A DNA stretch of 64,000 bases, taken from contig NZ_LVJR01000017.1 of NCBI RefSeq assembly GCF_001617365.1, positions 1-64,000 of the forward strand. Reading direction: 5' to 3'. A model generated the notes under the pieces. That model was not told the origin of the DNA. It made no database searches and worked only from the letters and a program-made list of their open reading frames with translations. The position numbers and the translations under genes were made by a program. Origin of the DNA: Rhodanobacter sp. FW104-R8 (GTDB lineage: Bacteria; Pseudomonadota; Gammaproteobacteria; Xanthomonadales; Rhodanobacteraceae). Below, one piece after another: positions 1 to 64,000 of this stretch (the stretch's first letter is position 1; each line of letters starts with the position of its first letter).

Positions 1-22
1 CACCCGTCCGGAAGCCGACCCG

Positions 23-796
23 ATGCTGCGCTGGTTCGCCTGCCTCCTCGCCCTGCTCGCCTGCGCGGCCGCGCACGCCGCCGACATCCCGGTCTACGGC
101 TACCGGGTCGTGCACGTCTATCCGCACGACACCGGCGCGTATACCGAAGGCCTGTTCTACAAGGACGGCTATCTCTACGAGAGCACCGGCGAGGCGGGTT
201 CCTCCACCGTGCGCAAGGTGGAGCTGGCGAGCGGCGAGACGGTGCAGCGGCACAACCTGCCGGCGCGCTATTTCGGCGAGGGCATCGTCGACTGGAAGGA
301 CCGCCTGGTGCAGCTCACCTGGAAGAGCGGGACCGGCTTCGTCTACGACCTGGCCAGCTTCGCGCTGCAACGCAATTTCAGCTACCCGGGCGAGGGCTGG
401 GCGCTGACCCGCGACGACACGCACCTGTACATGAGCGACGGCACGCCGGTGCTGCGCGTGCTCGATCCGGAAACGCTGGCCGTGGTCCGCCGCATCCGCG
501 TCACCGCCGACGGCGTGCCGGTGACCAACCTCAACGAGCTGGAGTGGGTCGACGGCGAGATCTACGCCAATGTCTGGCTCACCGACCGCATCGCGCGGAT
601 CGACCCGGCCAGCGGCCACGTGGTGGGCTGGATCGACCTCGGCGGCTTGTTCGACATCAGCCAGCTGCCGGATCCCGGCGACGACGTGCTCAACGGGATC
701 GCCTGGGACGCGCGGCACAAGCGCCTGTTCGTCACCGGCAAGTGCTGGCCGAAGCTGTTCGAGATCCGGCTGCTGAAGAAGCGGCCCGCGCGCTGA
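23..796 (+). CDS. Secreted glutaminyl-peptide cyclotransferase
   Basis: This 257-aa protein resembles bacterial glutamine cyclotransferases, which turn an N-terminal glutamine into pyroglutamate. Residues 1-19 are a signal peptide ending AHA-A, so it probably acts in the periplasm or outside the cell. The rest shows the repeated blades of the family's five-bladed propeller, including YTEGLFY near residue 40, the FGEGIVDW segment that carries an acidic residue in the expected active-site region, and NELEWVDGEIYANVW. The length fits the plant/Xanthomonas-type enzyme, which is unrelated in fold to the animal zinc enzyme. It reads toward the cytochrome operon on the other strand and ends 12 bp from it, so the two are convergent. 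The family call is firm; the substrate is unknown. Confidence 0.88.
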   Translation: MLRWFACLLALLACAAAHAADIPVYGYRVVHVYPHDTGAYTEGLFYKDGYLYESTGEAGSSTVRKVELASGETVQRHNLPARYFGEGIVDWKDRLVQLTWKSGTGFVYDLASFALQRNFSYPGEGWALTRDDTHLYMSDGTPVLRVLDPETLAVVRRIRVTADGVPVTNLNELEWVDGEIYANVWLTDRIARIDPASGHVVGWIDLGGLFDISQLPDPGDDVLNGIAWDARHKRLFVTGKCWPKLFEIRLLKKRPAR

Positions 797-808
797 GCGC
801 CGGCCGCG

Positions 809-1510
809 TCACAGCGCGTCGAGGTAGGCGGACAACGCCTGCACGTCGGCGGCGTCCAGCGTCTCGACCACGCCCTGCATCACCTTCGCGTTGCTGGTGC
901 CGCTGCGCGCGCCGCTCTTGAAGTCGGCCAGCTCCTTGGCCAGGTACAGCGCGGACTGCCCGCGCAGGCGTGGCCAGCTCGCCCACGGCGGCGGCGGCGC
1001 GCTGCTCGGGTGCGGCCGCGGCCCCAGCGCGTCCGCGCCGTGGCAGCCCTGGCAGGGCGGTATGCCCTTGGCGGGATCGCCGGCGAGGTACAGCTGCGCG
1101 CCGCGTGACGCGGCATCGGCGCGCCCGGCCGGCTTCGGCGCCAGCGCGGCGTAGTAGCTGGCCAGGTCGCGCATGTCGGCGTCGCTCAGCGCGGCGGCCT
1201 GGCCGCTCATCACCGGATCGCTGCGCAGGCCGTCGTGGAACTCCTTCAGCTGCACGTACAGGTAGGTGGCCGATTGCCCGGCCAGGTTGGGGAAATTCGG
1301 CGCGATCGCCACGCCCTGCGCGCCATGGCAGGCCGCGCATACCGCGGCCTTGCCCGCGCCGGCCCGGGCGTCGCCGCTGACCGGCTGCATGCGGCGCAGG
1401 TCCGCCACCCTGGCCGGCGCGGCGGCGTGAGGCGGCTCCTGCGCCCCGGCGCCTGCGGCAACGCCCGACGCCAGCAGGAACAACAGCAGGAGGCTAGTGC
1501 GATACATCAT
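809..1510 (-). CDS. Di-heme c-type cytochrome (cytochrome c4-like)
   Basis: This 233-aa secreted cytochrome has a signal peptide (residues 1-24) and two CXXCH heme sites, CAACH and CQGCH, each opening a class I cytochrome c domain, as in cytochrome c4. A longer GTG start at 1525 is possible. I chose ATG 1510 because a GAGGAG ribosome site lies 7 bases upstream. It is the last gene of a three-gene minus-strand unit, 11 bp after the MtrB/PioB-type barrel gene. The context suggests a periplasmic shuttle that passes electrons between the inner membrane chain and the decaheme-porin conduit encoded just upstream. That role is inferred; the heme binding is directly visible. Confidence 0.88.
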   Translation of the reverse strand: MMYRTSLLLLFLLASGVAAGAGAQEPPHAAAPARVADLRRMQPVSGDARAGAGKAAVCAACHGAQGVAIAPNFPNLAGQSATYLYVQLKEFHDGLRSDPVMSGQAAALSDADMRDLASYYAALAPKPAGRADAASRGAQLYLAGDPAKGIPPCQGCHGADALGPRPHPSSAPPPPWASWPRLRGQSALYLAKELADFKSGARSGTSNAKVMQGVVETLDAADVQALSAYLDAL

Positions 1511-1521
1511 CCCGGCGCTCC

Positions 1522-4137
1522 TCACAGTTTAAGGTTCAGCATCACGCCGACCAGGCTGACGCTGTAGTGCAGCTGGCCACCCTTGTCGGTATAGATCCTG
1601 TGGTCGTAGCTGAGCGTGTTGTCGAAACCGGCGTAATGCCAGTCGCTGAACGCACCGGTTTCGTAGCGGCCGAACACGCGCACGCCGACGCTGCGGTTGA
1701 CCGTGAAGTTCACCCCCAGATCCAGCGTGTTGGTGCGGTACTTGTTGTCGGGAAAACCGCTGCCGGATGCGGCGACCGCGGTGGGGTCGCGGTAGGCCAG
1801 CGCGCCGATCGTGGCGTAGCTGTAGCCGACGTGGCCGAACGAACCGGTGTAGTTGTAGCTGCCGTCCAGGCGCACGCGACCGAAGTCGTGGCTGAAACTC
1901 AGGCCCGCGTTGCGGTTGCTCTCGCGGTCCAGTTCCCACCACTGGTTCGCGTACGGATACAGCGGCCCGCCGAGATTCGGATTGGTCTGGCCGATCGTGC
2001 CCAACGCCTTGCCGTTGTCCGGCCCGTCCGCATCGTTGACGTTGGAGATGCCCATGCGCGAGCTTTCCGCGCCGAGGTAGGCGTTCACCGTGGTGGCCGG
2101 GGTCGGCTGCCAGTCCCACTGCACGGTGGCGCCGGTGGTCTGGGTGTTCTGCCGGCCGATCAGGGCGTCGTAGCGGTCGCGGTTGCCGTAGAAGGTGGCC
2201 GACAGCGTGGCCGACTCGCCCCACGGATGGGTGATGATCACGCGCGCCTTGCTCTCGGTGCGGTTGGACAGGTCGTACTTGCGCATGTCGGCAACGGTGT
2301 GCACGGCGATGCCGTTGGCCGGTACGACGAAGCCAGGCAGCGACCTGGAGAAGAACTGCTCGTACGGATCGTAGTTGTACCTGTCGCCGTCGCGCCTGGC
2401 GTACTCCCAGCTCAGGCGCACGGTGGCGCCGATCACGTCGCGGCTGACCCAGTCGAACTTGATGCGCTGGTCGTCCACGCGCCTGCGCTCGCGGTACTTC
2501 GGCCGGTTGTGATCGAAGGTGTAGACGACGCCGAGCGAGCTCTTGCTGCCGAACTGCCAGTCGCCGCCCAGCTCGAAGAGGGTGTCGGTGTAGCCGAACG
2601 GGTTATTGCGCACGGTGACGTTGGCCGAACGGTACAGCGGGTTGCGCGAGTCGAAGATGCCGGTCTCGCCCGGCACCACGCTGCCCTGCGAGCCGTTCTC
2701 GGAGATGTAGCCGTACTGGCCGGTGAGCGGGTTGTAGGCGAGGTAGCGGGTCTTGTCGTCCTCGCGGTACCAGCGCAGCCCGGCGTGCCAGCCGAACGCG
2801 GCGGTGGGATGGAAGCTGACGCGGGCGTCGAGGAGGCCGGTGTCGATGCGTGCGTTCGCGTTCTTCCGCGACAGCGCCGCGGTGGTGTTCCAGTTGGCGC
2901 ACTGGAAGGTGTAGTTCACCGGCGGCGCGATGAAGATGCCGCCGGTGCCGACGCAGGTGGTGGGCGCCAGCAGCGCGTCGTTCTGGCGCATCGTGCCCCA
3001 CGCGCCGGCCACGGTGAACTGGCCGTTCCCCTTCAGCTCGCGCGACAGGTCCAGGCGCAGGTTGTGGTAGTCGTTGTCCGGCTCCAGCGAGAACTGGCCG
3101 TTCTTGATGTCGGCCACCTGCGGCGTGCCGACCACGTTCCACAGGCGGAACGGGCTCTCGAAGTTCAGGTGATCCTTGTGGTTGCGGAAGAACGAGCCGT
3201 TGTAGGTGGCGAGGAAGCGCCACACCTTGCCCACGTTGCGCAGGCTGAGGTTGATATCGGTGGTGCGGAAGTCGATCGGCCGCACCGTCTCCAGCACGCC
3301 GCCGTTGTCGGGGAACGGGAAGTTGAAGAACATCGAGCCGCCCCACAGGCGGGTGCCCGTGCGCTTCTCGTTGGTGATCGAAGCCGAGCCGATCCAGTCG
3401 CGGTACAGCACGCCCTCGTAACCCAGCCCCGCGCGCGTGCGGGTGAGGCCGATGCTGCGCCGTGGCGTGGCTGCCGATGCCGCGGCCACCTGCGCCGGCG
3501 TGCTGGCACCGGCAACCAGCGGCGCGGGGAGGGTCAGGTCGGTGCCGCCGACGCCGTTCCAGATCGGGTAGGCACTGGTCGACACCGTATGCGGCATGTC
3601 GCGGTAGAACGCCTCGATCCGGTAGCTGCCGTACCTGCCGCCGCGCAGGCGGTAGAACTGGTCGTCGCCGCTGATCCGGCTGCCGCGGAAATCCACGTAG
3701 CTGCCGGTCTTGCGGTTGTTGAAATCGAGCGCGAACAGGCCGAGCACGGCGCCGCTCTTCCAGTCGTCGTACTGGCGGAAGTACTCCGCGTTGCGGTCAC
3801 CGCCGACATGCAGGTAGCCGAACTGGAGCAGCCCGGCATAGGTCCAGTCGCCCTGGCCCAGCGGCCTGCCCGCATCGGCCATCGGCGGGTACGGATACAG
3901 CGCGCCGGTGGGCGTGCGCAGCATGCCGGGATGCAGGTAGGACGTCCCGTCCGGGTCGGCCGGGTACAGCATCGGCGTCCAGCCGCGCAGGTCGAGCCCG
4001 TTGCCGTACTGCATGTCGCCCACGCGCATGGTGCCGCTGGTATCGCCGGCCATCGCGCACTGCATGCCGAGCAGGCCGGCCAGCAATCCCAATGCCAGGG
4101 CTTTCGGCGTCGTGCGATTTCCTTTCTGCGCAAGCAT
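1522..4137 (-). CDS. MtrB/PioB-family decaheme-associated outer membrane porin
   Basis: This 871-aa protein has a signal peptide (about residues 1-30, ending AMAG) and a long stretch of alternating beta strands rich in aromatic residues, ending in a hydrophobic C-terminal strand (GVMLNLKL) as outer membrane barrels do. It fits the MtrB/PioB family, whose barrel sheathes a periplasmic decaheme cytochrome so that electrons can cross the outer membrane. The start at 4137 follows a GGAGG site overlapping the end of the decaheme cytochrome gene 12 bp upstream, so the two are translationally close. I see no CXXCH in it, and no N-terminal CXXC like the one in Shewanella MtrB. The family call rests on the barrel pattern plus the decaheme neighbour. 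Confidence 0.85.
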   Translation of the reverse strand: MLAQKGNRTTPKALALGLLAGLLGMQCAMAGDTSGTMRVGDMQYGNGLDLRGWTPMLYPADPDGTSYLHPGMLRTPTGALYPYPPMADAGRPLGQGDWTYAGLLQFGYLHVGGDRNAEYFRQYDDWKSGAVLGLFALDFNNRKTGSYVDFRGSRISGDDQFYRLRGGRYGSYRIEAFYRDMPHTVSTSAYPIWNGVGGTDLTLPAPLVAGASTPAQVAAASAATPRRSIGLTRTRAGLGYEGVLYRDWIGSASITNEKRTGTRLWGGSMFFNFPFPDNGGVLETVRPIDFRTTDINLSLRNVGKVWRFLATYNGSFFRNHKDHLNFESPFRLWNVVGTPQVADIKNGQFSLEPDNDYHNLRLDLSRELKGNGQFTVAGAWGTMRQNDALLAPTTCVGTGGIFIAPPVNYTFQCANWNTTAALSRKNANARIDTGLLDARVSFHPTAAFGWHAGLRWYREDDKTRYLAYNPLTGQYGYISENGSQGSVVPGETGIFDSRNPLYRSANVTVRNNPFGYTDTLFELGGDWQFGSKSSLGVVYTFDHNRPKYRERRRVDDQRIKFDWVSRDVIGATVRLSWEYARRDGDRYNYDPYEQFFSRSLPGFVVPANGIAVHTVADMRKYDLSNRTESKARVIITHPWGESATLSATFYGNRDRYDALIGRQNTQTTGATVQWDWQPTPATTVNAYLGAESSRMGISNVNDADGPDNGKALGTIGQTNPNLGGPLYPYANQWWELDRESNRNAGLSFSHDFGRVRLDGSYNYTGSFGHVGYSYATIGALAYRDPTAVAASGSGFPDNKYRTNTLDLGVNFTVNRSVGVRVFGRYETGAFSDWHYAGFDNTLSYDHRIYTDKGGQLHYSVSLVGVMLNLKL

Positions 4138-4149
4138 CGTCGGCCTCCG

Positions 4150-5289
4150 TCACTTGTGGAACTTCGGTCCGGAAGGATTGTTGGAACCGTGGATGTTGGC
4201 GTGGCAGCTCAGGCAGCCGCGCCCCATCAGCCGCTCGTCCGGGTGCGGGCCGGTGCCGAGGCCGGCCGCGCCCTGCAGGTCGTTCGGATGGCGCGTCATG
4301 GTGTGGCACTGCTGGCACAGCATCGGGATCGGCGCGACCAGCAGGGTCTGCTGGTTGGAGCCGTGCACGTCGTGGCAGTTGAGGCAGTTCTGCCGCACCG
4401 GCGCGTGCTCGAACAGGAACGGTCCGCGCTTCTCGGCGTGGCAGGTGTAGCAGGTCTCGTTGACCGTGTCGGTCTTCAGCAGCGGCTTGGTGATCGAGCC
4501 GTGCGGGTTGTGGCAGTCGGTGCAGGCCATCTGCCCTTCCGGCAGCGGCATGTGCGAGCGGCGGTTGAACTTGGCGCGGATGTCCTGGTGGCAGGTCGCG
4601 CAGACCTCGTTGATCGACGATTTCGCCAGCACGCCCTCGGGCGACAGCCTGGCCATCGGGTTGTGGCAGTCGGTGCAGGACAGCCCGCGGTTCTGGTGGA
4701 TCGAGCCGATCCAGTGCTGCCGCGCCCCGCCGGCATGGCAGCTCAGGCACACGCCCGCCTGGGTCTGCGGCGAGGTCTTCGCATCGTGGGTGAAGGCGAT
4801 GATCTTGCCCGGCGCGGTGGGGTCCTTGGCGTGTTCGGAACCCGGTCCGTGGCAGCTTTCGCAGGCCGCCTGCGGGCCGGTGTTGGCCGCGCCGGCGCGG
4901 AACGAGGCCACGTGCAGCGAGTGCGAGGCCTGCACGTTCTCCTGCGCGTGGCAGGCCACGCAGGTCTTCGCACCGACCGCGTCGGCGTTCGGTGCCAGCG
5001 GGTTGGCCGGGATCGGCGCACCATCGAACGGCGTGGCCGGGCTGTCGCCCATCGAAGCGAGATGAGGGTTGTTCTGGCGTGCCGCGTTCGCGCCCATGTC
5101 GGTGGCCGGCAGCATCCTGGCGATGTCGCTCTGGCTGAGCCCGCTGGCCGGCGCATGCCCGTTGCCCGTTGCGGCGGGGTCGCTCGTTGCCGCCTGCTGG
5201 GCCTGCAGGTCCCGGGAGCCCAGCAGCATCGTGGCGGCGCCCAGCATCACGCATAGCAAGGCTGCAAGAAACAGCGAAATCACACGCAT
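4150..5289 (-). CDS. DmsE/MtrA-type decaheme c-type cytochrome
   Basis: This 379-aa protein contains exactly ten CXXCH motifs: CVACH, CESCH, CLSCH, CTDCH, CATCH, CTDCH, CYTCH, CLNCH, CQQCH and CLSCH. It also has a signal peptide or membrane anchor in the first 25 residues. Size and heme count match the MtrA/PioA/DmsE family, periplasmic heme wires that sit inside an MtrB-type barrel. The start is placed at 5289, where AAGGGG lies 9 bases upstream; a longer in-frame reading from 5319 lacks such a site. It is the first gene of the cytochrome operon and faces a LysR gene across a 251-bp divergent spacer. The direction of electron flow, out to a mineral acceptor or in from Fe(II), cannot be told from sequence. 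Confidence 0.92.
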   Translation of the reverse strand: MRVISLFLAALLCVMLGAATMLLGSRDLQAQQAATSDPAATGNGHAPASGLSQSDIARMLPATDMGANAARQNNPHLASMGDSPATPFDGAPIPANPLAPNADAVGAKTCVACHAQENVQASHSLHVASFRAGAANTGPQAACESCHGPGSEHAKDPTAPGKIIAFTHDAKTSPQTQAGVCLSCHAGGARQHWIGSIHQNRGLSCTDCHNPMARLSPEGVLAKSSINEVCATCHQDIRAKFNRRSHMPLPEGQMACTDCHNPHGSITKPLLKTDTVNETCYTCHAEKRGPFLFEHAPVRQNCLNCHDVHGSNQQTLLVAPIPMLCQQCHTMTRHPNDLQGAAGLGTGPHPDERLMGRGCLSCHANIHGSNNPSGPKFHK

Positions 5290-5431
5290 GGCTTGGAACC
5301 CCTTGGCTAGCGTGAACACCCGATCGCGATCGGCCGGCGGCGCACCCGTCCGGCATGCCCCCCTCGACGCATCCGGCCTTGTCCTGCACCGCAGTATTCC
5401 CCTCGGCGAATGAGATTGATAAGCCCTGCGA

Positions 5432-5488
5432 TGTTGCGTTTAATATCCAGGATCAAAGAACAATCCTTCACGATTTTGCAACGCAGCA
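5432..5488. promoter_or_regulatory. Nested inverted repeats in the cytochrome/LysR divergent spacer
   Basis: Within the AT-rich part of the 5290-5540 spacer lie two nested inverted repeats. The inner one is AGGAT (5449-5453) with ATCCT (5463-5467), 9 bases apart, a LysR-type arrangement. The outer one is TGTTGCGTT (5432-5440) with AACGCAGCA (5480-5488), matching at 8 of 9 positions. They lie between the decaheme start and the LysR start, where a LysR regulator would normally bind to control itself and the divergent operon. Binding is inferred. Confidence 0.5.
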
Positions 5489-5540
5489 AGATATTCCGCC
5501 GCTTAGCCCACACCCGACAGCGCCATCGCAGGGATGTGCC

Positions 5541-6503
5541 ATGCAGGATCTCAACGACATCTACTACTTCGTGCAGGTAGTGGAACTGGGTTCGTTCACT
5601 GCCGCCAGCAAGGCGCTGGGCGTGGCCAAGTCGCAGCTGAGCTTCCGGGTGGCCCGGTTGGAGGCGGGCCTCGGCGTGCGGCTGATCCAGCGCACCACGC
5701 GGCGCTCGCACGTCAGCGAGATCGGCCAGCGCTACTACGAACAATGCCGGCAGCTGCTGGCCGCCGCCGAGCAGACCCAGCGCGTCATCGACGAGGCCCA
5801 GGCCGCACCGCGCGGGCGCATCCACGTGGCCTGCCCGGTGCTGTTCGCGCAGCTGCTGCTGGCGCCGGTGCTGGTCGACTTCCTGCGGCAGCATCCCGAG
5901 GTTCAGGTCGACCTCGACATCTGCCATCACCAGGCCGACGTGATCGCCGGCGGCTACGACATCGCGTTCCGCGTGCGCGATTCGCTCAAGGATTCCAGCC
6001 TGGTGATGCGCAGCTACGGCATGGACCCGCAGATGCTGGTGGCCAGTCCCGGGCTGCTGCGACGCCAGGGCCAGCCGCTGCAGCCGGTGGACCTGAAGCG
6101 CCTTTCCAGCGTCGGCGTGATCAATGCCGATGGCCGGCATTTCTGGCACCTGCAGGCCGCCGATGGCCGCACCCAGCAGATCGAGCACCATCCCAGCCTG
6201 GTCAGCGACGATCTGCAGGTGCTGTACCAGGCGGTGGTCGGCGGCGTCGGCGCGGCGCAACTGCCGCAGTTCGTCTGCCGCGAACCGATCGCCGAAGGCC
6301 GGCTGGTACCGCTGCTGCCGGCGTGGTCGCTGCCCCCGGGCAACGTGCACGCGGTGTATCCCTCGCGCCACGGCCACACCCCGGCGCTGCGCAGCTTCAT
6401 CGACTTCGTGGCGCAGCGCATGCCGCAGGTACTGCGCAGCACCCAATCGGGCGTGCTGGCCGAGAACGCGAAGCCCGGGCCGGCGAACCTGCCCACCGGC
6501 TGA
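5541..6503 (+). CDS. LysR-family transcriptional regulator, divergent to cytochrome operon
   Basis: This 320-aa protein has the LysR layout: an N-terminal winged helix-turn-helix (residues 1-60, with DIYYFVQVVELGSFTAASKALGVAKS) and a C-terminal substrate-binding effector domain. The sequence style is close to the large LysR subgroup that includes DsdC/AaeR-like regulators; the effector is unknown. The frame is open further upstream, but ATG 5541 starts at the usual position before the helix-turn-helix, with a GGGA site before it. It is divergent from the decaheme operon, so it is the likely regulator of that operon. It converges on the flavoprotein gene with 9 bp between stops. Confidence 0.88.
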   Translation: MQDLNDIYYFVQVVELGSFTAASKALGVAKSQLSFRVARLEAGLGVRLIQRTTRRSHVSEIGQRYYEQCRQLLAAAEQTQRVIDEAQAAPRGRIHVACPVLFAQLLLAPVLVDFLRQHPEVQVDLDICHHQADVIAGGYDIAFRVRDSLKDSSLVMRSYGMDPQMLVASPGLLRRQGQPLQPVDLKRLSSVGVINADGRHFWHLQAADGRTQQIEHHPSLVSDDLQVLYQAVVGGVGAAQLPQFVCREPIAEGRLVPLLPAWSLPPGNVHAVYPSRHGHTPALRSFIDFVAQRMPQVLRSTQSGVLAENAKPGPANLPTG

Positions 6504-6512
6504 CGTCGCCGG

Positions 6513-7745
6513 CTACGCGCCCAGCCGGCGCGCCGCGGCGCGGCCGGCGACCAGGCCGCTGGCGAAACAGGCGGTGAGCAGGTAGCCGCCGGTGGGCGCC
6601 TCCCAGTCCAGCATCTCGCCCGCGCAGAACACGCCGGGGCGGGCGCGCAGCATCAGGTCCTCGTCCAGCGCCTCCAGCCGCACGCCGCCGGCCGTACTGA
6701 TCGCCTCGGCGACCGGCCGCGGCGCGCGCAGGCGCAGCGGCATGGCCTTCAGCCGCGTCGCCAGCGCCGGCGGATCGGCCAGGGTGGGCTTGTCGGTGAG
6801 TTCGAACACCAGCGCGCACTTCGCCGCGTCCAGCCCGGCGCGACGACGCAGCCAGTCGCCCATGCTGTGCTTGCCGCGCGGCGCGGCGAGGCGTTCGGCG
6901 AGCGCCGCCACGGTACGGCCGGGCACCAGGTCCAGCGCCAACGAGGCCTCGCCGCGTTCGGCAATCTGCCCGCGCAGCTCGGCGCCGATCGCGTAGATCA
7001 GGCTGCCCTCGATACCGTATTCGCTGAGCACGAACTCGCCCTGGCGCGAATGGGCCACGCCGTGGCGGTCGACCCAGTGCGCCACCACCGGCTTCAGCGG
7101 GGCGCCGGCGAAGCGGCCGGAAAGATGCTCGCTCCACGCCACTTCGAAGCCGCAGTTCGCCGGCTGCAGCGGGGCGATCTCGACGCCCGCCTCCCCGAGT
7201 GGCGCCACCCAGGCGCCATCGGAGCCCAGCTGCGGCCAGCTGGCGCCGCCGAGCGCGAGGACCACCGCAGCGGCCGCCGCCGTGCGTTCGCCCTGCGGCG
7301 TGGCGAAGCGCAGCGCACCATCGCTCCAGCCCAGCCAGCGGTGGTGCATGTGGAAGGTCACGCCCGATTCGCGCAGGCGATGCAGCCAGCGGCGCAGCAA
7401 CGGGGCCGCCTTCAGGTCGACCGGGAACACCCGGCCCGAACTGCCGGTGAAGGTCTCCACGCCGAGCCCGCGCGCCCAGCCGCGCAGCGCGTCCGCGTCG
7501 AACACGTCGAGCCAGCGCCCCACCTCGTCGCGGCGCGACGCATAGCGTTCGACGAAACGCGCGCGTGGCTCGCCATGGGTGAGGTTGAGGCCGCCCTTGC
7601 CGGCCAGCAGGAATTTCCGCCCGGCCGAACCCTTAGCGTCGTACAGGTCGACCGCCACGCCCGCCGCGCACGCGGCCTCGGCCGCCATCAGCCCCGCCGG
7701 ACCGCCGCCGATGATCGCCAGGCGGTGGGGGTTCGTCCGGTTCAT
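6513..7745 (-). CDS. HI0933/YhiN-family FAD-dependent oxidoreductase
   Basis: This 410-aa flavoprotein opens with a dinucleotide-binding Rossmann motif (IIGGGPAGLMAAEAA, residues 10-24), then DAKGSAGRKFLLAGKGGLNLTH, which is the hallmark of the HI0933/YhiN (BaiN-like) family. It ends with the FAD-contacting CAGEMLDWEAPTGGYLLTACFASG. The family's physiological substrate is generally unknown. It has no signal peptide, so it is probably cytosolic. It stands alone, convergent with the LysR gene, and the 783-bp gene-poor spacer 7746-8528 lies upstream of its start. Its N-terminal start is unambiguous because the Rossmann motif begins within ten residues. Confidence 0.9.
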   Translation of the reverse strand: MNRTNPHRLAIIGGGPAGLMAAEAACAAGVAVDLYDAKGSAGRKFLLAGKGGLNLTHGEPRARFVERYASRRDEVGRWLDVFDADALRGWARGLGVETFTGSSGRVFPVDLKAAPLLRRWLHRLRESGVTFHMHHRWLGWSDGALRFATPQGERTAAAAAVVLALGGASWPQLGSDGAWVAPLGEAGVEIAPLQPANCGFEVAWSEHLSGRFAGAPLKPVVAHWVDRHGVAHSRQGEFVLSEYGIEGSLIYAIGAELRGQIAERGEASLALDLVPGRTVAALAERLAAPRGKHSMGDWLRRRAGLDAAKCALVFELTDKPTLADPPALATRLKAMPLRLRAPRPVAEAISTAGGVRLEALDEDLMLRARPGVFCAGEMLDWEAPTGGYLLTACFASGLVAGRAAARRLGA

Positions 7746-8227
7746 CCGCAGATGGTCGCATGCCGCCCGAACGGAATGAACCGGCGACCGGGCAACCCGG
7801 CGGCGATCCGGACCTTCATCGGTTCACCTGACCCGGCGTTTCCCGGCGGCAACCAACTGAATCGGAAATAAACCGGATTAATCAACCGTCCGAATTTTGT
7901 GGATTGTCGCGGCCATAACCCGGCAAAAACTACGAAACATATTGCGAAATCGATTCGGATTAATATCGTTCCAAACGCATGGAATTACGCATTCGTCGAA
8001 CCCCATGCGGGGCCGGATAGACCACGTTTCCCTCCCGCCCGGCCGGACAGGAATGCTCGCAGCAGGCGCGCGCCCAACTCATCCATCTATCTGATACGGC
8101 GAATGAAAATCATCATGTGCCGCTCCGGCCACGGGATGCGCCCCAAGCATCCGCACAGGCGCGCCGCGGCACCGCGACGATTGAAAATATTTACGGTGCA
8201 GGTATGGCAACGCAATTACCCGATTAC

Positions 8228-8241
8228 GTGATCGTGATCAC
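8228..8241. promoter_or_regulatory. Candidate operator palindrome
   Basis: GTGATC and GATCAC flank a 2-base centre, a near-perfect 14-bp dyad in a locally AT-richer stretch about 290 bp upstream of the secreted PKD protein. It resembles a dimeric-regulator half-site pair, but it is not a clear TGTGA-N6-TCACA CRP/Clp site. The regulator is unknown. Confidence 0.3.
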
Positions 8242-8299
8242 CGGCCACTTCAAAAAGTCCTATTGACTGGTTTCATCTGCAACTCATACCGTCGCCGCG

Positions 8300-8323
8300 T
8301 TCGCCAATGGGGAGCTTGGCGAA
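8300..8323 (+). promoter_or_regulatory. 5'-leader stem-loop upstream of the secreted PKD protein
   Basis: TTCGCCAA (8300-8307) and TTGGCGAA (8316-8323) form a perfect 8-bp stem with an 8-base loop, about 205 bp before the start codon at 8529. It could be a leader structure or an operator. No run of T follows, so it is not a standard terminator. Confidence 0.35.
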
Positions 8324-8528
8324 TGATTCCGTCGTCACTTCTGCAAGATCATTCCGAATCGGCATTCGACCCCGCGGGCAACTCCGGGAAGGGTCGCGTG
8401 CGGGGCGCGGGATCGCAGGCCAGTCCAAGAAAATTCCTTGTGCCGCGTCTGTCCACGGCACTCCATGCATGAGGTCCTCACGGTCCCCATAGGGTCCGTT
8501 TGTCCTCAAAAAACCTTGGGAGTTCGAA

Positions 8529-10427
8529 ATGCCAGGCAATTTCCGATTGAAGTCATGGGCCATCGCAGCGGGGGTCGCGATCGCCGCGGCCACCACGCCG
8601 GCGGCCGCCTATGCAGCACCCGCGCAGAGCACCGCCGCGCCTGCCGCGGCCAGCAACCCGACCCTCAACCCCTACTCGCCGGCCTATGGCCATGCTTACC
8701 GCCATGGCGTGTTTCCCACCAGGGAAGCCCATGCCCGGATGAAGCAGTACCAGGCGCTGCAGGCGGCCACCACCGCCGCCGCCACCGGCCCGCAAACGCT
8801 CAGCTACGGCGGCGGCGTCGACGGCATCGGCGTCACCAGCGGCACGCCGAAGGTCTACATCGTGGTCTACGGCAGCCAGTGGGGCACGGCCAGCACCAAC
8901 GCCAGCGGCAACATGACGCTGTCCAACGACCCGGTGGGCGCGGTGCCCTACCTGGAAAACCTGTTCAAGGGCCTGGGCACCGGCGGCGAACTGTGGTCGG
9001 GCGTGATGACGCAGTATTGCGACGGTTCCTCGGTATCCACCGGCGCCACCTTCTGCCCCAGCGGCGCGCCCACCGTCGGCTATCCGACCGGCGGCACCTT
9101 CGTCAACATCTGGTACGACAACTCGGTGGCTTCGCCATCGCAGGCCACCGGCGCGCAGCTCGCGCAGGAGGCGATCAAGGCGGCGCAGCACTTCGGCAAC
9201 ACCACCGCCGCCTCGAACCGCTACGTGCAGTACGTCATCCTGTCGCCGACCGGCACGCACCCGGACGGGTTCAACACCCCCACCGGCAGCTTCTGCGCCT
9301 GGCACGACTGGAACGGCGACCAGAGCGTGACCTCGCCCGTCGGCGACGTCGCCTTCACCAACATGCCGTACGTCTACGACATGGGCTCCAGCTGCGGCAC
9401 CGGCTCGGTCAACTCCGGCGCACAGGGCAACCTCGACGGCTTCTCGATCGTCGGAGGTCACGAGTACGCCGAGACGGTGACCGACCAGAACCCGGCGGGC
9501 GGCTGGACCAACCACACCGGCAACGCCACCTACAACGGCCAGGAAAACGGCGACGAGTGCGCCTGGCTCACCACGCCGTCGAACGCGGCCACCCAGAACG
9601 TGGTGATGGGCAACGGCACCTATGCCATGCAGTCGACCTGGTCCAACGACACCAACGAATGCGACATCTCGCATCCGATCGTCGGCGGCAGCGGCGGCGG
9701 CACGCCGGTGGCCAACTTCACCGACACGATCAGCGGCCTGACCGTGAACTTCACCGACACCTCCACTGACACCGGCGGCACCCTCTCGTCGCACGCGTGG
9801 ACCTTCGGCGACGGCAGCAGCTCGGCCGTGGCCAACCCCAGCCACACCTACGCCGCCGCCGGCACCTACAGCGTGACCGAGACGGTGACCGACAGCGTCA
9901 GCGCCAAGACCAGCTCCAAGACGGCCTCGGTGACGGTCTCCAGCGGCAGCCCGTCGCAACTGCTCGGCAACACCGGCTTCGAGAGCGGCGCGGCCTCGCC
10001 GTGGGCGATGAGCTCCGGCACGCTGTGCAGCAACAGCGGCTGCTCGGGCGAAGTCGCCCACAGCGGTTCCTGGTTCGCCTGGCTGGACGGCTACGGCACG
10101 ACCCACACCGACACGTTGTCGCAGTCGGTGGCCATTCCGAGCGGTAAGACCTCGGCCACCCTGTCGTACTACCTGCACATCGACACGGCGGAAAGCGGCT
10201 CGACCGCGTATGACACGCTGAAGGTGCAGGTGCTGAACAGCTCGGGCTCGGTGCTCGCGACGCTGGCCACCTACTCGAACGTCAATGCGGCCACCGGCTA
10301 CGCCGTGCATACGGCCAACCTCACCCCGTACATCGGCCAGACGGTGACGATCAAGTTCACCGGCAGCGAAGACTCGTCGCTGCAGACCTCGTTCGTGCTC
10401 GACGACATCACGCTGACCGTGCAGTAA
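8529..10427 (+). CDS. Secreted PKD-domain protein with HEYAE motif, putative metallopeptidase
   Basis: This 632-aa exported protein has a signal peptide (residues 1-29, ending AYA). A central region of about residues 85-385 contains [14 protein letters not shown], with His311, Glu312 and Glu315 arranged like metal-peptidase residues, plus several Cys. A PKD beta-sandwich follows at about 392-472 (WTFGDGSSS and [12 protein letters not shown] are typical). A C-terminal domain at about 480-632 starting [10 protein letters not shown] looks like a carbohydrate-binding jelly roll. The HE pair is not a full HEXXH, so peptidase activity is only a guess. The start has GGGAG 6 bases upstream. A signal peptide with extracellular-type domains makes it a likely T2SS substrate in a genome with an xps cluster nearby. 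Confidence 0.75.
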
Positions 10428-10470
10428 GCGCGATCGGCGGCGCTCGCCGCCGCACGCGAAGAAGCGGATC

Positions 10471-10503
10471 CAGGGCCCGGCCGGCAACGACCGGGCCCTG
10501 TTT
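10471..10503 (+). terminator. Rho-independent terminator after the PKD protein
   Basis: CAGGGCCCGG and CCGGGCCCTG form a perfect 10-bp stem around a 10-base loop, followed by TTT, 44 bp after the stop at 10427. It separates the PKD-protein transcript from the M28 peptidase gene. Confidence 0.8.
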
Positions 10504-10590
10504 CGTCCGCGTCGCCGCGACGCGGCACAGGCACGCTGCGCGGCGCCATCCCGTTGTATGGTGGCGGCTCACCGCCAGCGGATCTTCACC

Positions 10591-11997
10591 ATGCATCGAA
10601 CCCTGCCGAGCCTGTTCCTGGCCGCGCTGCTCGCGACGAGTGCGTCCCACGCCGCGCCACCCGCCCTGCCGCACGAACAACCGGCGTTGCATGCGCTGGC
10701 CGGCGCTCCCAGCGAAGCGGAACTGCGCGCCACGATCACGAAGCTGGTCGGCTTCGGCACCCGCCACACGCTGTCCGACACCAAGTCCGATACGCGCGGC
10801 ATCGGCGCGGCGCGGCGCTGGGTGAAGGCGCGCTTCGAGGCGATCTCGCGCGACTGCGGCGGCTGCATCGAGGTGGCCACGCCATCACAGGCATTCAGCG
10901 GCAAGCGCATTCCGGTGCCGACCGAAGTGATGGACGTGGTCGCGATCAAGCGCGGCAAGGGCGACCCGGACCGGGTGATCGTGATGACCGGCCACCTGGA
11001 TTCGCGCGTCAGCGACGTGATGAACGCCACCAGCGATGCACCCGGCGCCAACGACGACGCCTCCGGCGTCGCCGCGCTGATCGAGGCCGCGCGGCTGCTG
11101 TCGACGCAGGACAACGACGCCACCCTGGTGTTCGCCGCCCTGTCCGGCGAGGAGCAGGGACTGTACGGCGGCAAGGTGCTGGCCGACTACGCGGTGGCGC
11201 ACGGCTGGCGGGTCGAGGCCGACCTCAACAACGACATCGTCGGCAACAGCCGCGGCCAGAACGGCGTGGCCGATGGCACCACCGTGCGCGTGTTCTCCGA
11301 AGGCACCCGGAGCAACGAGACCGCGGCGCAGGCGAACTATCGCCGCTACCACGGCGGCGAGGTGGATTCGCCCTCGCGCAACGTGGCCCGCTACATGGCG
11401 GCGATCGCCGACGCGTACCTGCCGGACCTCCAGGTGCGCATGGTCTATCGCACCGACCGCTACGCCCGCGGCGGCGACCAGGTGCCGTTCCTCGAGGCCG
11501 GCTATCCGGCGGTGCGGGTCACCGAGGCGCACGAGGACTACACCCGCCAGCACCAGGACCTGCGCATCGGGCAAACCGACCGGGATCGCGGCGTGCACTA
11601 CGGCGACACCCTCGACGGCATCGACTTCCGCTACCTCGCGCGCGTCACCGCGCTCAATACCCTCACCATGGCCGCGCTGAGCCGCGCGCCGGCGCCGCCG
11701 GCCGGCATCGACATCGAGGGCGCCGTGGCCACCGACACCACGCTGACCTGGCACAAGGTGCCCGGTGCCGCCGGCTACCGCGTGCACTGGCGCAACACCA
11801 CCGCACCGCAGTGGCAGCACGCTTACGCGGTAGGCGACGTCGACCGGGCGGTGCTGAAGGACGTGGTGATCGACGACTGGTTCTTCGGCGTGTCGTCGGT
11901 CTCGGCCGACGGCTACGAGAGCCCGGTGGTGTTTCCCGGCGACGCCGGCAGCTTTGCGCGTTCACCGGCGCCGGCCACCAGCGGCGCCGGCCACTGA
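10591..11997 (+). CDS. Secreted M28-family zinc aminopeptidase
   Basis: This 468-aa protein has a signal peptide (residues 1-21, ending SHA-A) and the M28 metal-ligand series in order: His in TGHLDSR (about 134), Asp in GANDDASG (about 154), the catalytic Glu pair in SGEEQGLYG (about 187), Asp in NNDIVG, and a C-terminal His in EAHEDYTRQH. These bind two zinc ions in family members, which remove N-terminal residues from peptides. Residues from about 370 to the end form a fibronectin III-like domain (TLTWHKVPGAAGYRVHW). ATG 10591 is preferred over an upstream in-frame ATG at 10558 because it starts the signal peptide directly. Like the preceding gene it is probably exported and a T2SS cargo candidate. 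Confidence 0.9.
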   Translation: MHRTLPSLFLAALLATSASHAAPPALPHEQPALHALAGAPSEAELRATITKLVGFGTRHTLSDTKSDTRGIGAARRWVKARFEAISRDCGGCIEVATPSQAFSGKRIPVPTEVMDVVAIKRGKGDPDRVIVMTGHLDSRVSDVMNATSDAPGANDDASGVAALIEAARLLSTQDNDATLVFAALSGEEQGLYGGKVLADYAVAHGWRVEADLNNDIVGNSRGQNGVADGTTVRVFSEGTRSNETAAQANYRRYHGGEVDSPSRNVARYMAAIADAYLPDLQVRMVYRTDRYARGGDQVPFLEAGYPAVRVTEAHEDYTRQHQDLRIGQTDRDRGVHYGDTLDGIDFRYLARVTALNTLTMAALSRAPAPPAGIDIEGAVATDTTLTWHKVPGAAGYRVHWRNTTAPQWQHAYAVGDVDRAVLKDVVIDDWFFGVSSVSADGYESPVVFPGDAGSFARSPAPATSGAGH

Positions 11998-12051
11998 GCC
12001 GCGCCGGCCGGCCCACACGCCGGGCCGGCGGCGAAGCGGGGCATCCGCCGC

Positions 12052-14805
12052 CTAATCGTGCTGGAACCGCGCCAGCTCGGGACGGTGCAGGCTGAAGCCC
12101 TGCACGCCGTTGACGCCCAGTTCGGCCAGCGCCTGCACGGTCTCCCGGTCGGTCACCCACTCGGCGACCACCTGCAGGCCGAGCCGGTGGCCGATGTCGG
12201 TGACCGCGCGCACCATGAGATGGCTGACCGGGTCGGTCAGCATGTCGCGCACGAAACTGCCGTCGATCTTGAGGATGTCCAGCGGCAGGTTCTTCAAGTA
12301 CGTGAACGAGGACATGCCGGCGCCGAAATCGTCCAGCGCGATCCTGCAGCCCACCGCACGCAGCTGCTCCATGAAGCGCACCACCTGCGACAGGTTGCGC
12401 ACCGCCACGGTCTCGGTGATCTCGAAACACACCCGCGACGGGTCCACCTTGTAGTGGCGCAGCCAGCCGATGATCCGGCCGGCCAGCGCCTCGTCCTCGA
12501 CGCTGGCGCCGGAAAGATTGATGGCCGCCATGTGCAGCCCCGCGCCTGCCGGATGCAGCTGGTCGAAGTGGGCCAGCGCGGTCTCGATCACCCAGCGGTC
12601 GACCGCCGGCATCAGGCCGTAGCGCTCAGCCGCCGGCAGGAACACGCCCGGCACCACCAGCTCGCCCGACTCGTCGCGGAAGCGCAGCAGCAGCTCGACG
12701 CTGGGCCCGGCCTCGGCCACCGGCGGTAGCGGTAGCGGCATGATCTCCTGGTAGGCCAGCACCAGCCGGCCCTCGTCGACCGCCCAGCGCAGCCGGTTCG
12801 CCCACTCCATCTCGCCGTGCCGGCGCACCGTCTCGTCGTCGCGCTCGGAGTAGAAGTGCACGCGGTTGCGGCCCAGTTCCTTGGCCATGTAGCAGGCGGT
12901 GTCGGCCTGCGCCAGCAGGTCCTTCACCAGCACGCCCGGGCGATCGATCAGCACGCCGCCGATGCTGGCACTGACCTGGTAGCTGCGCTGTTCCCAACTG
13001 AACACGTAGCCGTCGATGCAGCGGCGCACGCGCTCGGCCGCCTGCTCGGCGGCGGCCCGGTCGGCCACGTTGGCGACCAGCACGCCGAACTCGTCGCCGC
13101 CCAGCCGAGCCAGCACGTCGCCGGCGCCCAGCTGCCGGCGCATGACGGCCGCCAGCCGGGCCAGCAGCTGGTCGCCGGCGAGGTGGCCGGAGGTGTCGTT
13201 GATCAGCTTGAACTGGTCCAGATCCAGGTACAGCAGCGCAGCGGGCGCGGCGGCGCCGATCTCCTCCAGCGCGGCCTGCAGGCGAAGTTCGAACTCGCGC
13301 CGGTTGTACAGCTCGGTTAGCGCGTCGTGGCTGGCCTGGTGGCTCAGCCGCTCAGTCAGCCGGCGCTGCTCGCTGATGTCGCTGGCTACCATCAGCAGCC
13401 TGGCGCCCCCGTCCAGCGCGATCCGCGAGATCGCCACGTCGGCCCAGAAACGCGCGCCCGCCTCGCCGTGCAGGGGGGTCTCGGTCCACTCGCCATCGCG
13501 CGGCGCGGCACTGCCGAGCCGCGCACGCAGGTCCGGATCCTCGAACAGGTCGGGCAGGCGGCGCTCGACCACATGTTCGCCGAGGCGCGCACGCGCGGCC
13601 TGGTTCGCGTAGGTGATGCGCCCGCCATCGGCCTCGGCCAGCAGCACCAGCGCCGGCAGCAGTTCGTTCAGTGCGCGGAAGCGCTCCTCGCTCTCGCGAT
13701 AGCGGCGGCTCATCCGCCAGCCCAGCTCGAGCGCGCGCTGGCGGGTGCTGACGACGGAGTACACCAGCAGCGCCAGCAGGATGCTGGACAGCACGCCGGC
13801 CCACAGGGTCGTGCGGCCCCATCCGCCCGCACCCGCACCGGCGTGGCGCGGCAGCGGCCACATGCGGACGCTCCATACGCGCCCGCCGTAGGCCAGCTTG
13901 CGTTCATAGCGGTAGCCGTCGCCCAGCCACACGGCGCCGTGGCCCGAATCGAACAGCGGCAGTGCCTCCGGCCCGGTGACGTCGCTGACCTGCAGGCGCA
14001 GGTTGCGCGTCAGCGAATCGGGCAGCGAATTGCCGACCATGCCGTCCAGCCGGAACGACGCCGCGATCGAGCCGCGCATGCGCGCGCGCCGTTCGTCGAC
14101 GGTTCGCGGCGGCGGACCCGGGCTGTAGATCGGCAGCCGCAGGGTGACACCTTCGCCCACCACGCCGGAGCCGGCCAACTGCAGCGGATGGAACGGCGCC
14201 GACAGGGTCGCCCGGTCGCTGTCGCGCGAGGCCAGCAGGGCGGCGAGATTGCGCGGCTGCGTGCCCACATCGAGCCCGACCACGGTCTCGTTGCCGGCCG
14301 CCGGTTCGACCCAGCGGGTCACGTAATGCTCGCCGTCCGGCCGCAGTTCGCGCCGGGCGTAGGCCAGGGCAAGCAGGCTGGGGAACTGTTCGCGCGGGCG
14401 CATGTTGGCGTAGAAGCCGGCGTATTCGCCCGCGTCCACCTCCTCCGAGGAGAGGAACAGCGATTGCGCGGCGCGCAGCAGCGATTCGGCCGCGCGCAGC
14501 CGGCCCTGCAGCGCGACATAGGCCTTGTTGGCCAGCTCGTTGCGGACGAGCGTGCGCTCGGCCTGCAGCCGCTGCTTCTGCTGCTCGTGCACGGCCAGCG
14601 CCAGCGAGAGCCCCAGCAGCAGCGCGAGCAGGCCCCACAGGTAGGCGGCCACATGCCACCGCGGGGGTTGCGGGATCACCTGATCGCCTGCGCCGCCGTC
14701 ATCCGGCGGTACGGGAAGCGAGTCGTCGGGATGCTTTTTGCCGGGCAAGGAGGTCACCGCGCGATGCCGTTCCCGCCGATGGTACACAACCGCACCGGCG
14801 CTCAT
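12052..14805 (-). CDS. CHASE-PAS-GGDEF-EAL cyclic-di-GMP enzyme
   Basis: This 917-aa inner membrane protein has a transmembrane helix at about 51-70 and a periplasmic CHASE-like sensor at about 71-320 (FPSLLALAYARR is typical). A second helix lies at about 332-352, a PAS-like segment follows at about 380-480, then GGDEF (intact GGDEFG near 568) and a C-terminal EAL domain. GGDEF domains make c-di-GMP and EAL domains break it. The EAL signature here is ELL (SVELLLRF), which keeps the metal-binding Glu, and DDFGAG is intact, so both activities are possible. The start at 14805 is 15 bp after the hrpB stop, which places it in the same transcript direction. The ligand sensed is unknown. Confidence 0.88.
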   Translation of the reverse strand: MSAGAVVYHRRERHRAVTSLPGKKHPDDSLPVPPDDGGAGDQVIPQPPRWHVAAYLWGLLALLLGLSLALAVHEQQKQRLQAERTLVRNELANKAYVALQGRLRAAESLLRAAQSLFLSSEEVDAGEYAGFYANMRPREQFPSLLALAYARRELRPDGEHYVTRWVEPAAGNETVVGLDVGTQPRNLAALLASRDSDRATLSAPFHPLQLAGSGVVGEGVTLRLPIYSPGPPPRTVDERRARMRGSIAASFRLDGMVGNSLPDSLTRNLRLQVSDVTGPEALPLFDSGHGAVWLGDGYRYERKLAYGGRVWSVRMWPLPRHAGAGAGGWGRTTLWAGVLSSILLALLVYSVVSTRQRALELGWRMSRRYRESEERFRALNELLPALVLLAEADGGRITYANQAARARLGEHVVERRLPDLFEDPDLRARLGSAAPRDGEWTETPLHGEAGARFWADVAISRIALDGGARLLMVASDISEQRRLTERLSHQASHDALTELYNRREFELRLQAALEEIGAAAPAALLYLDLDQFKLINDTSGHLAGDQLLARLAAVMRRQLGAGDVLARLGGDEFGVLVANVADRAAAEQAAERVRRCIDGYVFSWEQRSYQVSASIGGVLIDRPGVLVKDLLAQADTACYMAKELGRNRVHFYSERDDETVRRHGEMEWANRLRWAVDEGRLVLAYQEIMPLPLPPVAEAGPSVELLLRFRDESGELVVPGVFLPAAERYGLMPAVDRWVIETALAHFDQLHPAGAGLHMAAINLSGASVEDEALAGRIIGWLRHYKVDPSRVCFEITETVAVRNLSQVVRFMEQLRAVGCRIALDDFGAGMSSFTYLKNLPLDILKIDGSFVRDMLTDPVSHLMVRAVTDIGHRLGLQVVAEWVTDRETVQALAELGVNGVQGFSLHRPELARFQHD

Positions 14806-14820
14806 CCACGCGGCGACGGA

Positions 14821-17346
14821 TCAGCGCCCTCCGCGCGGCTTCGCGCGATGCGTCGGCGTGGCGGTCCACGGGTCGTCCGGCCACGGGTGGCGCGGGTAGC
14901 GGCCCTTCAGTTCCTTCTTCACTTCCGGATAGGTGCGCTCCCAGAAACCCTTCAGGTCCTGGGTCACCTGGATCGGCCGGCCGGCCGGCGACAGCAGGTG
15001 CAGGGTGACCGGGATGCGTCCGCCGCCGACGCGCGGCGTGTCGGCCACGCCGAACAGCTCCTGCAGCTTCACCGCCAGCACCGGCGGCTCGCCTTCGGCG
15101 TACTCGAGCCGGCGGCTCTGTCCGCTCGGCACGAGCAGGCTTTCCGGCGCCTGCGCATCGAGCATGCGGCGTTGTTCGTAGTCGAGCCGCGACGCCAGCG
15201 CCTGCGACAAGTCCTCCGCGCCCAGCGCGTCGAGCCGGTGCCGGCCGTCGAGGTACGGCGCCAGCCAGTCCTCCAGCGAGGCCAGCAGCGCCGCCTCGGA
15301 AACATCCGACAGGCCAAGCTCGGGCATCCACGCGCGCAGCGCCTGCATGCGCGCACGCAGCCGCCGCGCATGATCGCTCCACGGCAACGCGTCGAGGCCC
15401 CGGGCGCGCACGGCGGCCAGCAGCGCGGGCAATGCATCGGCAGCTTTCACCGGCACGCTGCGGCGCTCCAGCACGATCGCGCCGAAGCGCTGTTCATCGA
15501 ACGCCTCGGTGGCGCCGCGTTGGTCGTTCCAGCGCAGCGTGCGTTCGCGGGTGAAGCGCTGCGGGAAGTCGCGCTCCAGCACGCGCGGATCGAACGGCGC
15601 GGCGGCGAACACCAGGCTGTCGCGCACGTCCAGGCGCAGGTCCAGCACCACCAGCCAGGGCTCGCCCAGCAGCGCGGTGTCTTCGTGCAGGCGCGCGCCG
15701 CGGCCGTTGGCCAGCGTGTAGCGCAGCGGGTTGCCGTCGTCGCGGCGCGCGATGCGGTCGGGGAACGCGTGCAGCAGCAGGTCGCCGACTGCATGGCTGT
15801 CCGGCACGCCGCTGGCCGCGGTACATACGTCCAGGCGCCGGCGCCAGCCCTTGCTGGCCTGCTCGATCGCCGCCAGCGCGCCGCTGTCGACCTCACCGCG
15901 CGAGGCCGGACCACGGCGGTCGCGCCAGGCATGCAGCGCGGCCACGCGGGCGCGGAAATCGTCGCTGCGCGCCTGCGTGCCACGCAGCGGCGAACGCGCC
16001 TCCATCAGCGCCAGCAGGTCGGCGATCAGCGCGTGCAACTCGGACGGTGCGCGCAACGCGGCGGCGCCCAGCCGCGGCGTGGCGCCCAGTTCCAGCATGC
16101 GCCGGCCCAGCGCGGTGATGCGCCCATCGGTGTCCAGCGCGGCAAGGCTCACCAGCAGTTCGCGTGCCTGCGCCAGCGCGCCGGACGGCGGCGGATCGAG
16201 CCACGGTAGCGCGGCGCTGCTGCTCGCCGTTACGCCCCAGGCCGCCAGCTCCAGCGCGAGCCCCGACAGCTCCGCCTGCATGATCTCGGCCGTGCGCGCC
16301 GGCTCCAGCCGCCGGCCCTGCGGCCACAGCCGGTACGCCGTGCCCGCCGCCACGCGGCCGGCACGGCCGGCGCGCTGGTCGGCCGAGGCCTGCGAGATGC
16401 TGACGGTCTCCAATCGGGTGAAGCCGGAGTTCGGATCGAAGCGCGGCTCGCGCGCGAGGCCGCTGTCAATCACCGCGCGAATGCCCGGCAGGGTGATGCT
16501 GGACTCGGCCACGTTGGTGGCCAGCACGATTCGACGCATGCCCGGTTCGGCGGGAGCCAGCGCCTGCTGCTGCTCGGCCAGCGACAACTCGCCGTGCAGC
16601 GCGACCAGTTCGACGTCGTCGCGCACCAGCGTCTGCGCCAGCACCGCCTGCGCGCGCGCGATCTCGCGCCGGCCGGGCAGAAAGGCCAGCACGTCGCCGC
16701 CGTTTTCCTCCAGCGCCTGCCGCGCGACGCGGGCCAGCTGATGTTCGACGGTTTCCTGGGTGCGTGCCGGCGGATAGTCGATGCGCACCGGGAAGCTGCG
16801 GCCCGGACTGCTGATGCGTGGCGCATCCAGCCAGGCCGCGATGCGCTCGCCATCCAGCGTGGCCGACATCAGCAGCAGGCGCAGATCCGGCCGCAGCGTA
16901 GCCTGCACGTCCCGCGCTAGCGCGATGCCGAGGTCGCCGGCGAGGTGGCGTTCGTGGAACTCGTCGAACACGATCGCGCCGATCCCTGCCAACTCCGGGT
17001 CGTGCTGGATCAGCCGGGTGAGGATGCCTTCGGTGACCACCTCGATGCGGGTCGCCGCGCCCACCTTCGACTCGAAGCGGATGCGGTAGCCGACGGTCTG
17101 CCCGACCGCTTCGCCGAGCTGCTGCGCCATGAACTGCGCGGCGGCGCGCGCCGCGATCCGGCGCGGCTCCAGCATCACGATCTTGCCCCCGGCCAGCCAC
17201 GGTGCGTCGAGCAGGGCCAGCGGCACCTGGGTGGTCTTGCCGGCGCCCGGCGGCGCCTCCAGCACCAGCCGCGGCTGCGCCGCCAGCGACGCACAAATCT
17301 GCGGCAGCAGCGGGGTGATCGGGAACGGAGGCGGCGCACTGCTCAT
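14821..17346 (-). CDS. hrpB: ATP-dependent helicase HrpB
   Basis: This 841-aa protein of the DEAH/HrpB family shows Walker A (APPGAGKTTQV, about residue 32), the DEAH-like box DEFHERH, the SAT motif MSATLDGER, and motif VI QRAGRAGRV. Then come the helicase-associated domain and the HrpB-specific C-terminal region. HrpB is an RNA-helicase-like protein; its cellular role is poorly defined. The frame is open to 17421, but ATG 17346 starts just before the conserved core and gives the usual length of 800-850 aa. It lies 52 bp downstream of gspD on the same strand and may be read through from the secretion operon, without any clear functional link to it. Confidence 0.92.
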   Translation of the reverse strand: MSSAPPPFPITPLLPQICASLAAQPRLVLEAPPGAGKTTQVPLALLDAPWLAGGKIVMLEPRRIAARAAAQFMAQQLGEAVGQTVGYRIRFESKVGAATRIEVVTEGILTRLIQHDPELAGIGAIVFDEFHERHLAGDLGIALARDVQATLRPDLRLLLMSATLDGERIAAWLDAPRISSPGRSFPVRIDYPPARTQETVEHQLARVARQALEENGGDVLAFLPGRREIARAQAVLAQTLVRDDVELVALHGELSLAEQQQALAPAEPGMRRIVLATNVAESSITLPGIRAVIDSGLAREPRFDPNSGFTRLETVSISQASADQRAGRAGRVAAGTAYRLWPQGRRLEPARTAEIMQAELSGLALELAAWGVTASSSAALPWLDPPPSGALAQARELLVSLAALDTDGRITALGRRMLELGATPRLGAAALRAPSELHALIADLLALMEARSPLRGTQARSDDFRARVAALHAWRDRRGPASRGEVDSGALAAIEQASKGWRRRLDVCTAASGVPDSHAVGDLLLHAFPDRIARRDDGNPLRYTLANGRGARLHEDTALLGEPWLVVLDLRLDVRDSLVFAAAPFDPRVLERDFPQRFTRERTLRWNDQRGATEAFDEQRFGAIVLERRSVPVKAADALPALLAAVRARGLDALPWSDHARRLRARMQALRAWMPELGLSDVSEAALLASLEDWLAPYLDGRHRLDALGAEDLSQALASRLDYEQRRMLDAQAPESLLVPSGQSRRLEYAEGEPPVLAVKLQELFGVADTPRVGGGRIPVTLHLLSPAGRPIQVTQDLKGFWERTYPEVKKELKGRYPRHPWPDDPWTATPTHRAKPRGGR

Positions 17347-17398
17347 CGCGCGCATGATAGCGGGCGCCGCCGCGCGCCCGCCCCGATCGGTCAGAACA

Positions 17399-19723
17399 TC
17401 ACTTGGGCTTCGTGCCGGCACCGGCCGGTGCGCGCAGCGGCGCCAGCGATTCGAACTTGCTCTGGTAGTCGTCGGTGATCTGCTTGGCGTCCGCGCCGCC
17501 GCGGATCACCCGCGGCGTGATCAGCACGATCAGCTCGGTGCGGTTGCGGCTGCGGCTGGTGTTGCCGAACAGCCGGCCCAGCACCGGGACGCGGTTGAGC
17601 CCGGGGATGCCGGTGTCGGTGTTGCCCTCGGCCTGCTGGATCAGGCCGCCCAGCAACACGGTCTGGCCGCTCTGCACGGCCACCTGGGTGGCCAGCTTGC
17701 GCTGCGAGATGGCCGGGTTGCCGTTGACCAGCGGCACCGACTTGTCGGCCTGGCTGACCTCCTGGCTGATGTTCATGTAGACCAGGCCGCCGGGATTGAT
17801 CCGCGGCTGCACGTTGAGGATCACGCCGGTGCTCAGGTAGCTGACCTGGCTGTAGCTGGTGGCCGTGCCGATGCCGGTGTTCACGCTGGTCTGGTTGATC
17901 GGGATCTGGTTGCCGACGGCGATGCTGGCCACCTGGTTATTCATCACCACCATCGACGGCGCCGACAGCGTCTTGGTGTTGCCGCTGGTCTCCATCGCGC
18001 GCACGGCGACCTGCAGGTCGCTGTTGAGGAAGGAATAGAAGAACGGCTCGCCGCGGAACGCGTTGCCGCCCTGACCCAGGCCGAGCTGGCGGTGCCGGTA
18101 CGGCTGGCCGGGAACGATGTTGCCGCTGCTGTCGGTGGTGCTGCCGGTCAGCCCCTCCAGGTACCACTGCACGCCGAACTGGAACTCGCCGGTGAGGCTG
18201 ACCTCTAGGATGCGCGTCTCGATCTGCACCTGCAGCGGCACGTTGTCGAGCTTGTGGATCGCCGACTTGATTTCCTCCCACTGCGACGGCCGCGCGCGCA
18301 CCAGCAACTGGTTGCTGCCGTCGACCGAGCTGATCCGCACGCTGCCGTCGCTGGAGCTGTACTGCTGTTCGCTGGGCGCGGCGCCGCCGGCCGCGCCGCC
18401 GAAGCCGGCCGCGCGGCTGCCGAAAGCTCCGCCCGCACCGCCGCCGGTGCTGTCGCGGCCGCTGCCGCCGACCGTGCCGACGTTGCCGCCCACGCCGATG
18501 GGGCCGCTGTCGCGCCCCGCGCCGCCCGGGTTGCCGAAGCTGCCCGCGGTGCTGCCCATGCTGGTCGCGCCGGCATTGTCCGCGCTGCCCAGGGTGGCCG
18601 CGGCGAGGCCCGGCCCGACCTGGCCGCCGCTGTCGCCGCCGCCGCTGCCGGCGCCGCTCGCGTAGATCTGCGCCAGGTACCGGGCCAGGTCCGAGGCCTT
18701 GATGTTGCGCACGTCGTAGACGAACAGCTGCGGCTCGTTGCCGCCGCCGCGGTCGATGCGGGTGATCCAGTCGCCGACCTCCTGCAGGTATTCCGGCTGG
18801 GTGCTGATCACCACCAGCGCGTTGGTGCGCTCGATCGGGATGAAGCGCAGCATGCCGGCCAGCGGGGTATTGCCCTTCTCGCCGAACATGCCGTCCAGCT
18901 TCGGCATCAGTTCGCCCACGCTGGCGTACTGCAGGTTGAACACGCCCACCGACATGCCGCGCAGCCAGTCCACGTCGAAGGTGCGTACCATGCGCTGGTA
19001 GTTGGCCAGCTCGTCGGGAGTGCCGGACATCACCAGCAGGTTGCGCGCCGGGTCCACCAGCAAGATCGAATCCGCCCGCGCAAACGGCTTGATCAGCTTC
19101 TGCATCTCGGTGGCGGAGATGTAGTGCAGCGGGAACAGCCGCGACTGCAGCCCGCCCGTGGGCGCGCTGGCGCCGAGGCTGGGCACCAGGTTGCCGGCCA
19201 CGGCCTCCTTCTCCGGCAACACCACGTAGCCGCCGTTGCGCCTGACCAGCGCGTTGTGGGTCCACGACAGCAGGGTCTCCAGGATCGGCAGCGCCTGGTC
19301 CGCATCCACCGGCTCGGCGGTGGAGAACGAGATGTTGCCCTGCACGCCCGGCGTGATGGTGTAGTTCTGCTTGAGCAGGTCGCCCAGGATCGCCTTGACC
19401 ACCGCCTGTACCGGCTGGTTCTCGAAATTGAAGGTCACCGAGCCGCCGCCGCTGGCCGCCGGGCGCGGCTGGGCCAGCGCGCCGGGCCGGATGAACTGCC
19501 CGCTGCCCCGGCTCACCTGCGACTGCGGTGTGGCCGTGCTGCCGTCCGACGCGCCGTTGTTCAGCGGCAGCGGCGCGGGCACCGGATTCTGCGTGCCGGC
19601 CAGCGCCTCGCGCTGCAGGGCACCGTTGTCCGCCGGCGGCGGCAGGCTGGCACAGCCGGCCAGCACCACCACGACGGCCAGCATGACGCTGCGCAGGATT
19701 TGCTGAGTAGGCATGCGGAACAT
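17399..19723 (-). CDS. gspD: Type II secretion outer membrane secretin GspD
   Basis: This 774-aa secretin forms the outer membrane channel of the type II secretion system. It has a lipoprotein signal (VVLAGC, Cys24), the N0-N3 ring domains, and a secretin core with VPVLGRLFG and the closing strand TELIVLITPRVIR. A Gly/Ser/Ala-rich insert at about residues 360-460 sits inside the N3 region, a common loop in secretins. It is the last gene of the xps-order operon and starts 3 bp after the stop of the upstream gene. A second ATG lies three codons in; I kept 19723 because AAGGGG lies 11 bases upstream of it. Confidence 0.94.
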   Translation of the reverse strand: MFRMPTQQILRSVMLAVVVVLAGCASLPPPADNGALQREALAGTQNPVPAPLPLNNGASDGSTATPQSQVSRGSGQFIRPGALAQPRPAASGGGSVTFNFENQPVQAVVKAILGDLLKQNYTITPGVQGNISFSTAEPVDADQALPILETLLSWTHNALVRRNGGYVVLPEKEAVAGNLVPSLGASAPTGGLQSRLFPLHYISATEMQKLIKPFARADSILLVDPARNLLVMSGTPDELANYQRMVRTFDVDWLRGMSVGVFNLQYASVGELMPKLDGMFGEKGNTPLAGMLRFIPIERTNALVVISTQPEYLQEVGDWITRIDRGGGNEPQLFVYDVRNIKASDLARYLAQIYASGAGSGGGDSGGQVGPGLAAATLGSADNAGATSMGSTAGSFGNPGGAGRDSGPIGVGGNVGTVGGSGRDSTGGGAGGAFGSRAAGFGGAAGGAAPSEQQYSSSDGSVRISSVDGSNQLLVRARPSQWEEIKSAIHKLDNVPLQVQIETRILEVSLTGEFQFGVQWYLEGLTGSTTDSSGNIVPGQPYRHRQLGLGQGGNAFRGEPFFYSFLNSDLQVAVRAMETSGNTKTLSAPSMVVMNNQVASIAVGNQIPINQTSVNTGIGTATSYSQVSYLSTGVILNVQPRINPGGLVYMNISQEVSQADKSVPLVNGNPAISQRKLATQVAVQSGQTVLLGGLIQQAEGNTDTGIPGLNRVPVLGRLFGNTSRSRNRTELIVLITPRVIRGGADAKQITDDYQSKFESLAPLRAPAGAGTKPK

Positions 19724-19726
19724 GGA

Positions 19727-20455
19727 TCAACGTACCCCTTGATTGGCTGCGGCAGCATCGGCAGCACGACGTTTCTGGATGTTTTCCCTGAGCCGGTCAA
19801 GGCTTTTCTGCCGCGCCGGACCCTCCGGCGATGGCGGTGCCTGCGAATCGCGGCCGCCCCTGGAACGCAGGTTCTGCCTTCCGGCCCCGTGCGGGCCGAT
19901 GCTGATCACCGCATCGGCAGACGCGGCCGGCGGCGGCGCCGCGGTTCCCGCGCCGGCGACCTTCTGCCCGTCGAACGGCGCACCGGCCGGCAGCTTCAAC
20001 TCGGTCCGCCCCGCGGACGCGGCGAACACCGCCGAACGCGGATGCACTTCCAGCAGGGTGGCGCCGCCGTCCGGCAACGCCTGGCCCTCGCGCACGCGCA
20101 CCTCGCGATGGTCGCCGTTCCTGTCGCGCAGCAGGGCCATGCGCAGCTCGGGGGTGAGGATGATGCCGGTCAGTTCGAGGTCGCCGAGATTGCCGCCGCC
20201 GTCGGCGGCGCGCGCGACCGGCTTGCGGTCCGGGCTGAACAACGGCTTCTGCCAGACCAGCGCGTACTGCTGCAGCGGCACCGGTGGCGGCAGGCTGGCA
20301 GGCTGGCCGGCCGGCGGCAGCGACGCCGGCGTGCGCGGCGCATCCCAGCGCACGCCGCGGCCCAGGCCGGCCAGCAGCAACAGCAGCACCGCGCCCAGCA
20401 GCACGGCCAGCGCGACCAGCACGGGCGTCAGCTGGCGCTGGTTGGCGGCGTTCAT
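19727..20455 (-). CDS. Type II secretion protein N (GspC-like, XpsN type)
   Basis: This 242-aa inner membrane protein has a short cytoplasmic N-terminus, one transmembrane helix (about residues 10-30) and a proline-rich linker. It then has the HR domain typical of GspC (YALVWQKPLFSPDRKPV, then ELTGIILTPELRMALLRDR). In Xanthomonas the gene at this position is xpsN, which takes the GspC role of linking the inner membrane platform to the secretin. ATG 20455 overlaps the stop of gspM by ATGA, which fixes the start. The C-terminal third is Arg/Ala-rich and looks unstructured. It is naturally paired with gspD immediately downstream. Confidence 0.85.
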   Translation of the reverse strand: MNAANQRQLTPVLVALAVLLGAVLLLLLAGLGRGVRWDAPRTPASLPPAGQPASLPPPVPLQQYALVWQKPLFSPDRKPVARAADGGGNLGDLELTGIILTPELRMALLRDRNGDHREVRVREGQALPDGGATLLEVHPRSAVFAASAGRTELKLPAGAPFDGQKVAGAGTAAPPPAASADAVISIGPHGAGRQNLRSRGGRDSQAPPSPEGPARQKSLDRLRENIQKRRAADAAAANQGVR

Positions 20456-21099
20456 GGCGCGGCTCCCGCGTCGACGGGCGTGCGGCCGGACGGCGCGGCC
20501 GCCGGACGCGCCGGACGCACGTAGCCGGACAGGCTGAACTGCACCTCCAGCGCCGCGGTGCCGTTCTGCTGCTGCGTCACCGGGTTGCGGTAGATGCTGA
20601 GGTCGTCGACGAACAGGTACGGCGTGCCCTGCTCCAGCGCCTGCAGCACCGCCGCCAGCGGCTCCATGTCGCAGTTCAGGCTGATGCTGACCGCCGCCTT
20701 GCGGTACGGCTCGCCGGTGGTCGACGGCGGGTTCGGCAGCGGCATTTTCTGGGTCACCGCGCAATGGCCGCCGCCGGCGCGGGCGGCGACCACGTCGATC
20801 ACGCGCTGCATCAGGTCGGCCGCGGCGGCGTTCGGATCGGCGGCGGCGAGGAACGCGTTGCTGGCGGCCTGGCCGGAACCGAGCGCGGCGAGCCGCCGCT
20901 GCAGCGCCGGCTTCTCGGCGATCGCGGCGGCGTAGCGGCTGTGCGTGTCGCGCAGGTCGGCCATCTCGTCGCGCACCTGCTGCAACGGCACCACGAACCA
21001 CCAGTGCAGCAGCACCAGATAGGCCAGCCCCAGCGCCAGCAGCAGCAGGATCACCGCCGCGATGCGGCTGTCGCGCGGATTCATCGCGGTGATCTTCAT
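20452..21099 (-). CDS. gspM: Type II secretion protein GspM
   Basis: This 215-aa bitopic inner membrane protein has one helix at about residues 13-33, followed by a coiled-coil stretch (QVRDEMADLRDTHSRYAAAI) and a ferredoxin-like periplasmic domain, as in GspM/XpsM. It belongs to the assembly platform with GspL, GspF and GspE. The start at 21099 overlaps the gspL stop by ATGA, and its own stop overlaps the next gene in the same way. A second ATG lies five codons in (21084). The assignment rests on topology and on its place between gspL and the GspC-like gene, since GspM is poorly conserved. Confidence 0.85.
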   Translation of the reverse strand: MKITAMNPRDSRIAAVILLLLALGLAYLVLLHWWFVVPLQQVRDEMADLRDTHSRYAAAIAEKPALQRRLAALGSGQAASNAFLAAADPNAAAADLMQRVIDVVAARAGGGHCAVTQKMPLPNPPSTTGEPYRKAAVSISLNCDMEPLAAVLQALEQGTPYLFVDDLSIYRNPVTQQQNGTAALEVQFSLSGYVRPARPAAAPSGRTPVDAGAAP

Positions 21100-22250
21100 G
21101 GCGCGTCCCCGTGGGCCGCCGGGGCGGCCGCCGCCGGTTTCGGCTGGTTCACGCGCGCGGTCATGTAGAAGCGTTCCTTGCCGCTGCTCGGGTCGGGCTG
21201 GATGCTGCCCTGGAAGCTGGCACCGGTGATCAGCTTCGAATCCTTCAATGCGTCGAGCAGCTTCACCGCCTGCTGGCTCTGCCCCTGCAGGCCGATCTGG
21301 CCGGCGTTGTCGACGTTGAAGCGCTCCAGCCAGGCGCTGTCCGGCAGGCGCTCGGTGACATCCTGCAACAGGCTGAGCATGGCCACCGTATCGTGCTTGC
21401 GCCGGGCCAGGAAACCGGCGGCGCCGGCGTCGTCCTGCAGCTGCTGGCGCAGCGCCGCCACCTGCTGCGCCTCGCCGCGCATCGCCTCGACCTCGGCCTG
21501 CATCTGCGCCAGCGCCAGTTGCCGGTTGTGCAGCCACTCGCCCAGCACCAGCGCCAGCAGCAGCACGCAGGCGGCGGCCAGCATCAGGTTCAGCCGGCGG
21601 CGCGGGCGGGCGCGATGCGGCACCTGTTCCGGCGGCAGCAGGTTGACGCCCAGGCGGCCGTCGCCCGCCGCCACGTCCGCCGCGTCGACCGCGATGCCCT
21701 GCGCCTGCAGGCGCGCGAGCAGCGGATCCAGCGTGCCGCGGGTGACCACCACCAGTTCCGCGTTGAGGCGGCCGGGCGCGGCGGGCGCGGCCGTTTCGCG
21801 CACGGCGTAGTACACCTGCGCCACGGTGAACGGGGTCTGCCGGTCCATCTCGAAAGCGGCGACCTGGCGCAGGTTGTCGCGCGCGACCAGCGGCAGCGCC
21901 AGCGTGCGCCGCAACACCGCCGCCGCCGGCAGCAGCAGCGCCAGGCGCAGATCCTCGCGGTCCACCCGCTGCAGCGCCGCGCCCAGCGCGGCGGCCGGCG
22001 CGGGGGCGCCGTCGTCGTTCCAGCTCGCCAGCACATCGCCCTGGCCGCTGCGGCGCAGGGTCCATGCCGCGTCGGCGTGCTGCAGCAGGTGCCAGTCCGC
22101 GCCGCTGCCGAACCAGCCGTACCAGCGCAGCGGCAGCAGGCCGCGCAGCTCGCCGCCCCACCAGCCCAGGAACGCGGGCAGCGGCGAAGCGCGCCAGCCG
22201 CGGCGTGCACGATCCAACAACGGCCGCAGCGACTGCATTGCCGTACTCAT
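21096..22250 (-). CDS. gspL: Type II secretion protein GspL
   Basis: This 384-aa protein has a cytoplasmic actin-like domain (residues 1-215), a single membrane helix (LNLMLAAACVLLLALVLGEWL, about 222-242) and a periplasmic PilN-like domain. GspL binds the ATPase GspE on the cytoplasmic side and GspM in the membrane. The segment LPLVARDNLRQVAAFEMDRQTPF matches the conserved FxxxRxTPF pattern of the PilM/GspL group. Start and stop both overlap the neighbouring genes by ATGA. It is shorter in its N-terminal domain than Enterobacterial GspL, as is usual for the Xanthomonas type. Confidence 0.88.
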   Translation of the reverse strand: MSTAMQSLRPLLDRARRGWRASPLPAFLGWWGGELRGLLPLRWYGWFGSGADWHLLQHADAAWTLRRSGQGDVLASWNDDGAPAPAAALGAALQRVDREDLRLALLLPAAAVLRRTLALPLVARDNLRQVAAFEMDRQTPFTVAQVYYAVRETAAPAAPGRLNAELVVVTRGTLDPLLARLQAQGIAVDAADVAAGDGRLGVNLLPPEQVPHRARPRRRLNLMLAAACVLLLALVLGEWLHNRQLALAQMQAEVEAMRGEAQQVAALRQQLQDDAGAAGFLARRKHDTVAMLSLLQDVTERLPDSAWLERFNVDNAGQIGLQGQSQQAVKLLDALKDSKLITGASFQGSIQPDPSSGKERFYMTARVNQPKPAAAAPAAHGDAP

Positions 22251-23116
22251 TCCGCCTCCCCCTCCTGCCAGCGCAGCACGGCATACGGTTGCACCTGCCC
22301 CTCCTGCAGGCGAATCGTGGCGCGCAGGACCGCACGCGTGCCGTCGGCCAGCGTGGCCTCCGAACGAATACTATGCGCGGTTCCGCCGTTGAGGACCAGC
22401 CGCGGGTCGTCCGCATTCTTCCGCCGTGCGGCCTGGATCTCGTTCATCCGTTCGGGCGTCATTCCGGGGATCGCGGCCAGCGCCAGGGGCGGCGCAATGT
22501 TCGGGTCCGGGCTCGGGTTGCCGGACCAGATCGTTACCGCCGGCGCCACCTGCCGGTACAGCGCCGGGGTCATGCCCAGCACCATCTGCAGTTCCTCGAT
22601 GCTGGCGAACGGGCCGCCGCGCGGGCCGTAGCCGTGCCCGGCTGCCAGGTAGGCGGCGCGCTGGCTGGCGGCCGCGCCTTCGAGGAGGGGCGGGCTGCGC
22701 CAGTCCACCACGCGGCCGGCCAGCGCCTGCGCCGCGGCCTGTTCCAGCCCGGCCGCCTGGAACAGGCCGCGCAGCACCTCCGGCGAGGCGGCGTTGAGAT
22801 CGACCTTGCCGCCTTCGTCGATCGCGCGCACCACCACGGTGGCCTGGTCGTAGTGGAAGGTGTAGGGCCGGCCATCGCCGATCCAGTGCTGCGTCGGCTG
22901 CGGATCCCGCAAGGCGTACAGCGCACGCATCAGGCCGGCCTCGGCGGCGTAATGCGCCTGGGCCTGGGCGAACGCGTAGCGGGCCTGCAGGCCTTCGGTG
23001 CGCACCAGCGCGGCGTAGCCGCCGAGCAGGATCGCCAGCAGCGTGCACGCCCACAGCACCAGCAGCAGGGCGACCCCGCGCTGGCCGGCACGCCGCGGCA
23101 ACGGCCGGCGGCTCAT
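22247..23116 (-). CDS. gspK: Type II secretion minor pseudopilin GspK
   Basis: This 289-aa minor pseudopilin has a short positive leader and then GVALLLVLWACTLLAILLGG, the N-terminal helix. The large periplasmic domain carries a helix-hairpin-helix segment (KVDLNAASPEVLRGLF, and IEELQMVLGMTPALYRQVAP). GspK caps the pseudopilus tip together with GspI and GspJ. As usual for GspK the +5 Glu of other pseudopilins is missing. ATG 23116 overlaps the gspJ stop by ATGA and sets the start; an upstream in-frame reading has no support. Confidence 0.9.
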   Translation of the reverse strand: MSRRPLPRRAGQRGVALLLVLWACTLLAILLGGYAALVRTEGLQARYAFAQAQAHYAAEAGLMRALYALRDPQPTQHWIGDGRPYTFHYDQATVVVRAIDEGGKVDLNAASPEVLRGLFQAAGLEQAAAQALAGRVVDWRSPPLLEGAAASQRAAYLAAGHGYGPRGGPFASIEELQMVLGMTPALYRQVAPAVTIWSGNPSPDPNIAPPLALAAIPGMTPERMNEIQAARRKNADDPRLVLNGGTAHSIRSEATLADGTRAVLRATIRLQEGQVQPYAVLRWQEGEAE

Positions 23117-23754
23117 CGCCCCCTCATGCCGGGCAGGTTGACCAGGAGCGGATTCGCCCGCAGCGGCACGTCCAGCTGCGGCCACGCCATGCCACCCTGC
23201 GCCTGCAGCTCGATGCGCACCAGCTGCGGCATCCGGCGGCCATCAGGCCATGTCGTGGACCATGGGGCAGGGTCGCCCTGCTCGTCGACCCCGCGGTAGC
23301 TGAAACCGCCCTTGGCGATGCGATCGAGCAGCACCTGCGGCTCGCCCAGCGGCTGCGGCGGCTGGCCGTCCGGCGGCAGCAGGGCCAAGCTCAGCTCCAG
23401 CCGCAGCCCGTCGTGGCCGTCGTCGACCAGTTGCAGCCGCTGCAGCTGCGGGCCGAGCTTGCCGAGGTAGCCGGGCAGCGGGGCCACGTAACGCATCTCG
23501 CGCGCGCTGCCCTCGAAATAGATCGGCTCGCCATGGTCGGTGCGGCCGATCGGCTGGACCATGCTTTGCGCCAGTTCGCGGCGCAGGAATTGCTGCGCCG
23601 AACGCACCTGGTCGACCCGCTCGATCGCCGCCGTGCCCGAGCGCACGCTGCGGGTGGCGGTGCGCAGGCCCGAATACACGCCGACCAGCAGCAGCGCCAG
23701 CAGCACCAGCGCGGCGAGCACTTCCAGCAGGGTGAAGCCGGCCGCGCGCTTCAT
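23113..23754 (-). CDS. gspJ: Type II secretion minor pseudopilin GspJ
   Basis: This 213-aa pseudopilin has the short leader MKRAAG, cut before FTLLEVLAALVLLALLLVG, with the +5 Glu present. A beta-rich periplasmic domain follows (TDHGEPIYFEG, RLELSLALLPPDG). It joins GspI and GspK at the pseudopilus tip. The leader is six residues, the normal size, in contrast to the two pseudopilins encoded just upstream. The start overlaps the gspI stop by ATGA. Confidence 0.92.
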   Translation of the reverse strand: MKRAAGFTLLEVLAALVLLALLLVGVYSGLRTATRSVRSGTAAIERVDQVRSAQQFLRRELAQSMVQPIGRTDHGEPIYFEGSAREMRYVAPLPGYLGKLGPQLQRLQLVDDGHDGLRLELSLALLPPDGQPPQPLGEPQVLLDRIAKGGFSYRGVDEQGDPAPWSTTWPDGRRMPQLVRIELQAQGGMAWPQLDVPLRANPLLVNLPGMRGR

Positions 23755-24281
23755 CGGACGGCCTGGGCGTTGCCGGCGGGCATCGGCGTGCCCAGCCGCA
23801 GCGTGCGGAAGTGCGCCGTGCGCGGATGCGCCGGCGGCCCCCACGACACGGCCAGGTCGAGCTGGTAGAGCTGCAGCGACGCACCGGGCGCGGCCGGGCC
23901 GGCCGCGTTCCACGGCGTCACGTCGAGCTGCCAGCGGTACTGCCGGTCGAAGCGGCCGGCATGCTGGCCCGGCTTCACCGCCTCGCCCACGAACGCGCTG
24001 TCGAGCAGGCTGCGTGCATGCATCGCCACTTCGCTGTATGCGGCCGCGTTGCGGCCCAGCGCGATGGATGCGCCGGCCACCTTCATCAGCGCGGTGAACG
24101 CGATCGCCAGCAGCATGATCGCGGCGATTACCTCCAGCAGGGAAAAGCCCTGCTGGCGGGATTGGGGATTCGGGATTCGGGATTCGGCAAGGCGCGCCAG
24201 CACCGGCCGCCCGCTTTTGCGAATCCCGAATCCCGAATCCCCGCTTTCAACAGACGAATGTCTGGTCATCCCGGCTCTCAT
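23751..24281 (-). CDS. gspI: Type II secretion minor pseudopilin GspI with an unusually long leader
   Basis: This 176-aa pseudopilin has the processing site QQG/FSLLEVIAAIMLLAIAFTAL and a C-terminal domain ending near the RTAHFRTLRLGTPMP segment. ATG 24281 overlaps the gspH stop by ATGA. This makes the leader 45 residues, far longer than the 6-14 of GspJ and GspG here. Much of it (SGFGI and ESRIPNPQS) is translated from both arms of a 23-bp inverted repeat (24164-24242). An in-frame GTG at codon 27 would shorten the leader to 19 residues and cannot be excluded. The prepilin peptidase would still have to cut after the Gly. Confidence 0.88.
   Translation of the reverse strand: MRAGMTRHSSVESGDSGFGIRKSGRPVLARLAESRIPNPQSRQQGFSLLEVIAAIMLLAIAFTALMKVAGASIALGRNAAAYSEVAMHARSLLDSAFVGEAVKPGQHAGRFDRQYRWQLDVTPWNAAGPAAPGASLQLYQLDLAVSWGPPAHPRTAHFRTLRLGTPMPAGNAQAVR
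24164..24242. repeat. GGGATTCGGGATTCG-type inverted repeat inside gspI
   Basis: The left arm (24164-24186) is the unit GGGATTC three times over. The right arm (24220-24242) is its exact reverse complement, giving a perfect 23-bp stem with a 33-base loop. This repeat style is common between genes in Xanthomonadaceae relatives, where it reads IPNP or similar in frame. Here it lies inside the coding start of gspI without breaking the frame. Confidence 0.85.
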
Positions 24282-24841
24282 CGCTGCGCCACCGCATCGA
24301 CCACGCGCACCTCGCCGGTCAGCCACGCCACGTTGACGTGCCATTCGCGCCGGCCGCTGCGCAGGGTGATGCGCCCGCCGGTGGAGCTGCCGTCGGGGAA
24401 GAAGCGGATGCGGCCGGTGTGGTCGTTCGGCTGGTCCTGCTTCGCGCTGGTGATGCTCACGCGCAGGCCCTTCGGCAGACGCACGCCATGCCGCTTCGCG
24501 TCGTCGTAGCTGTTCGCGCGGGTGTCCACGTCGAAATGCTGCTCCTCGCCGCGCACGATCGCCTGCACGCGGGTCGCCCGCAGCGCGCCGGCCAGCTCGC
24601 TGCCGGCCGCGCGTGCGCGCGCGCTGGCCAGGCCCTGGGTCACCGCGATCGACACCGCCGCCGCGGCAATCCCGATCAACAGGATCACTGCGAGCATTTC
24701 CAGCAGGGTGAAGCCGGCGGCGCGCCGCCGGCCGGGATTCGGGATTGGGGATTGGGGATTCAGTAGAGCGCACCAGGCAAGTGCGGGGGCGCCCGTTCTT
24801 GCCGGATCCGAATCCCGTCGCTCACCGAATCCCGGCTTCAT
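24278..24841 (-). CDS. gspH: Type II secretion minor pseudopilin GspH with an unusually long leader
   Basis: This 187-aa pseudopilin has the site AAG/FTLLEMLAVILLIGIAAAAVS and a GspH/FimT-like C-terminal domain (TGRIRFFPDGSSTGGRITL). GspH links the tip complex to the GspG shaft. ATG 24841 overlaps the gspG stop by ATGA. The resulting leader is 43 residues and includes NPQSPIPNP, encoded by a GGGATTC/GGGATTGG repeat. I see no ATG or GTG between the repeat and the cleavage site, so the long leader seems real unless a rare start is used. Confidence 0.88.
   Translation of the reverse strand: MKPGFGERRDSDPARTGAPALAWCALLNPQSPIPNPGRRRAAGFTLLEMLAVILLIGIAAAAVSIAVTQGLASARARAAGSELAGALRATRVQAIVRGEEQHFDVDTRANSYDDAKRHGVRLPKGLRVSITSAKQDQPNDHTGRIRFFPDGSSTGGRITLRSGRREWHVNVAWLTGEVRVVDAVAQR
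24732..24835. repeat. GGGATTC-type repeat inside the start of gspH
   Basis: CCGGGATTCGG (24732-24742) is followed by GGATTGGGGATTGGGGATTC-like units to 24760. Its exact reverse complement CCGAATCCCGG lies at 24825-24835, six bases from the gspH start codon. The layout is the same as the repeat in gspI, one gene downstream, but with looser arms. Confidence 0.75.
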
Positions 24842-25263
24842 TGCCAGTTGCCCACGTCCTTGCTGTAGCCGTCGCCGCCGGGCTTGCCGTCCTGGCCGTA
24901 GAAGATTAGGTCGAAGCTGCCGTGCTCGCCCGGGTACTGGTAGCCGAAGGCGTGGCCCCAGGGATCCTTCAGGTCGGACTCCTTCGCGTACGGGCCCTGC
25001 CAGTTCGGCGCGTTCGCCGGCTTCGTCACCAGCCCTTCCAGCTGTGGCGGCGGCGCGCCGTTGTCCAGCGCGTAGTTCTCGATCTTCTGGTTCAGCGTCA
25101 TCAGCTGCGCCTTGCCGGCGCCGTACTTGCCCTTGTCCACGTTCTTGCCGACCTGGGTCACCACCACCGCGCCGATGATGCCGATCAGCACGATCACCGC
25201 GAGCATTTCGAGCAGGGTGAAACCGGCGTTCGAGCCGATACGTCGTGGTTGCCTTTGCCGCAT
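24838..25263 (-). CDS. gspG: Type II secretion major pseudopilin GspG
   Basis: This 141-aa major pseudopilin builds the shaft that pushes cargo through the secretin. It has a 14-residue leader ending SNAG, then FTLLEMLAVIVLIGIIGAVV with the +5 Glu. The calcium-loop domain of GspG follows, with DPWGHAFGYQYPGEHGSFDLIFYG near the C-terminus. ATG 25263 follows GAGGTG at 6 bases. A GTG three codons upstream lacks a ribosome site. Its stop overlaps the gspH start. Confidence 0.94.
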   Translation of the reverse strand: MRQRQPRRIGSNAGFTLLEMLAVIVLIGIIGAVVVTQVGKNVDKGKYGAGKAQLMTLNQKIENYALDNGAPPPQLEGLVTKPANAPNWQGPYAKESDLKDPWGHAFGYQYPGEHGSFDLIFYGQDGKPGGDGYSKDVGNWQ

Positions 25264-25294
25264 GGGGATCACCTCGAATGTGCGAATGGAATGT

Positions 25295-26512
25295 CTATTG
25301 GATATTGCTGGTGAGGCTGAGCAGCGGCAGCAGGATCGCGGCCATGATGATCGCCACCAGCACGGTCATCACGATGGTCAGCGCAGGCACCAGCGCCGCC
25401 AGCAGGCGGTCGATCGCGCGCCTGGACTCGAGTTCGAAGGTGTCGGCGACTTTCAGCAGCATGGTGTCGAGCTGGCCGGCTTCCTCGCCGACTTGCACCA
25501 TCTGCATCGCCAGCCGCGGGAACAGCTTCGACTGGCCCAGCGCCAGGCTCAGCCCGGCGCCGCCCTTGACCTGTTCGTGCGCCGCCTCCAGCGCCGCGTC
25601 CAGCGCGCGGTTGCCGGTGACCTGGCGCGCGATGGTCAACGCGCTCAGCAACGGTACGCCGTTCTTCAGCAAGGTACCCAGCGTGCGCGCGATCCGCGCG
25701 GTTTCCACCTTCAGCAGCAGCGGGCCGACCAGGCGCAGCCGCAGCAGCCGGGCATGCCAGGCCAGCCGCATCGCCGGATCGCGCAACCGCGCGCGCCAGG
25801 CGAACAGGCCGCCGCCGAGCAGCAGCAGGATCAGCCACCACCACGCTTGCAGCGCGTTGCCCAGCGCCAGCACCGCGGCGGTGATCCACGGGATCGGCAC
25901 CTGCATGTCCTCGAAGATCGGCACGAACTGCGGCACCACGTAGGCCAGCAGCAGCACCAGCGAGCCGAGCACGCCGGCCAGCAGGAAGGCCGGATAGATC
26001 AGCGCATTGACGATGCTGCCGCGCAGCTGCTGCGCGCGCTCCAGGTAATCGGCCAGCCGGCGCAGCGTCTCTTCCAGCGAACCGCCCGCCTCGCCGGCGC
26101 GCACCAGGCTGACGTACAGCTTGGGGAACACGCCATGCTCCTCGTCCAGCGCCGAGGACAGGCTGTTGCCGCCGCGCACGCGGTCGCGCACGCGCTCGAC
26201 GAGCTTCTTCGCGTGCTCGCCCTCGGGCAAGTCGAGCAGGATGCCCAGCGCGCGGTCCAGCGGCTGGCCGGCGCCGAGCAGGGTCGCCAGCTGATGGGTG
26301 AACTGGGCCAGCTGGTCGCCGCTGAACGGACCGCGCTTGAACAGCGCGGCGAAGCCGCCGCCACCGCCCGCACCGTCGGCCGGCAACGCTTCCAACGGCG
26401 TATGGCCCTGGTCCTGCAGGCGGCCGATCACTTCCTCGACGCTGGCGGCTTCCATCTGGCCCTGCAGGACTTCGCCGGCTTCGCTGACGGCTTTGTATTG
26501 GAACTGGCTCAT
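25295..26512 (-). CDS. gspF: Type II secretion inner membrane platform protein GspF
   Basis: This 405-aa polytopic protein has two tandem T2SSF domains (about residues 70-195 and 272-395) and three membrane helices (about 170-190, 220-240, 375-400). It also has the conserved FTHQLATLLGAGQPLDRAL and IARTLGTLLKNGVPLLSAL helices. GspF sits at the base of the pseudopilus and couples GspE to pseudopilin assembly. The start MSQFQYKAV is standard for the family. A 165-bp spacer with palindromic repeats separates it from gspE, the only real gap in the cluster. Confidence 0.94.
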   Translation of the reverse strand: MSQFQYKAVSEAGEVLQGQMEAASVEEVIGRLQDQGHTPLEALPADGAGGGGGFAALFKRGPFSGDQLAQFTHQLATLLGAGQPLDRALGILLDLPEGEHAKKLVERVRDRVRGGNSLSSALDEEHGVFPKLYVSLVRAGEAGGSLEETLRRLADYLERAQQLRGSIVNALIYPAFLLAGVLGSLVLLLAYVVPQFVPIFEDMQVPIPWITAAVLALGNALQAWWWLILLLLGGGLFAWRARLRDPAMRLAWHARLLRLRLVGPLLLKVETARIARTLGTLLKNGVPLLSALTIARQVTGNRALDAALEAAHEQVKGGAGLSLALGQSKLFPRLAMQMVQVGEEAGQLDTMLLKVADTFELESRRAIDRLLAALVPALTIVMTVLVAIIMAAILLPLLSLTSNIQ

Positions 26513-26533
26513 GCGACCAAACCGCGCACTTCG

Positions 26534-26668
26534 ACCCCTCTCCCGCTGGCGACCCAAAGGGAGTCCCCTTGCGGGTGAGAGGGATGAGGGTTCCGGCACG
26601 GCGCAACGCCACACTCCGCCCGGACCCTCATCCGCCCTTCGGGCACCTTCTCCCAAAGGGAGAAGGGA
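26534..26668. repeat. Palindromic intergenic repeats between gspE and gspF
   Basis: Two linked palindromic units fill the spacer. In the first, CCCCTCTCCCGC (26534-26545) faces GCGGGTGAGAGGG. The second (26624-26668) holds CCCTCATCC, GCCCTTCGGGC and CTTCTCCC/GGGAGAAGGG. They look like members of a widespread CCCTCTCCC...GAGGGATGAGGG repeat family. They can form strong RNA hairpins within the secretion operon and may lower or tune transcription past gspE. Confidence 0.7.
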
Positions 26669-26677
26669 TGGAGCGCC

Positions 26678-28411
<1,734 letters not shown>

Positions 28412-28715
28412 CCTCCACCCCGCTCGATATCTGCGAAAAGCCGCCGGCGCTCCCCGGCGGCGAAACGGCAAGCACCATAGTTAGCACATCCGGCCGGCGG
28501 CGGGTGAACGCGGCCCGCCGCCGGCCGCCACGGCGGCACAAACGTCCATTGTGAGGCCTGCGCCCGCAGCGTTGGACCTCCGTGGCCTAGGAAAATTTCC
28601 TGTGCCGCCGCCGGCGTGACCCGGGTCGCAGGCTCGCGCCGCGCCCGCGGCCGGCCGTGCGTTTGCGCCACCGCCGGGGTCTGGGACAATGCCGCTTTCG
28701 ATGACCGGCCAGACC
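28412..28715. other. Divergent spacer between gspE and tatD with a strong hairpin and a palindrome
   Basis: No gene is seen. GGCCGGCGGCGGG (28492-28504) and CCCGCCGCCGGCC (28514-28526) make a perfect 13-bp stem with a 9-base loop. AGGAAA-A-TTTCCT (28589-28601) is a 13-bp dyad in the only AT-rich patch, about 115 bp before tatD. The spacer must carry the promoter of the secretion operon and that of tatD. Confidence 0.55.
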
Positions 28716-29513
28716 ATGCAGCTGCTCGATATCGGCGCCAACCTCACCCACGAGTCGTTCCGCCACGACCTCGACGCCGTGCTGCAGCGCGCGCAGGCGC
28801 ACGGCGTGGGCCGGATGGTCGTCACCGGCGCCTCGCGCGACGGCAGCGAACATGCGCTGGCGCTGGCCCAGGCGCATCCCGGCACGCTGTACGCCACCGC
28901 CGGCGTGCACCCGCACCACGCGGTCGACTACGACGACGCCACCGAGGCGGCGTTGCGCGAACTGGCGGCGCAGCCGCAGGTGCGCGCGGTCGGCGAGACC
29001 GGGCTGGACTACCACCGCAACTACTCGCCGCGCGAGGTGCAGCTGGCGGTATTCGAACGCCAGCTGGCGATCGCCGCGGACGTGGGCAAGCCGCTGTTCC
29101 TGCACCAGCGCGACGCGCACGGTGATTTCGTCGCCCTGCTCCGGCGCTGGCGCGACCGGGTGCCCGCCGCGGTGGTGCACTGCTTCACCGACACCGGCGA
29201 GGCGCTTGCCGACTACCTCGCGCTGGACTGCCACATCGGCATCACCGGCTGGATCTGCGACGAGCGCCGCGGCACCCACCTGCGCGAACTGGTGCGCACG
29301 ATCCCGGCGAACCGGCTGATGCTCGAGACCGACGCGCCGTACCTGCTGCCGCGCACGGTGCGCCCGCCGCCCAGCCACCGGCGCAACGAGCCGATGTACC
29401 TGAAGCACATCTGCGAGGAAGTCGCCCGCGACCGCGGCGAGAGCGCGGAAGTCACCGCGGCAAACAGCACCGCGACGGCGCTGGCGTTCTTCGGCCTGGC
29501 CGGAGCGGCCTGA
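28716..29513 (+). CDS. tatD: TatD-family metal-dependent nuclease
   Basis: This 265-aa cytosolic protein is close to E. coli TatD along its length: LLDIGANLTHESF at the start, TAGVHPHHAVDYD, VGETGLDYHRNYSP, LHQRDAH, VVHCFTDT, GITGWICDERRG and LETDAPYLLPR. These carry the metal-binding Glu, His and Asp residues of the TIM-barrel hydrolases. TatD proteins have 3'-5' exonuclease activity and have been linked to DNA repair and to DNA breakdown. ATG 28716 gives the normal length; upstream ATGs at 28689 and 28701 add up to nine residues. It is convergent with the methyltransferase gene, 3 bp away. Confidence 0.92.
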   Translation: MQLLDIGANLTHESFRHDLDAVLQRAQAHGVGRMVVTGASRDGSEHALALAQAHPGTLYATAGVHPHHAVDYDDATEAALRELAAQPQVRAVGETGLDYHRNYSPREVQLAVFERQLAIAADVGKPLFLHQRDAHGDFVALLRRWRDRVPAAVVHCFTDTGEALADYLALDCHIGITGWICDERRGTHLRELVRTIPANRLMLETDAPYLLPRTVRPPPSHRRNEPMYLKHICEEVARDRGESAEVTAANSTATALAFFGLAGAA

Positions 29514-29516
29514 GCG

Positions 29517-30263
29517 CTACTCTACCCGTCCCGCCCGAGCGAAGAACGGCCAGCGCACCGCGCGCACCCGTTCGGGATCGCCCCAGGCCGCGGCCAGCGC
29601 GGGCGCGGCCGCCTGCACCGCGTCGCGGCCGGTGCGCTTCTGGTGCCGCTGCGCGGCCGACCACGAATGCAGGTAGGCGAGGAACTGCGCGAGGTTCCAG
29701 TCCGCGCGCATCATGAAGCTGGGCGCCTCCACCGGCGCGAACGGGAACGGCAAGTCGCGGTAGCCGGTTTCCACCAGCGTGCGCTCGGGCGGCCAGTCCG
29801 GGCCCAGCATGTCGTGGTGGAGCTGGCGCTCCACCGCATCGACCGCGCGGCTCACGCTGCAGTTGCCGTAGGCGCTGATCGCCAGCAGCGCGCCGGGTTT
29901 CGCCACGCGGCGCACCTCGGCGTGGAACGCGTCGAGGTCGAACCAGTGCAGCGCCTGCGACACGCCGACCAGGCTCACGCTGCCCGCGGCGAGGCTGCTG
30001 CGTTCGGCCGGCTCGGTACGGTAGTCGATGCGCGGATGCGGCGCGGCCTGCGCGATCTGCGTGGCGCTGGGATCGGTGGCGACCACGCGCTCGAAGTGCG
30101 CGGCCAACCCCAGGCTGGCCTGGCCGTTGCCGCAGCCGGCGTCCCAGGCCAGCGCGAGGTCGGGCGCCTGCGCCGCCAGCCAGTCGAACCAGTCGGCGGG
30201 CGGCAGCGGGCGGGCGTCGCGGTAAAGCGCAGCGTGGCCGGAGAAGTGGTCCTTGAACTCCAT
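29517..30263 (-). CDS. Class I SAM-dependent methyltransferase
   Basis: This 248-aa protein belongs to the class I methyltransferase fold. Motif I is AWDAGCGNGQASLGLA (about residues 39-54), followed by the acidic strand end VVATDPS and the later strand SLVGVSQALHWFDLDAF. The N-terminal FKDHFSGHAALYRDARP matches a group often annotated as methyltransferase type 11 of unknown substrate. There is no signal peptide. It ends 3 bp from tatD and starts 40 bp from rluE on the same strand, so it may be cotranscribed with rluE. Confidence 0.85.
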   Translation of the reverse strand: MEFKDHFSGHAALYRDARPLPPADWFDWLAAQAPDLALAWDAGCGNGQASLGLAAHFERVVATDPSATQIAQAAPHPRIDYRTEPAERSSLAAGSVSLVGVSQALHWFDLDAFHAEVRRVAKPGALLAISAYGNCSVSRAVDAVERQLHHDMLGPDWPPERTLVETGYRDLPFPFAPVEAPSFMMRADWNLAQFLAYLHSWSAAQRHQKRTGRDAVQAAAPALAAAWGDPERVRAVRWPFFARAGRVE

Positions 30264-30303
30264 CTAGGAACTCCGTGGGAACGGGTTTCGCGATTATCGC
30301 GCC

Positions 30304-30837
30304 TCAACCCACCACCCGCGTCTCGCCGGACGCGAGGCCGTCCAGCGCATGCTCGCCGATGCGCACGCGGATCAGCCGCAGGGTGGGAAAGCCCACCGCG
30401 GCGGTCATCCGGCGCACCTGGCGGTTGCGGCCCTCGCGCAGGGTGAGCGTGAGCCAGCTGGTGGGAATGGCCTTGCGGAAGCGCACCGGCGGGTCGCGCG
30501 GCCACAGCCAGTCCGGCTCGGCGGCGAAGGCGGCCTCGGCCGGCAGGGTCGGGCCGTCGTTCAGCACCACGCCCCGGCGCAGCGCGGCGACCGCCGCCTC
30601 GTCGATCGCGCCCTCGACCTGCACCAGGTAGGTCTTGGCCTCCTTGTGGCGCGGGTCGGTGAGCCGGTGCGCAAGCGCGCCGTCGTCGGTGAGCAGCAGC
30701 AGGCCCTCACTGTCGTGGTCCAGCCGGCCCGCCGCATACACGCCCTTCTGCCGCACGTAGCCGGCCAGCGTGGGGCGGCCGCGATCGTCGGTGAACTGGC
30801 ACAGCACGCCGTACGGCTTGTTCAGCGCGATCAGCAT
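30304..30837 (-). CDS. rluE: 23S rRNA pseudouridine synthase, RluE type
   Basis: This 177-aa enzyme has the RsuA/RluB/E/F family core: [17 protein letters not shown], then the catalytic segment [18 protein letters not shown] with the active Asp. [27 protein letters not shown] closes the core. It lacks the S4 RNA-binding domain and starts at the catalytic domain, which is the RluE architecture; RluE modifies U2457 of 23S rRNA in E. coli. The frame is open further upstream, but ATG 30837 starts at the conserved N-terminus. It ends 14 bp... upstream of its neighbours in a minus-strand run with the two methyltransferase genes. Confidence 0.9.
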
Positions 30838-30851
30838 GGCGCCGCTTCGGC

Positions 30852-31793
30852 TCAGGGCGTGGAGGCCGTCGCCGGCGCCGGCGCCGCGGGCTTCACGAAG
30901 CGCAGGGTCATCCGGTCGGACTCGCCGATCGCCTGGTACTTCACCTTGTCCTGCTCGCCCAGGGTGAGCGTGGGCGGCAGCGTCCACACGCCCTTCGGAT
31001 AGTCCTTGGTGTCCTTCGGGTTGGCGTTGATGTCGCTGCTCTCGTCCAGCACGAAGCCGGCCTCGCCAGCCAGCTTCACCACGTAGCGGGTGGGCAGGTA
31101 GCCGCTCGACTTCACCCCCTCCAGCGTGGCGCCGTCGTCGGCGCGATGGTCGACCACGCCCAGCACGCCGCCGGGTTTCAGCACCGCGAAGAACGCCTTG
31201 AACATCGCCGGCGCGGTCCCCGCCACCGCCCAGTTGTGCACGTTGCGGAAGGTCAGCACCAGGTCGGCCGAGCCGGGCGGCCCGAGCACCGGCGCCTTCG
31301 GGTCGAACGTGACGATCGCCGCCTTGCCGTAGTGCGCCGGGTCGGCGGCGAATTTGCGGCGCAGCGCGCTGTCGTCGCTGCGCGCCTCGGCGTCGGCGGC
31401 GGGCGCCTTCTCCGCCGCGACGTAGCGGCCGTTGTCGCGCAGCAGCGGCGCCAGGATCTCGGCGTACCAGCCGCCGCCGGGGGTGATCTCGATCACCGTG
31501 AAGTCCGGCCGCACGCCGAAGAACTGCAAGGTGGCCTTGGGGTGGCGGTAGACGTCGCGGGCGCGGTTCGCCGCCGAACGCCAGCTGCCGGCCAGCACGC
31601 CGTCCAGCTGCGAGGCGGTGAAGTCGCGGGCGCTGGTCGGCGGCACCAGCACGTCGGTCGGCTGGTCCGGCTGGGCCGAGGCGACGGGTACCGCCTGGGC
31701 AGCGGCCGCCGGCCCCGCCAGGCAGGCCGCCAGCAACATGGCCGCCACGAGGTTTGCCAACCCCGTCCTGGCCGCTTGTGTCCCATGATTCAT
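30852..31793 (-). CDS. Exported SAM-methyltransferase-like protein
   Basis: This 313-aa protein has a clear signal peptide (residues 1-32, ending AAAA) followed by a methyltransferase-like domain. Motif I is the altered [19 protein letters not shown], then [19 protein letters not shown] and [15 protein letters not shown]. Such predicted-methyltransferase proteins (COG4798-like) occur widely in proteobacteria and their function is unknown. Export is odd because SAM is cytosolic. ATG 31793 follows AAGGAG at about 6 bases. It precedes rluE by 14 bp on the same strand. Confidence 0.8.
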
Positions 31794-31869
31794 GAATAAC
31801 TCCTTGGCATGGTGGCCGCCCGGACCCGCCGCACTATCGCGCAACCCTTGTGCAGGCCCGGTAGACGAT

Positions 31870-32532
31870 TCAGAACGGCCGCGGGCAGACCGACTGCAGG
31901 CCGTCGATGTGTTCGTGCAGGTCCGGCGCGATGCCCTGCCACATCGGGTCGAGGATGAAGTCGATGCCCTCGTAGCGGGCCAGCTTCGCGGCCGGGATGA
32001 AATCCGCATCGCCGGCGACCAGGATGATCTGGTCGACCAGCTTCTTGTAGGTCAGCGCGGCGATGTCGATGCCGATCTTCATGTCGACCTGGGTCTGCCG
32101 CATGTCCGGCTCGAAGTGCTCGTCGCCCAGCGCGTCCCAGTGCAGGCTGCCCTCGCGCAGCTGCTGGTAGGTGCCGCGCTTCAGCTGCCACTCGCCGCGC
32201 TCGGCCAGCCGGCCCAGCCGCAGCGCCATCTTGCGCTGCCGGCGCAGCTGGTCGTGCAGCTCGCGGCGGAACGCGGCGGCGCCAGTGCGGCCGAAGTCGA
32301 TGCTGTCGCCGCTGATCGGCTTGACGAAGCTCTTTTCCAGCGGCGGGCAATCGTAGAAGTAGATGCGGTAGAGCTGGTCGCGCGGGCGGTCCACCGCCTT
32401 CAGGTGTTCCAGCGCCATGCCGAACAGGGTCTTCGCCACCGCGCGCGCATCGCCGGCATCGCGCTCCCCGTACACCTTGCGGTAGCGGGCAAGGAAGAAG
32501 GCGCCGTCGACGAGGATGGCGGTGCGGTTCAT
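31870..32532 (-). CDS. NYN-domain (PIN-like) putative ribonuclease
   Basis: This 220-aa protein has the NYN/LabA-like fold: MNRTAILVDGAFF at the start with the first Asp, YRIYFYDCPPLEKS, VDMKIGIDIAALTYKK, and LVAGDADFIPAAKLA with the Asp pair of the metal site. The family is a PIN-like nuclease group thought to act on RNA. There is no signal peptide. It stands upstream of the exported methyltransferase gene with 76 bp between. The substrate is unknown. Confidence 0.85.
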   Translation of the reverse strand: MNRTAILVDGAFFLARYRKVYGERDAGDARAVAKTLFGMALEHLKAVDRPRDQLYRIYFYDCPPLEKSFVKPISGDSIDFGRTGAAAFRRELHDQLRRQRKMALRLGRLAERGEWQLKRGTYQQLREGSLHWDALGDEHFEPDMRQTQVDMKIGIDIAALTYKKLVDQIILVAGDADFIPAAKLARYEGIDFILDPMWQGIAPDLHEHIDGLQSVCPRPF

Positions 32533-32649
32533 CGGACAACCTTATGGATGTGCTGGCATGGAAAGAAGGAATGAACGCCGCCAGCAGAATGGGGCCGGCG
32601 GCGCGTGCCTATTCTAGAGCCTCATCCGCACCGCGGGACACCGCTCTTG

Positions 32650-32705
32650 CAGGGCGGGCACCGCCCGCCGATTCCCGGCAGGAGCGGCGGGCCGTGCCCG
32701 CCCTG
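32650..32705. repeat. CAGGGCGGGCACCGCCCGCC palindromic repeat, copy 1
   Basis: CAGGGCGGGCACCGCCCGCC and its near-complement GGCGGGCCGTGCCCGCCCTG face each other across a short AT-richer centre. Each arm is itself palindromic (GGGCGGG-cac-CGCCCGCC). The same element recurs at 36174-36251. It lies just after the stop of the alcohol dehydrogenase gene and could serve as a transcription end. Confidence 0.8.
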
Positions 32706-32730
32706 CGCCAGCCGTTTCGGCATCGCGTCT

Positions 32731-34846
<2,116 letters not shown>

Positions 34847-34863
34847 CTTGAATATCCCTCAAG
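34847..34863. promoter_or_regulatory. LysR-type dyad next to the LysR start
   Basis: CTTGA (34847-34851) and TCAAG (34859-34863) flank 7 bases and abut the LysR start codon. The dyad contains the GAGGG ribosome site of that gene. It probably binds the regulator itself. Further AT-rich sequence to 34920 would hold the promoter for the rightward genes. Confidence 0.45.
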
Positions 34864-34958
34864 TCTGGCTTGCGAATATATCGCTTTTTGGCGGCCTTCC
34901 GCGTGTGTACCTTGAGCACTCCCCAAGTCCAAGGCTCCACTTCAGGAGGCTTCCCCCC

Positions 34959-35138
34959 ATGAACTCGCTCTGGAAAGACCTGCTGTTCCTGCACGGCCAC
35001 ATCACCCATGTCGACCCGGACTGGCTGCCCGATGCGAGCAGCAACAAGGATCGACCCGAGCCTCCCGCCAAAAAGGTCAAGGCGATCGTGGCGACGTGCT
35101 GCGCGGCAACCTGGCCGCGGCTGGTCCAGCCACGCTGA
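34959..35138 (+). CDS. Small 59-aa protein of unknown function
   Basis: This short frame begins MNSLWKDLLFLHGHITHVDP and has a strong AGGAGG ribosome site 9 bases upstream (34944-34949), which is better than most genes in the window. The N-terminal half is hydrophobic-aromatic. The second half is Pro/Lys-rich (RPEPPAKKVKAIV), with a Cys pair (ATCCAATW) near the end. No signal peptide or known domain is apparent. It sits between the divergent LysR gene and the aldo-keto reductase gene, 85 bp from the latter, and probably shares their regulation. I do not recognise the family. Confidence 0.65.
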   Translation: MNSLWKDLLFLHGHITHVDPDWLPDASSNKDRPEPPAKKVKAIVATCCAATWPRLVQPR

Positions 35139-35223
35139 CCCTGGGGCGACCGCCGGCGCTTGATTCCGGCGCCGGCCGCAACCACCTCGGACGGGGTATC
35201 CCCAACCCCGTTCGAGGTTTTCC

Positions 35224-36168
35224 ATGCAGCAGCGCCCGCTCGGCCACTCGCCGCTTTCCATCGCCCCGCTTGCCTTCGGCGGCAACGTGTTCGGCTGGAG
35301 CGCCGACGAGAAGCGCTCGTTCGAGCTGCTCGACGCCTTCGTCGACGCCGGCGGCAACCTCATCGACACCGCGGACGTCTATTCGGCGTGGGTGCCCGGC
35401 AACCGCGGCGGCGAGTCGGAAACCATCATCGGCAAGTGGCTGAAGAAGAGCGGCAAGCGCGAGCAGGTGGTGCTCGCCACCAAGGTGTCCAAGTGGGCCG
35501 AACACCCCGGCCTGTCGCCGGTGAACATCCGCCAGGCGGTGGACGGCTCGCTGAAGCGTCTGCAGGTCGACTGCATCGACCTGTACCAGGCACACGACGA
35601 CGACGCCAGCGTGTCGATGGAGGACACCCTGGGCGAGTTCGCCCGGTTGATCGAGGCCGGCAAGGTGCGCGCGATCGGCGCCTCCAACTTCAGCGCCGCA
35701 CGCTTCGCCGACGCGCTCGCCGTATCGAAGCGGCACGGCCTGCCGCGCTACGAGAGCCTGCAGCCGGAATACAACCTGGTCAGCCGCGCCGGCTACGAGC
35801 AGGAGCTGGAGCCGCTGATCCGCCGCGAGCACGTCGGCGTGATCAGCTACTACGCGCTGGCCAGCGGCTTCCTCAGCGGCAAGTACCGCAGCGCGGCCGA
35901 CCTGGCCAAGAGCCGCGCGCGCGGCGGCGCAGTGAAGAAGTACCTCAACCCGCACGGCCTGCAGGTGCTCGACGTACTCGACGCGGTGGCCGCCGCGCAT
36001 CGCGCCACCCCGGCGCAGGTCGCGCTGGCCTGGCTGATCGCCCGGCCCGGCCTCACCGCGCCGATCGTCAGCGCCACCAGCGTGGAGCAGCTGCGCGAAC
36101 TGCTCGGCGCCACTTCATTGCAGCTGAGCGACAACGAGATCGCGCAACTGGACCTGGCCAGCGCCTGA
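35224..36168 (+). CDS. Aldo/keto reductase
   Basis: This 314-aa NADPH-dependent reductase has the aldo/keto reductase barrel motifs. They are NLIDTADVYSAW with the catalytic Asp and Tyr, VLATKVSKW with the Lys, DLYQAHDDD with the His position, and KVRAIGASNFSA. The cofactor end is AQVALAWLIARPGLTAPIVSATSVEQL. It resembles the YhdN/IolS-like group; the physiological aldehyde or ketone is unknown. It is the last gene of a likely unit with the 59-aa gene, divergent from the GcvA-like LysR regulator. The palindromic repeat 36174-36251 follows five bases after its stop. Confidence 0.92.
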   Translation: MQQRPLGHSPLSIAPLAFGGNVFGWSADEKRSFELLDAFVDAGGNLIDTADVYSAWVPGNRGGESETIIGKWLKKSGKREQVVLATKVSKWAEHPGLSPVNIRQAVDGSLKRLQVDCIDLYQAHDDDASVSMEDTLGEFARLIEAGKVRAIGASNFSAARFADALAVSKRHGLPRYESLQPEYNLVSRAGYEQELEPLIRREHVGVISYYALASGFLSGKYRSAADLAKSRARGGAVKKYLNPHGLQVLDVLDAVAAAHRATPAQVALAWLIARPGLTAPIVSATSVEQLRELLGATSLQLSDNEIAQLDLASA

Positions 36169-36173
36169 CCATT

Positions 36174-36251
36174 CGTAGGGCGGGCACCGCCCGCCGCTCC
36201 TCATTACCGCACCATGCGAAGCAAGAGCCGGCGGGCCGTGCCCGCCCTACG
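36174..36251. repeat. CGTAGGGCGGGCACCGCCCG palindromic repeat, copy 2
   Basis: CGTAGGGCGGGCACCGCCCG, continuing CCG (36174-36196), faces CGGCGGGCCGTGCCCGCCCT, continuing ACG (36229-36251). It is the same element as at 32650-32705 with a longer centre. It fills the convergent spacer between the aldo/keto reductase and GumN-like genes, so a bidirectional stop for transcription is plausible. Confidence 0.8.
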
Positions 36252-36260
36252 AAAAGTGGC

Positions 36261-37262
36261 TCACTCCGGCGCGTCGACCTGGTAGCCCTCGGCCTGCAGC
36301 GCGGCCAGGTAGCCATCCGGCTTCAGCAGCTCGTCCATCGGCAACAAGGCGAAGGTCTGCGCGTTGCCGGCCAGCGCCTTGCGCGCGGCGGCCAGCCATG
36401 TCGCGCGCTGCTTCGCCGGCACGTCGTCGAGGCCGAGCGTCTGCGCGAAGCCGGCGCCGGCGACCGCCGCCACGCAGGCATCGTGGCGATCGCTGTCGGG
36501 CAACTCGCGCAGCGCCTGCAGGTCGCCGGTGGCCCAGGCGTTGGCGCGCGCGGTCATCGCCGGCATGTCGTGCTCGACGCTGTCCAGGGTGCGGATGAAG
36601 CAGGTGGTGTCGCGCGGCGCGGCCTGCTTGAACGCCTTGATCGCCGCGCGCGGGTGCTCGATCAGCACGTGGTAGTCGGTCGGCAGTTCCGGCACGCCGC
36701 TGCGTTTGGCCAGCTCGTCCACGCTCGCCTCGACCCCGCCGGAGCGGCTCAGCCCGTTCGCCTTCAGCGCCTTCTTGTACAGCTCCTGCGCGGCGAACAG
36801 TGGCCGCCAGCGCTCGACGCCGCGGTCGTCGCCCAGGTACTTCAGCTTCAGCACCTGCCAGCGTGCATACACCGGCGGCGGCAGCACCTGCTGCAGGGTC
36901 GCGCCGTCATCGTTCTTGCGCGCACTGTAGGCCGAAGGCAGCAGGAACAGCTTGCCGAGGAAGCCGACGTCGGCCTTCAGCTGCACCGAGGGCTCCCGCA
37001 GCACCTGCTGCGAGGCGCCGAGCACCTGCTCCACCTCGCGCGATTGCCACTGCATGGCGCGCGGCAGCGGCGACAGCGTGCCGAGCACCCACATCACGTG
37101 CCCGTCCTTCGATACCTTCCACAGGCCGGGCCCGGGCTGCACGCCGCTCACCACCACCACGGGCAGGTTGGCCACCTCGGGAGGCGGCGCGGCGGCCGAT
37201 TGCGCAAACGCCGGCGGCATGCCGCCCAGCGCGAACAGGAAAGCCACGTGCAACAGACGCAT
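36261..37262 (-). CDS. TraB/GumN-family exported protein
   Basis: This 333-aa protein has a signal peptide (residues 1-20, ending AFA). The TraB/GumN pattern follows: [27 protein letters not shown] near residue 46, and the C-terminal [32 protein letters not shown]-like end in which the usual G(x)LH(x)L segment is replaced by LLPMDELL. The family is related to Tiki-type proteases and its role in bacteria is mostly unknown. GumN is the accessory xanthan-cluster member in Xanthomonas, but no gum genes are near here. The altered metal motif may mean it is not catalytic. Confidence 0.8.
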
Positions 37263-37344
37263 CGGATCGCTCCATGCCAAACGCCGGGCATTGTGGCAGG
37301 CCGATCCTGAGCCGCAGATGGCCGGCGACATGCACATCGGCATC

Positions 37345-37386
37345 GCACACGAGACGGGGCGCCTTGCGACGCCCCGTCTCGTGTGC
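37345..37386 (-). terminator. Terminator hairpin downstream of icd
   Basis: GCACACGAGACGGGGCG (37345-37361) and CGCCCCGTCTCGTGTGC (37370-37386) form a perfect 17-bp stem with an 8-base loop, starting 19 bp past the icd stop. No U-run follows on either strand, but the stem is very stable and well placed to end icd transcription. Confidence 0.8.
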
Positions 37387-37404
37387 GGCCATTGCCTCAG
37401 CGCG

Positions 37405-39681
<2,277 letters not shown>

Positions 39682-39773
39682 TCATTGTCGCGCGAATACC
39701 GACATGGGGCCACCGACCAAGCGGTCCGCATGCCAGAATCGGTGTTTGCCGGACGCACCCGGATCATCGGCAC

Positions 39774-42700
39774 ATGCACGACGAATTCGCCCACCTGCTG
39801 CAACGCGCCGAGTGGCGCTCCAGCTTCGACGAACGCACGCTGGAACGCGCCCGCGCCTATGCCCGTGACGGCAGCGTGTCGAATCTGCACAGTCGCATCG
39901 AGGGCGACGCCCATGTGCTCACTGCGCAGATCGACGGCAGCCGCGGCGAGCGGTACGACTGCCGGGTGGACGTGAACGATCACGGCAAATGGCTCACCGT
40001 GGACACCGACTGCAGCTGCCCGGTGGGCGTCGACTGCAAACATGCCGCCGCCATGCTGATGGTGGCGGCCGGCGAGGGCACAGGGACGGCGAAGCCCACC
40101 GAACCGGCCTGGTTGAGCACACCGCGCGCCGGCACGGAAACGGCGGGCGCCAACGAGGGTTTGACGTCGTGGGAGCACTGGTTGCAGACGCTGCGGCCAC
40201 CTGCCGGCAACCACGAAGCCGAACCGGAACGCCGCTTCGGCGTGATCTTGCGCGGAGACGGCATGTCGCCGATCGCGGGCCTGCTGGCCTACCCCGCCTG
40301 GCTGCGCCCGTCGAAGCAGCCGACCCGCAGCGGACTGGTCGACCCGCAACCGCTGCAGCTGGATAGCCGCCACGGCGCCGTTCCCACGCCGGCCGGCGGC
40401 TGGCCGGCCGCGGCGGCAGCCGCCCTGGTCACCCTGGTACAGCGCCAGTACGTGCCCGTCGGCAACCAGCGCTGGGCGCCGATCCGCGCCGCCCACGAGG
40501 AGCAGGCGCTGGAATATCTGCTGGCGCACTTCCCGGTCTGGTTTGAACGCGGATCCACACCGCTGCAGCGCGCCGAACCGCAACCGCTGCAGCTGTACTG
40601 GCAGGAATCCACCGACGGCAGCCAGCAACTGCGCGCGTGCGTGGCGGCCAGCGACGGCGTGCTGCTGCGCGGTGCCGGCCTGTGGCACGTGCAACCCGCG
40701 CAGGGTCGCTACAGCCGCGTGGATGGCGACCCGCATCTGCTGGACTGCCTGTCACACGCGCCCGTGCTGCAGCCTGCGCAGGTCGCCGCACTGCGCCAGC
40801 GGCTGCAGCGCGGCGACCTGCCCCGGACGCTGCCCAGCCCGATCGACCGCGGTCCGGCCCAGGTCGTGCGCGTGCCTCCGCAGCCAGTGCTGAACCTGCG
40901 CGCCGTCACGCTGAAAACCTGGTCCGGAAAATCACACGACATCGGCTTCGCGCGCCTGGACTTCGACTATGCGGGCCTCCGCCTGCCGCCGACCGACGGC
41001 AGGCGTGCGGTCGAACGGCGGCTGCACGACGGCCACCTGCAGGAGATCCATCGCGACCTGGCCGCCGAGCAACAGGCGGCCGGGCAACTGGAAAAGTTTG
41101 GCGCGTTGCGCCCCGGCCAGGCGCTGTACGAGTACCACCTGCACGGCCACGATGTCGCCGCCAACGACCGCGCGCTGCGTCCCCATCCGCGCAAGCCCCC
41201 GTTGGCGCCGCACGACTGGCGCGACACCATCGACCAGCTCGCCGCCGCCGGTTTTCGCATCGAGTACGAGCCCGGCTTCCCGCACGACGAACTGGTCGAC
41301 ATCGACGCCTGGCACGCCGACATCCAGACCAGCAGCAACGCCTGGTTCGACGTCTCGCTCGGCATCGACATCGGCGGCCAGCGCGTCGACCTGCTGCCGA
41401 TATTGCGCCGCGTGCTGGCCGACCCGGCCTTTCCCCGCGTCGCCCCCGCACGCGAAAGCAAGGGCGCCGTCTGGCGCGTGATGGTGGACGAGAAACGCAG
41501 CGTCGAGATGCCGCTGGCGCGCCTGCGCGCGCTGATCGAGCCGCTGCTGGAATGGCTCGAAGGGGGCGAGGCGCTGCGCCTGCACCGCAGCCAGGCGCAC
41601 CGCCTGCAGGCGCTGGCCGACGATGCTCAACTCAGCTGGCGCGGCGGCGAGGCGCTGCGCGTGCAATTGGATCTGCTCGATGGCGCCACGCGCAGCGCGA
41701 AGGCACCGAAAGGCTTCAAGGCCACCCTGCGCCCCTACCAGCGCGACGGCCTGGCCTGGCTGGATTTCCTCGGCGCAGCGGGCCTGGGCGGCATCCTCGC
41801 CGACGACATGGGGCTGGGCAAGACCGTGCAAGTGCTGGCGCACATCCTCGGCGAAAAGCAGCGCGGCCGACTGGCCGAGCCGGCGCTGGTGATCTGCCCC
41901 ACCTCGCTGGTCGGCAACTGGCAGGCCGAGTCCGCGCGCTTCGCGCCTGCGCTGAACGTACTGGTGATCCACGGCGCCGACCGCGCCGATCGCTACGACG
42001 ACATCGCCGCGCACGACCTGGTCATCACCACCTATCCGCTGCTGCCGCGCGACCGCGACAAACTGGTGGAAACACGTTTCGCCCTGCTGGTGCTGGACGA
42101 GGCACAGGCGATCAAGAACGCCGCCAGCCAGGCCGCCCAGGTGGTACGCGAGATCCCTGCCACGCGGCGGCTGGCGATGACCGGCACCCCGCTGGAAAAC
42201 CACCTCGGCGAACTGTGGGCGCAGTTCGACGCGGTGGAACCGGGCCTGCTCGGCAGTCAGCGCCAGTTCGCCCGGCTGTACCGCACGCCGATCGAGAAGC
42301 GTCGCGACAACGAACGCCAGCAACGTCTTAACCGCCGCATCGGCCCGCTGCTGCTGCGCCGGCGCAAGGACGACGTGCTCACCGAGCTGCCACCCAAGAG
42401 CGAGATCGTGCGCACGCTGGAACTCGAAGGTGACCAGCGCGCGCTGTACGAAACCCTGCGCCTGGCCCAGCACCAGCGCGTGCAGCAGGTGGTGAAGGAA
42501 CGCGGCCTGGCGCAGGCCGGCATCATCGTGCTCGACGCGCTGCTGAAACTGCGCCAGGCCTGCTGCGACCCGCGCCTGGTCAAGCTGCCCAGCGCGAAGA
42601 AGGTCGGGGCCAGCGCCAAGCTCGACGCCCTGCTCGAACTGCTCGACGGCCTGCTCGACGACGGCCGCCGCGTGCTGCTGTTCTCGCAGTTCACCGAGAT

Positions 42701-43130
42701 GCTCGCGCTGATCGAAGCAGCACTCGCCAAACGCGGCATCGCCCACCAGACCCTCACCGGGCAGACCCCGGCGCGCGAACGCACCGCCCTGGTCAAGCGC
42801 TTCCAGCAAGGCAACGTGCCGCTGTTCCTGATCAGCCTGAAAGCCGGCGGCGTCGGCCTGAACCTCACCGCCGCCGACACCGTGATCCACTACGACCCGT
42901 GGTGGAACCCCGCGGTGGAAGCCCAGGCCACCGACCGCGCTCACCGCATCGGCCAGGACAAGCCGGTGTTCGTCTACAAGCTGATCGCCAGCGGCACAGT
43001 GGAAGAAAAGATCCAGGCTATGCAGGGCCGCAAGGCCGAGCTGGCGCACGCCGTGCTCGAAGGCGGCGGCGCCAGCACCAAGTTGCGCTTTGACGAGGAT
43101 GACCTGCGCGAGCTGTTCGCACCGCTTTAG
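39774..43130 (+). CDS. SWIM zinc-finger SNF2/HepA-type helicase
   Basis: This 1118-aa protein starts with a SWIM zinc finger (CSCPVGVDCKH, about residues 82-92). A long central region follows, and then a C-terminal SNF2 ATPase: LADDMGLGKTVQVLAH (Walker A), LVLDEAQAIKN (DEAQ box), MTGTPLENHLGELW, LLFSQFTEML, ISLKAGGVGLNLTAADTVIHYDPWWNPAVEAQATDRAHRIGQ. Such proteins remodel nucleic acid-protein complexes, as RapA does for RNA polymerase; this one's role is unknown. It lies 486 bp before cas3 on the same strand but has host-like GC, so I treat it as the chromosomal flank of the CRISPR locus. Confidence 0.9.
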   Translation: MHDEFAHLLQRAEWRSSFDERTLERARAYARDGSVSNLHSRIEGDAHVLTAQIDGSRGERYDCRVDVNDHGKWLTVDTDCSCPVGVDCKHAAAMLMVAAGEGTGTAKPTEPAWLSTPRAGTETAGANEGLTSWEHWLQTLRPPAGNHEAEPERRFGVILRGDGMSPIAGLLAYPAWLRPSKQPTRSGLVDPQPLQLDSRHGAVPTPAGGWPAAAAAALVTLVQRQYVPVGNQRWAPIRAAHEEQALEYLLAHFPVWFERGSTPLQRAEPQPLQLYWQESTDGSQQLRACVAASDGVLLRGAGLWHVQPAQGRYSRVDGDPHLLDCLSHAPVLQPAQVAALRQRLQRGDLPRTLPSPIDRGPAQVVRVPPQPVLNLRAVTLKTWSGKSHDIGFARLDFDYAGLRLPPTDGRRAVERRLHDGHLQEIHRDLAAEQQAAGQLEKFGALRPGQALYEYHLHGHDVAANDRALRPHPRKPPLAPHDWRDTIDQLAAAGFRIEYEPGFPHDELVDIDAWHADIQTSSNAWFDVSLGIDIGGQRVDLLPILRRVLADPAFPRVAPARESKGAVWRVMVDEKRSVEMPLARLRALIEPLLEWLEGGEALRLHRSQAHRLQALADDAQLSWRGGEALRVQLDLLDGATRSAKAPKGFKATLRPYQRDGLAWLDFLGAAGLGGILADDMGLGKTVQVLAHILGEKQRGRLAEPALVICPTSLVGNWQAESARFAPALNVLVIHGADRADRYDDIAAHDLVITTYPLLPRDRDKLVETRFALLVLDEAQAIKNAASQAAQVVREIPATRRLAMTGTPLENHLGELWAQFDAVEPGLLGSQRQFARLYRTPIEKRRDNERQQRLNRRIGPLLLRRRKDDVLTELPPKSEIVRTLELEGDQRALYETLRLAQHQRVQQVVKERGLAQAGIIVLDALLKLRQACCDPRLVKLPSAKKVGASAKLDALLELLDGLLDDGRRVLLFSQFTEMLALIEAALAKRGIAHQTLTGQTPARERTALVKRFQQGNVPLFLISLKAGGVGLNLTAADTVIHYDPWWNPAVEAQATDRAHRIGQDKPVFVYKLIASGTVEEKIQAMQGRKAELAHAVLEGGGASTKLRFDEDDLRELFAPL

Positions 43131-43615
43131 CTGCCACACCTGCGCCCCACATCGCACAACACCAGGGACAGCGCGCTCCCACCTGTGTGTTGACCAAGAC
43201 GCGCTGAAAACGAAGTCTCCAGACCGGAGGATGCGTGTAGTGATGCCGGCTGCGTCGCAGGATATGCGACTGCCGCATGCGACAAGCATTTGCCATGTCC
43301 GCAAACGCGGGCGTAGGCTCCGACACCAGGGGGACATGCATGGATACGCATATCCGGTCACCATTTCGCACCGACAGGTGCGAAACGGTCGCTGCACTAC
43401 GGCGATACACCGCTCAATCCACCCGGCAAGTGTCGGGAGCACTCTCCTGCTCCCGTTTATCTCGCTCCACCATCAGCCGCCACGCGCACCCCGCCCGTGG
43501 CGACCGCCGTCATGCCTCGGGAAATCGATATGGAATTTGATGCTTTCTTTTGCCGGGCGTCCGGCCAATCTGGGGATACGCCAAGCTTCTGACAAGAAGG
43601 AAAGATTCGATACCC
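43131..43615. other. 485-bp spacer upstream of cas3 with hairpins
   Basis: No convincing gene is present. It contains a GTCGCA-N5-TGCGAC dyad (43254-43270) with TGCGAC repeated at 43278. It also has a perfect TTTCGCACC-gaca-GGTGCGAAA stem (43364-43385). A 26-codon frame (43512-43592) lies just before cas3 without a ribosome site. AT content rises toward cas3, so the promoter of the interference operon is probably near 43520-43600. Confidence 0.5.
43364..43385. promoter_or_regulatory. Perfect 9-bp hairpin upstream of cas3
   Basis: TTTCGCACC and GGTGCGAAA pair perfectly around GACA, about 230 bp before the cas3 start and about 235 bp after the helicase stop. No T-run follows. It could be an operator, a processed leader structure or part of a small RNA. 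Confidence 0.4.
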
Positions 43616-46458
43616 ATGAACGACATGCCTGCAACCAAGAGGGATGCGACGGTGTTCGCCCAGCAATTCGAAACGCTGACAGGATTCAAGCCAATGCGGT
43701 GGCAACAGCGCCTGTATGACGAACACTTCGTCAAGGGTTCATTGCCTTCGGCGGTCAGCTTGCCCACCGGCCTAGGCAAGACGGCGGTCATGGCGATCTG
43801 GATGATTGCGCTGGCGCAGCAGATGAAGTCAGGTCGAGTCAGCTTGCCCCGCCGCCTGGTCTATGTTGTGGACCGGCGCACCGTGGTTGATCAGGCGACG
43901 AAGTTCGCCGAAGACTTGCGAGCGAATCTGGGCAAACCTGAAGCCAGCGAGCTTGCTGCTGCCTTAGGCCTGGGCGAAGGCGAACTCTTGCCCATCTCCA
44001 CCCTGCGCGGTCAGTTCGTGGACAACCGCGACTGGTTGGAAGACCCCTCGCGCCTGGCCATCGTCGTCGGCACGGTGGACATGATCGGTTCGCGCCAGTT
44101 GTTCGAGGGCTACGGCGTTAGCCGCAAGATGCGGCCATACCACGCCGGACTGCTGGGTGCGGACACGCTGGTGCTGCTGGACGAAGCGCACCTGGTGCCG
44201 CCCTTCGAGGCGCTGCTGGCCGAGATAACCGAGAACACCAAGCGATATGGTCCGAGGGATGAAGGGCTCGGCCGACTGATTCCGAAATTTCAACTATTGC
44301 CGTTGTCGGCCACCGGGCGCAGACAGACGCTGCAGCCATTTACGCTGGAAGAAAAGGATTTCCACGATCCCGACGATGCCACCGTGCTGGAACGTCTATT
44401 CGCGAAAAAGCGCCTGACCCTGCTCGAGCGGGGTGGCAGAAACCTTGAAGACGCCTTGGCCTGGCAAGCCTGGGCCCTGGCGCGAGAGACTCATGGGCAG
44501 AACGATGACGAGAACACCAAGACAACCTTCAAGCCCGTACGCGTCATCGTCTATTGCAATTCTCGCGACGTGGCAGAGAAGGTCGAGGCCGCACTGAACA
44601 ATAAAGCCAAGAAAACCCCTGTTGATGGAAGGACGGAGCTTTTCGTTGGCGCGCGCCGGGTGAGGGAACGTATCAACGCAGAACAGAGATTGAGAGACCT
44701 AGGCTTCCTTGCGGGCATGGGCGAGCAAACCGCGCCCGCCTTTCTGGTGGCCACCTCGGCGGGCGAAGTCGGGATCGACCTGGATGCCGACCACATGGTC
44801 TGCGACCTCGTGGCGTGGGAGCGCATGGTGCAGCGTTTTGGACGCGTGAATCGGCGCGGCGGCGAAGGGCGGCGGGCGGACATCGTGGTGCTCCTTGAAT
44901 CGGAGCCAAAACCCAAAAAGGCGGCGCAAGATGCGCTAAATAAACCAGAGGGGCTGCGTAACGACAAAGAACATAGGGCCATTGAGGACTATCAAAAGTC
45001 AGTCGAGACGGCCCAGATGGAGCAAAAGAAGTTGCAAGCACCTTTCGGAGAGGCTTTGCAGAAGCACCTAGACGACAGCTTCGACGTCAGCCCCGAATCC
45101 CTGCGCCAACTGAACGAACAAGCCGGCAAGGACGAAAAACTGGCCCAACTCATCGCCGATGCCAGCTCCCCCATGCCGCTGCGCCCAGCGCTCAATCGCG
45201 CGCTAGTGGATGCCTGGAGTATGACTTCTTTGCCCGAGCACACCGGGCGCCCCGAAGTTGTGCCTTGGCTACGTGGCTGGGTGGATGAGTTGCCACAAAC
45301 CTCGGTGGTTTGGCGCAAATACCTGCCTGTGCGCACAAAGCCGCAGGTGGCGGAGAAGGAAATCGAGGACTTCTTCGAGGCTGCGCCCATCCACACCAGC
45401 GAGAAGCTGGAGACGGAGACGTTCCGCATCATGGGGTGGTTGCAGACGCGAGCAGATACGCACATGCCGGACGACATCATCGGGATATTGCTTGGGACAG
45501 ATGGGGAGGCTGTTCAGGTACTGAAGCGAAAGGATGTCCCGTTGTCCAAGGGCGCGTCGGACTACGACAAGAAAAGGTTCCAGTCGCTCTTGTCCGGCAA
45601 AACGCTGGTGATGTCTGCCAGCTTCGGTGGGCTCAACGGTGGCTTGCTCAGTAATGGCGCAGATGAGGTGCCTCCCACTGCCGATGGTGATGAGCCTTGG
45701 ATGGGTGCAGACGCAGCCACGCCCGTCATCCACTTTCGCATCATCGAACGCGCCGCGGAACCTGACAAAGACAGCGACGACGTCTGGCGCGAAAGTCTGC
45801 GTTTCGACCGGAAGCGCAACGACGACGGCGAGGCCACGCTCTGGCTCTCCATCCAGAAATGGCGCAACGCCTCCAACACCGAGAACGACCGCGCCGAAGG
45901 GCGACCACAGGCGCTGGCCGAACACCAGTGTTGGGCGGCGAAGTGCGCAGAAGCGATCGGCAAGCGACTGCGTTTGCCGGATGACTACATCGCCATGCTG
46001 GTGACCGCCGCGCGACTGCATGACGAAGGCAAGCGCGCCAAACGCTGGCAACGAGCATTCAACGCGGAACGTGACAAGAAGAAATGCGGCATATCTGACG
46101 ACTTGGCAAAAACGCGCGGCCCCATCAATCAGGCCGTGCTGGGCGGCTACCGGCATGAATTCGGTTCGCTGCCGCGTGCGCTGGACGACGTCGAGTTCAA
46201 GAAGCTCCCGAACGAATTGCAGGACCTCGCCCTGCACCTGATCGCCGCGCACCACGGCTACGCACGGCCCTTGATCGCCACCGCCGGTTGCGAGGATGCG
46301 CCCCCCTCCGCACTGGAAGAACGCGCCCGCGAAGTGGCCTTGCGCTTTGCCCGCCTGCAAAAGCGCTGGGGGCCGTGGGGCCTGGCGTGGTGGGAGGCAC
46401 TGCTGCGCGCCGCCGATGCGCAGGCCTCGCGTGACAACGACAAGAGAGAGAAGAACTG

Positions 46459-46459
<1 letters not shown>
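43616..46459 (+). CDS. cas3: Type I-G CRISPR nuclease-helicase Cas3 (C-terminal HD)
   Basis: This 947-aa protein unwinds and degrades target DNA after recruitment by Cascade. The helicase is N-terminal: Walker A LPTGLGKTAVM (about 48-58), DEAH box LLDEAHLVPP (Asp about 188), SAT-like PLSAT, and motif VI QRFGRVNRRG (about 405). The HD nuclease is C-terminal: LHDEGK (His802-Asp803), GGYRHEFGS (about 843) and AAHHGYARP (about 878). This helicase-first order is the type I-U/I-G Cas3 layout, opposite to most type I Cas3. ATG 43616 is chosen over an upstream frame; its ribosome site is weak. The stop overlaps the cas8 start as TGATG. GC looks lower than in the flanking helicase. Confidence 0.93.
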
Positions 46460-48531
<2,072 letters not shown>

Positions 48532-48532
<1 letters not shown>

Positions 48533-50703
48533 TGACCCGCGCCCTCCTCATCTCCGTCCGCTTCCACGACAACCGCTACCATGGCACGGGCGACTGGCCG
48601 CCATCGCCGGCGCGCCTGTTCCAGGCGCTGGTGGCGGCAGCGACGTTACCGGGGCTGGATACCGACAAGCGCAATGCGCTCAAGTGGCTGGAAAAGCTTG
48701 GCGCACCAACTATCGCTGCGCCTGCAGCGCACAGCGGGCAGAACGTCAATCTGTTCGTGCCGAACAACGATCTGGATGCCAAGGGTGGCGACGTTCGGCG
48801 CATCGCGGAAATCCGCAGCGCGACCAAGCATATCCGCCCGCGCCTGTTTGACGCCACCGTGCCGCTGCTCTACATCTGGCACTTTGACGGCGACGAAAGC
48901 CAGGCCAAGTGCATCTGCAACATTGCCAACGACCTCTATCAACTTGGCCGTGGCGTGGATATGGCTTGGGCAATTGGTGAACTGGTCGATGAAGCAAGGG
49001 TCGAAGAGCAGCTGGGCGACTATCCCAGCGTCATCTACCGCCCATCCGAGAGCGGCAAGGGCCTGGCGTTGGATTGCCCTGACGACGGTTCGCTCGATAG
49101 CCTCGAAATTCGGCACAAAGCGAACGCTCAACGCTTCACGCACGTCAACAGCAAAACCCAGTTTACGAATGCACCCAGACCGCGTTTTCGTACCGTTTCC
49201 TACAACAGCCCGGCAGCGCGCCTGCTGTTCGAATTGCGGTGCACCACCGCGCCCGGCGCACCCTTTGCGCCTTGGCCGTTGAAAAGCGCGGCGGCACTGG
49301 TTCGGACGTTGCGTGACGGCGCATGCGCGCGGCTTGAAAAGCACTTCAATGGCAGCGGTGTGGTGGAGAAGGTGCTGATCGGCCGCAACGCCACCGAAGC
49401 CGACAAGACACAGCGCATCCGTATCATCCCGCTACCGTCCATCGGCCATGTCCATGCCGACCCTGACATTCGCCGCGTGCTGGTGGAGGTGCCGCCGGAT
49501 TGCCCGATACGCGCGGACGATGTTGCCTGGGGCTTTGCGGGCCTGGAAGTCATTTCGCCCGTGCTCAACGAAGAAACCGGCGAAATCCTCTCCTCACCGG
49601 TCGAACTGGTGAAGGCGGATGGCGACTCCATGCTGGCGCATTACGGCGTGACGGAAGAACGTACTTCTCGCCTGTGGCGCAGCGTGACGCCGCTGGCTTT
49701 GCCGGAGGATGCAAAGCGGCGGCGTATCAATCCCGCCAAATTGCGCGAGGAAGCCAAGGGCGGCAAAGAGCGTGCCGATGAACAGCAGTGTGCCTGCTAT
49801 GCCGTCATACAGGCGCTGTACCATGCCGGCCGGCGTGAAAAGGTGGCCGGTCTTCGCGTGCAGCGCGAACCCTTCTATGCCAAGGGCGAACGCGCCGAAG
49901 CCTTTGCGACCGGTACGCGCTTTTCAAAGCACCAGCTTTGGCACGTAGAAATCGAATTTGCCGAAGCCGTCAGCGGGCCGCTGCTGCTGGGAAACGGGCG
50001 TTACAGTGGTCTGGGCTTGATGGCTCCGGTTCAACAAGTAGAAGGCGTACTGGCATTCAGCATCGTGGATGGCCTGGCCGCCGACGCCGAACCTTTGCAA
50101 CTGGCTCGCGCTCTGCGCCGGGCCGTGATGACGCGAGTGCAGAACGAAATGGGTGCACGGGAAAAGCTTCCCGTTTTTTTCACCGGTCACGAAGCCGATG
50201 GCTCCACAGCGCGGCGTGGCGGGCACGCGCATCTGGCTTTCGTGCCCGACTTGGCGCGCCAGCGCCTGCTGGTGATTGCCCCGCACGTGATTGAACACCG
50301 GAAACCATTCAAGGATGAATGCGACCATCTGAAAACGCTGGCGCGTGCACTGGCCGGTTTGAGTGAATTGCGCGCGGGGCGTGCCGGCAAGCTCGGACTG
50401 AAACGGGTGGAAGTCAACCCAGATACCGACCCGCTGTTCGCCCCATCCAAAGCATGGGCAGTAGCCACACCCTACGCGCCCACACGCCACGCCAAGCGAA
50501 ATGGCCGCGATTCCCTGCAAAACGATGTGTTGCGAGAAGTGCAGCGCCGTCAGTTGCCTGTGCCGCTGGCGGTAGAGGAGAAAGGCGCGAATTTGTTGTT
50601 GAGATTCAGCGTGGCCGTGCCAGGTCCCGTGATGCTGGGCAAGACGATGCATTTCGGTGGCGGCTTATTCACTTGCTGCGTTAAGGAACGTGATCATACG
50701 TGA
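48532..50703 (+). CDS. csb2: Type I-G Cas5-Cas6 fusion (Csb2, GSU0054-like)
   Basis: This 723-aa protein fuses a Cas5-like N-terminal half (LLISVRFHDNRYHGTGDWPPSPARLFQALVAA, residues 4-35) to a Cas6-like C-terminal half. The latter has GGHAHLAFVPDLARQRLLVIAPHV near 560 and the glycine-rich end PGPVMLGKTMHFGGGLF. In type I-G the fusion both caps the crRNA 5' handle and cuts pre-crRNA in the repeat, so no separate cas6 is needed and none is seen. It is the last gene of the interference operon. Its start overlaps the cas7 stop. The C-terminal GP..LG....H.G.GLF pattern reappears in broken form just downstream (50761-50857). Confidence 0.9.
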
Positions 50704-50760
50704 CATTACCTCCTACCGTTTCCGCAACCAGTGCGGCCTCGATCAGCTCGACCGGCTGTC

Positions 50761-50857
50761 GGGTTCTGGCGCCTGATCTTCACCGAACCCGCACAAGGTC
50801 CATTTGCGCTCGGCTTCCCACCACTACGCACTGGACCTACTCGGACCGGCGCGCTGA
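50761..50857 (+). pseudogene. Frameshifted remnant resembling the C-terminus of a second csb2
   Basis: Read from 50761, one frame gives GFWRLIFTEPAQGPFALG. The neighbouring frame then gives ASHHYALDLLGPAR and a stop at 50855-50857. This lines up with the end of the intact csb2 (LLRFSVAVPGPVMLGKTMHFGGGLF): the L.F, GP, LG and His positions match at the same spacing. No start codon or upstream domain remains. It lies 58 bp after the intact csb2 stop and about 60 bp before hipB. I infer a scar of an older Cas5-Cas6 gene; the match is short and needs a profile comparison. Confidence 0.55.
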
Positions 50858-50881
50858 ATAGTAAAAATAGAATATAAACTT

Positions 50882-50902
50882 GTCATTTACTCGACTAATG
50901 AC
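50882..50902. promoter_or_regulatory. Probable HipB operator overlapping the hipBA promoter
   Basis: GTCATT and AATGAC flank 9 bases in a perfect dyad, 14 bp before the hipB start. It is embedded in a sharply AT-rich stretch (50859-50915) that contains TAGAATATAA-like promoter sequence. XRE antitoxins usually repress their own operon by binding such a site. Confidence 0.6.
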
Positions 50903-50915
50903 TATTTTATTTTCC

Positions 50916-51233
50916 ATGCCAAAGCGCACCCCACCCATCTTCCCGGCCACCTCCCGCCAGCTCGCCCTGCTGGGCGAGCGCTTGCGCGCGGCGCGCTTGC
51001 GGCGGCGGATGACGCAGGCGGCGTTGGCGACGCGGGCGGACGTGTCGCTGCCGACTCTGCGCAAGCTGGAACAGGGCGAGCCGTCGAGCAGCCTGGCGAC
51101 GTTGCTGCGCACGCTGCAGGTGCTGGGGCTGGATCAGGACATCGAGCTGCTGGCGAAGGACGACGAGGTCGGCCGACGGCTGCAGGACATCCACCAGGTC
51201 GGCGCACCGCGCGGCAGGTCGCGCACGTCGTGA
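50916..51233 (+). CDS. hipB: HipB-like XRE antitoxin
   Basis: This 105-aa DNA-binding protein has an XRE helix-turn-helix at about residues 20-75 (LGERLRAARLRRRMTQAALATRADVSLPTLRKLEQGEPSSSLATLLRTLQVLG). A short tail RLQDIHQVGAPRGRSRTS follows. It resembles HipB antitoxins, which bind and silence HipA and repress the operon. ATG 50916 is preferred over an upstream ATG at 50880 because it lies after the AT-rich promoter and dyad. The stop overlaps the hipA GTG start as GTGA, the usual coupling for antitoxin-toxin pairs. It interrupts the CRISPR locus between csb2 and cas4-cas1. Confidence 0.85.
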   Translation: MPKRTPPIFPATSRQLALLGERLRAARLRRRMTQAALATRADVSLPTLRKLEQGEPSSSLATLLRTLQVLGLDQDIELLAKDDEVGRRLQDIHQVGAPRGRSRTS

Positions 51234-52486
51234 GACGCGAGCATCTGGATGTGGTGCTGGACGACGCCACGCTGGGGCCGCCGGTGATGGTCGGCAGCCT
51301 GCAGCGCGAACGTGGCGCTTCGTCCGAGGTGATCAGCTTCGTCTACGATGCGGATTACCTGGCGCAACGCCACAGCGTGGCGATCGACCCGGAGCTGCCC
51401 TTGTTGCCGGGCCGCAGTTACCCCGCGCGCGGGCGACCGCTGTTCGGCATCTTTCGCGACACCGCGCCAGATCGCTGGGGCCGCATGCTGATGGAGCGGC
51501 GCGAGGTAATCGAGGCGCAGGAAGCGGGGCGGCGCACGCATCGCTTGTCGGAGTGGGATTTTCTCACCGGCGTCGGCGACCTCGCCCGCATGGGCGCGCT
51601 GCGCCTGCGCGACGGCGCGCCGCCGCACGCCTATGTGGACGACCGCGAGCGCAGCGCGCCGCCGGCCGCGCGGCTGCGCGAACTCGAGGCCGTTGCGCGC
51701 GCGCTGAGCCGCGACGATGCCGAGGATCGCCCCGAATACGCGCAATGGCTGGCGCAGCTGATCGCACCGGGCAGCAGCCTGGGCGGCGCGCGGCCGAAGG
51801 CCTCGTTCAGCGCCGAAGACAGCATGCTGTGGCTGGCCAAGTTTCCCGCCCACGACGACCGGCGCGACGTGGGTGCATGGGAATACCTGGCCTGGCGCCT
51901 CGCGCGCGACGCAGGCATCGTGGTGCCCGAGGCCCGCTTGCTGCGCTTCGGCCGCGGCCATCGCACTTTCGCGGTGCAACGGTTCGACCGCGCGAACGGC
52001 TCGCGCCGGTTGTACGCCTCGGCGATGACCCTGCTGATGCGCAACGACGGCGACGCCGGCAGCTACCTGGATCTGGCCCAGGCGATCCAGCTGCACGGCG
52101 ACCCGGCCAGCATCGCCGCGGATCTGGCCCAGCTCTATCGACGCGCCGTATTCGCCATCCTGGTCGGCAACCGCGACGACCATCTGCGCAACCACGGCTT
52201 TCTGCGCAACGCGCACGGCTGGCAATTGGCACCTGCGTTCGACGTCAACCCGAACCCCGACAAACGCGAACACACGCTGGCCATCGACGCGGCCAACCCC
52301 ACACCGTCGGTGCGGCATCTGCACGCCACGCACCACTACTACCGCCTGGACGCGCACGAGGCCACGGCCATCGAGCAGGGCGTGCGTGACGCGGTCAGCC
52401 ACTGGCGCGCACTGGCGAACGAATTGAAGCTGGGGCGCGTGGCGCAGGGCCAACTCGGCATGGTTATCGACGAAACCCGCGACTGA
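51230..52486 (+). CDS. hipA: HipA-like Ser/Thr kinase toxin
   Basis: This 418-aa protein has the HipA layout. The N-terminal subdomain includes FVYDADYL and LPLLPGRSYPARGRPLFGIFRDTAPDRWGRMLM, and a Gly-rich nucleotide loop SSLGGARPKASF lies at about 183-194. The kinase core has FAVQRFDR, the catalytic loop VGNRDDHLRNHGFL (about 310-323), and FDVNPNP in place of the DFG-like metal site. HipA toxins phosphorylate aminoacyl-tRNA synthetases in studied cases and stop growth; the target here is unknown. GTG 51230 overlaps the hipB stop. It ends 102 bp before cas4-cas1 on the same strand, so adaptation genes may be cotranscribed with it. GC is high, like cas4-cas1. Confidence 0.88.
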   Translation: MRREHLDVVLDDATLGPPVMVGSLQRERGASSEVISFVYDADYLAQRHSVAIDPELPLLPGRSYPARGRPLFGIFRDTAPDRWGRMLMERREVIEAQEAGRRTHRLSEWDFLTGVGDLARMGALRLRDGAPPHAYVDDRERSAPPAARLRELEAVARALSRDDAEDRPEYAQWLAQLIAPGSSLGGARPKASFSAEDSMLWLAKFPAHDDRRDVGAWEYLAWRLARDAGIVVPEARLLRFGRGHRTFAVQRFDRANGSRRLYASAMTLLMRNDGDAGSYLDLAQAIQLHGDPASIAADLAQLYRRAVFAILVGNRDDHLRNHGFLRNAHGWQLAPAFDVNPNPDKREHTLAIDAANPTPSVRHLHATHHYYRLDAHEATAIEQGVRDAVSHWRALANELKLGRVAQGQLGMVIDETRD

Positions 52487-52588
52487 GGGCGCAACTCGCA
52501 CGCACGGCACTCCTTTTCGCGCTTGCCGCGTCATGCCGGCGAGAGTAAAAACTTGCGAGGGATGGGCGACGGCCACAGGGGACGCTCG

Positions 52589-54307
<1,719 letters not shown>

Positions 54308-54332
54308 GCGCGTCGCAATCGACGAGACCCCG

Positions 54333-54623
54333 ATGGACGAGCATCTTTACCTGGTGACCTACGACATTCGCGACGACAAGCGCCTGCGCCGCGTATTCAA
54401 GACCATGAAGGGTTTCGGCGAATGGCTGCAACTTTCCGTATTCCAGTGCCGACTGAGCCGCCGACGACACGCCGAGATGCTGCAACTTCTCGACGGCATC
54501 ATCCTGCGCCGCACCGATGCCCTGCTGATCATCGATCTCGGCCCCGCCGACAAGGTCAAACCCCGTGTCGTCAGTCTCGGTGACAAATTCGAACCAGTGG
54601 CCCGCGAGCCGATCATCGTGTGA
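54333..54623 (+). CDS. cas2: Cas2, CRISPR integration complex subunit
   Basis: This 96-aa protein has the Cas2 ferredoxin-like fold: YLVTYDIRDDKRLRRVFKTMKGFGEWLQLSVFQCRLS, with the conserved Asp11 on strand 1, and DALLIIDLGPADK near the end. Cas2 dimers bridge two Cas1 dimers during spacer integration. Length is normal. It lies between cas4-cas1 and the array leader, with all three in the same direction, so newly acquired spacers would enter about 230 bp downstream. Confidence 0.94.
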   Translation: MDEHLYLVTYDIRDDKRLRRVFKTMKGFGEWLQLSVFQCRLSRRRHAEMLQLLDGIILRRTDALLIIDLGPADKVKPRVVSLGDKFEPVAREPIIV

Positions 54624-54851
54624 CGGCCACCCGCCACCGCCCACCTTCTTTCGCCCACCCCACGCGAGCGCTCCGGTGATGCCACAAAACCGGGCCACCT
54701 CTCGCATCACAACGCTCATTGAAAATCCAATACTTACCCGCCGCTGTTGCCATCAAGCATCACGCGCGCTAGCCTGCCTTGCGCTTGTGCGGGACACCCC
54801 TCGCACAAACCCGACGAACAGCCAGACCGCACAAGGACTTACGGCATGGCG
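54624..54851 (+). promoter_or_regulatory. CRISPR leader
   Basis: This 228-bp non-coding stretch between cas2 and the first repeat is the leader by position and because the repeats read ATTGAAGC at their 3' end on the plus strand. It has an AT-rich core (about 54715-54745) that starts CTCATTGAA, identical to nine bases in the repeat end. GTGATGC (54676-54682) and GCATCAC (54704-54710) form a dyad. TTGTGCG (54785-54791) can pair with CGCACAA (54802-54808). Alternatively, CTTGTGCGG (54784-54792) can pair with CCGCACAAG (54827-54835). These may be array promoter and integration-factor elements. Confidence 0.75.
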
Positions 54852-57800
54852 GTGATCCGCAGCGATTCGCTGCGGCCTCATTGAAGCCCGAACGCGCTGG
54901 CTGAAGTTGCTCGGGTGAGCAAGGCTGTGATCCGCAGCGATTCGCTGCGGCCTCATTGAAGCCGTCGGCAGAATCGCCGGCCAGCCATCTGCTACGCGCG
55001 TGATCCGCAGCGATTCGCTGCGGCCTCATTGAAGCAGCACGTCATACGTTTTAGCACCAAGGAACTCCTGCCGTGATCCGCAGCGATTCGCTGCGGCCTC
55101 ATTGAAGCGGAAAGTGGTCGACACGACAGCAGACAACGCCATCGGCGGTGATCCGCAGCGATTCGCTGCGGCCTCATTGAAGCATCAGCCCGCGCTTGGG
55201 GGTCTTGGCAGGCGGAGGGGAGTGATCCGCAGCGATTCGCTGCGGCCTCATTGAAGCACTGGCGGCTTCGGTCGCCCTTTCTTTTGCCCTGCCGGTGATC
55301 CGCAGCGATTCGCTGCGGCCTCATTGAAGCCGCGCCATGCCGAGGCGGCACGCGCGCGCTGGCCGCGTGATCCGCAGCGATTCGCTGCGGCCTCATTGAA
55401 GCGTTGTCGCCCTGGTACTTGCCCGCCAGCCACTGGTTGGTGATCCGCAGCGATTCGCTGCGGCCTCATTGAAGCCTGCCGTGCGCGGTCCTCGGCCTCA
55501 CGGCGTTGACGTGATCCGCAGCGATTCGCTGCGGCCTCATTGAAGCGACTGTCTGCTTTTCTTGCTGGGCGTGAACCGTGCGTGATCCGCAGCGATTCGC
55601 TGCGGCCTCATTGAAGCCGAGTACGGTTTGGTGGCCACCGTCCAGACGTCGCGTGATCCGCAGCGATTCGCTGCGGCCTCATTGAAGCGGCTGGCAATCG
55701 GCAACGGCTTCTCGTGGGCCTTCGGTGATCCGCAGCGATTCGCTGCGGCCTCATTGAAGCCATGTTCCACACCTCTCTGTTGTAAATCACTTTAAGTGAT
55801 CCGCAGCGATTCGCTGCGGCCTCATTGAAGCATTGTTGGGCTTTACCGTAATACCTTCACGGGTGTGTGATCCGCAGCGATTCGCTGCGGCCTCATTGAA
55901 GCAGCGATCCAGAAACGCGTCCTGCCCGCATTGTACGGTGATCCGCAGCGATTCGCTGCGGCCTCATTGAAGCAGCGTGTCGGGATCGACCTTCGCCATC
56001 AGCTCATCGGTGATCCGCAGCGATTCGCTGCGGCCTCATTGAAGCTTTCCTGGTGTATTTGGCGTACCCACTATACCTGTGTGATCCGCAGCGATTCGCT
56101 GCGGCCTCATTGAAGCCATCCGATCTATACTCACCCAGGCGATACGTTCTCGGTGATCCGCAGCGATTCGCTGCGGCCTCATTGAAGCTATAATTTTGCT
56201 GGGTTTCCTAACCCATCTTTGCCGGTGATCCGCAGCGATTCGCTGCGGCCTCATTGAAGCTGCAAATCGGTAAAGACGATCTGTGACAGAATATTGGGTG
56301 ATCCGCAGCGATTCGCTGCGGCCTCATTGAAGCCTCGTGATCTGTCAATTCTTCCCGGATATTTTCAAGTGATCCGCAGCGATTCGCTGCGGCCTCATTG
56401 AAGCTAGGTGTGCGCGCCTAGACTTCCCGCTATCTATTGCGTGATCCGCAGCGATTCGCTGCGGCCTCATTGAAGCAGTTTCGCGGCCGCGGCCTTCTCC
56501 GCCGCATACGGGCGTGATCCGCAGCGATTCGCTGCGGCCTCATTGAAGCTCGCATATGGCGGATGCTATCCAGTACCTCGCACTCTGTGATCCGCAGCGA
56601 TTCGCTGCGGCCTCATTGAAGCAATTAAACCGTAGGCGTCGGTAGGAGCGTTAGAAACGTGATCCGCAGCGATTCGCTGCGGCCTCATTGAAGCGTAGGT
56701 GTACCAGTGGCACTCAAGCGAAACGCGAGGTGATCCGCAGCGATTCGCTGCGGCCTCATTGAAGCCCGTCGATGTCGACTGGAGCCGCCAGATGCTCCTG
56801 AGTGATCCGCAGCGATTCGCTGCGGCCTCATTGAAGCAAGCTGCCCTGAAATAGCGCCCAGCACAATGCCCAGTGATCCGCAGCGATTCGCTGCGGCCTC
56901 ATTGAAGCGCTTCACCTTGTCGCGCAGAATGCATGTTTCCTTCGGTGATCCGCAGCGATTCGCTGCGGCCTCATTGAAGCACGCTCAGCACCATTCACGC
57001 GCTCGACCGTGACCGTCGTGATCCGCAGCGATTCGCTGCGGCCTCATTGAAGCGACGAGAACGAGGAGCGCACGGGCGGCACCACCTCGTGATCCGCAGC
57101 GATTCGCTGCGGCCTCATTGAAGCGACTGGGTGGTTTGCGGCATCGTGGTCATCGTTGGCGGTGATCCGCAGCGATTCGCTGCGGCCTCATTGAAGCTGC
57201 GTGCCGGTAAGCGACAGCAGCGGGTCGAACGATGTGATCCGCAGCGATTCGCTGCGGCCTCATTGAAGCAGCGCTCGCTGATATGCCTGCTCGTAGCCCA
57301 CACCCGGTGATCCGCAGCGATTCGCTGCGGCCTCATTGAAGCGTGGGGTGGCGCTGCAGCACGTCGCGGCAGTATCGGTGATCCGCAGCGATTCGCTGCG
57401 GCCTCATTGAAGCAAGACCGGCCAGAACGCACCCAGCGGCGAGCAGCTGGTGATCCGCAGCGATTCGCTGCGGCCTCATTGAAGCGGAGTTTTTTTCCAG
57501 TTCCTCGATGTCCTTTCCGGTGTGATCCGCAGCGATTCGCTGCGGCCTCATTGAAGCAAATACAGGTAGTAGGTGACCGTCGTTCCAGCCGTGGTGATCC
57601 GCAGCGATTCGCTGCGGCCTCATTGAAGCAATCCCGTCGGCACGTGGTCTGGCGCCCGGCCCCTGGTGATCCGCAGCGATTCGCTGCGGCCTCATTGAAG
57701 CCCGGCATCGGCATCGCGCTGCCCGCGATCGCGGCAGGTGATCCGCAGCGATTCGCTGCGGCCTCATTGAAGCGCGTACCGCATACGTTAGATTGACAGC

Positions 57801-60800
57801 CGCAATTTTGTGATCCGCAGCGATTCGCTGCGGCCTCATTGAAGCGAACGCCTGGGTGGCCTGAATCTCCTTTTCGTGCATGTGATCCGCAGCGATTCGC
57901 TGCGGCCTCATTGAAGCGCCGTATCCCGTACCACCACATACTGCGAGAGGTCGGTGATCCGCAGCGATTCGCTGCGGCCTCATTGAAGCTTGCTGGCGAC
58001 AACGATTCGCGTTGACCTGCGCGGTCGTGATCCGCAGCGATTCGCTGCGGCCTCATTGAAGCATCTTGTCGCCCTGTTCCTCCGACTTCTTCGCGTACGT
58101 GATCCGCAGCGATTCGCTGCGGCCTCATTGAAGCGTTTTCGATTCGTTGGCGCCCCGCTCTGCTGGCTGTGGTGATCCGCAGCGATTCGCTGCGGCCTCA
58201 TTGAAGCATCCCGGCTGCAATCACACGACGGCGAATTGCAACGCGTGATCCGCAGCGATTCGCTGCGGCCTCATTGAAGCCTGTACGTGTCGGGGGTCAT
58301 GGTGTTACCTCAGAGGCGTGATCCGCAGCGATTCGCTGCGGCCTCATTGAAGCCGTGCGGCCACGTTCTTCTCCAGCGCCTTGCCCATGGGTGATCCGCA
58401 GCGATTCGCTGCGGCCTCATTGAAGCCAAGTTTGCCGAGCGACGCCGCACATCACAGCGTCGTGATCCGCAGCGATTCGCTGCGGCCTCATTGAAGCGGC
58501 GACGGCACCATCGCGTAGGCGATGATCATCGACACGTGATCCGCAGCGATTCGCTGCGGCCTCATTGAAGCGGATAATTGAGGGGGAAAATATCAGTGGG
58601 GGTTAGGCGTGATCCGCAGCGATTCGCTGCGGCCTCATTGAAGCTGTGCATCTCGCGCTCGGCGCCGTTACCAAAACGCCGTGATCCGCAGCGATTCGCT
58701 GCGGCCTCATTGAAGCAATGTGAATGGTAGCGGCAGTAGTTATTTTCAAATGTGATCCGCAGCGATTCGCTGCGGCCTCATTGAAGCAGCGGCACCAATG
58801 AGTTTTTCTTGCCATGACGGTGTAAGTGATCCGCAGCGATTCGCTGCGGCCTCATTGAAGCAGGCATTCAATGACGCGGTCAATGATGTTCATGGCCGTG
58901 ATCCGCAGCGATTCGCTGCGGCCTCATTGAAGCAGTTATTCCGATGGCGCGGCGGTCAGTCATACGCCGTGATCCGCAGCGATTCGCTGCGGCCTCATTG
59001 AAGCCTGTCGGTGGCGTGCGCCGCCTCGCGGCTGGTACCCGTGATCCGCAGCGATTCGCTGCGGCCTCATTGAAGCCAGACGTGTCGGTTGCGTAACCGA
59101 AGAAGACGCCGCGGTGATCCGCAGCGATTCGCTGCGGCCTCATTGAAGCTAGGTTACCGCGGCGCTTGCCGGCGTCAGCGTCAGCGGTGATCCGCAGCGA
59201 TTCGCTGCGGCCTCATTGAAGCTGCTCGCCCTCTCGGTTCTTTCGCAGCAACAACTCGTGATCCGCAGCGATTCGCTGCGGCCTCATTGAAGCGACTGGT
59301 CCGATCTTGAGCATCGCGGCAATGTCGCCGTGATCCGCAGCGATTCGCTGCGGCCTCATTGAAGCTAAGCTTTTCCTGCCGAAGCTCCTGGAGGGCTTGA
59401 TGTGATCCGCAGCGATTCGCTGCGGCCTCATTGAAGCAAGGGCGCTTACGTCGGCAACAACGTGATGAACAAGGTGATCCGCAGCGATTCGCTGCGGCCT
59501 CATTGAAGCCTAGTCTATATTACCGCGCGTGGTCAGCTTGGCAAGTGATCCGCAGCGATTCGCTGCGGCCTCATTGAAGCTGACGCCAACGCCCCCAGCA
59601 AACCCCGCGTACATCGTGATCCGCAGCGATTCGCTGCGGCCTCATTGAAGCCCCGTTCCATTGCGTCCGACGATCACAAGCCGTTGCGTGATCCGCAGCG
59701 ATTCGCTGCGGCCTCATTGAAGCTCCAGTCGCGCAGCGTCGCAAGTCTTCTGCTATCTCGTGATCCGCAGCGATTCGCTGCGGCCTCATTGAAGCAGCAG
59801 GTCGCGGTCGTCCATCGACTTAGCCACGCGGTGATCCGCAGCGATTCGCTGCGGCCTCATTGAAGCGTGAGGAACTGGGCTTGATCCCGTGCACGATGAT
59901 CTGTGATCCGCAGCGATTCGCTGCGGCCTCATTGAAGCCGTCGATCATGGGAATGTCCTCGGGTTAGCCGGGTAGTGATCCGCAGCGATTCGCTGCGGCC
60001 TCATTGAAGCGATGACGCCAGCAAGGCCATCAAGGTTGCAGGTCTGTGATCCGCAGCGATTCGCTGCGGCCTCATTGAAGCAAGTACGCCAACGCCGCGC
60101 CGTACTTCAGTGAGGGCGGTGATCCGCAGCGATTCGCTGCGGCCTCATTGAAGCGCCGGACAAGACACGCAGCACGATCGAGGTCGGTGCGGTGATCCGC
60201 AGCGATTCGCTGCGGCCTCATTGAAGCCGAACATCGCCAAGCAGGTGACGGCGTGAGCATGGGGTGATCCGCAGCGATTCGCTGCGGCCTCATTGAAGCC
60301 GATCCGCGTTTATCTCGGCGAGCAGCCACACGACGTGATCCGCAGCGATTCGCTGCGGCCTCATTGAAGCACTCGCAGCGTCGCCAAGGGCCGCAGGGTC
60401 AGCGTGTGATCCGCAGCGATTCGCTGCGGCCTCATTGAAGCCACTTGTCGGCCCACTCGGCGTTCGCGCCTTGCAGCGTGATCCGCAGCGATTCGCTGCG
60501 GCCTCATTGAAGCGCTGGTGGCGAAAGAGGGGGCTTGACGTCAAGGGGGGTGATCCGCAGCGATTCGCTGCGGCCTCATTGAAGCGGGATCGCCTCGTAG
60601 CGCTTGGCCTTGGCCACCGGGTGTGATCCGCAGCGATTCGCTGCGGCCTCATTGAAGCGCGGCCCATTGCGCCCGGCGCTCGTCATTGCTGCGCGGTGAT
60701 CCGCAGCGATTCGCTGCGGCCTCATTGAAGCCACCCTGCCCCATCCGGTGCCCCACTCTGTCACGTCGTGATCCGCAGCGATTCGCTGCGGCCTCATTGA

Positions 60801-63800
60801 AGCTCGGCACCCGTGGCGCCGACCACACGAGCCCATGCGGTGATCCGCAGCGATTCGCTGCGGCCTCATTGAAGCCGCACCGGCATGGTGGCGGCTGCGC
60901 AGACGGCGACGGTGATCCGCAGCGATTCGCTGCGGCCTCATTGAAGCGTAGTGCTCACGTAGATAGCGCGCCACGCTCATGTGGTGATCCGCAGCGATTC
61001 GCTGCGGCCTCATTGAAGCGCCGACTTGTCGAGCGGATCCCACTCACACATCTCGGTGATCCGCAGCGATTCGCTGCGGCCTCATTGAAGCTGCGATCGC
61101 TCCGACGATGATCGCTCCTGACGTTGCGGTGATCCGCAGCGATTCGCTGCGGCCTCATTGAAGCCTGTACGGCCTGCTCGATCGTGCTGCGGATCAGATG
61201 TGATCCGCAGCGATTCGCTGCGGCCTCATTGAAGCCACAGCAATGCTCCGGGGTTGACGACCGGGCCGGCGGTGATCCGCAGCGATTCGCTGCGGCCTCA
61301 TTGAAGCACCTTCATCGCCATCGCGGCCCTGCTGCTGATCGGCGGTGATCCGCAGCGATTCGCTGCGGCCTCATTGAAGCTGTACCCGCGACAATCGGCG
61401 CGAAGGCCGCGTTTGCGTGATCCGCAGCGATTCGCTGCGGCCTCATTGAAGCAGCAACTACGGCGACGCACACACAACGAAAGCCGGCCGTGATCCGCAG
61501 CGATTCGCTGCGGCCTCATTGAAGCTCAAGCAATCGTTGACAACTGGTGCCAGCACATTCACGTGATCCGCAGCGATTCGCTGCGGCCTCATTGAAGCAC
61601 CTCGCATCGCACCGATGGCGCGGTCCATCACGCCGGTGATCCGCAGCGATTCGCTGCGGCCTCATTGAAGCATGAGGCCATTGTCGAGAGAGTAAACAAT
61701 CCGTTGTTGTGATCCGCAGCGATTCGCTGCGGCCTCATTGAAGCGCCGGCATCGCCACCGGCTACCTGCAGGCCACAACCGTGATCCGCAGCGATTCGCT
61801 GCGGCCTCATTGAAGCTGGTGCTGATTCGCTGTACGCGGCCATCGACTGAGGTGATCCGCAGCGATTCGCTGCGGCCTCATTGAAGCCATGCGGGGCACG
61901 AACGAATTGATGCTGGTCTGCTGGTGATCCGCAGCGATTCGCTGCGGCCTCATTGAAGCCCCGCACCGGGCTGTATGCCTCCGCTGAAACGGCGGGTGAT
62001 CCGCAGCGATTCGCTGCGGCCTCATTGAAGCGCAGACGCTGGCCACCGGAAAATCTACGCTCTGATCGTGATCCGCAGCGATTCGCTGCGGCCTCATTGA
62101 AGCGAGTGGTCGTGAATCTTGGCGTTTTCCGCTGGCGAACGTGATCCGCAGCGATTCGCTGCGGCCTCATTGAAGCCCTGGATCGCGCGATGAACTCACT
62201 TTCCGAGCTTGCGTGATCCGCAGCGATTCGCTGCGGCCTCATTGAAGCGCGGTTGCCTGTGTCGTCGTATCCGCGCCCGTAATGTGATCCGCAGCGATTC
62301 GCTGCGGCCTCATTGAAGCGGCACCATGCTTGCCGCTTGGCATCCGGCCAACGATGTGATCCGCAGCGATTCGCTGCGGCCTCATTGAAGCGCCCGGCCA
62401 CCGACCATTCGTTCACCCATGTGCCATCGTGATCCGCAGCGATTCGCTGCGGCCTCATTGAAGCACTGAGGCCGCTGCGCTTGATGTTTTCGTAGGTGTA
62501 GTGATCCGCAGCGATTCGCTGCGGCCTCATTGAAGCCCGAAGGGTGCGCGCATGTGCGGTCACGGTGGCTTGGTGATCCGCAGCGATTCGCTGCGGCCTC
62601 ATTGAAGCTCGATCTTGCCGGCGGCTTTCGCCGCCGGGTCGACGTGATCCGCAGCGATTCGCTGCGGCCTCATTGAAGCACCGCATAGCCCCACGTGGTG
62701 GTGGTGGTGGAGACGTGATCCGCAGCGATTCGCTGCGGCCTCATTGAAGCAGCTTACCCGTTGCGGCGATCTCTGCGAAGAGGTCGGTGATCCGCAGCGA
62801 TTCGCTGCGGCCTCATTGAAGCGTTGCATTAGTGATAAACCCCAGGGCCAACGGCTCCGGTGATCCGCAGCGATTCGCTGCGGCCTCATTGAAGCATCCT
62901 GCAGCTATTGCATACGGACAATACCATTTCAGTGATCCGCAGCGATTCGCTGCGGCCTCATTGAAGCCCGCTGGCGGTGCGGCAGTCGATGCTGCGCACG
63001 TACGTGATCCGCAGCGATTCGCTGCGGCCTCATTGAAGCTCGGCTGCCTGTAGCAGCTCCGCCGTGGCCCCGGACGTGATCCGCAGCGATTCGCTGCGGC
63101 CTCATTGAAGCTGGTACTCGGTGGATTGCCCGGTGCATGGCGATAAGGGTGATCCGCAGCGATTCGCTGCGGCCTCATTGAAGCTCTCATGGGGTGCGAC
63201 GACGGAAGTAGTTGGAACACGTGATCCGCAGCGATTCGCTGCGGCCTCATTGAAGCCAGTGTTTCCGACGCTTGACAAGACTTGACAACGTGGTGATTCG
63301 CAGCGATTCGCTGCGGCCTCATTGAAGCCTGGCCCTGGTACTGCAGGACATCCTGGTCACGCTCGGTGATCCGCAGCGATTCGCTGCGGCCTCATTGAAG
63401 CGTCGTTGGTCCGTATCCAGACGCCAGCTACCCGGTCGTGATCCGCAGCGATTCGCTGCGGCCTCATTGAAGCCGCGGTGAGTGGCAGCAAAAGATTCAG
63501 ATGGCGGGTGTGATCCGCAGCGATTCGCTGCGGCCTCATTGAAGCTTCAGGTACTTGAACCCGAGAAACGCGCCGCCGATGGTGTGATCCGCAGCGATTC
63601 GCTGCGGCCTCATTGAAGCTTCACGTAGCACTCGCCGGCCATAACCTGTGTTTGGTGATCCGCAGCGATTCGCTGCGGCCTCATTGAAGCCTTGGTATTG
63701 TGGCTGGACTACGGATGCTTCTGGCGTGATCCGCAGCGATTCGCTGCGGCCTCATTGAAGCATACGCGGAATCGTCACGCGGACCATTTCGCCGCTGCGG

Positions 63801-64000
63801 TGATCCGCAGCGATTCGCTGCGGCCTCATTGAAGCATGTATCTCAATGCCTAGACTGTTCCGCTGCAGGACGGTGATCCGCAGCGATTCGCTGCGGCCTC
63901 ATTGAAGCGCGAAGGATGGCGCATGGAGTAGCCACGCCGCCGCCGGTGATCCGCAGCGATTCGCTGCGGCCTCATTGAAGCAGCGAGCGCGCGGCCAGCG
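54852..64000 (+). CRISPR. Type I-G CRISPR array, 127 repeats in view, continues past the window
   Basis: I counted 127 repeats of 36 bp, starting at 54852 and with the last at 63946-63981, plus 126 complete spacers of about 35-39 bp and 19 bases of a further one. The repeat starts GTGATCCGCAG and ends CCTCATTGAAGC, with the perfect stem CCGCAGCG-ATT-CGCTGCGG. The repeats I read are identical except the one at 63293, which has T for C at position 6. The 3' ATTGAAGC end, cas2 to the left and lack of repeat decay set the orientation as leader-left. All open frames in this region are translations of repeat units and not genes. The trailer end lies outside. Confidence 0.99.
63293..63328 (+). repeat. 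Single variant repeat in the array
   Basis: Repeat 118 begins GTGATTCGCAG instead of GTGATCCGCAG. The change removes the outermost C-G pair of the stem. It is the only variant I saw; repeats 119 to 127 behind it are again the consensus. Confidence 0.85.

Follow-up and report, generated by a model that had tools for sequence, protein, structure and literature searches.

In the type I-G CRISPR-Cas system of Thioalkalivibrio sulfidiphilus, Csb2 unites Cas5 and Cas6, with the border between the two domains near residue 260 (R260) (Shangguan et al. 2022, PMC9638904). The isolated C-terminal domain, which carries the catalytic histidine H503 near its C-terminus, folds and cuts crRNA, and no effector is assembled from this Cas6 domain without the Cas5 domain (PMC9638904). 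The exchange of effectors has been described as effector swapping (2025, PMC12669027), with a type II-C cas9 example in which closely related adaptation genes accompany unrelated effector genes at one locus. In Vibrio cholerae, T6SS effector genes are reported to be displaced sequentially, a module replacement after which older pieces persist in a row at the locus (PMC5361080).

The DNA analysed here comprised 64,000 nucleotides of Rhodanobacter sp. FW104-R8 (contig NZ_LVJR01000017.1, positions 1 to 64,000), hereafter the window, whose features are collected in Table 1. Csb2, Cas7g (Csb1), Cas8g and Cas3g of the current interference block all exceeded the curated cut-offs, which assigns the system to type I-G CRISPR-Cas. 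The genes of the block are intact and the array repeats have the I-G form, and together they would provide a predicted effector. This block, with Cas8g2 (TIGR04106) and a 723-aa csb2, was designated L. The designation S was used for type I-G systems with Cas8g1/Csx17 and a Csb2 of ~495 aa, M for blocks also with Cas8g1 and with a 630-aa csb2, and R for a fourth kind of block.

Table 1. Position and assignment of features around the two seams in the window
Feature	Positions	Strand	Remarks
Left-hand seam region	43120..43606		Flank common to G060 and G002 ends at 43119; donor-type (L011) similarity from 43606
cas3g, incoming block (TIGR02621, 612 bits)	43616..46459	+	
cas8g2, incoming block (TIGR04106, 231 bits)	46459..47334	+	
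cas7g (csb1), incoming block (TIGR02570, 138 bits)	47387..48532	+	
Intact long csb2, incoming block (TIGR02165, 313 bits, residues 4-500; further Cas6-like domain ~520-722)	48532..50703	+	
Right-hand seam	50704..50716		Incoming csb2 stop 50701-50703; first base aligned to G067 is 50717
csb2 remnant (S-type, Cas8g1-system; C-terminal ~50 codons, Cas6-domain end)	50705..50857	+	Frameshifts -1 and -2; old stop 50855-50857
hipB-like antitoxin gene, resident	50916..51233	+	Continuous with remnant in G067, G060 and G002
hipA-like toxin gene, resident	51230..52486	+	
cas4-cas1 fusion (cas4-1), kept resident adaptation module	52589..54307	+	
cas2, kept adaptation module	54333..54623	+	98% identical to G067 and G010
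CRISPR array, resident-type 36-bp repeat GTGATCCGCAGCGATTCGCTGCGGCCTCATTGAAGC	54852..64000		Extends beyond the window end; 135 repeats in total

As in the effector swapping of PMC12669027, closely related adaptation genes are found with unrelated effectors at one locus; the window differs in its subtype (I-G), in the exchange taking place between Cas8g1 and Cas8g2 variants, and in a physical remnant of an effector gene that marks the seam. Compared with the Csb2 of T. sulfidiphilus, this remnant comprises only the last ~50 codons and is broken, and the whole Cas6 half found as its own open frame in several relatives is a natural version of the construct of PMC9638904. The T6SS of V. cholerae is a different system in which whole immunity genes are reported to remain (PMC5361080), whereas a gene tail or a domain remains here. 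To these precedents, the present analysis adds a fossil gene piece that physically marks the seam, a series of intermediate states at a single site, and the finding that the Cas6 end of csb2 is involved repeatedly. No earlier description of these was found in the literature searched, which was of limited coverage.

Extent, identity and decay of the csb2 remnant

A preliminary description of this DNA had quoted peptides behind csb2, and these were found in alternating frames behind the intact gene, which ends at 50703. The interval 50704-50915 encodes GFWRLIFTEPAQGPFALG in one frame and ASHHYALDLLGPAR followed by a stop in another, with YRFRNQCGLDQLDRL ahead of both. Homology to csb2 extends from 50717, and probably from 50705, to the old stop codon at 50855-50857, and 50858-50915 constitutes the hipB upstream region. 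Relative to the genus-mate G067, the remnant has undergone one 1-base and one 2-base deletion (frameshifts of -1 near 50760 and -2 near 50817), by which the frame is regained at its end. A full-length Cas5-Cas6 frame is absent, with only ~50 codons and two frameshifts in its place.

The three-frame translation and Csb2 profile search that had been proposed as a check failed with curated models and succeeded with a profile derived from intact relatives. Against the NCBIfam and Pfam models, including TIGR02165/PF09609, the short remnant pieces matched 0 families because they are too short; an intact S relative, unlike these pieces, does match TIGR02165. The S-tail profile, built from the C-terminal ~60 residues encoded by intact S-type csb2 genes, scored 53.5 bits with the joined pieces, compared with 12.5 bits for the best shuffled version; the remnant carries the Cas6 tail motif that distinguishes the C-terminus of the S lineage. 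Profiles of two similar motifs in the neighbouring csb2, including its own C-terminus, scored ~6 bits. This difference excludes chance and places the remnant in another Csb2 lineage, as the preliminary description had proposed from its differences to the neighbour. A partial tandem duplication of the C-terminus of the neighbouring csb2, with no module swap, was considered in view of the GP..LG...H motif that both stretches have in common; it was refuted by the same profile contrast, and the tail also lies beside hipB in G067 and G060, both of which lack a long csb2, so that the likelihood of such a duplication is negligible.

At the DNA level, the remnant alone aligned to G067 over 144 bases (72%, E 2e-16). 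When 60 relatives were searched at the DNA level, nothing beyond the window itself matched except a 24-32-base piece, whose short matches resembled chance, and a protein-level search was therefore needed. A genome-wide search with a wider tail alignment (A1) recovered the remnant site at E 2.2e-4 through one 19-residue piece. These comparisons show that 50705-50857 is the 3' end (~50 codons) of another csb2 gene (Cas5-Cas6), which belongs to the S lineage of type I-G.

The S lineage was characterized with the tail at L012, a locus from a MAG, as query, which retrieved same-family proteins of ~495 aa with C-termini mostly 75-77% identical to the L012 tail. These are full TIGR02165 proteins, found in operons with Cas8g1/Csx17 (TIGR04113), Cas7g and Cas3g. 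In profile comparisons, the S Cas6 half matched residues 520-722 of the long csb2, its additional C-terminal domain (E 1e-19), and the Cas5 of S csb2 matched that of the long csb2. A model of domain 520-722, of moderate confidence, had Cas6-type RAMP proteins as its top PDB matches, with low TM-score. A sequence search of the PDB with both Csb2 types found no relatives; plasmid searches returned none with the tail or with S csb2 and distant relatives only with the long csb2.

Differences between the window and G067 remnants are distributed over codon positions 1, 2 and 3 as 10/13/16, compared with 8/2/32 and 4/2/20 in comparisons of S-type genes. The window remnant thus drifts without coding constraint, evolving like a pseudogene. 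A functional small gene, such as a regulator or an RNA-binding peptide, might be proposed on account of the L012 tail, an uninterrupted 60-aa frame that has an ATG with GGAG upstream, and of the short open tail frames in G060 and G545. However, the two frameshifts and near-uniform codon-position differences of the window tail, along with a G002 copy lacking any usual start codon, make this very improbable.

Alternative modules at one site and their ancestry

G067 DNA aligns without a break to 50717-51398 of the window, which covers the tail, hipB and the start of hipA (78%, E 5e-155), and in G067 a cas3S fragment lies beside the csb2S tail, with cas4-1 nearby. In G060, the left flank of the window (35214-43119, 86%) is followed within ~350 bp by a tail of 60 codons, then hipBA and a cas4-1 that is truncated, with no interference genes between flank and tail. 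The flank likewise ends at 43119 in G002, followed by an M block (630-aa Csb2), a ~50-codon tail, hipBA, cas4-1 and cas2. Window, G060 and G002 thus have in common both the left flank ending at 43119 and hipBA-cas4-1, which makes this one site with alternative modules. G010 has an R block where G067 has the S remnant, and its cas4-1 is 93% identical to that of the window. Closely related adaptation modules of a single genus therefore adjoin blocks of the kinds L, M and R, or the remains of a lost S module. The continuity of tail, hipB and hipA in G067, and of tail, hipBA and cas4-1 in G060, bears out the earlier proposal that an older interference operon had ended before hipBA and cas4-cas1. 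No sampled genome had an intact S operon at exactly this site with hipBA, and the ancestral state was accordingly reconstructed from pieces.

Adaptation and effector genes of the window have conflicting phylogenies, as seen in trees and identities. The cas4-1 gene is 95% identical to that of G067, and in the cas4-1 tree window, G067 and G010 group at 100/99; a single clade of all L-block cas4-1 genes was rejected by the AU test (p-AU 1.7e-5). Identity of the window cas3 reaches 64-74% with L011, L012 and Thauera but only 26-33% with genus-mates and with relatives that carry other blocks, and the cas3-cas8g2-cas7-csb2 block as a whole is related to Thauera and other Gammaproteobacteria. GC and GC3 of the block are 0.56-0.62 and 0.62-0.74, compared with a GC3 of 0.86-0.88 in the SNF2 gene, hipA and cas4-1. 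The array repeat resembles those of G010, G067, G002 and G219, whereas the repeats of L011, L012 and Thauera have other stems. The replacement of the older operon by a foreign cas3-cas8-cas7-csb2 block, put forward in the preliminary description, is supported by the alternative block in G002, the conflicting ancestry and the differing base composition. The breakpoint had been placed within 50704-50760; it falls inside this range and was refined to 50704-50716, with the left edge at 43120-43606.

The remnant is very probably the fossil 3' end of a resident S csb2, left by a foreign type I-G block that replaced the S system. An S system with Cas8g1/Csx17 and the short Csb2 would once have occupied the interval from the SNF2-type helicase gene upstream to hipBA-cas4-1-cas2-array. 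Foreign cas3-cas8g2-cas7-long csb2 would then have replaced it, probably by recombination of imported DNA, entering between ~43.1-43.6 kb and 50.71 kb. On the right, the exchange would have occurred within the old csb2, so that its last ~50 codons were left behind the new csb2 stop, where they would no longer have been translated and would have decayed, acquiring two frameshifts. The resident hipBA, adaptation genes and array, including its type of repeat, would have been retained, and the new effector presumably reads the old array.

A different origin of the seam is raised by L012, where the same long csb2 is joined to an S-type tail with identical spacing over 39 gapless bases (counted by eye), and where cas4-1 is unrelated to that of the window (only 66% identical), yet the exact seam is common to both and to no other locus. 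The tail's left edge may have been imported together with the block, if an L012-like donor carrying long csb2 plus S tail had recombined into the resident csb2S within the common tail, where ~140 bp of homologous sequence (now 57% identical) could have served as a recombination arm. On this reading, the seam would predate the swap and the remnant would be a hybrid. Loci with a long block and an S remnant also occur in G861 and G771. However, the remnant is nearer to resident G067 than to L012, both in its first 12 codons (69%, 25/36, versus 58%, 21/36, a stretch too decayed for firm assignment) and in the rest (73% versus 57%); the overall identities of 72% and 57% favour a resident tail. The L012 tail is still coding-like, with differences concentrated in third positions, and the window tail is fully decayed, which suits separate events. 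Arrival of the edge with the block is therefore considered unlikely, though of some weight, and the resident S csb2 is preferred as the source of the tail.

Several further observations concern the left seam, the array and the block. Window positions 43537-43549 match 13 bases of the G060 junction between left flank and csb2 tail exactly, a match that might have survived from the leader of the old operon or have arisen by chance. Comparison of the window array spacers with all fetched cas loci, in search of spacers expelling the old system, yielded nothing clearly above chance; the spacer at 57414 has a 93% match over a 29-base stretch in the G219 array (L046:16438-16466), possibly reflecting a common target. 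The cas8g and cas7g genes of L blocks (window 46459-48532; L011, L012, L013, L014, L015, L102 and L109) fall into two widely divergent forms. Between two Thauera loci, identity is 95% for cas3 and 98% for csb2, yet 36% for cas8 and 45% for cas7, and G861 pairs a cas8 of one L form with a cas7 of the second.

S remnants and Cas6 halves in related loci

Besides intact S genes, S remnants were found in the window, L012, G002, G060, G067, G545, G596, G771, G303, G751, G861 and G738, and replacement of this kind thus recurs many times among relatives. A search of small orders around G653, G861, G771 and G751 gave no further cases. A single exact start site for all ~50-codon tails was entertained and weakened, as the G002 tail may reach ~12 codons further and an exact common seam links only the window and L012.

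In five of these (G771, G303, G751, G861 and G738), the whole Cas6 half is present as an open frame from the domain border. The pN/pS of the five halves, of which that of G738 lacks 12 residues, is as in intact genes, a value that recent formation would also produce. In G861 (L109:8904-11239), the long csb2 ends after its second domain, with an ATGA overlap with an intact S-type Cas6-half frame, and the truncated csb2 still matches the entire TIGR02165 model. These features suggest that such loci may be working split Cas5/Cas6 systems. Tentatively, and with somewhat more doubt than confidence, the Cas6 half of csb2 may be a natural seam, such that in exchanges of interference modules the resident, array-matched Cas6 domain is often kept as a working gene of its own behind the incoming block; G861, G751, G303 and G771 would then be functional split Cas5/Cas6 type I-G systems, and the window stub would be the last stage of losing such a Cas6.

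In G738 (L104:4980-16476), genes that look type III (Cmr-like) by eye separate a full S csb2 from another S Cas6 half, which adjoins cas4-1. In G560 (L127:7899-17063), an R-type block lies between an N-terminal cas3L fragment and a long csb2 3' half (81% to that of the window), and this flanking by L pieces indicates that an L system was itself replaced there.

Conflicting trees are the usual grounds on which shuffling of CRISPR effectors is inferred. In the window, part of the module that was lost persists as DNA at the seam, and genomes of the same genus present this site with the module deleted or with another block in its place. Because remnants keep appearing at the Cas6 end of csb2, it becomes testable why crRNA processing might be retained while the rest of the effector is exchanged.
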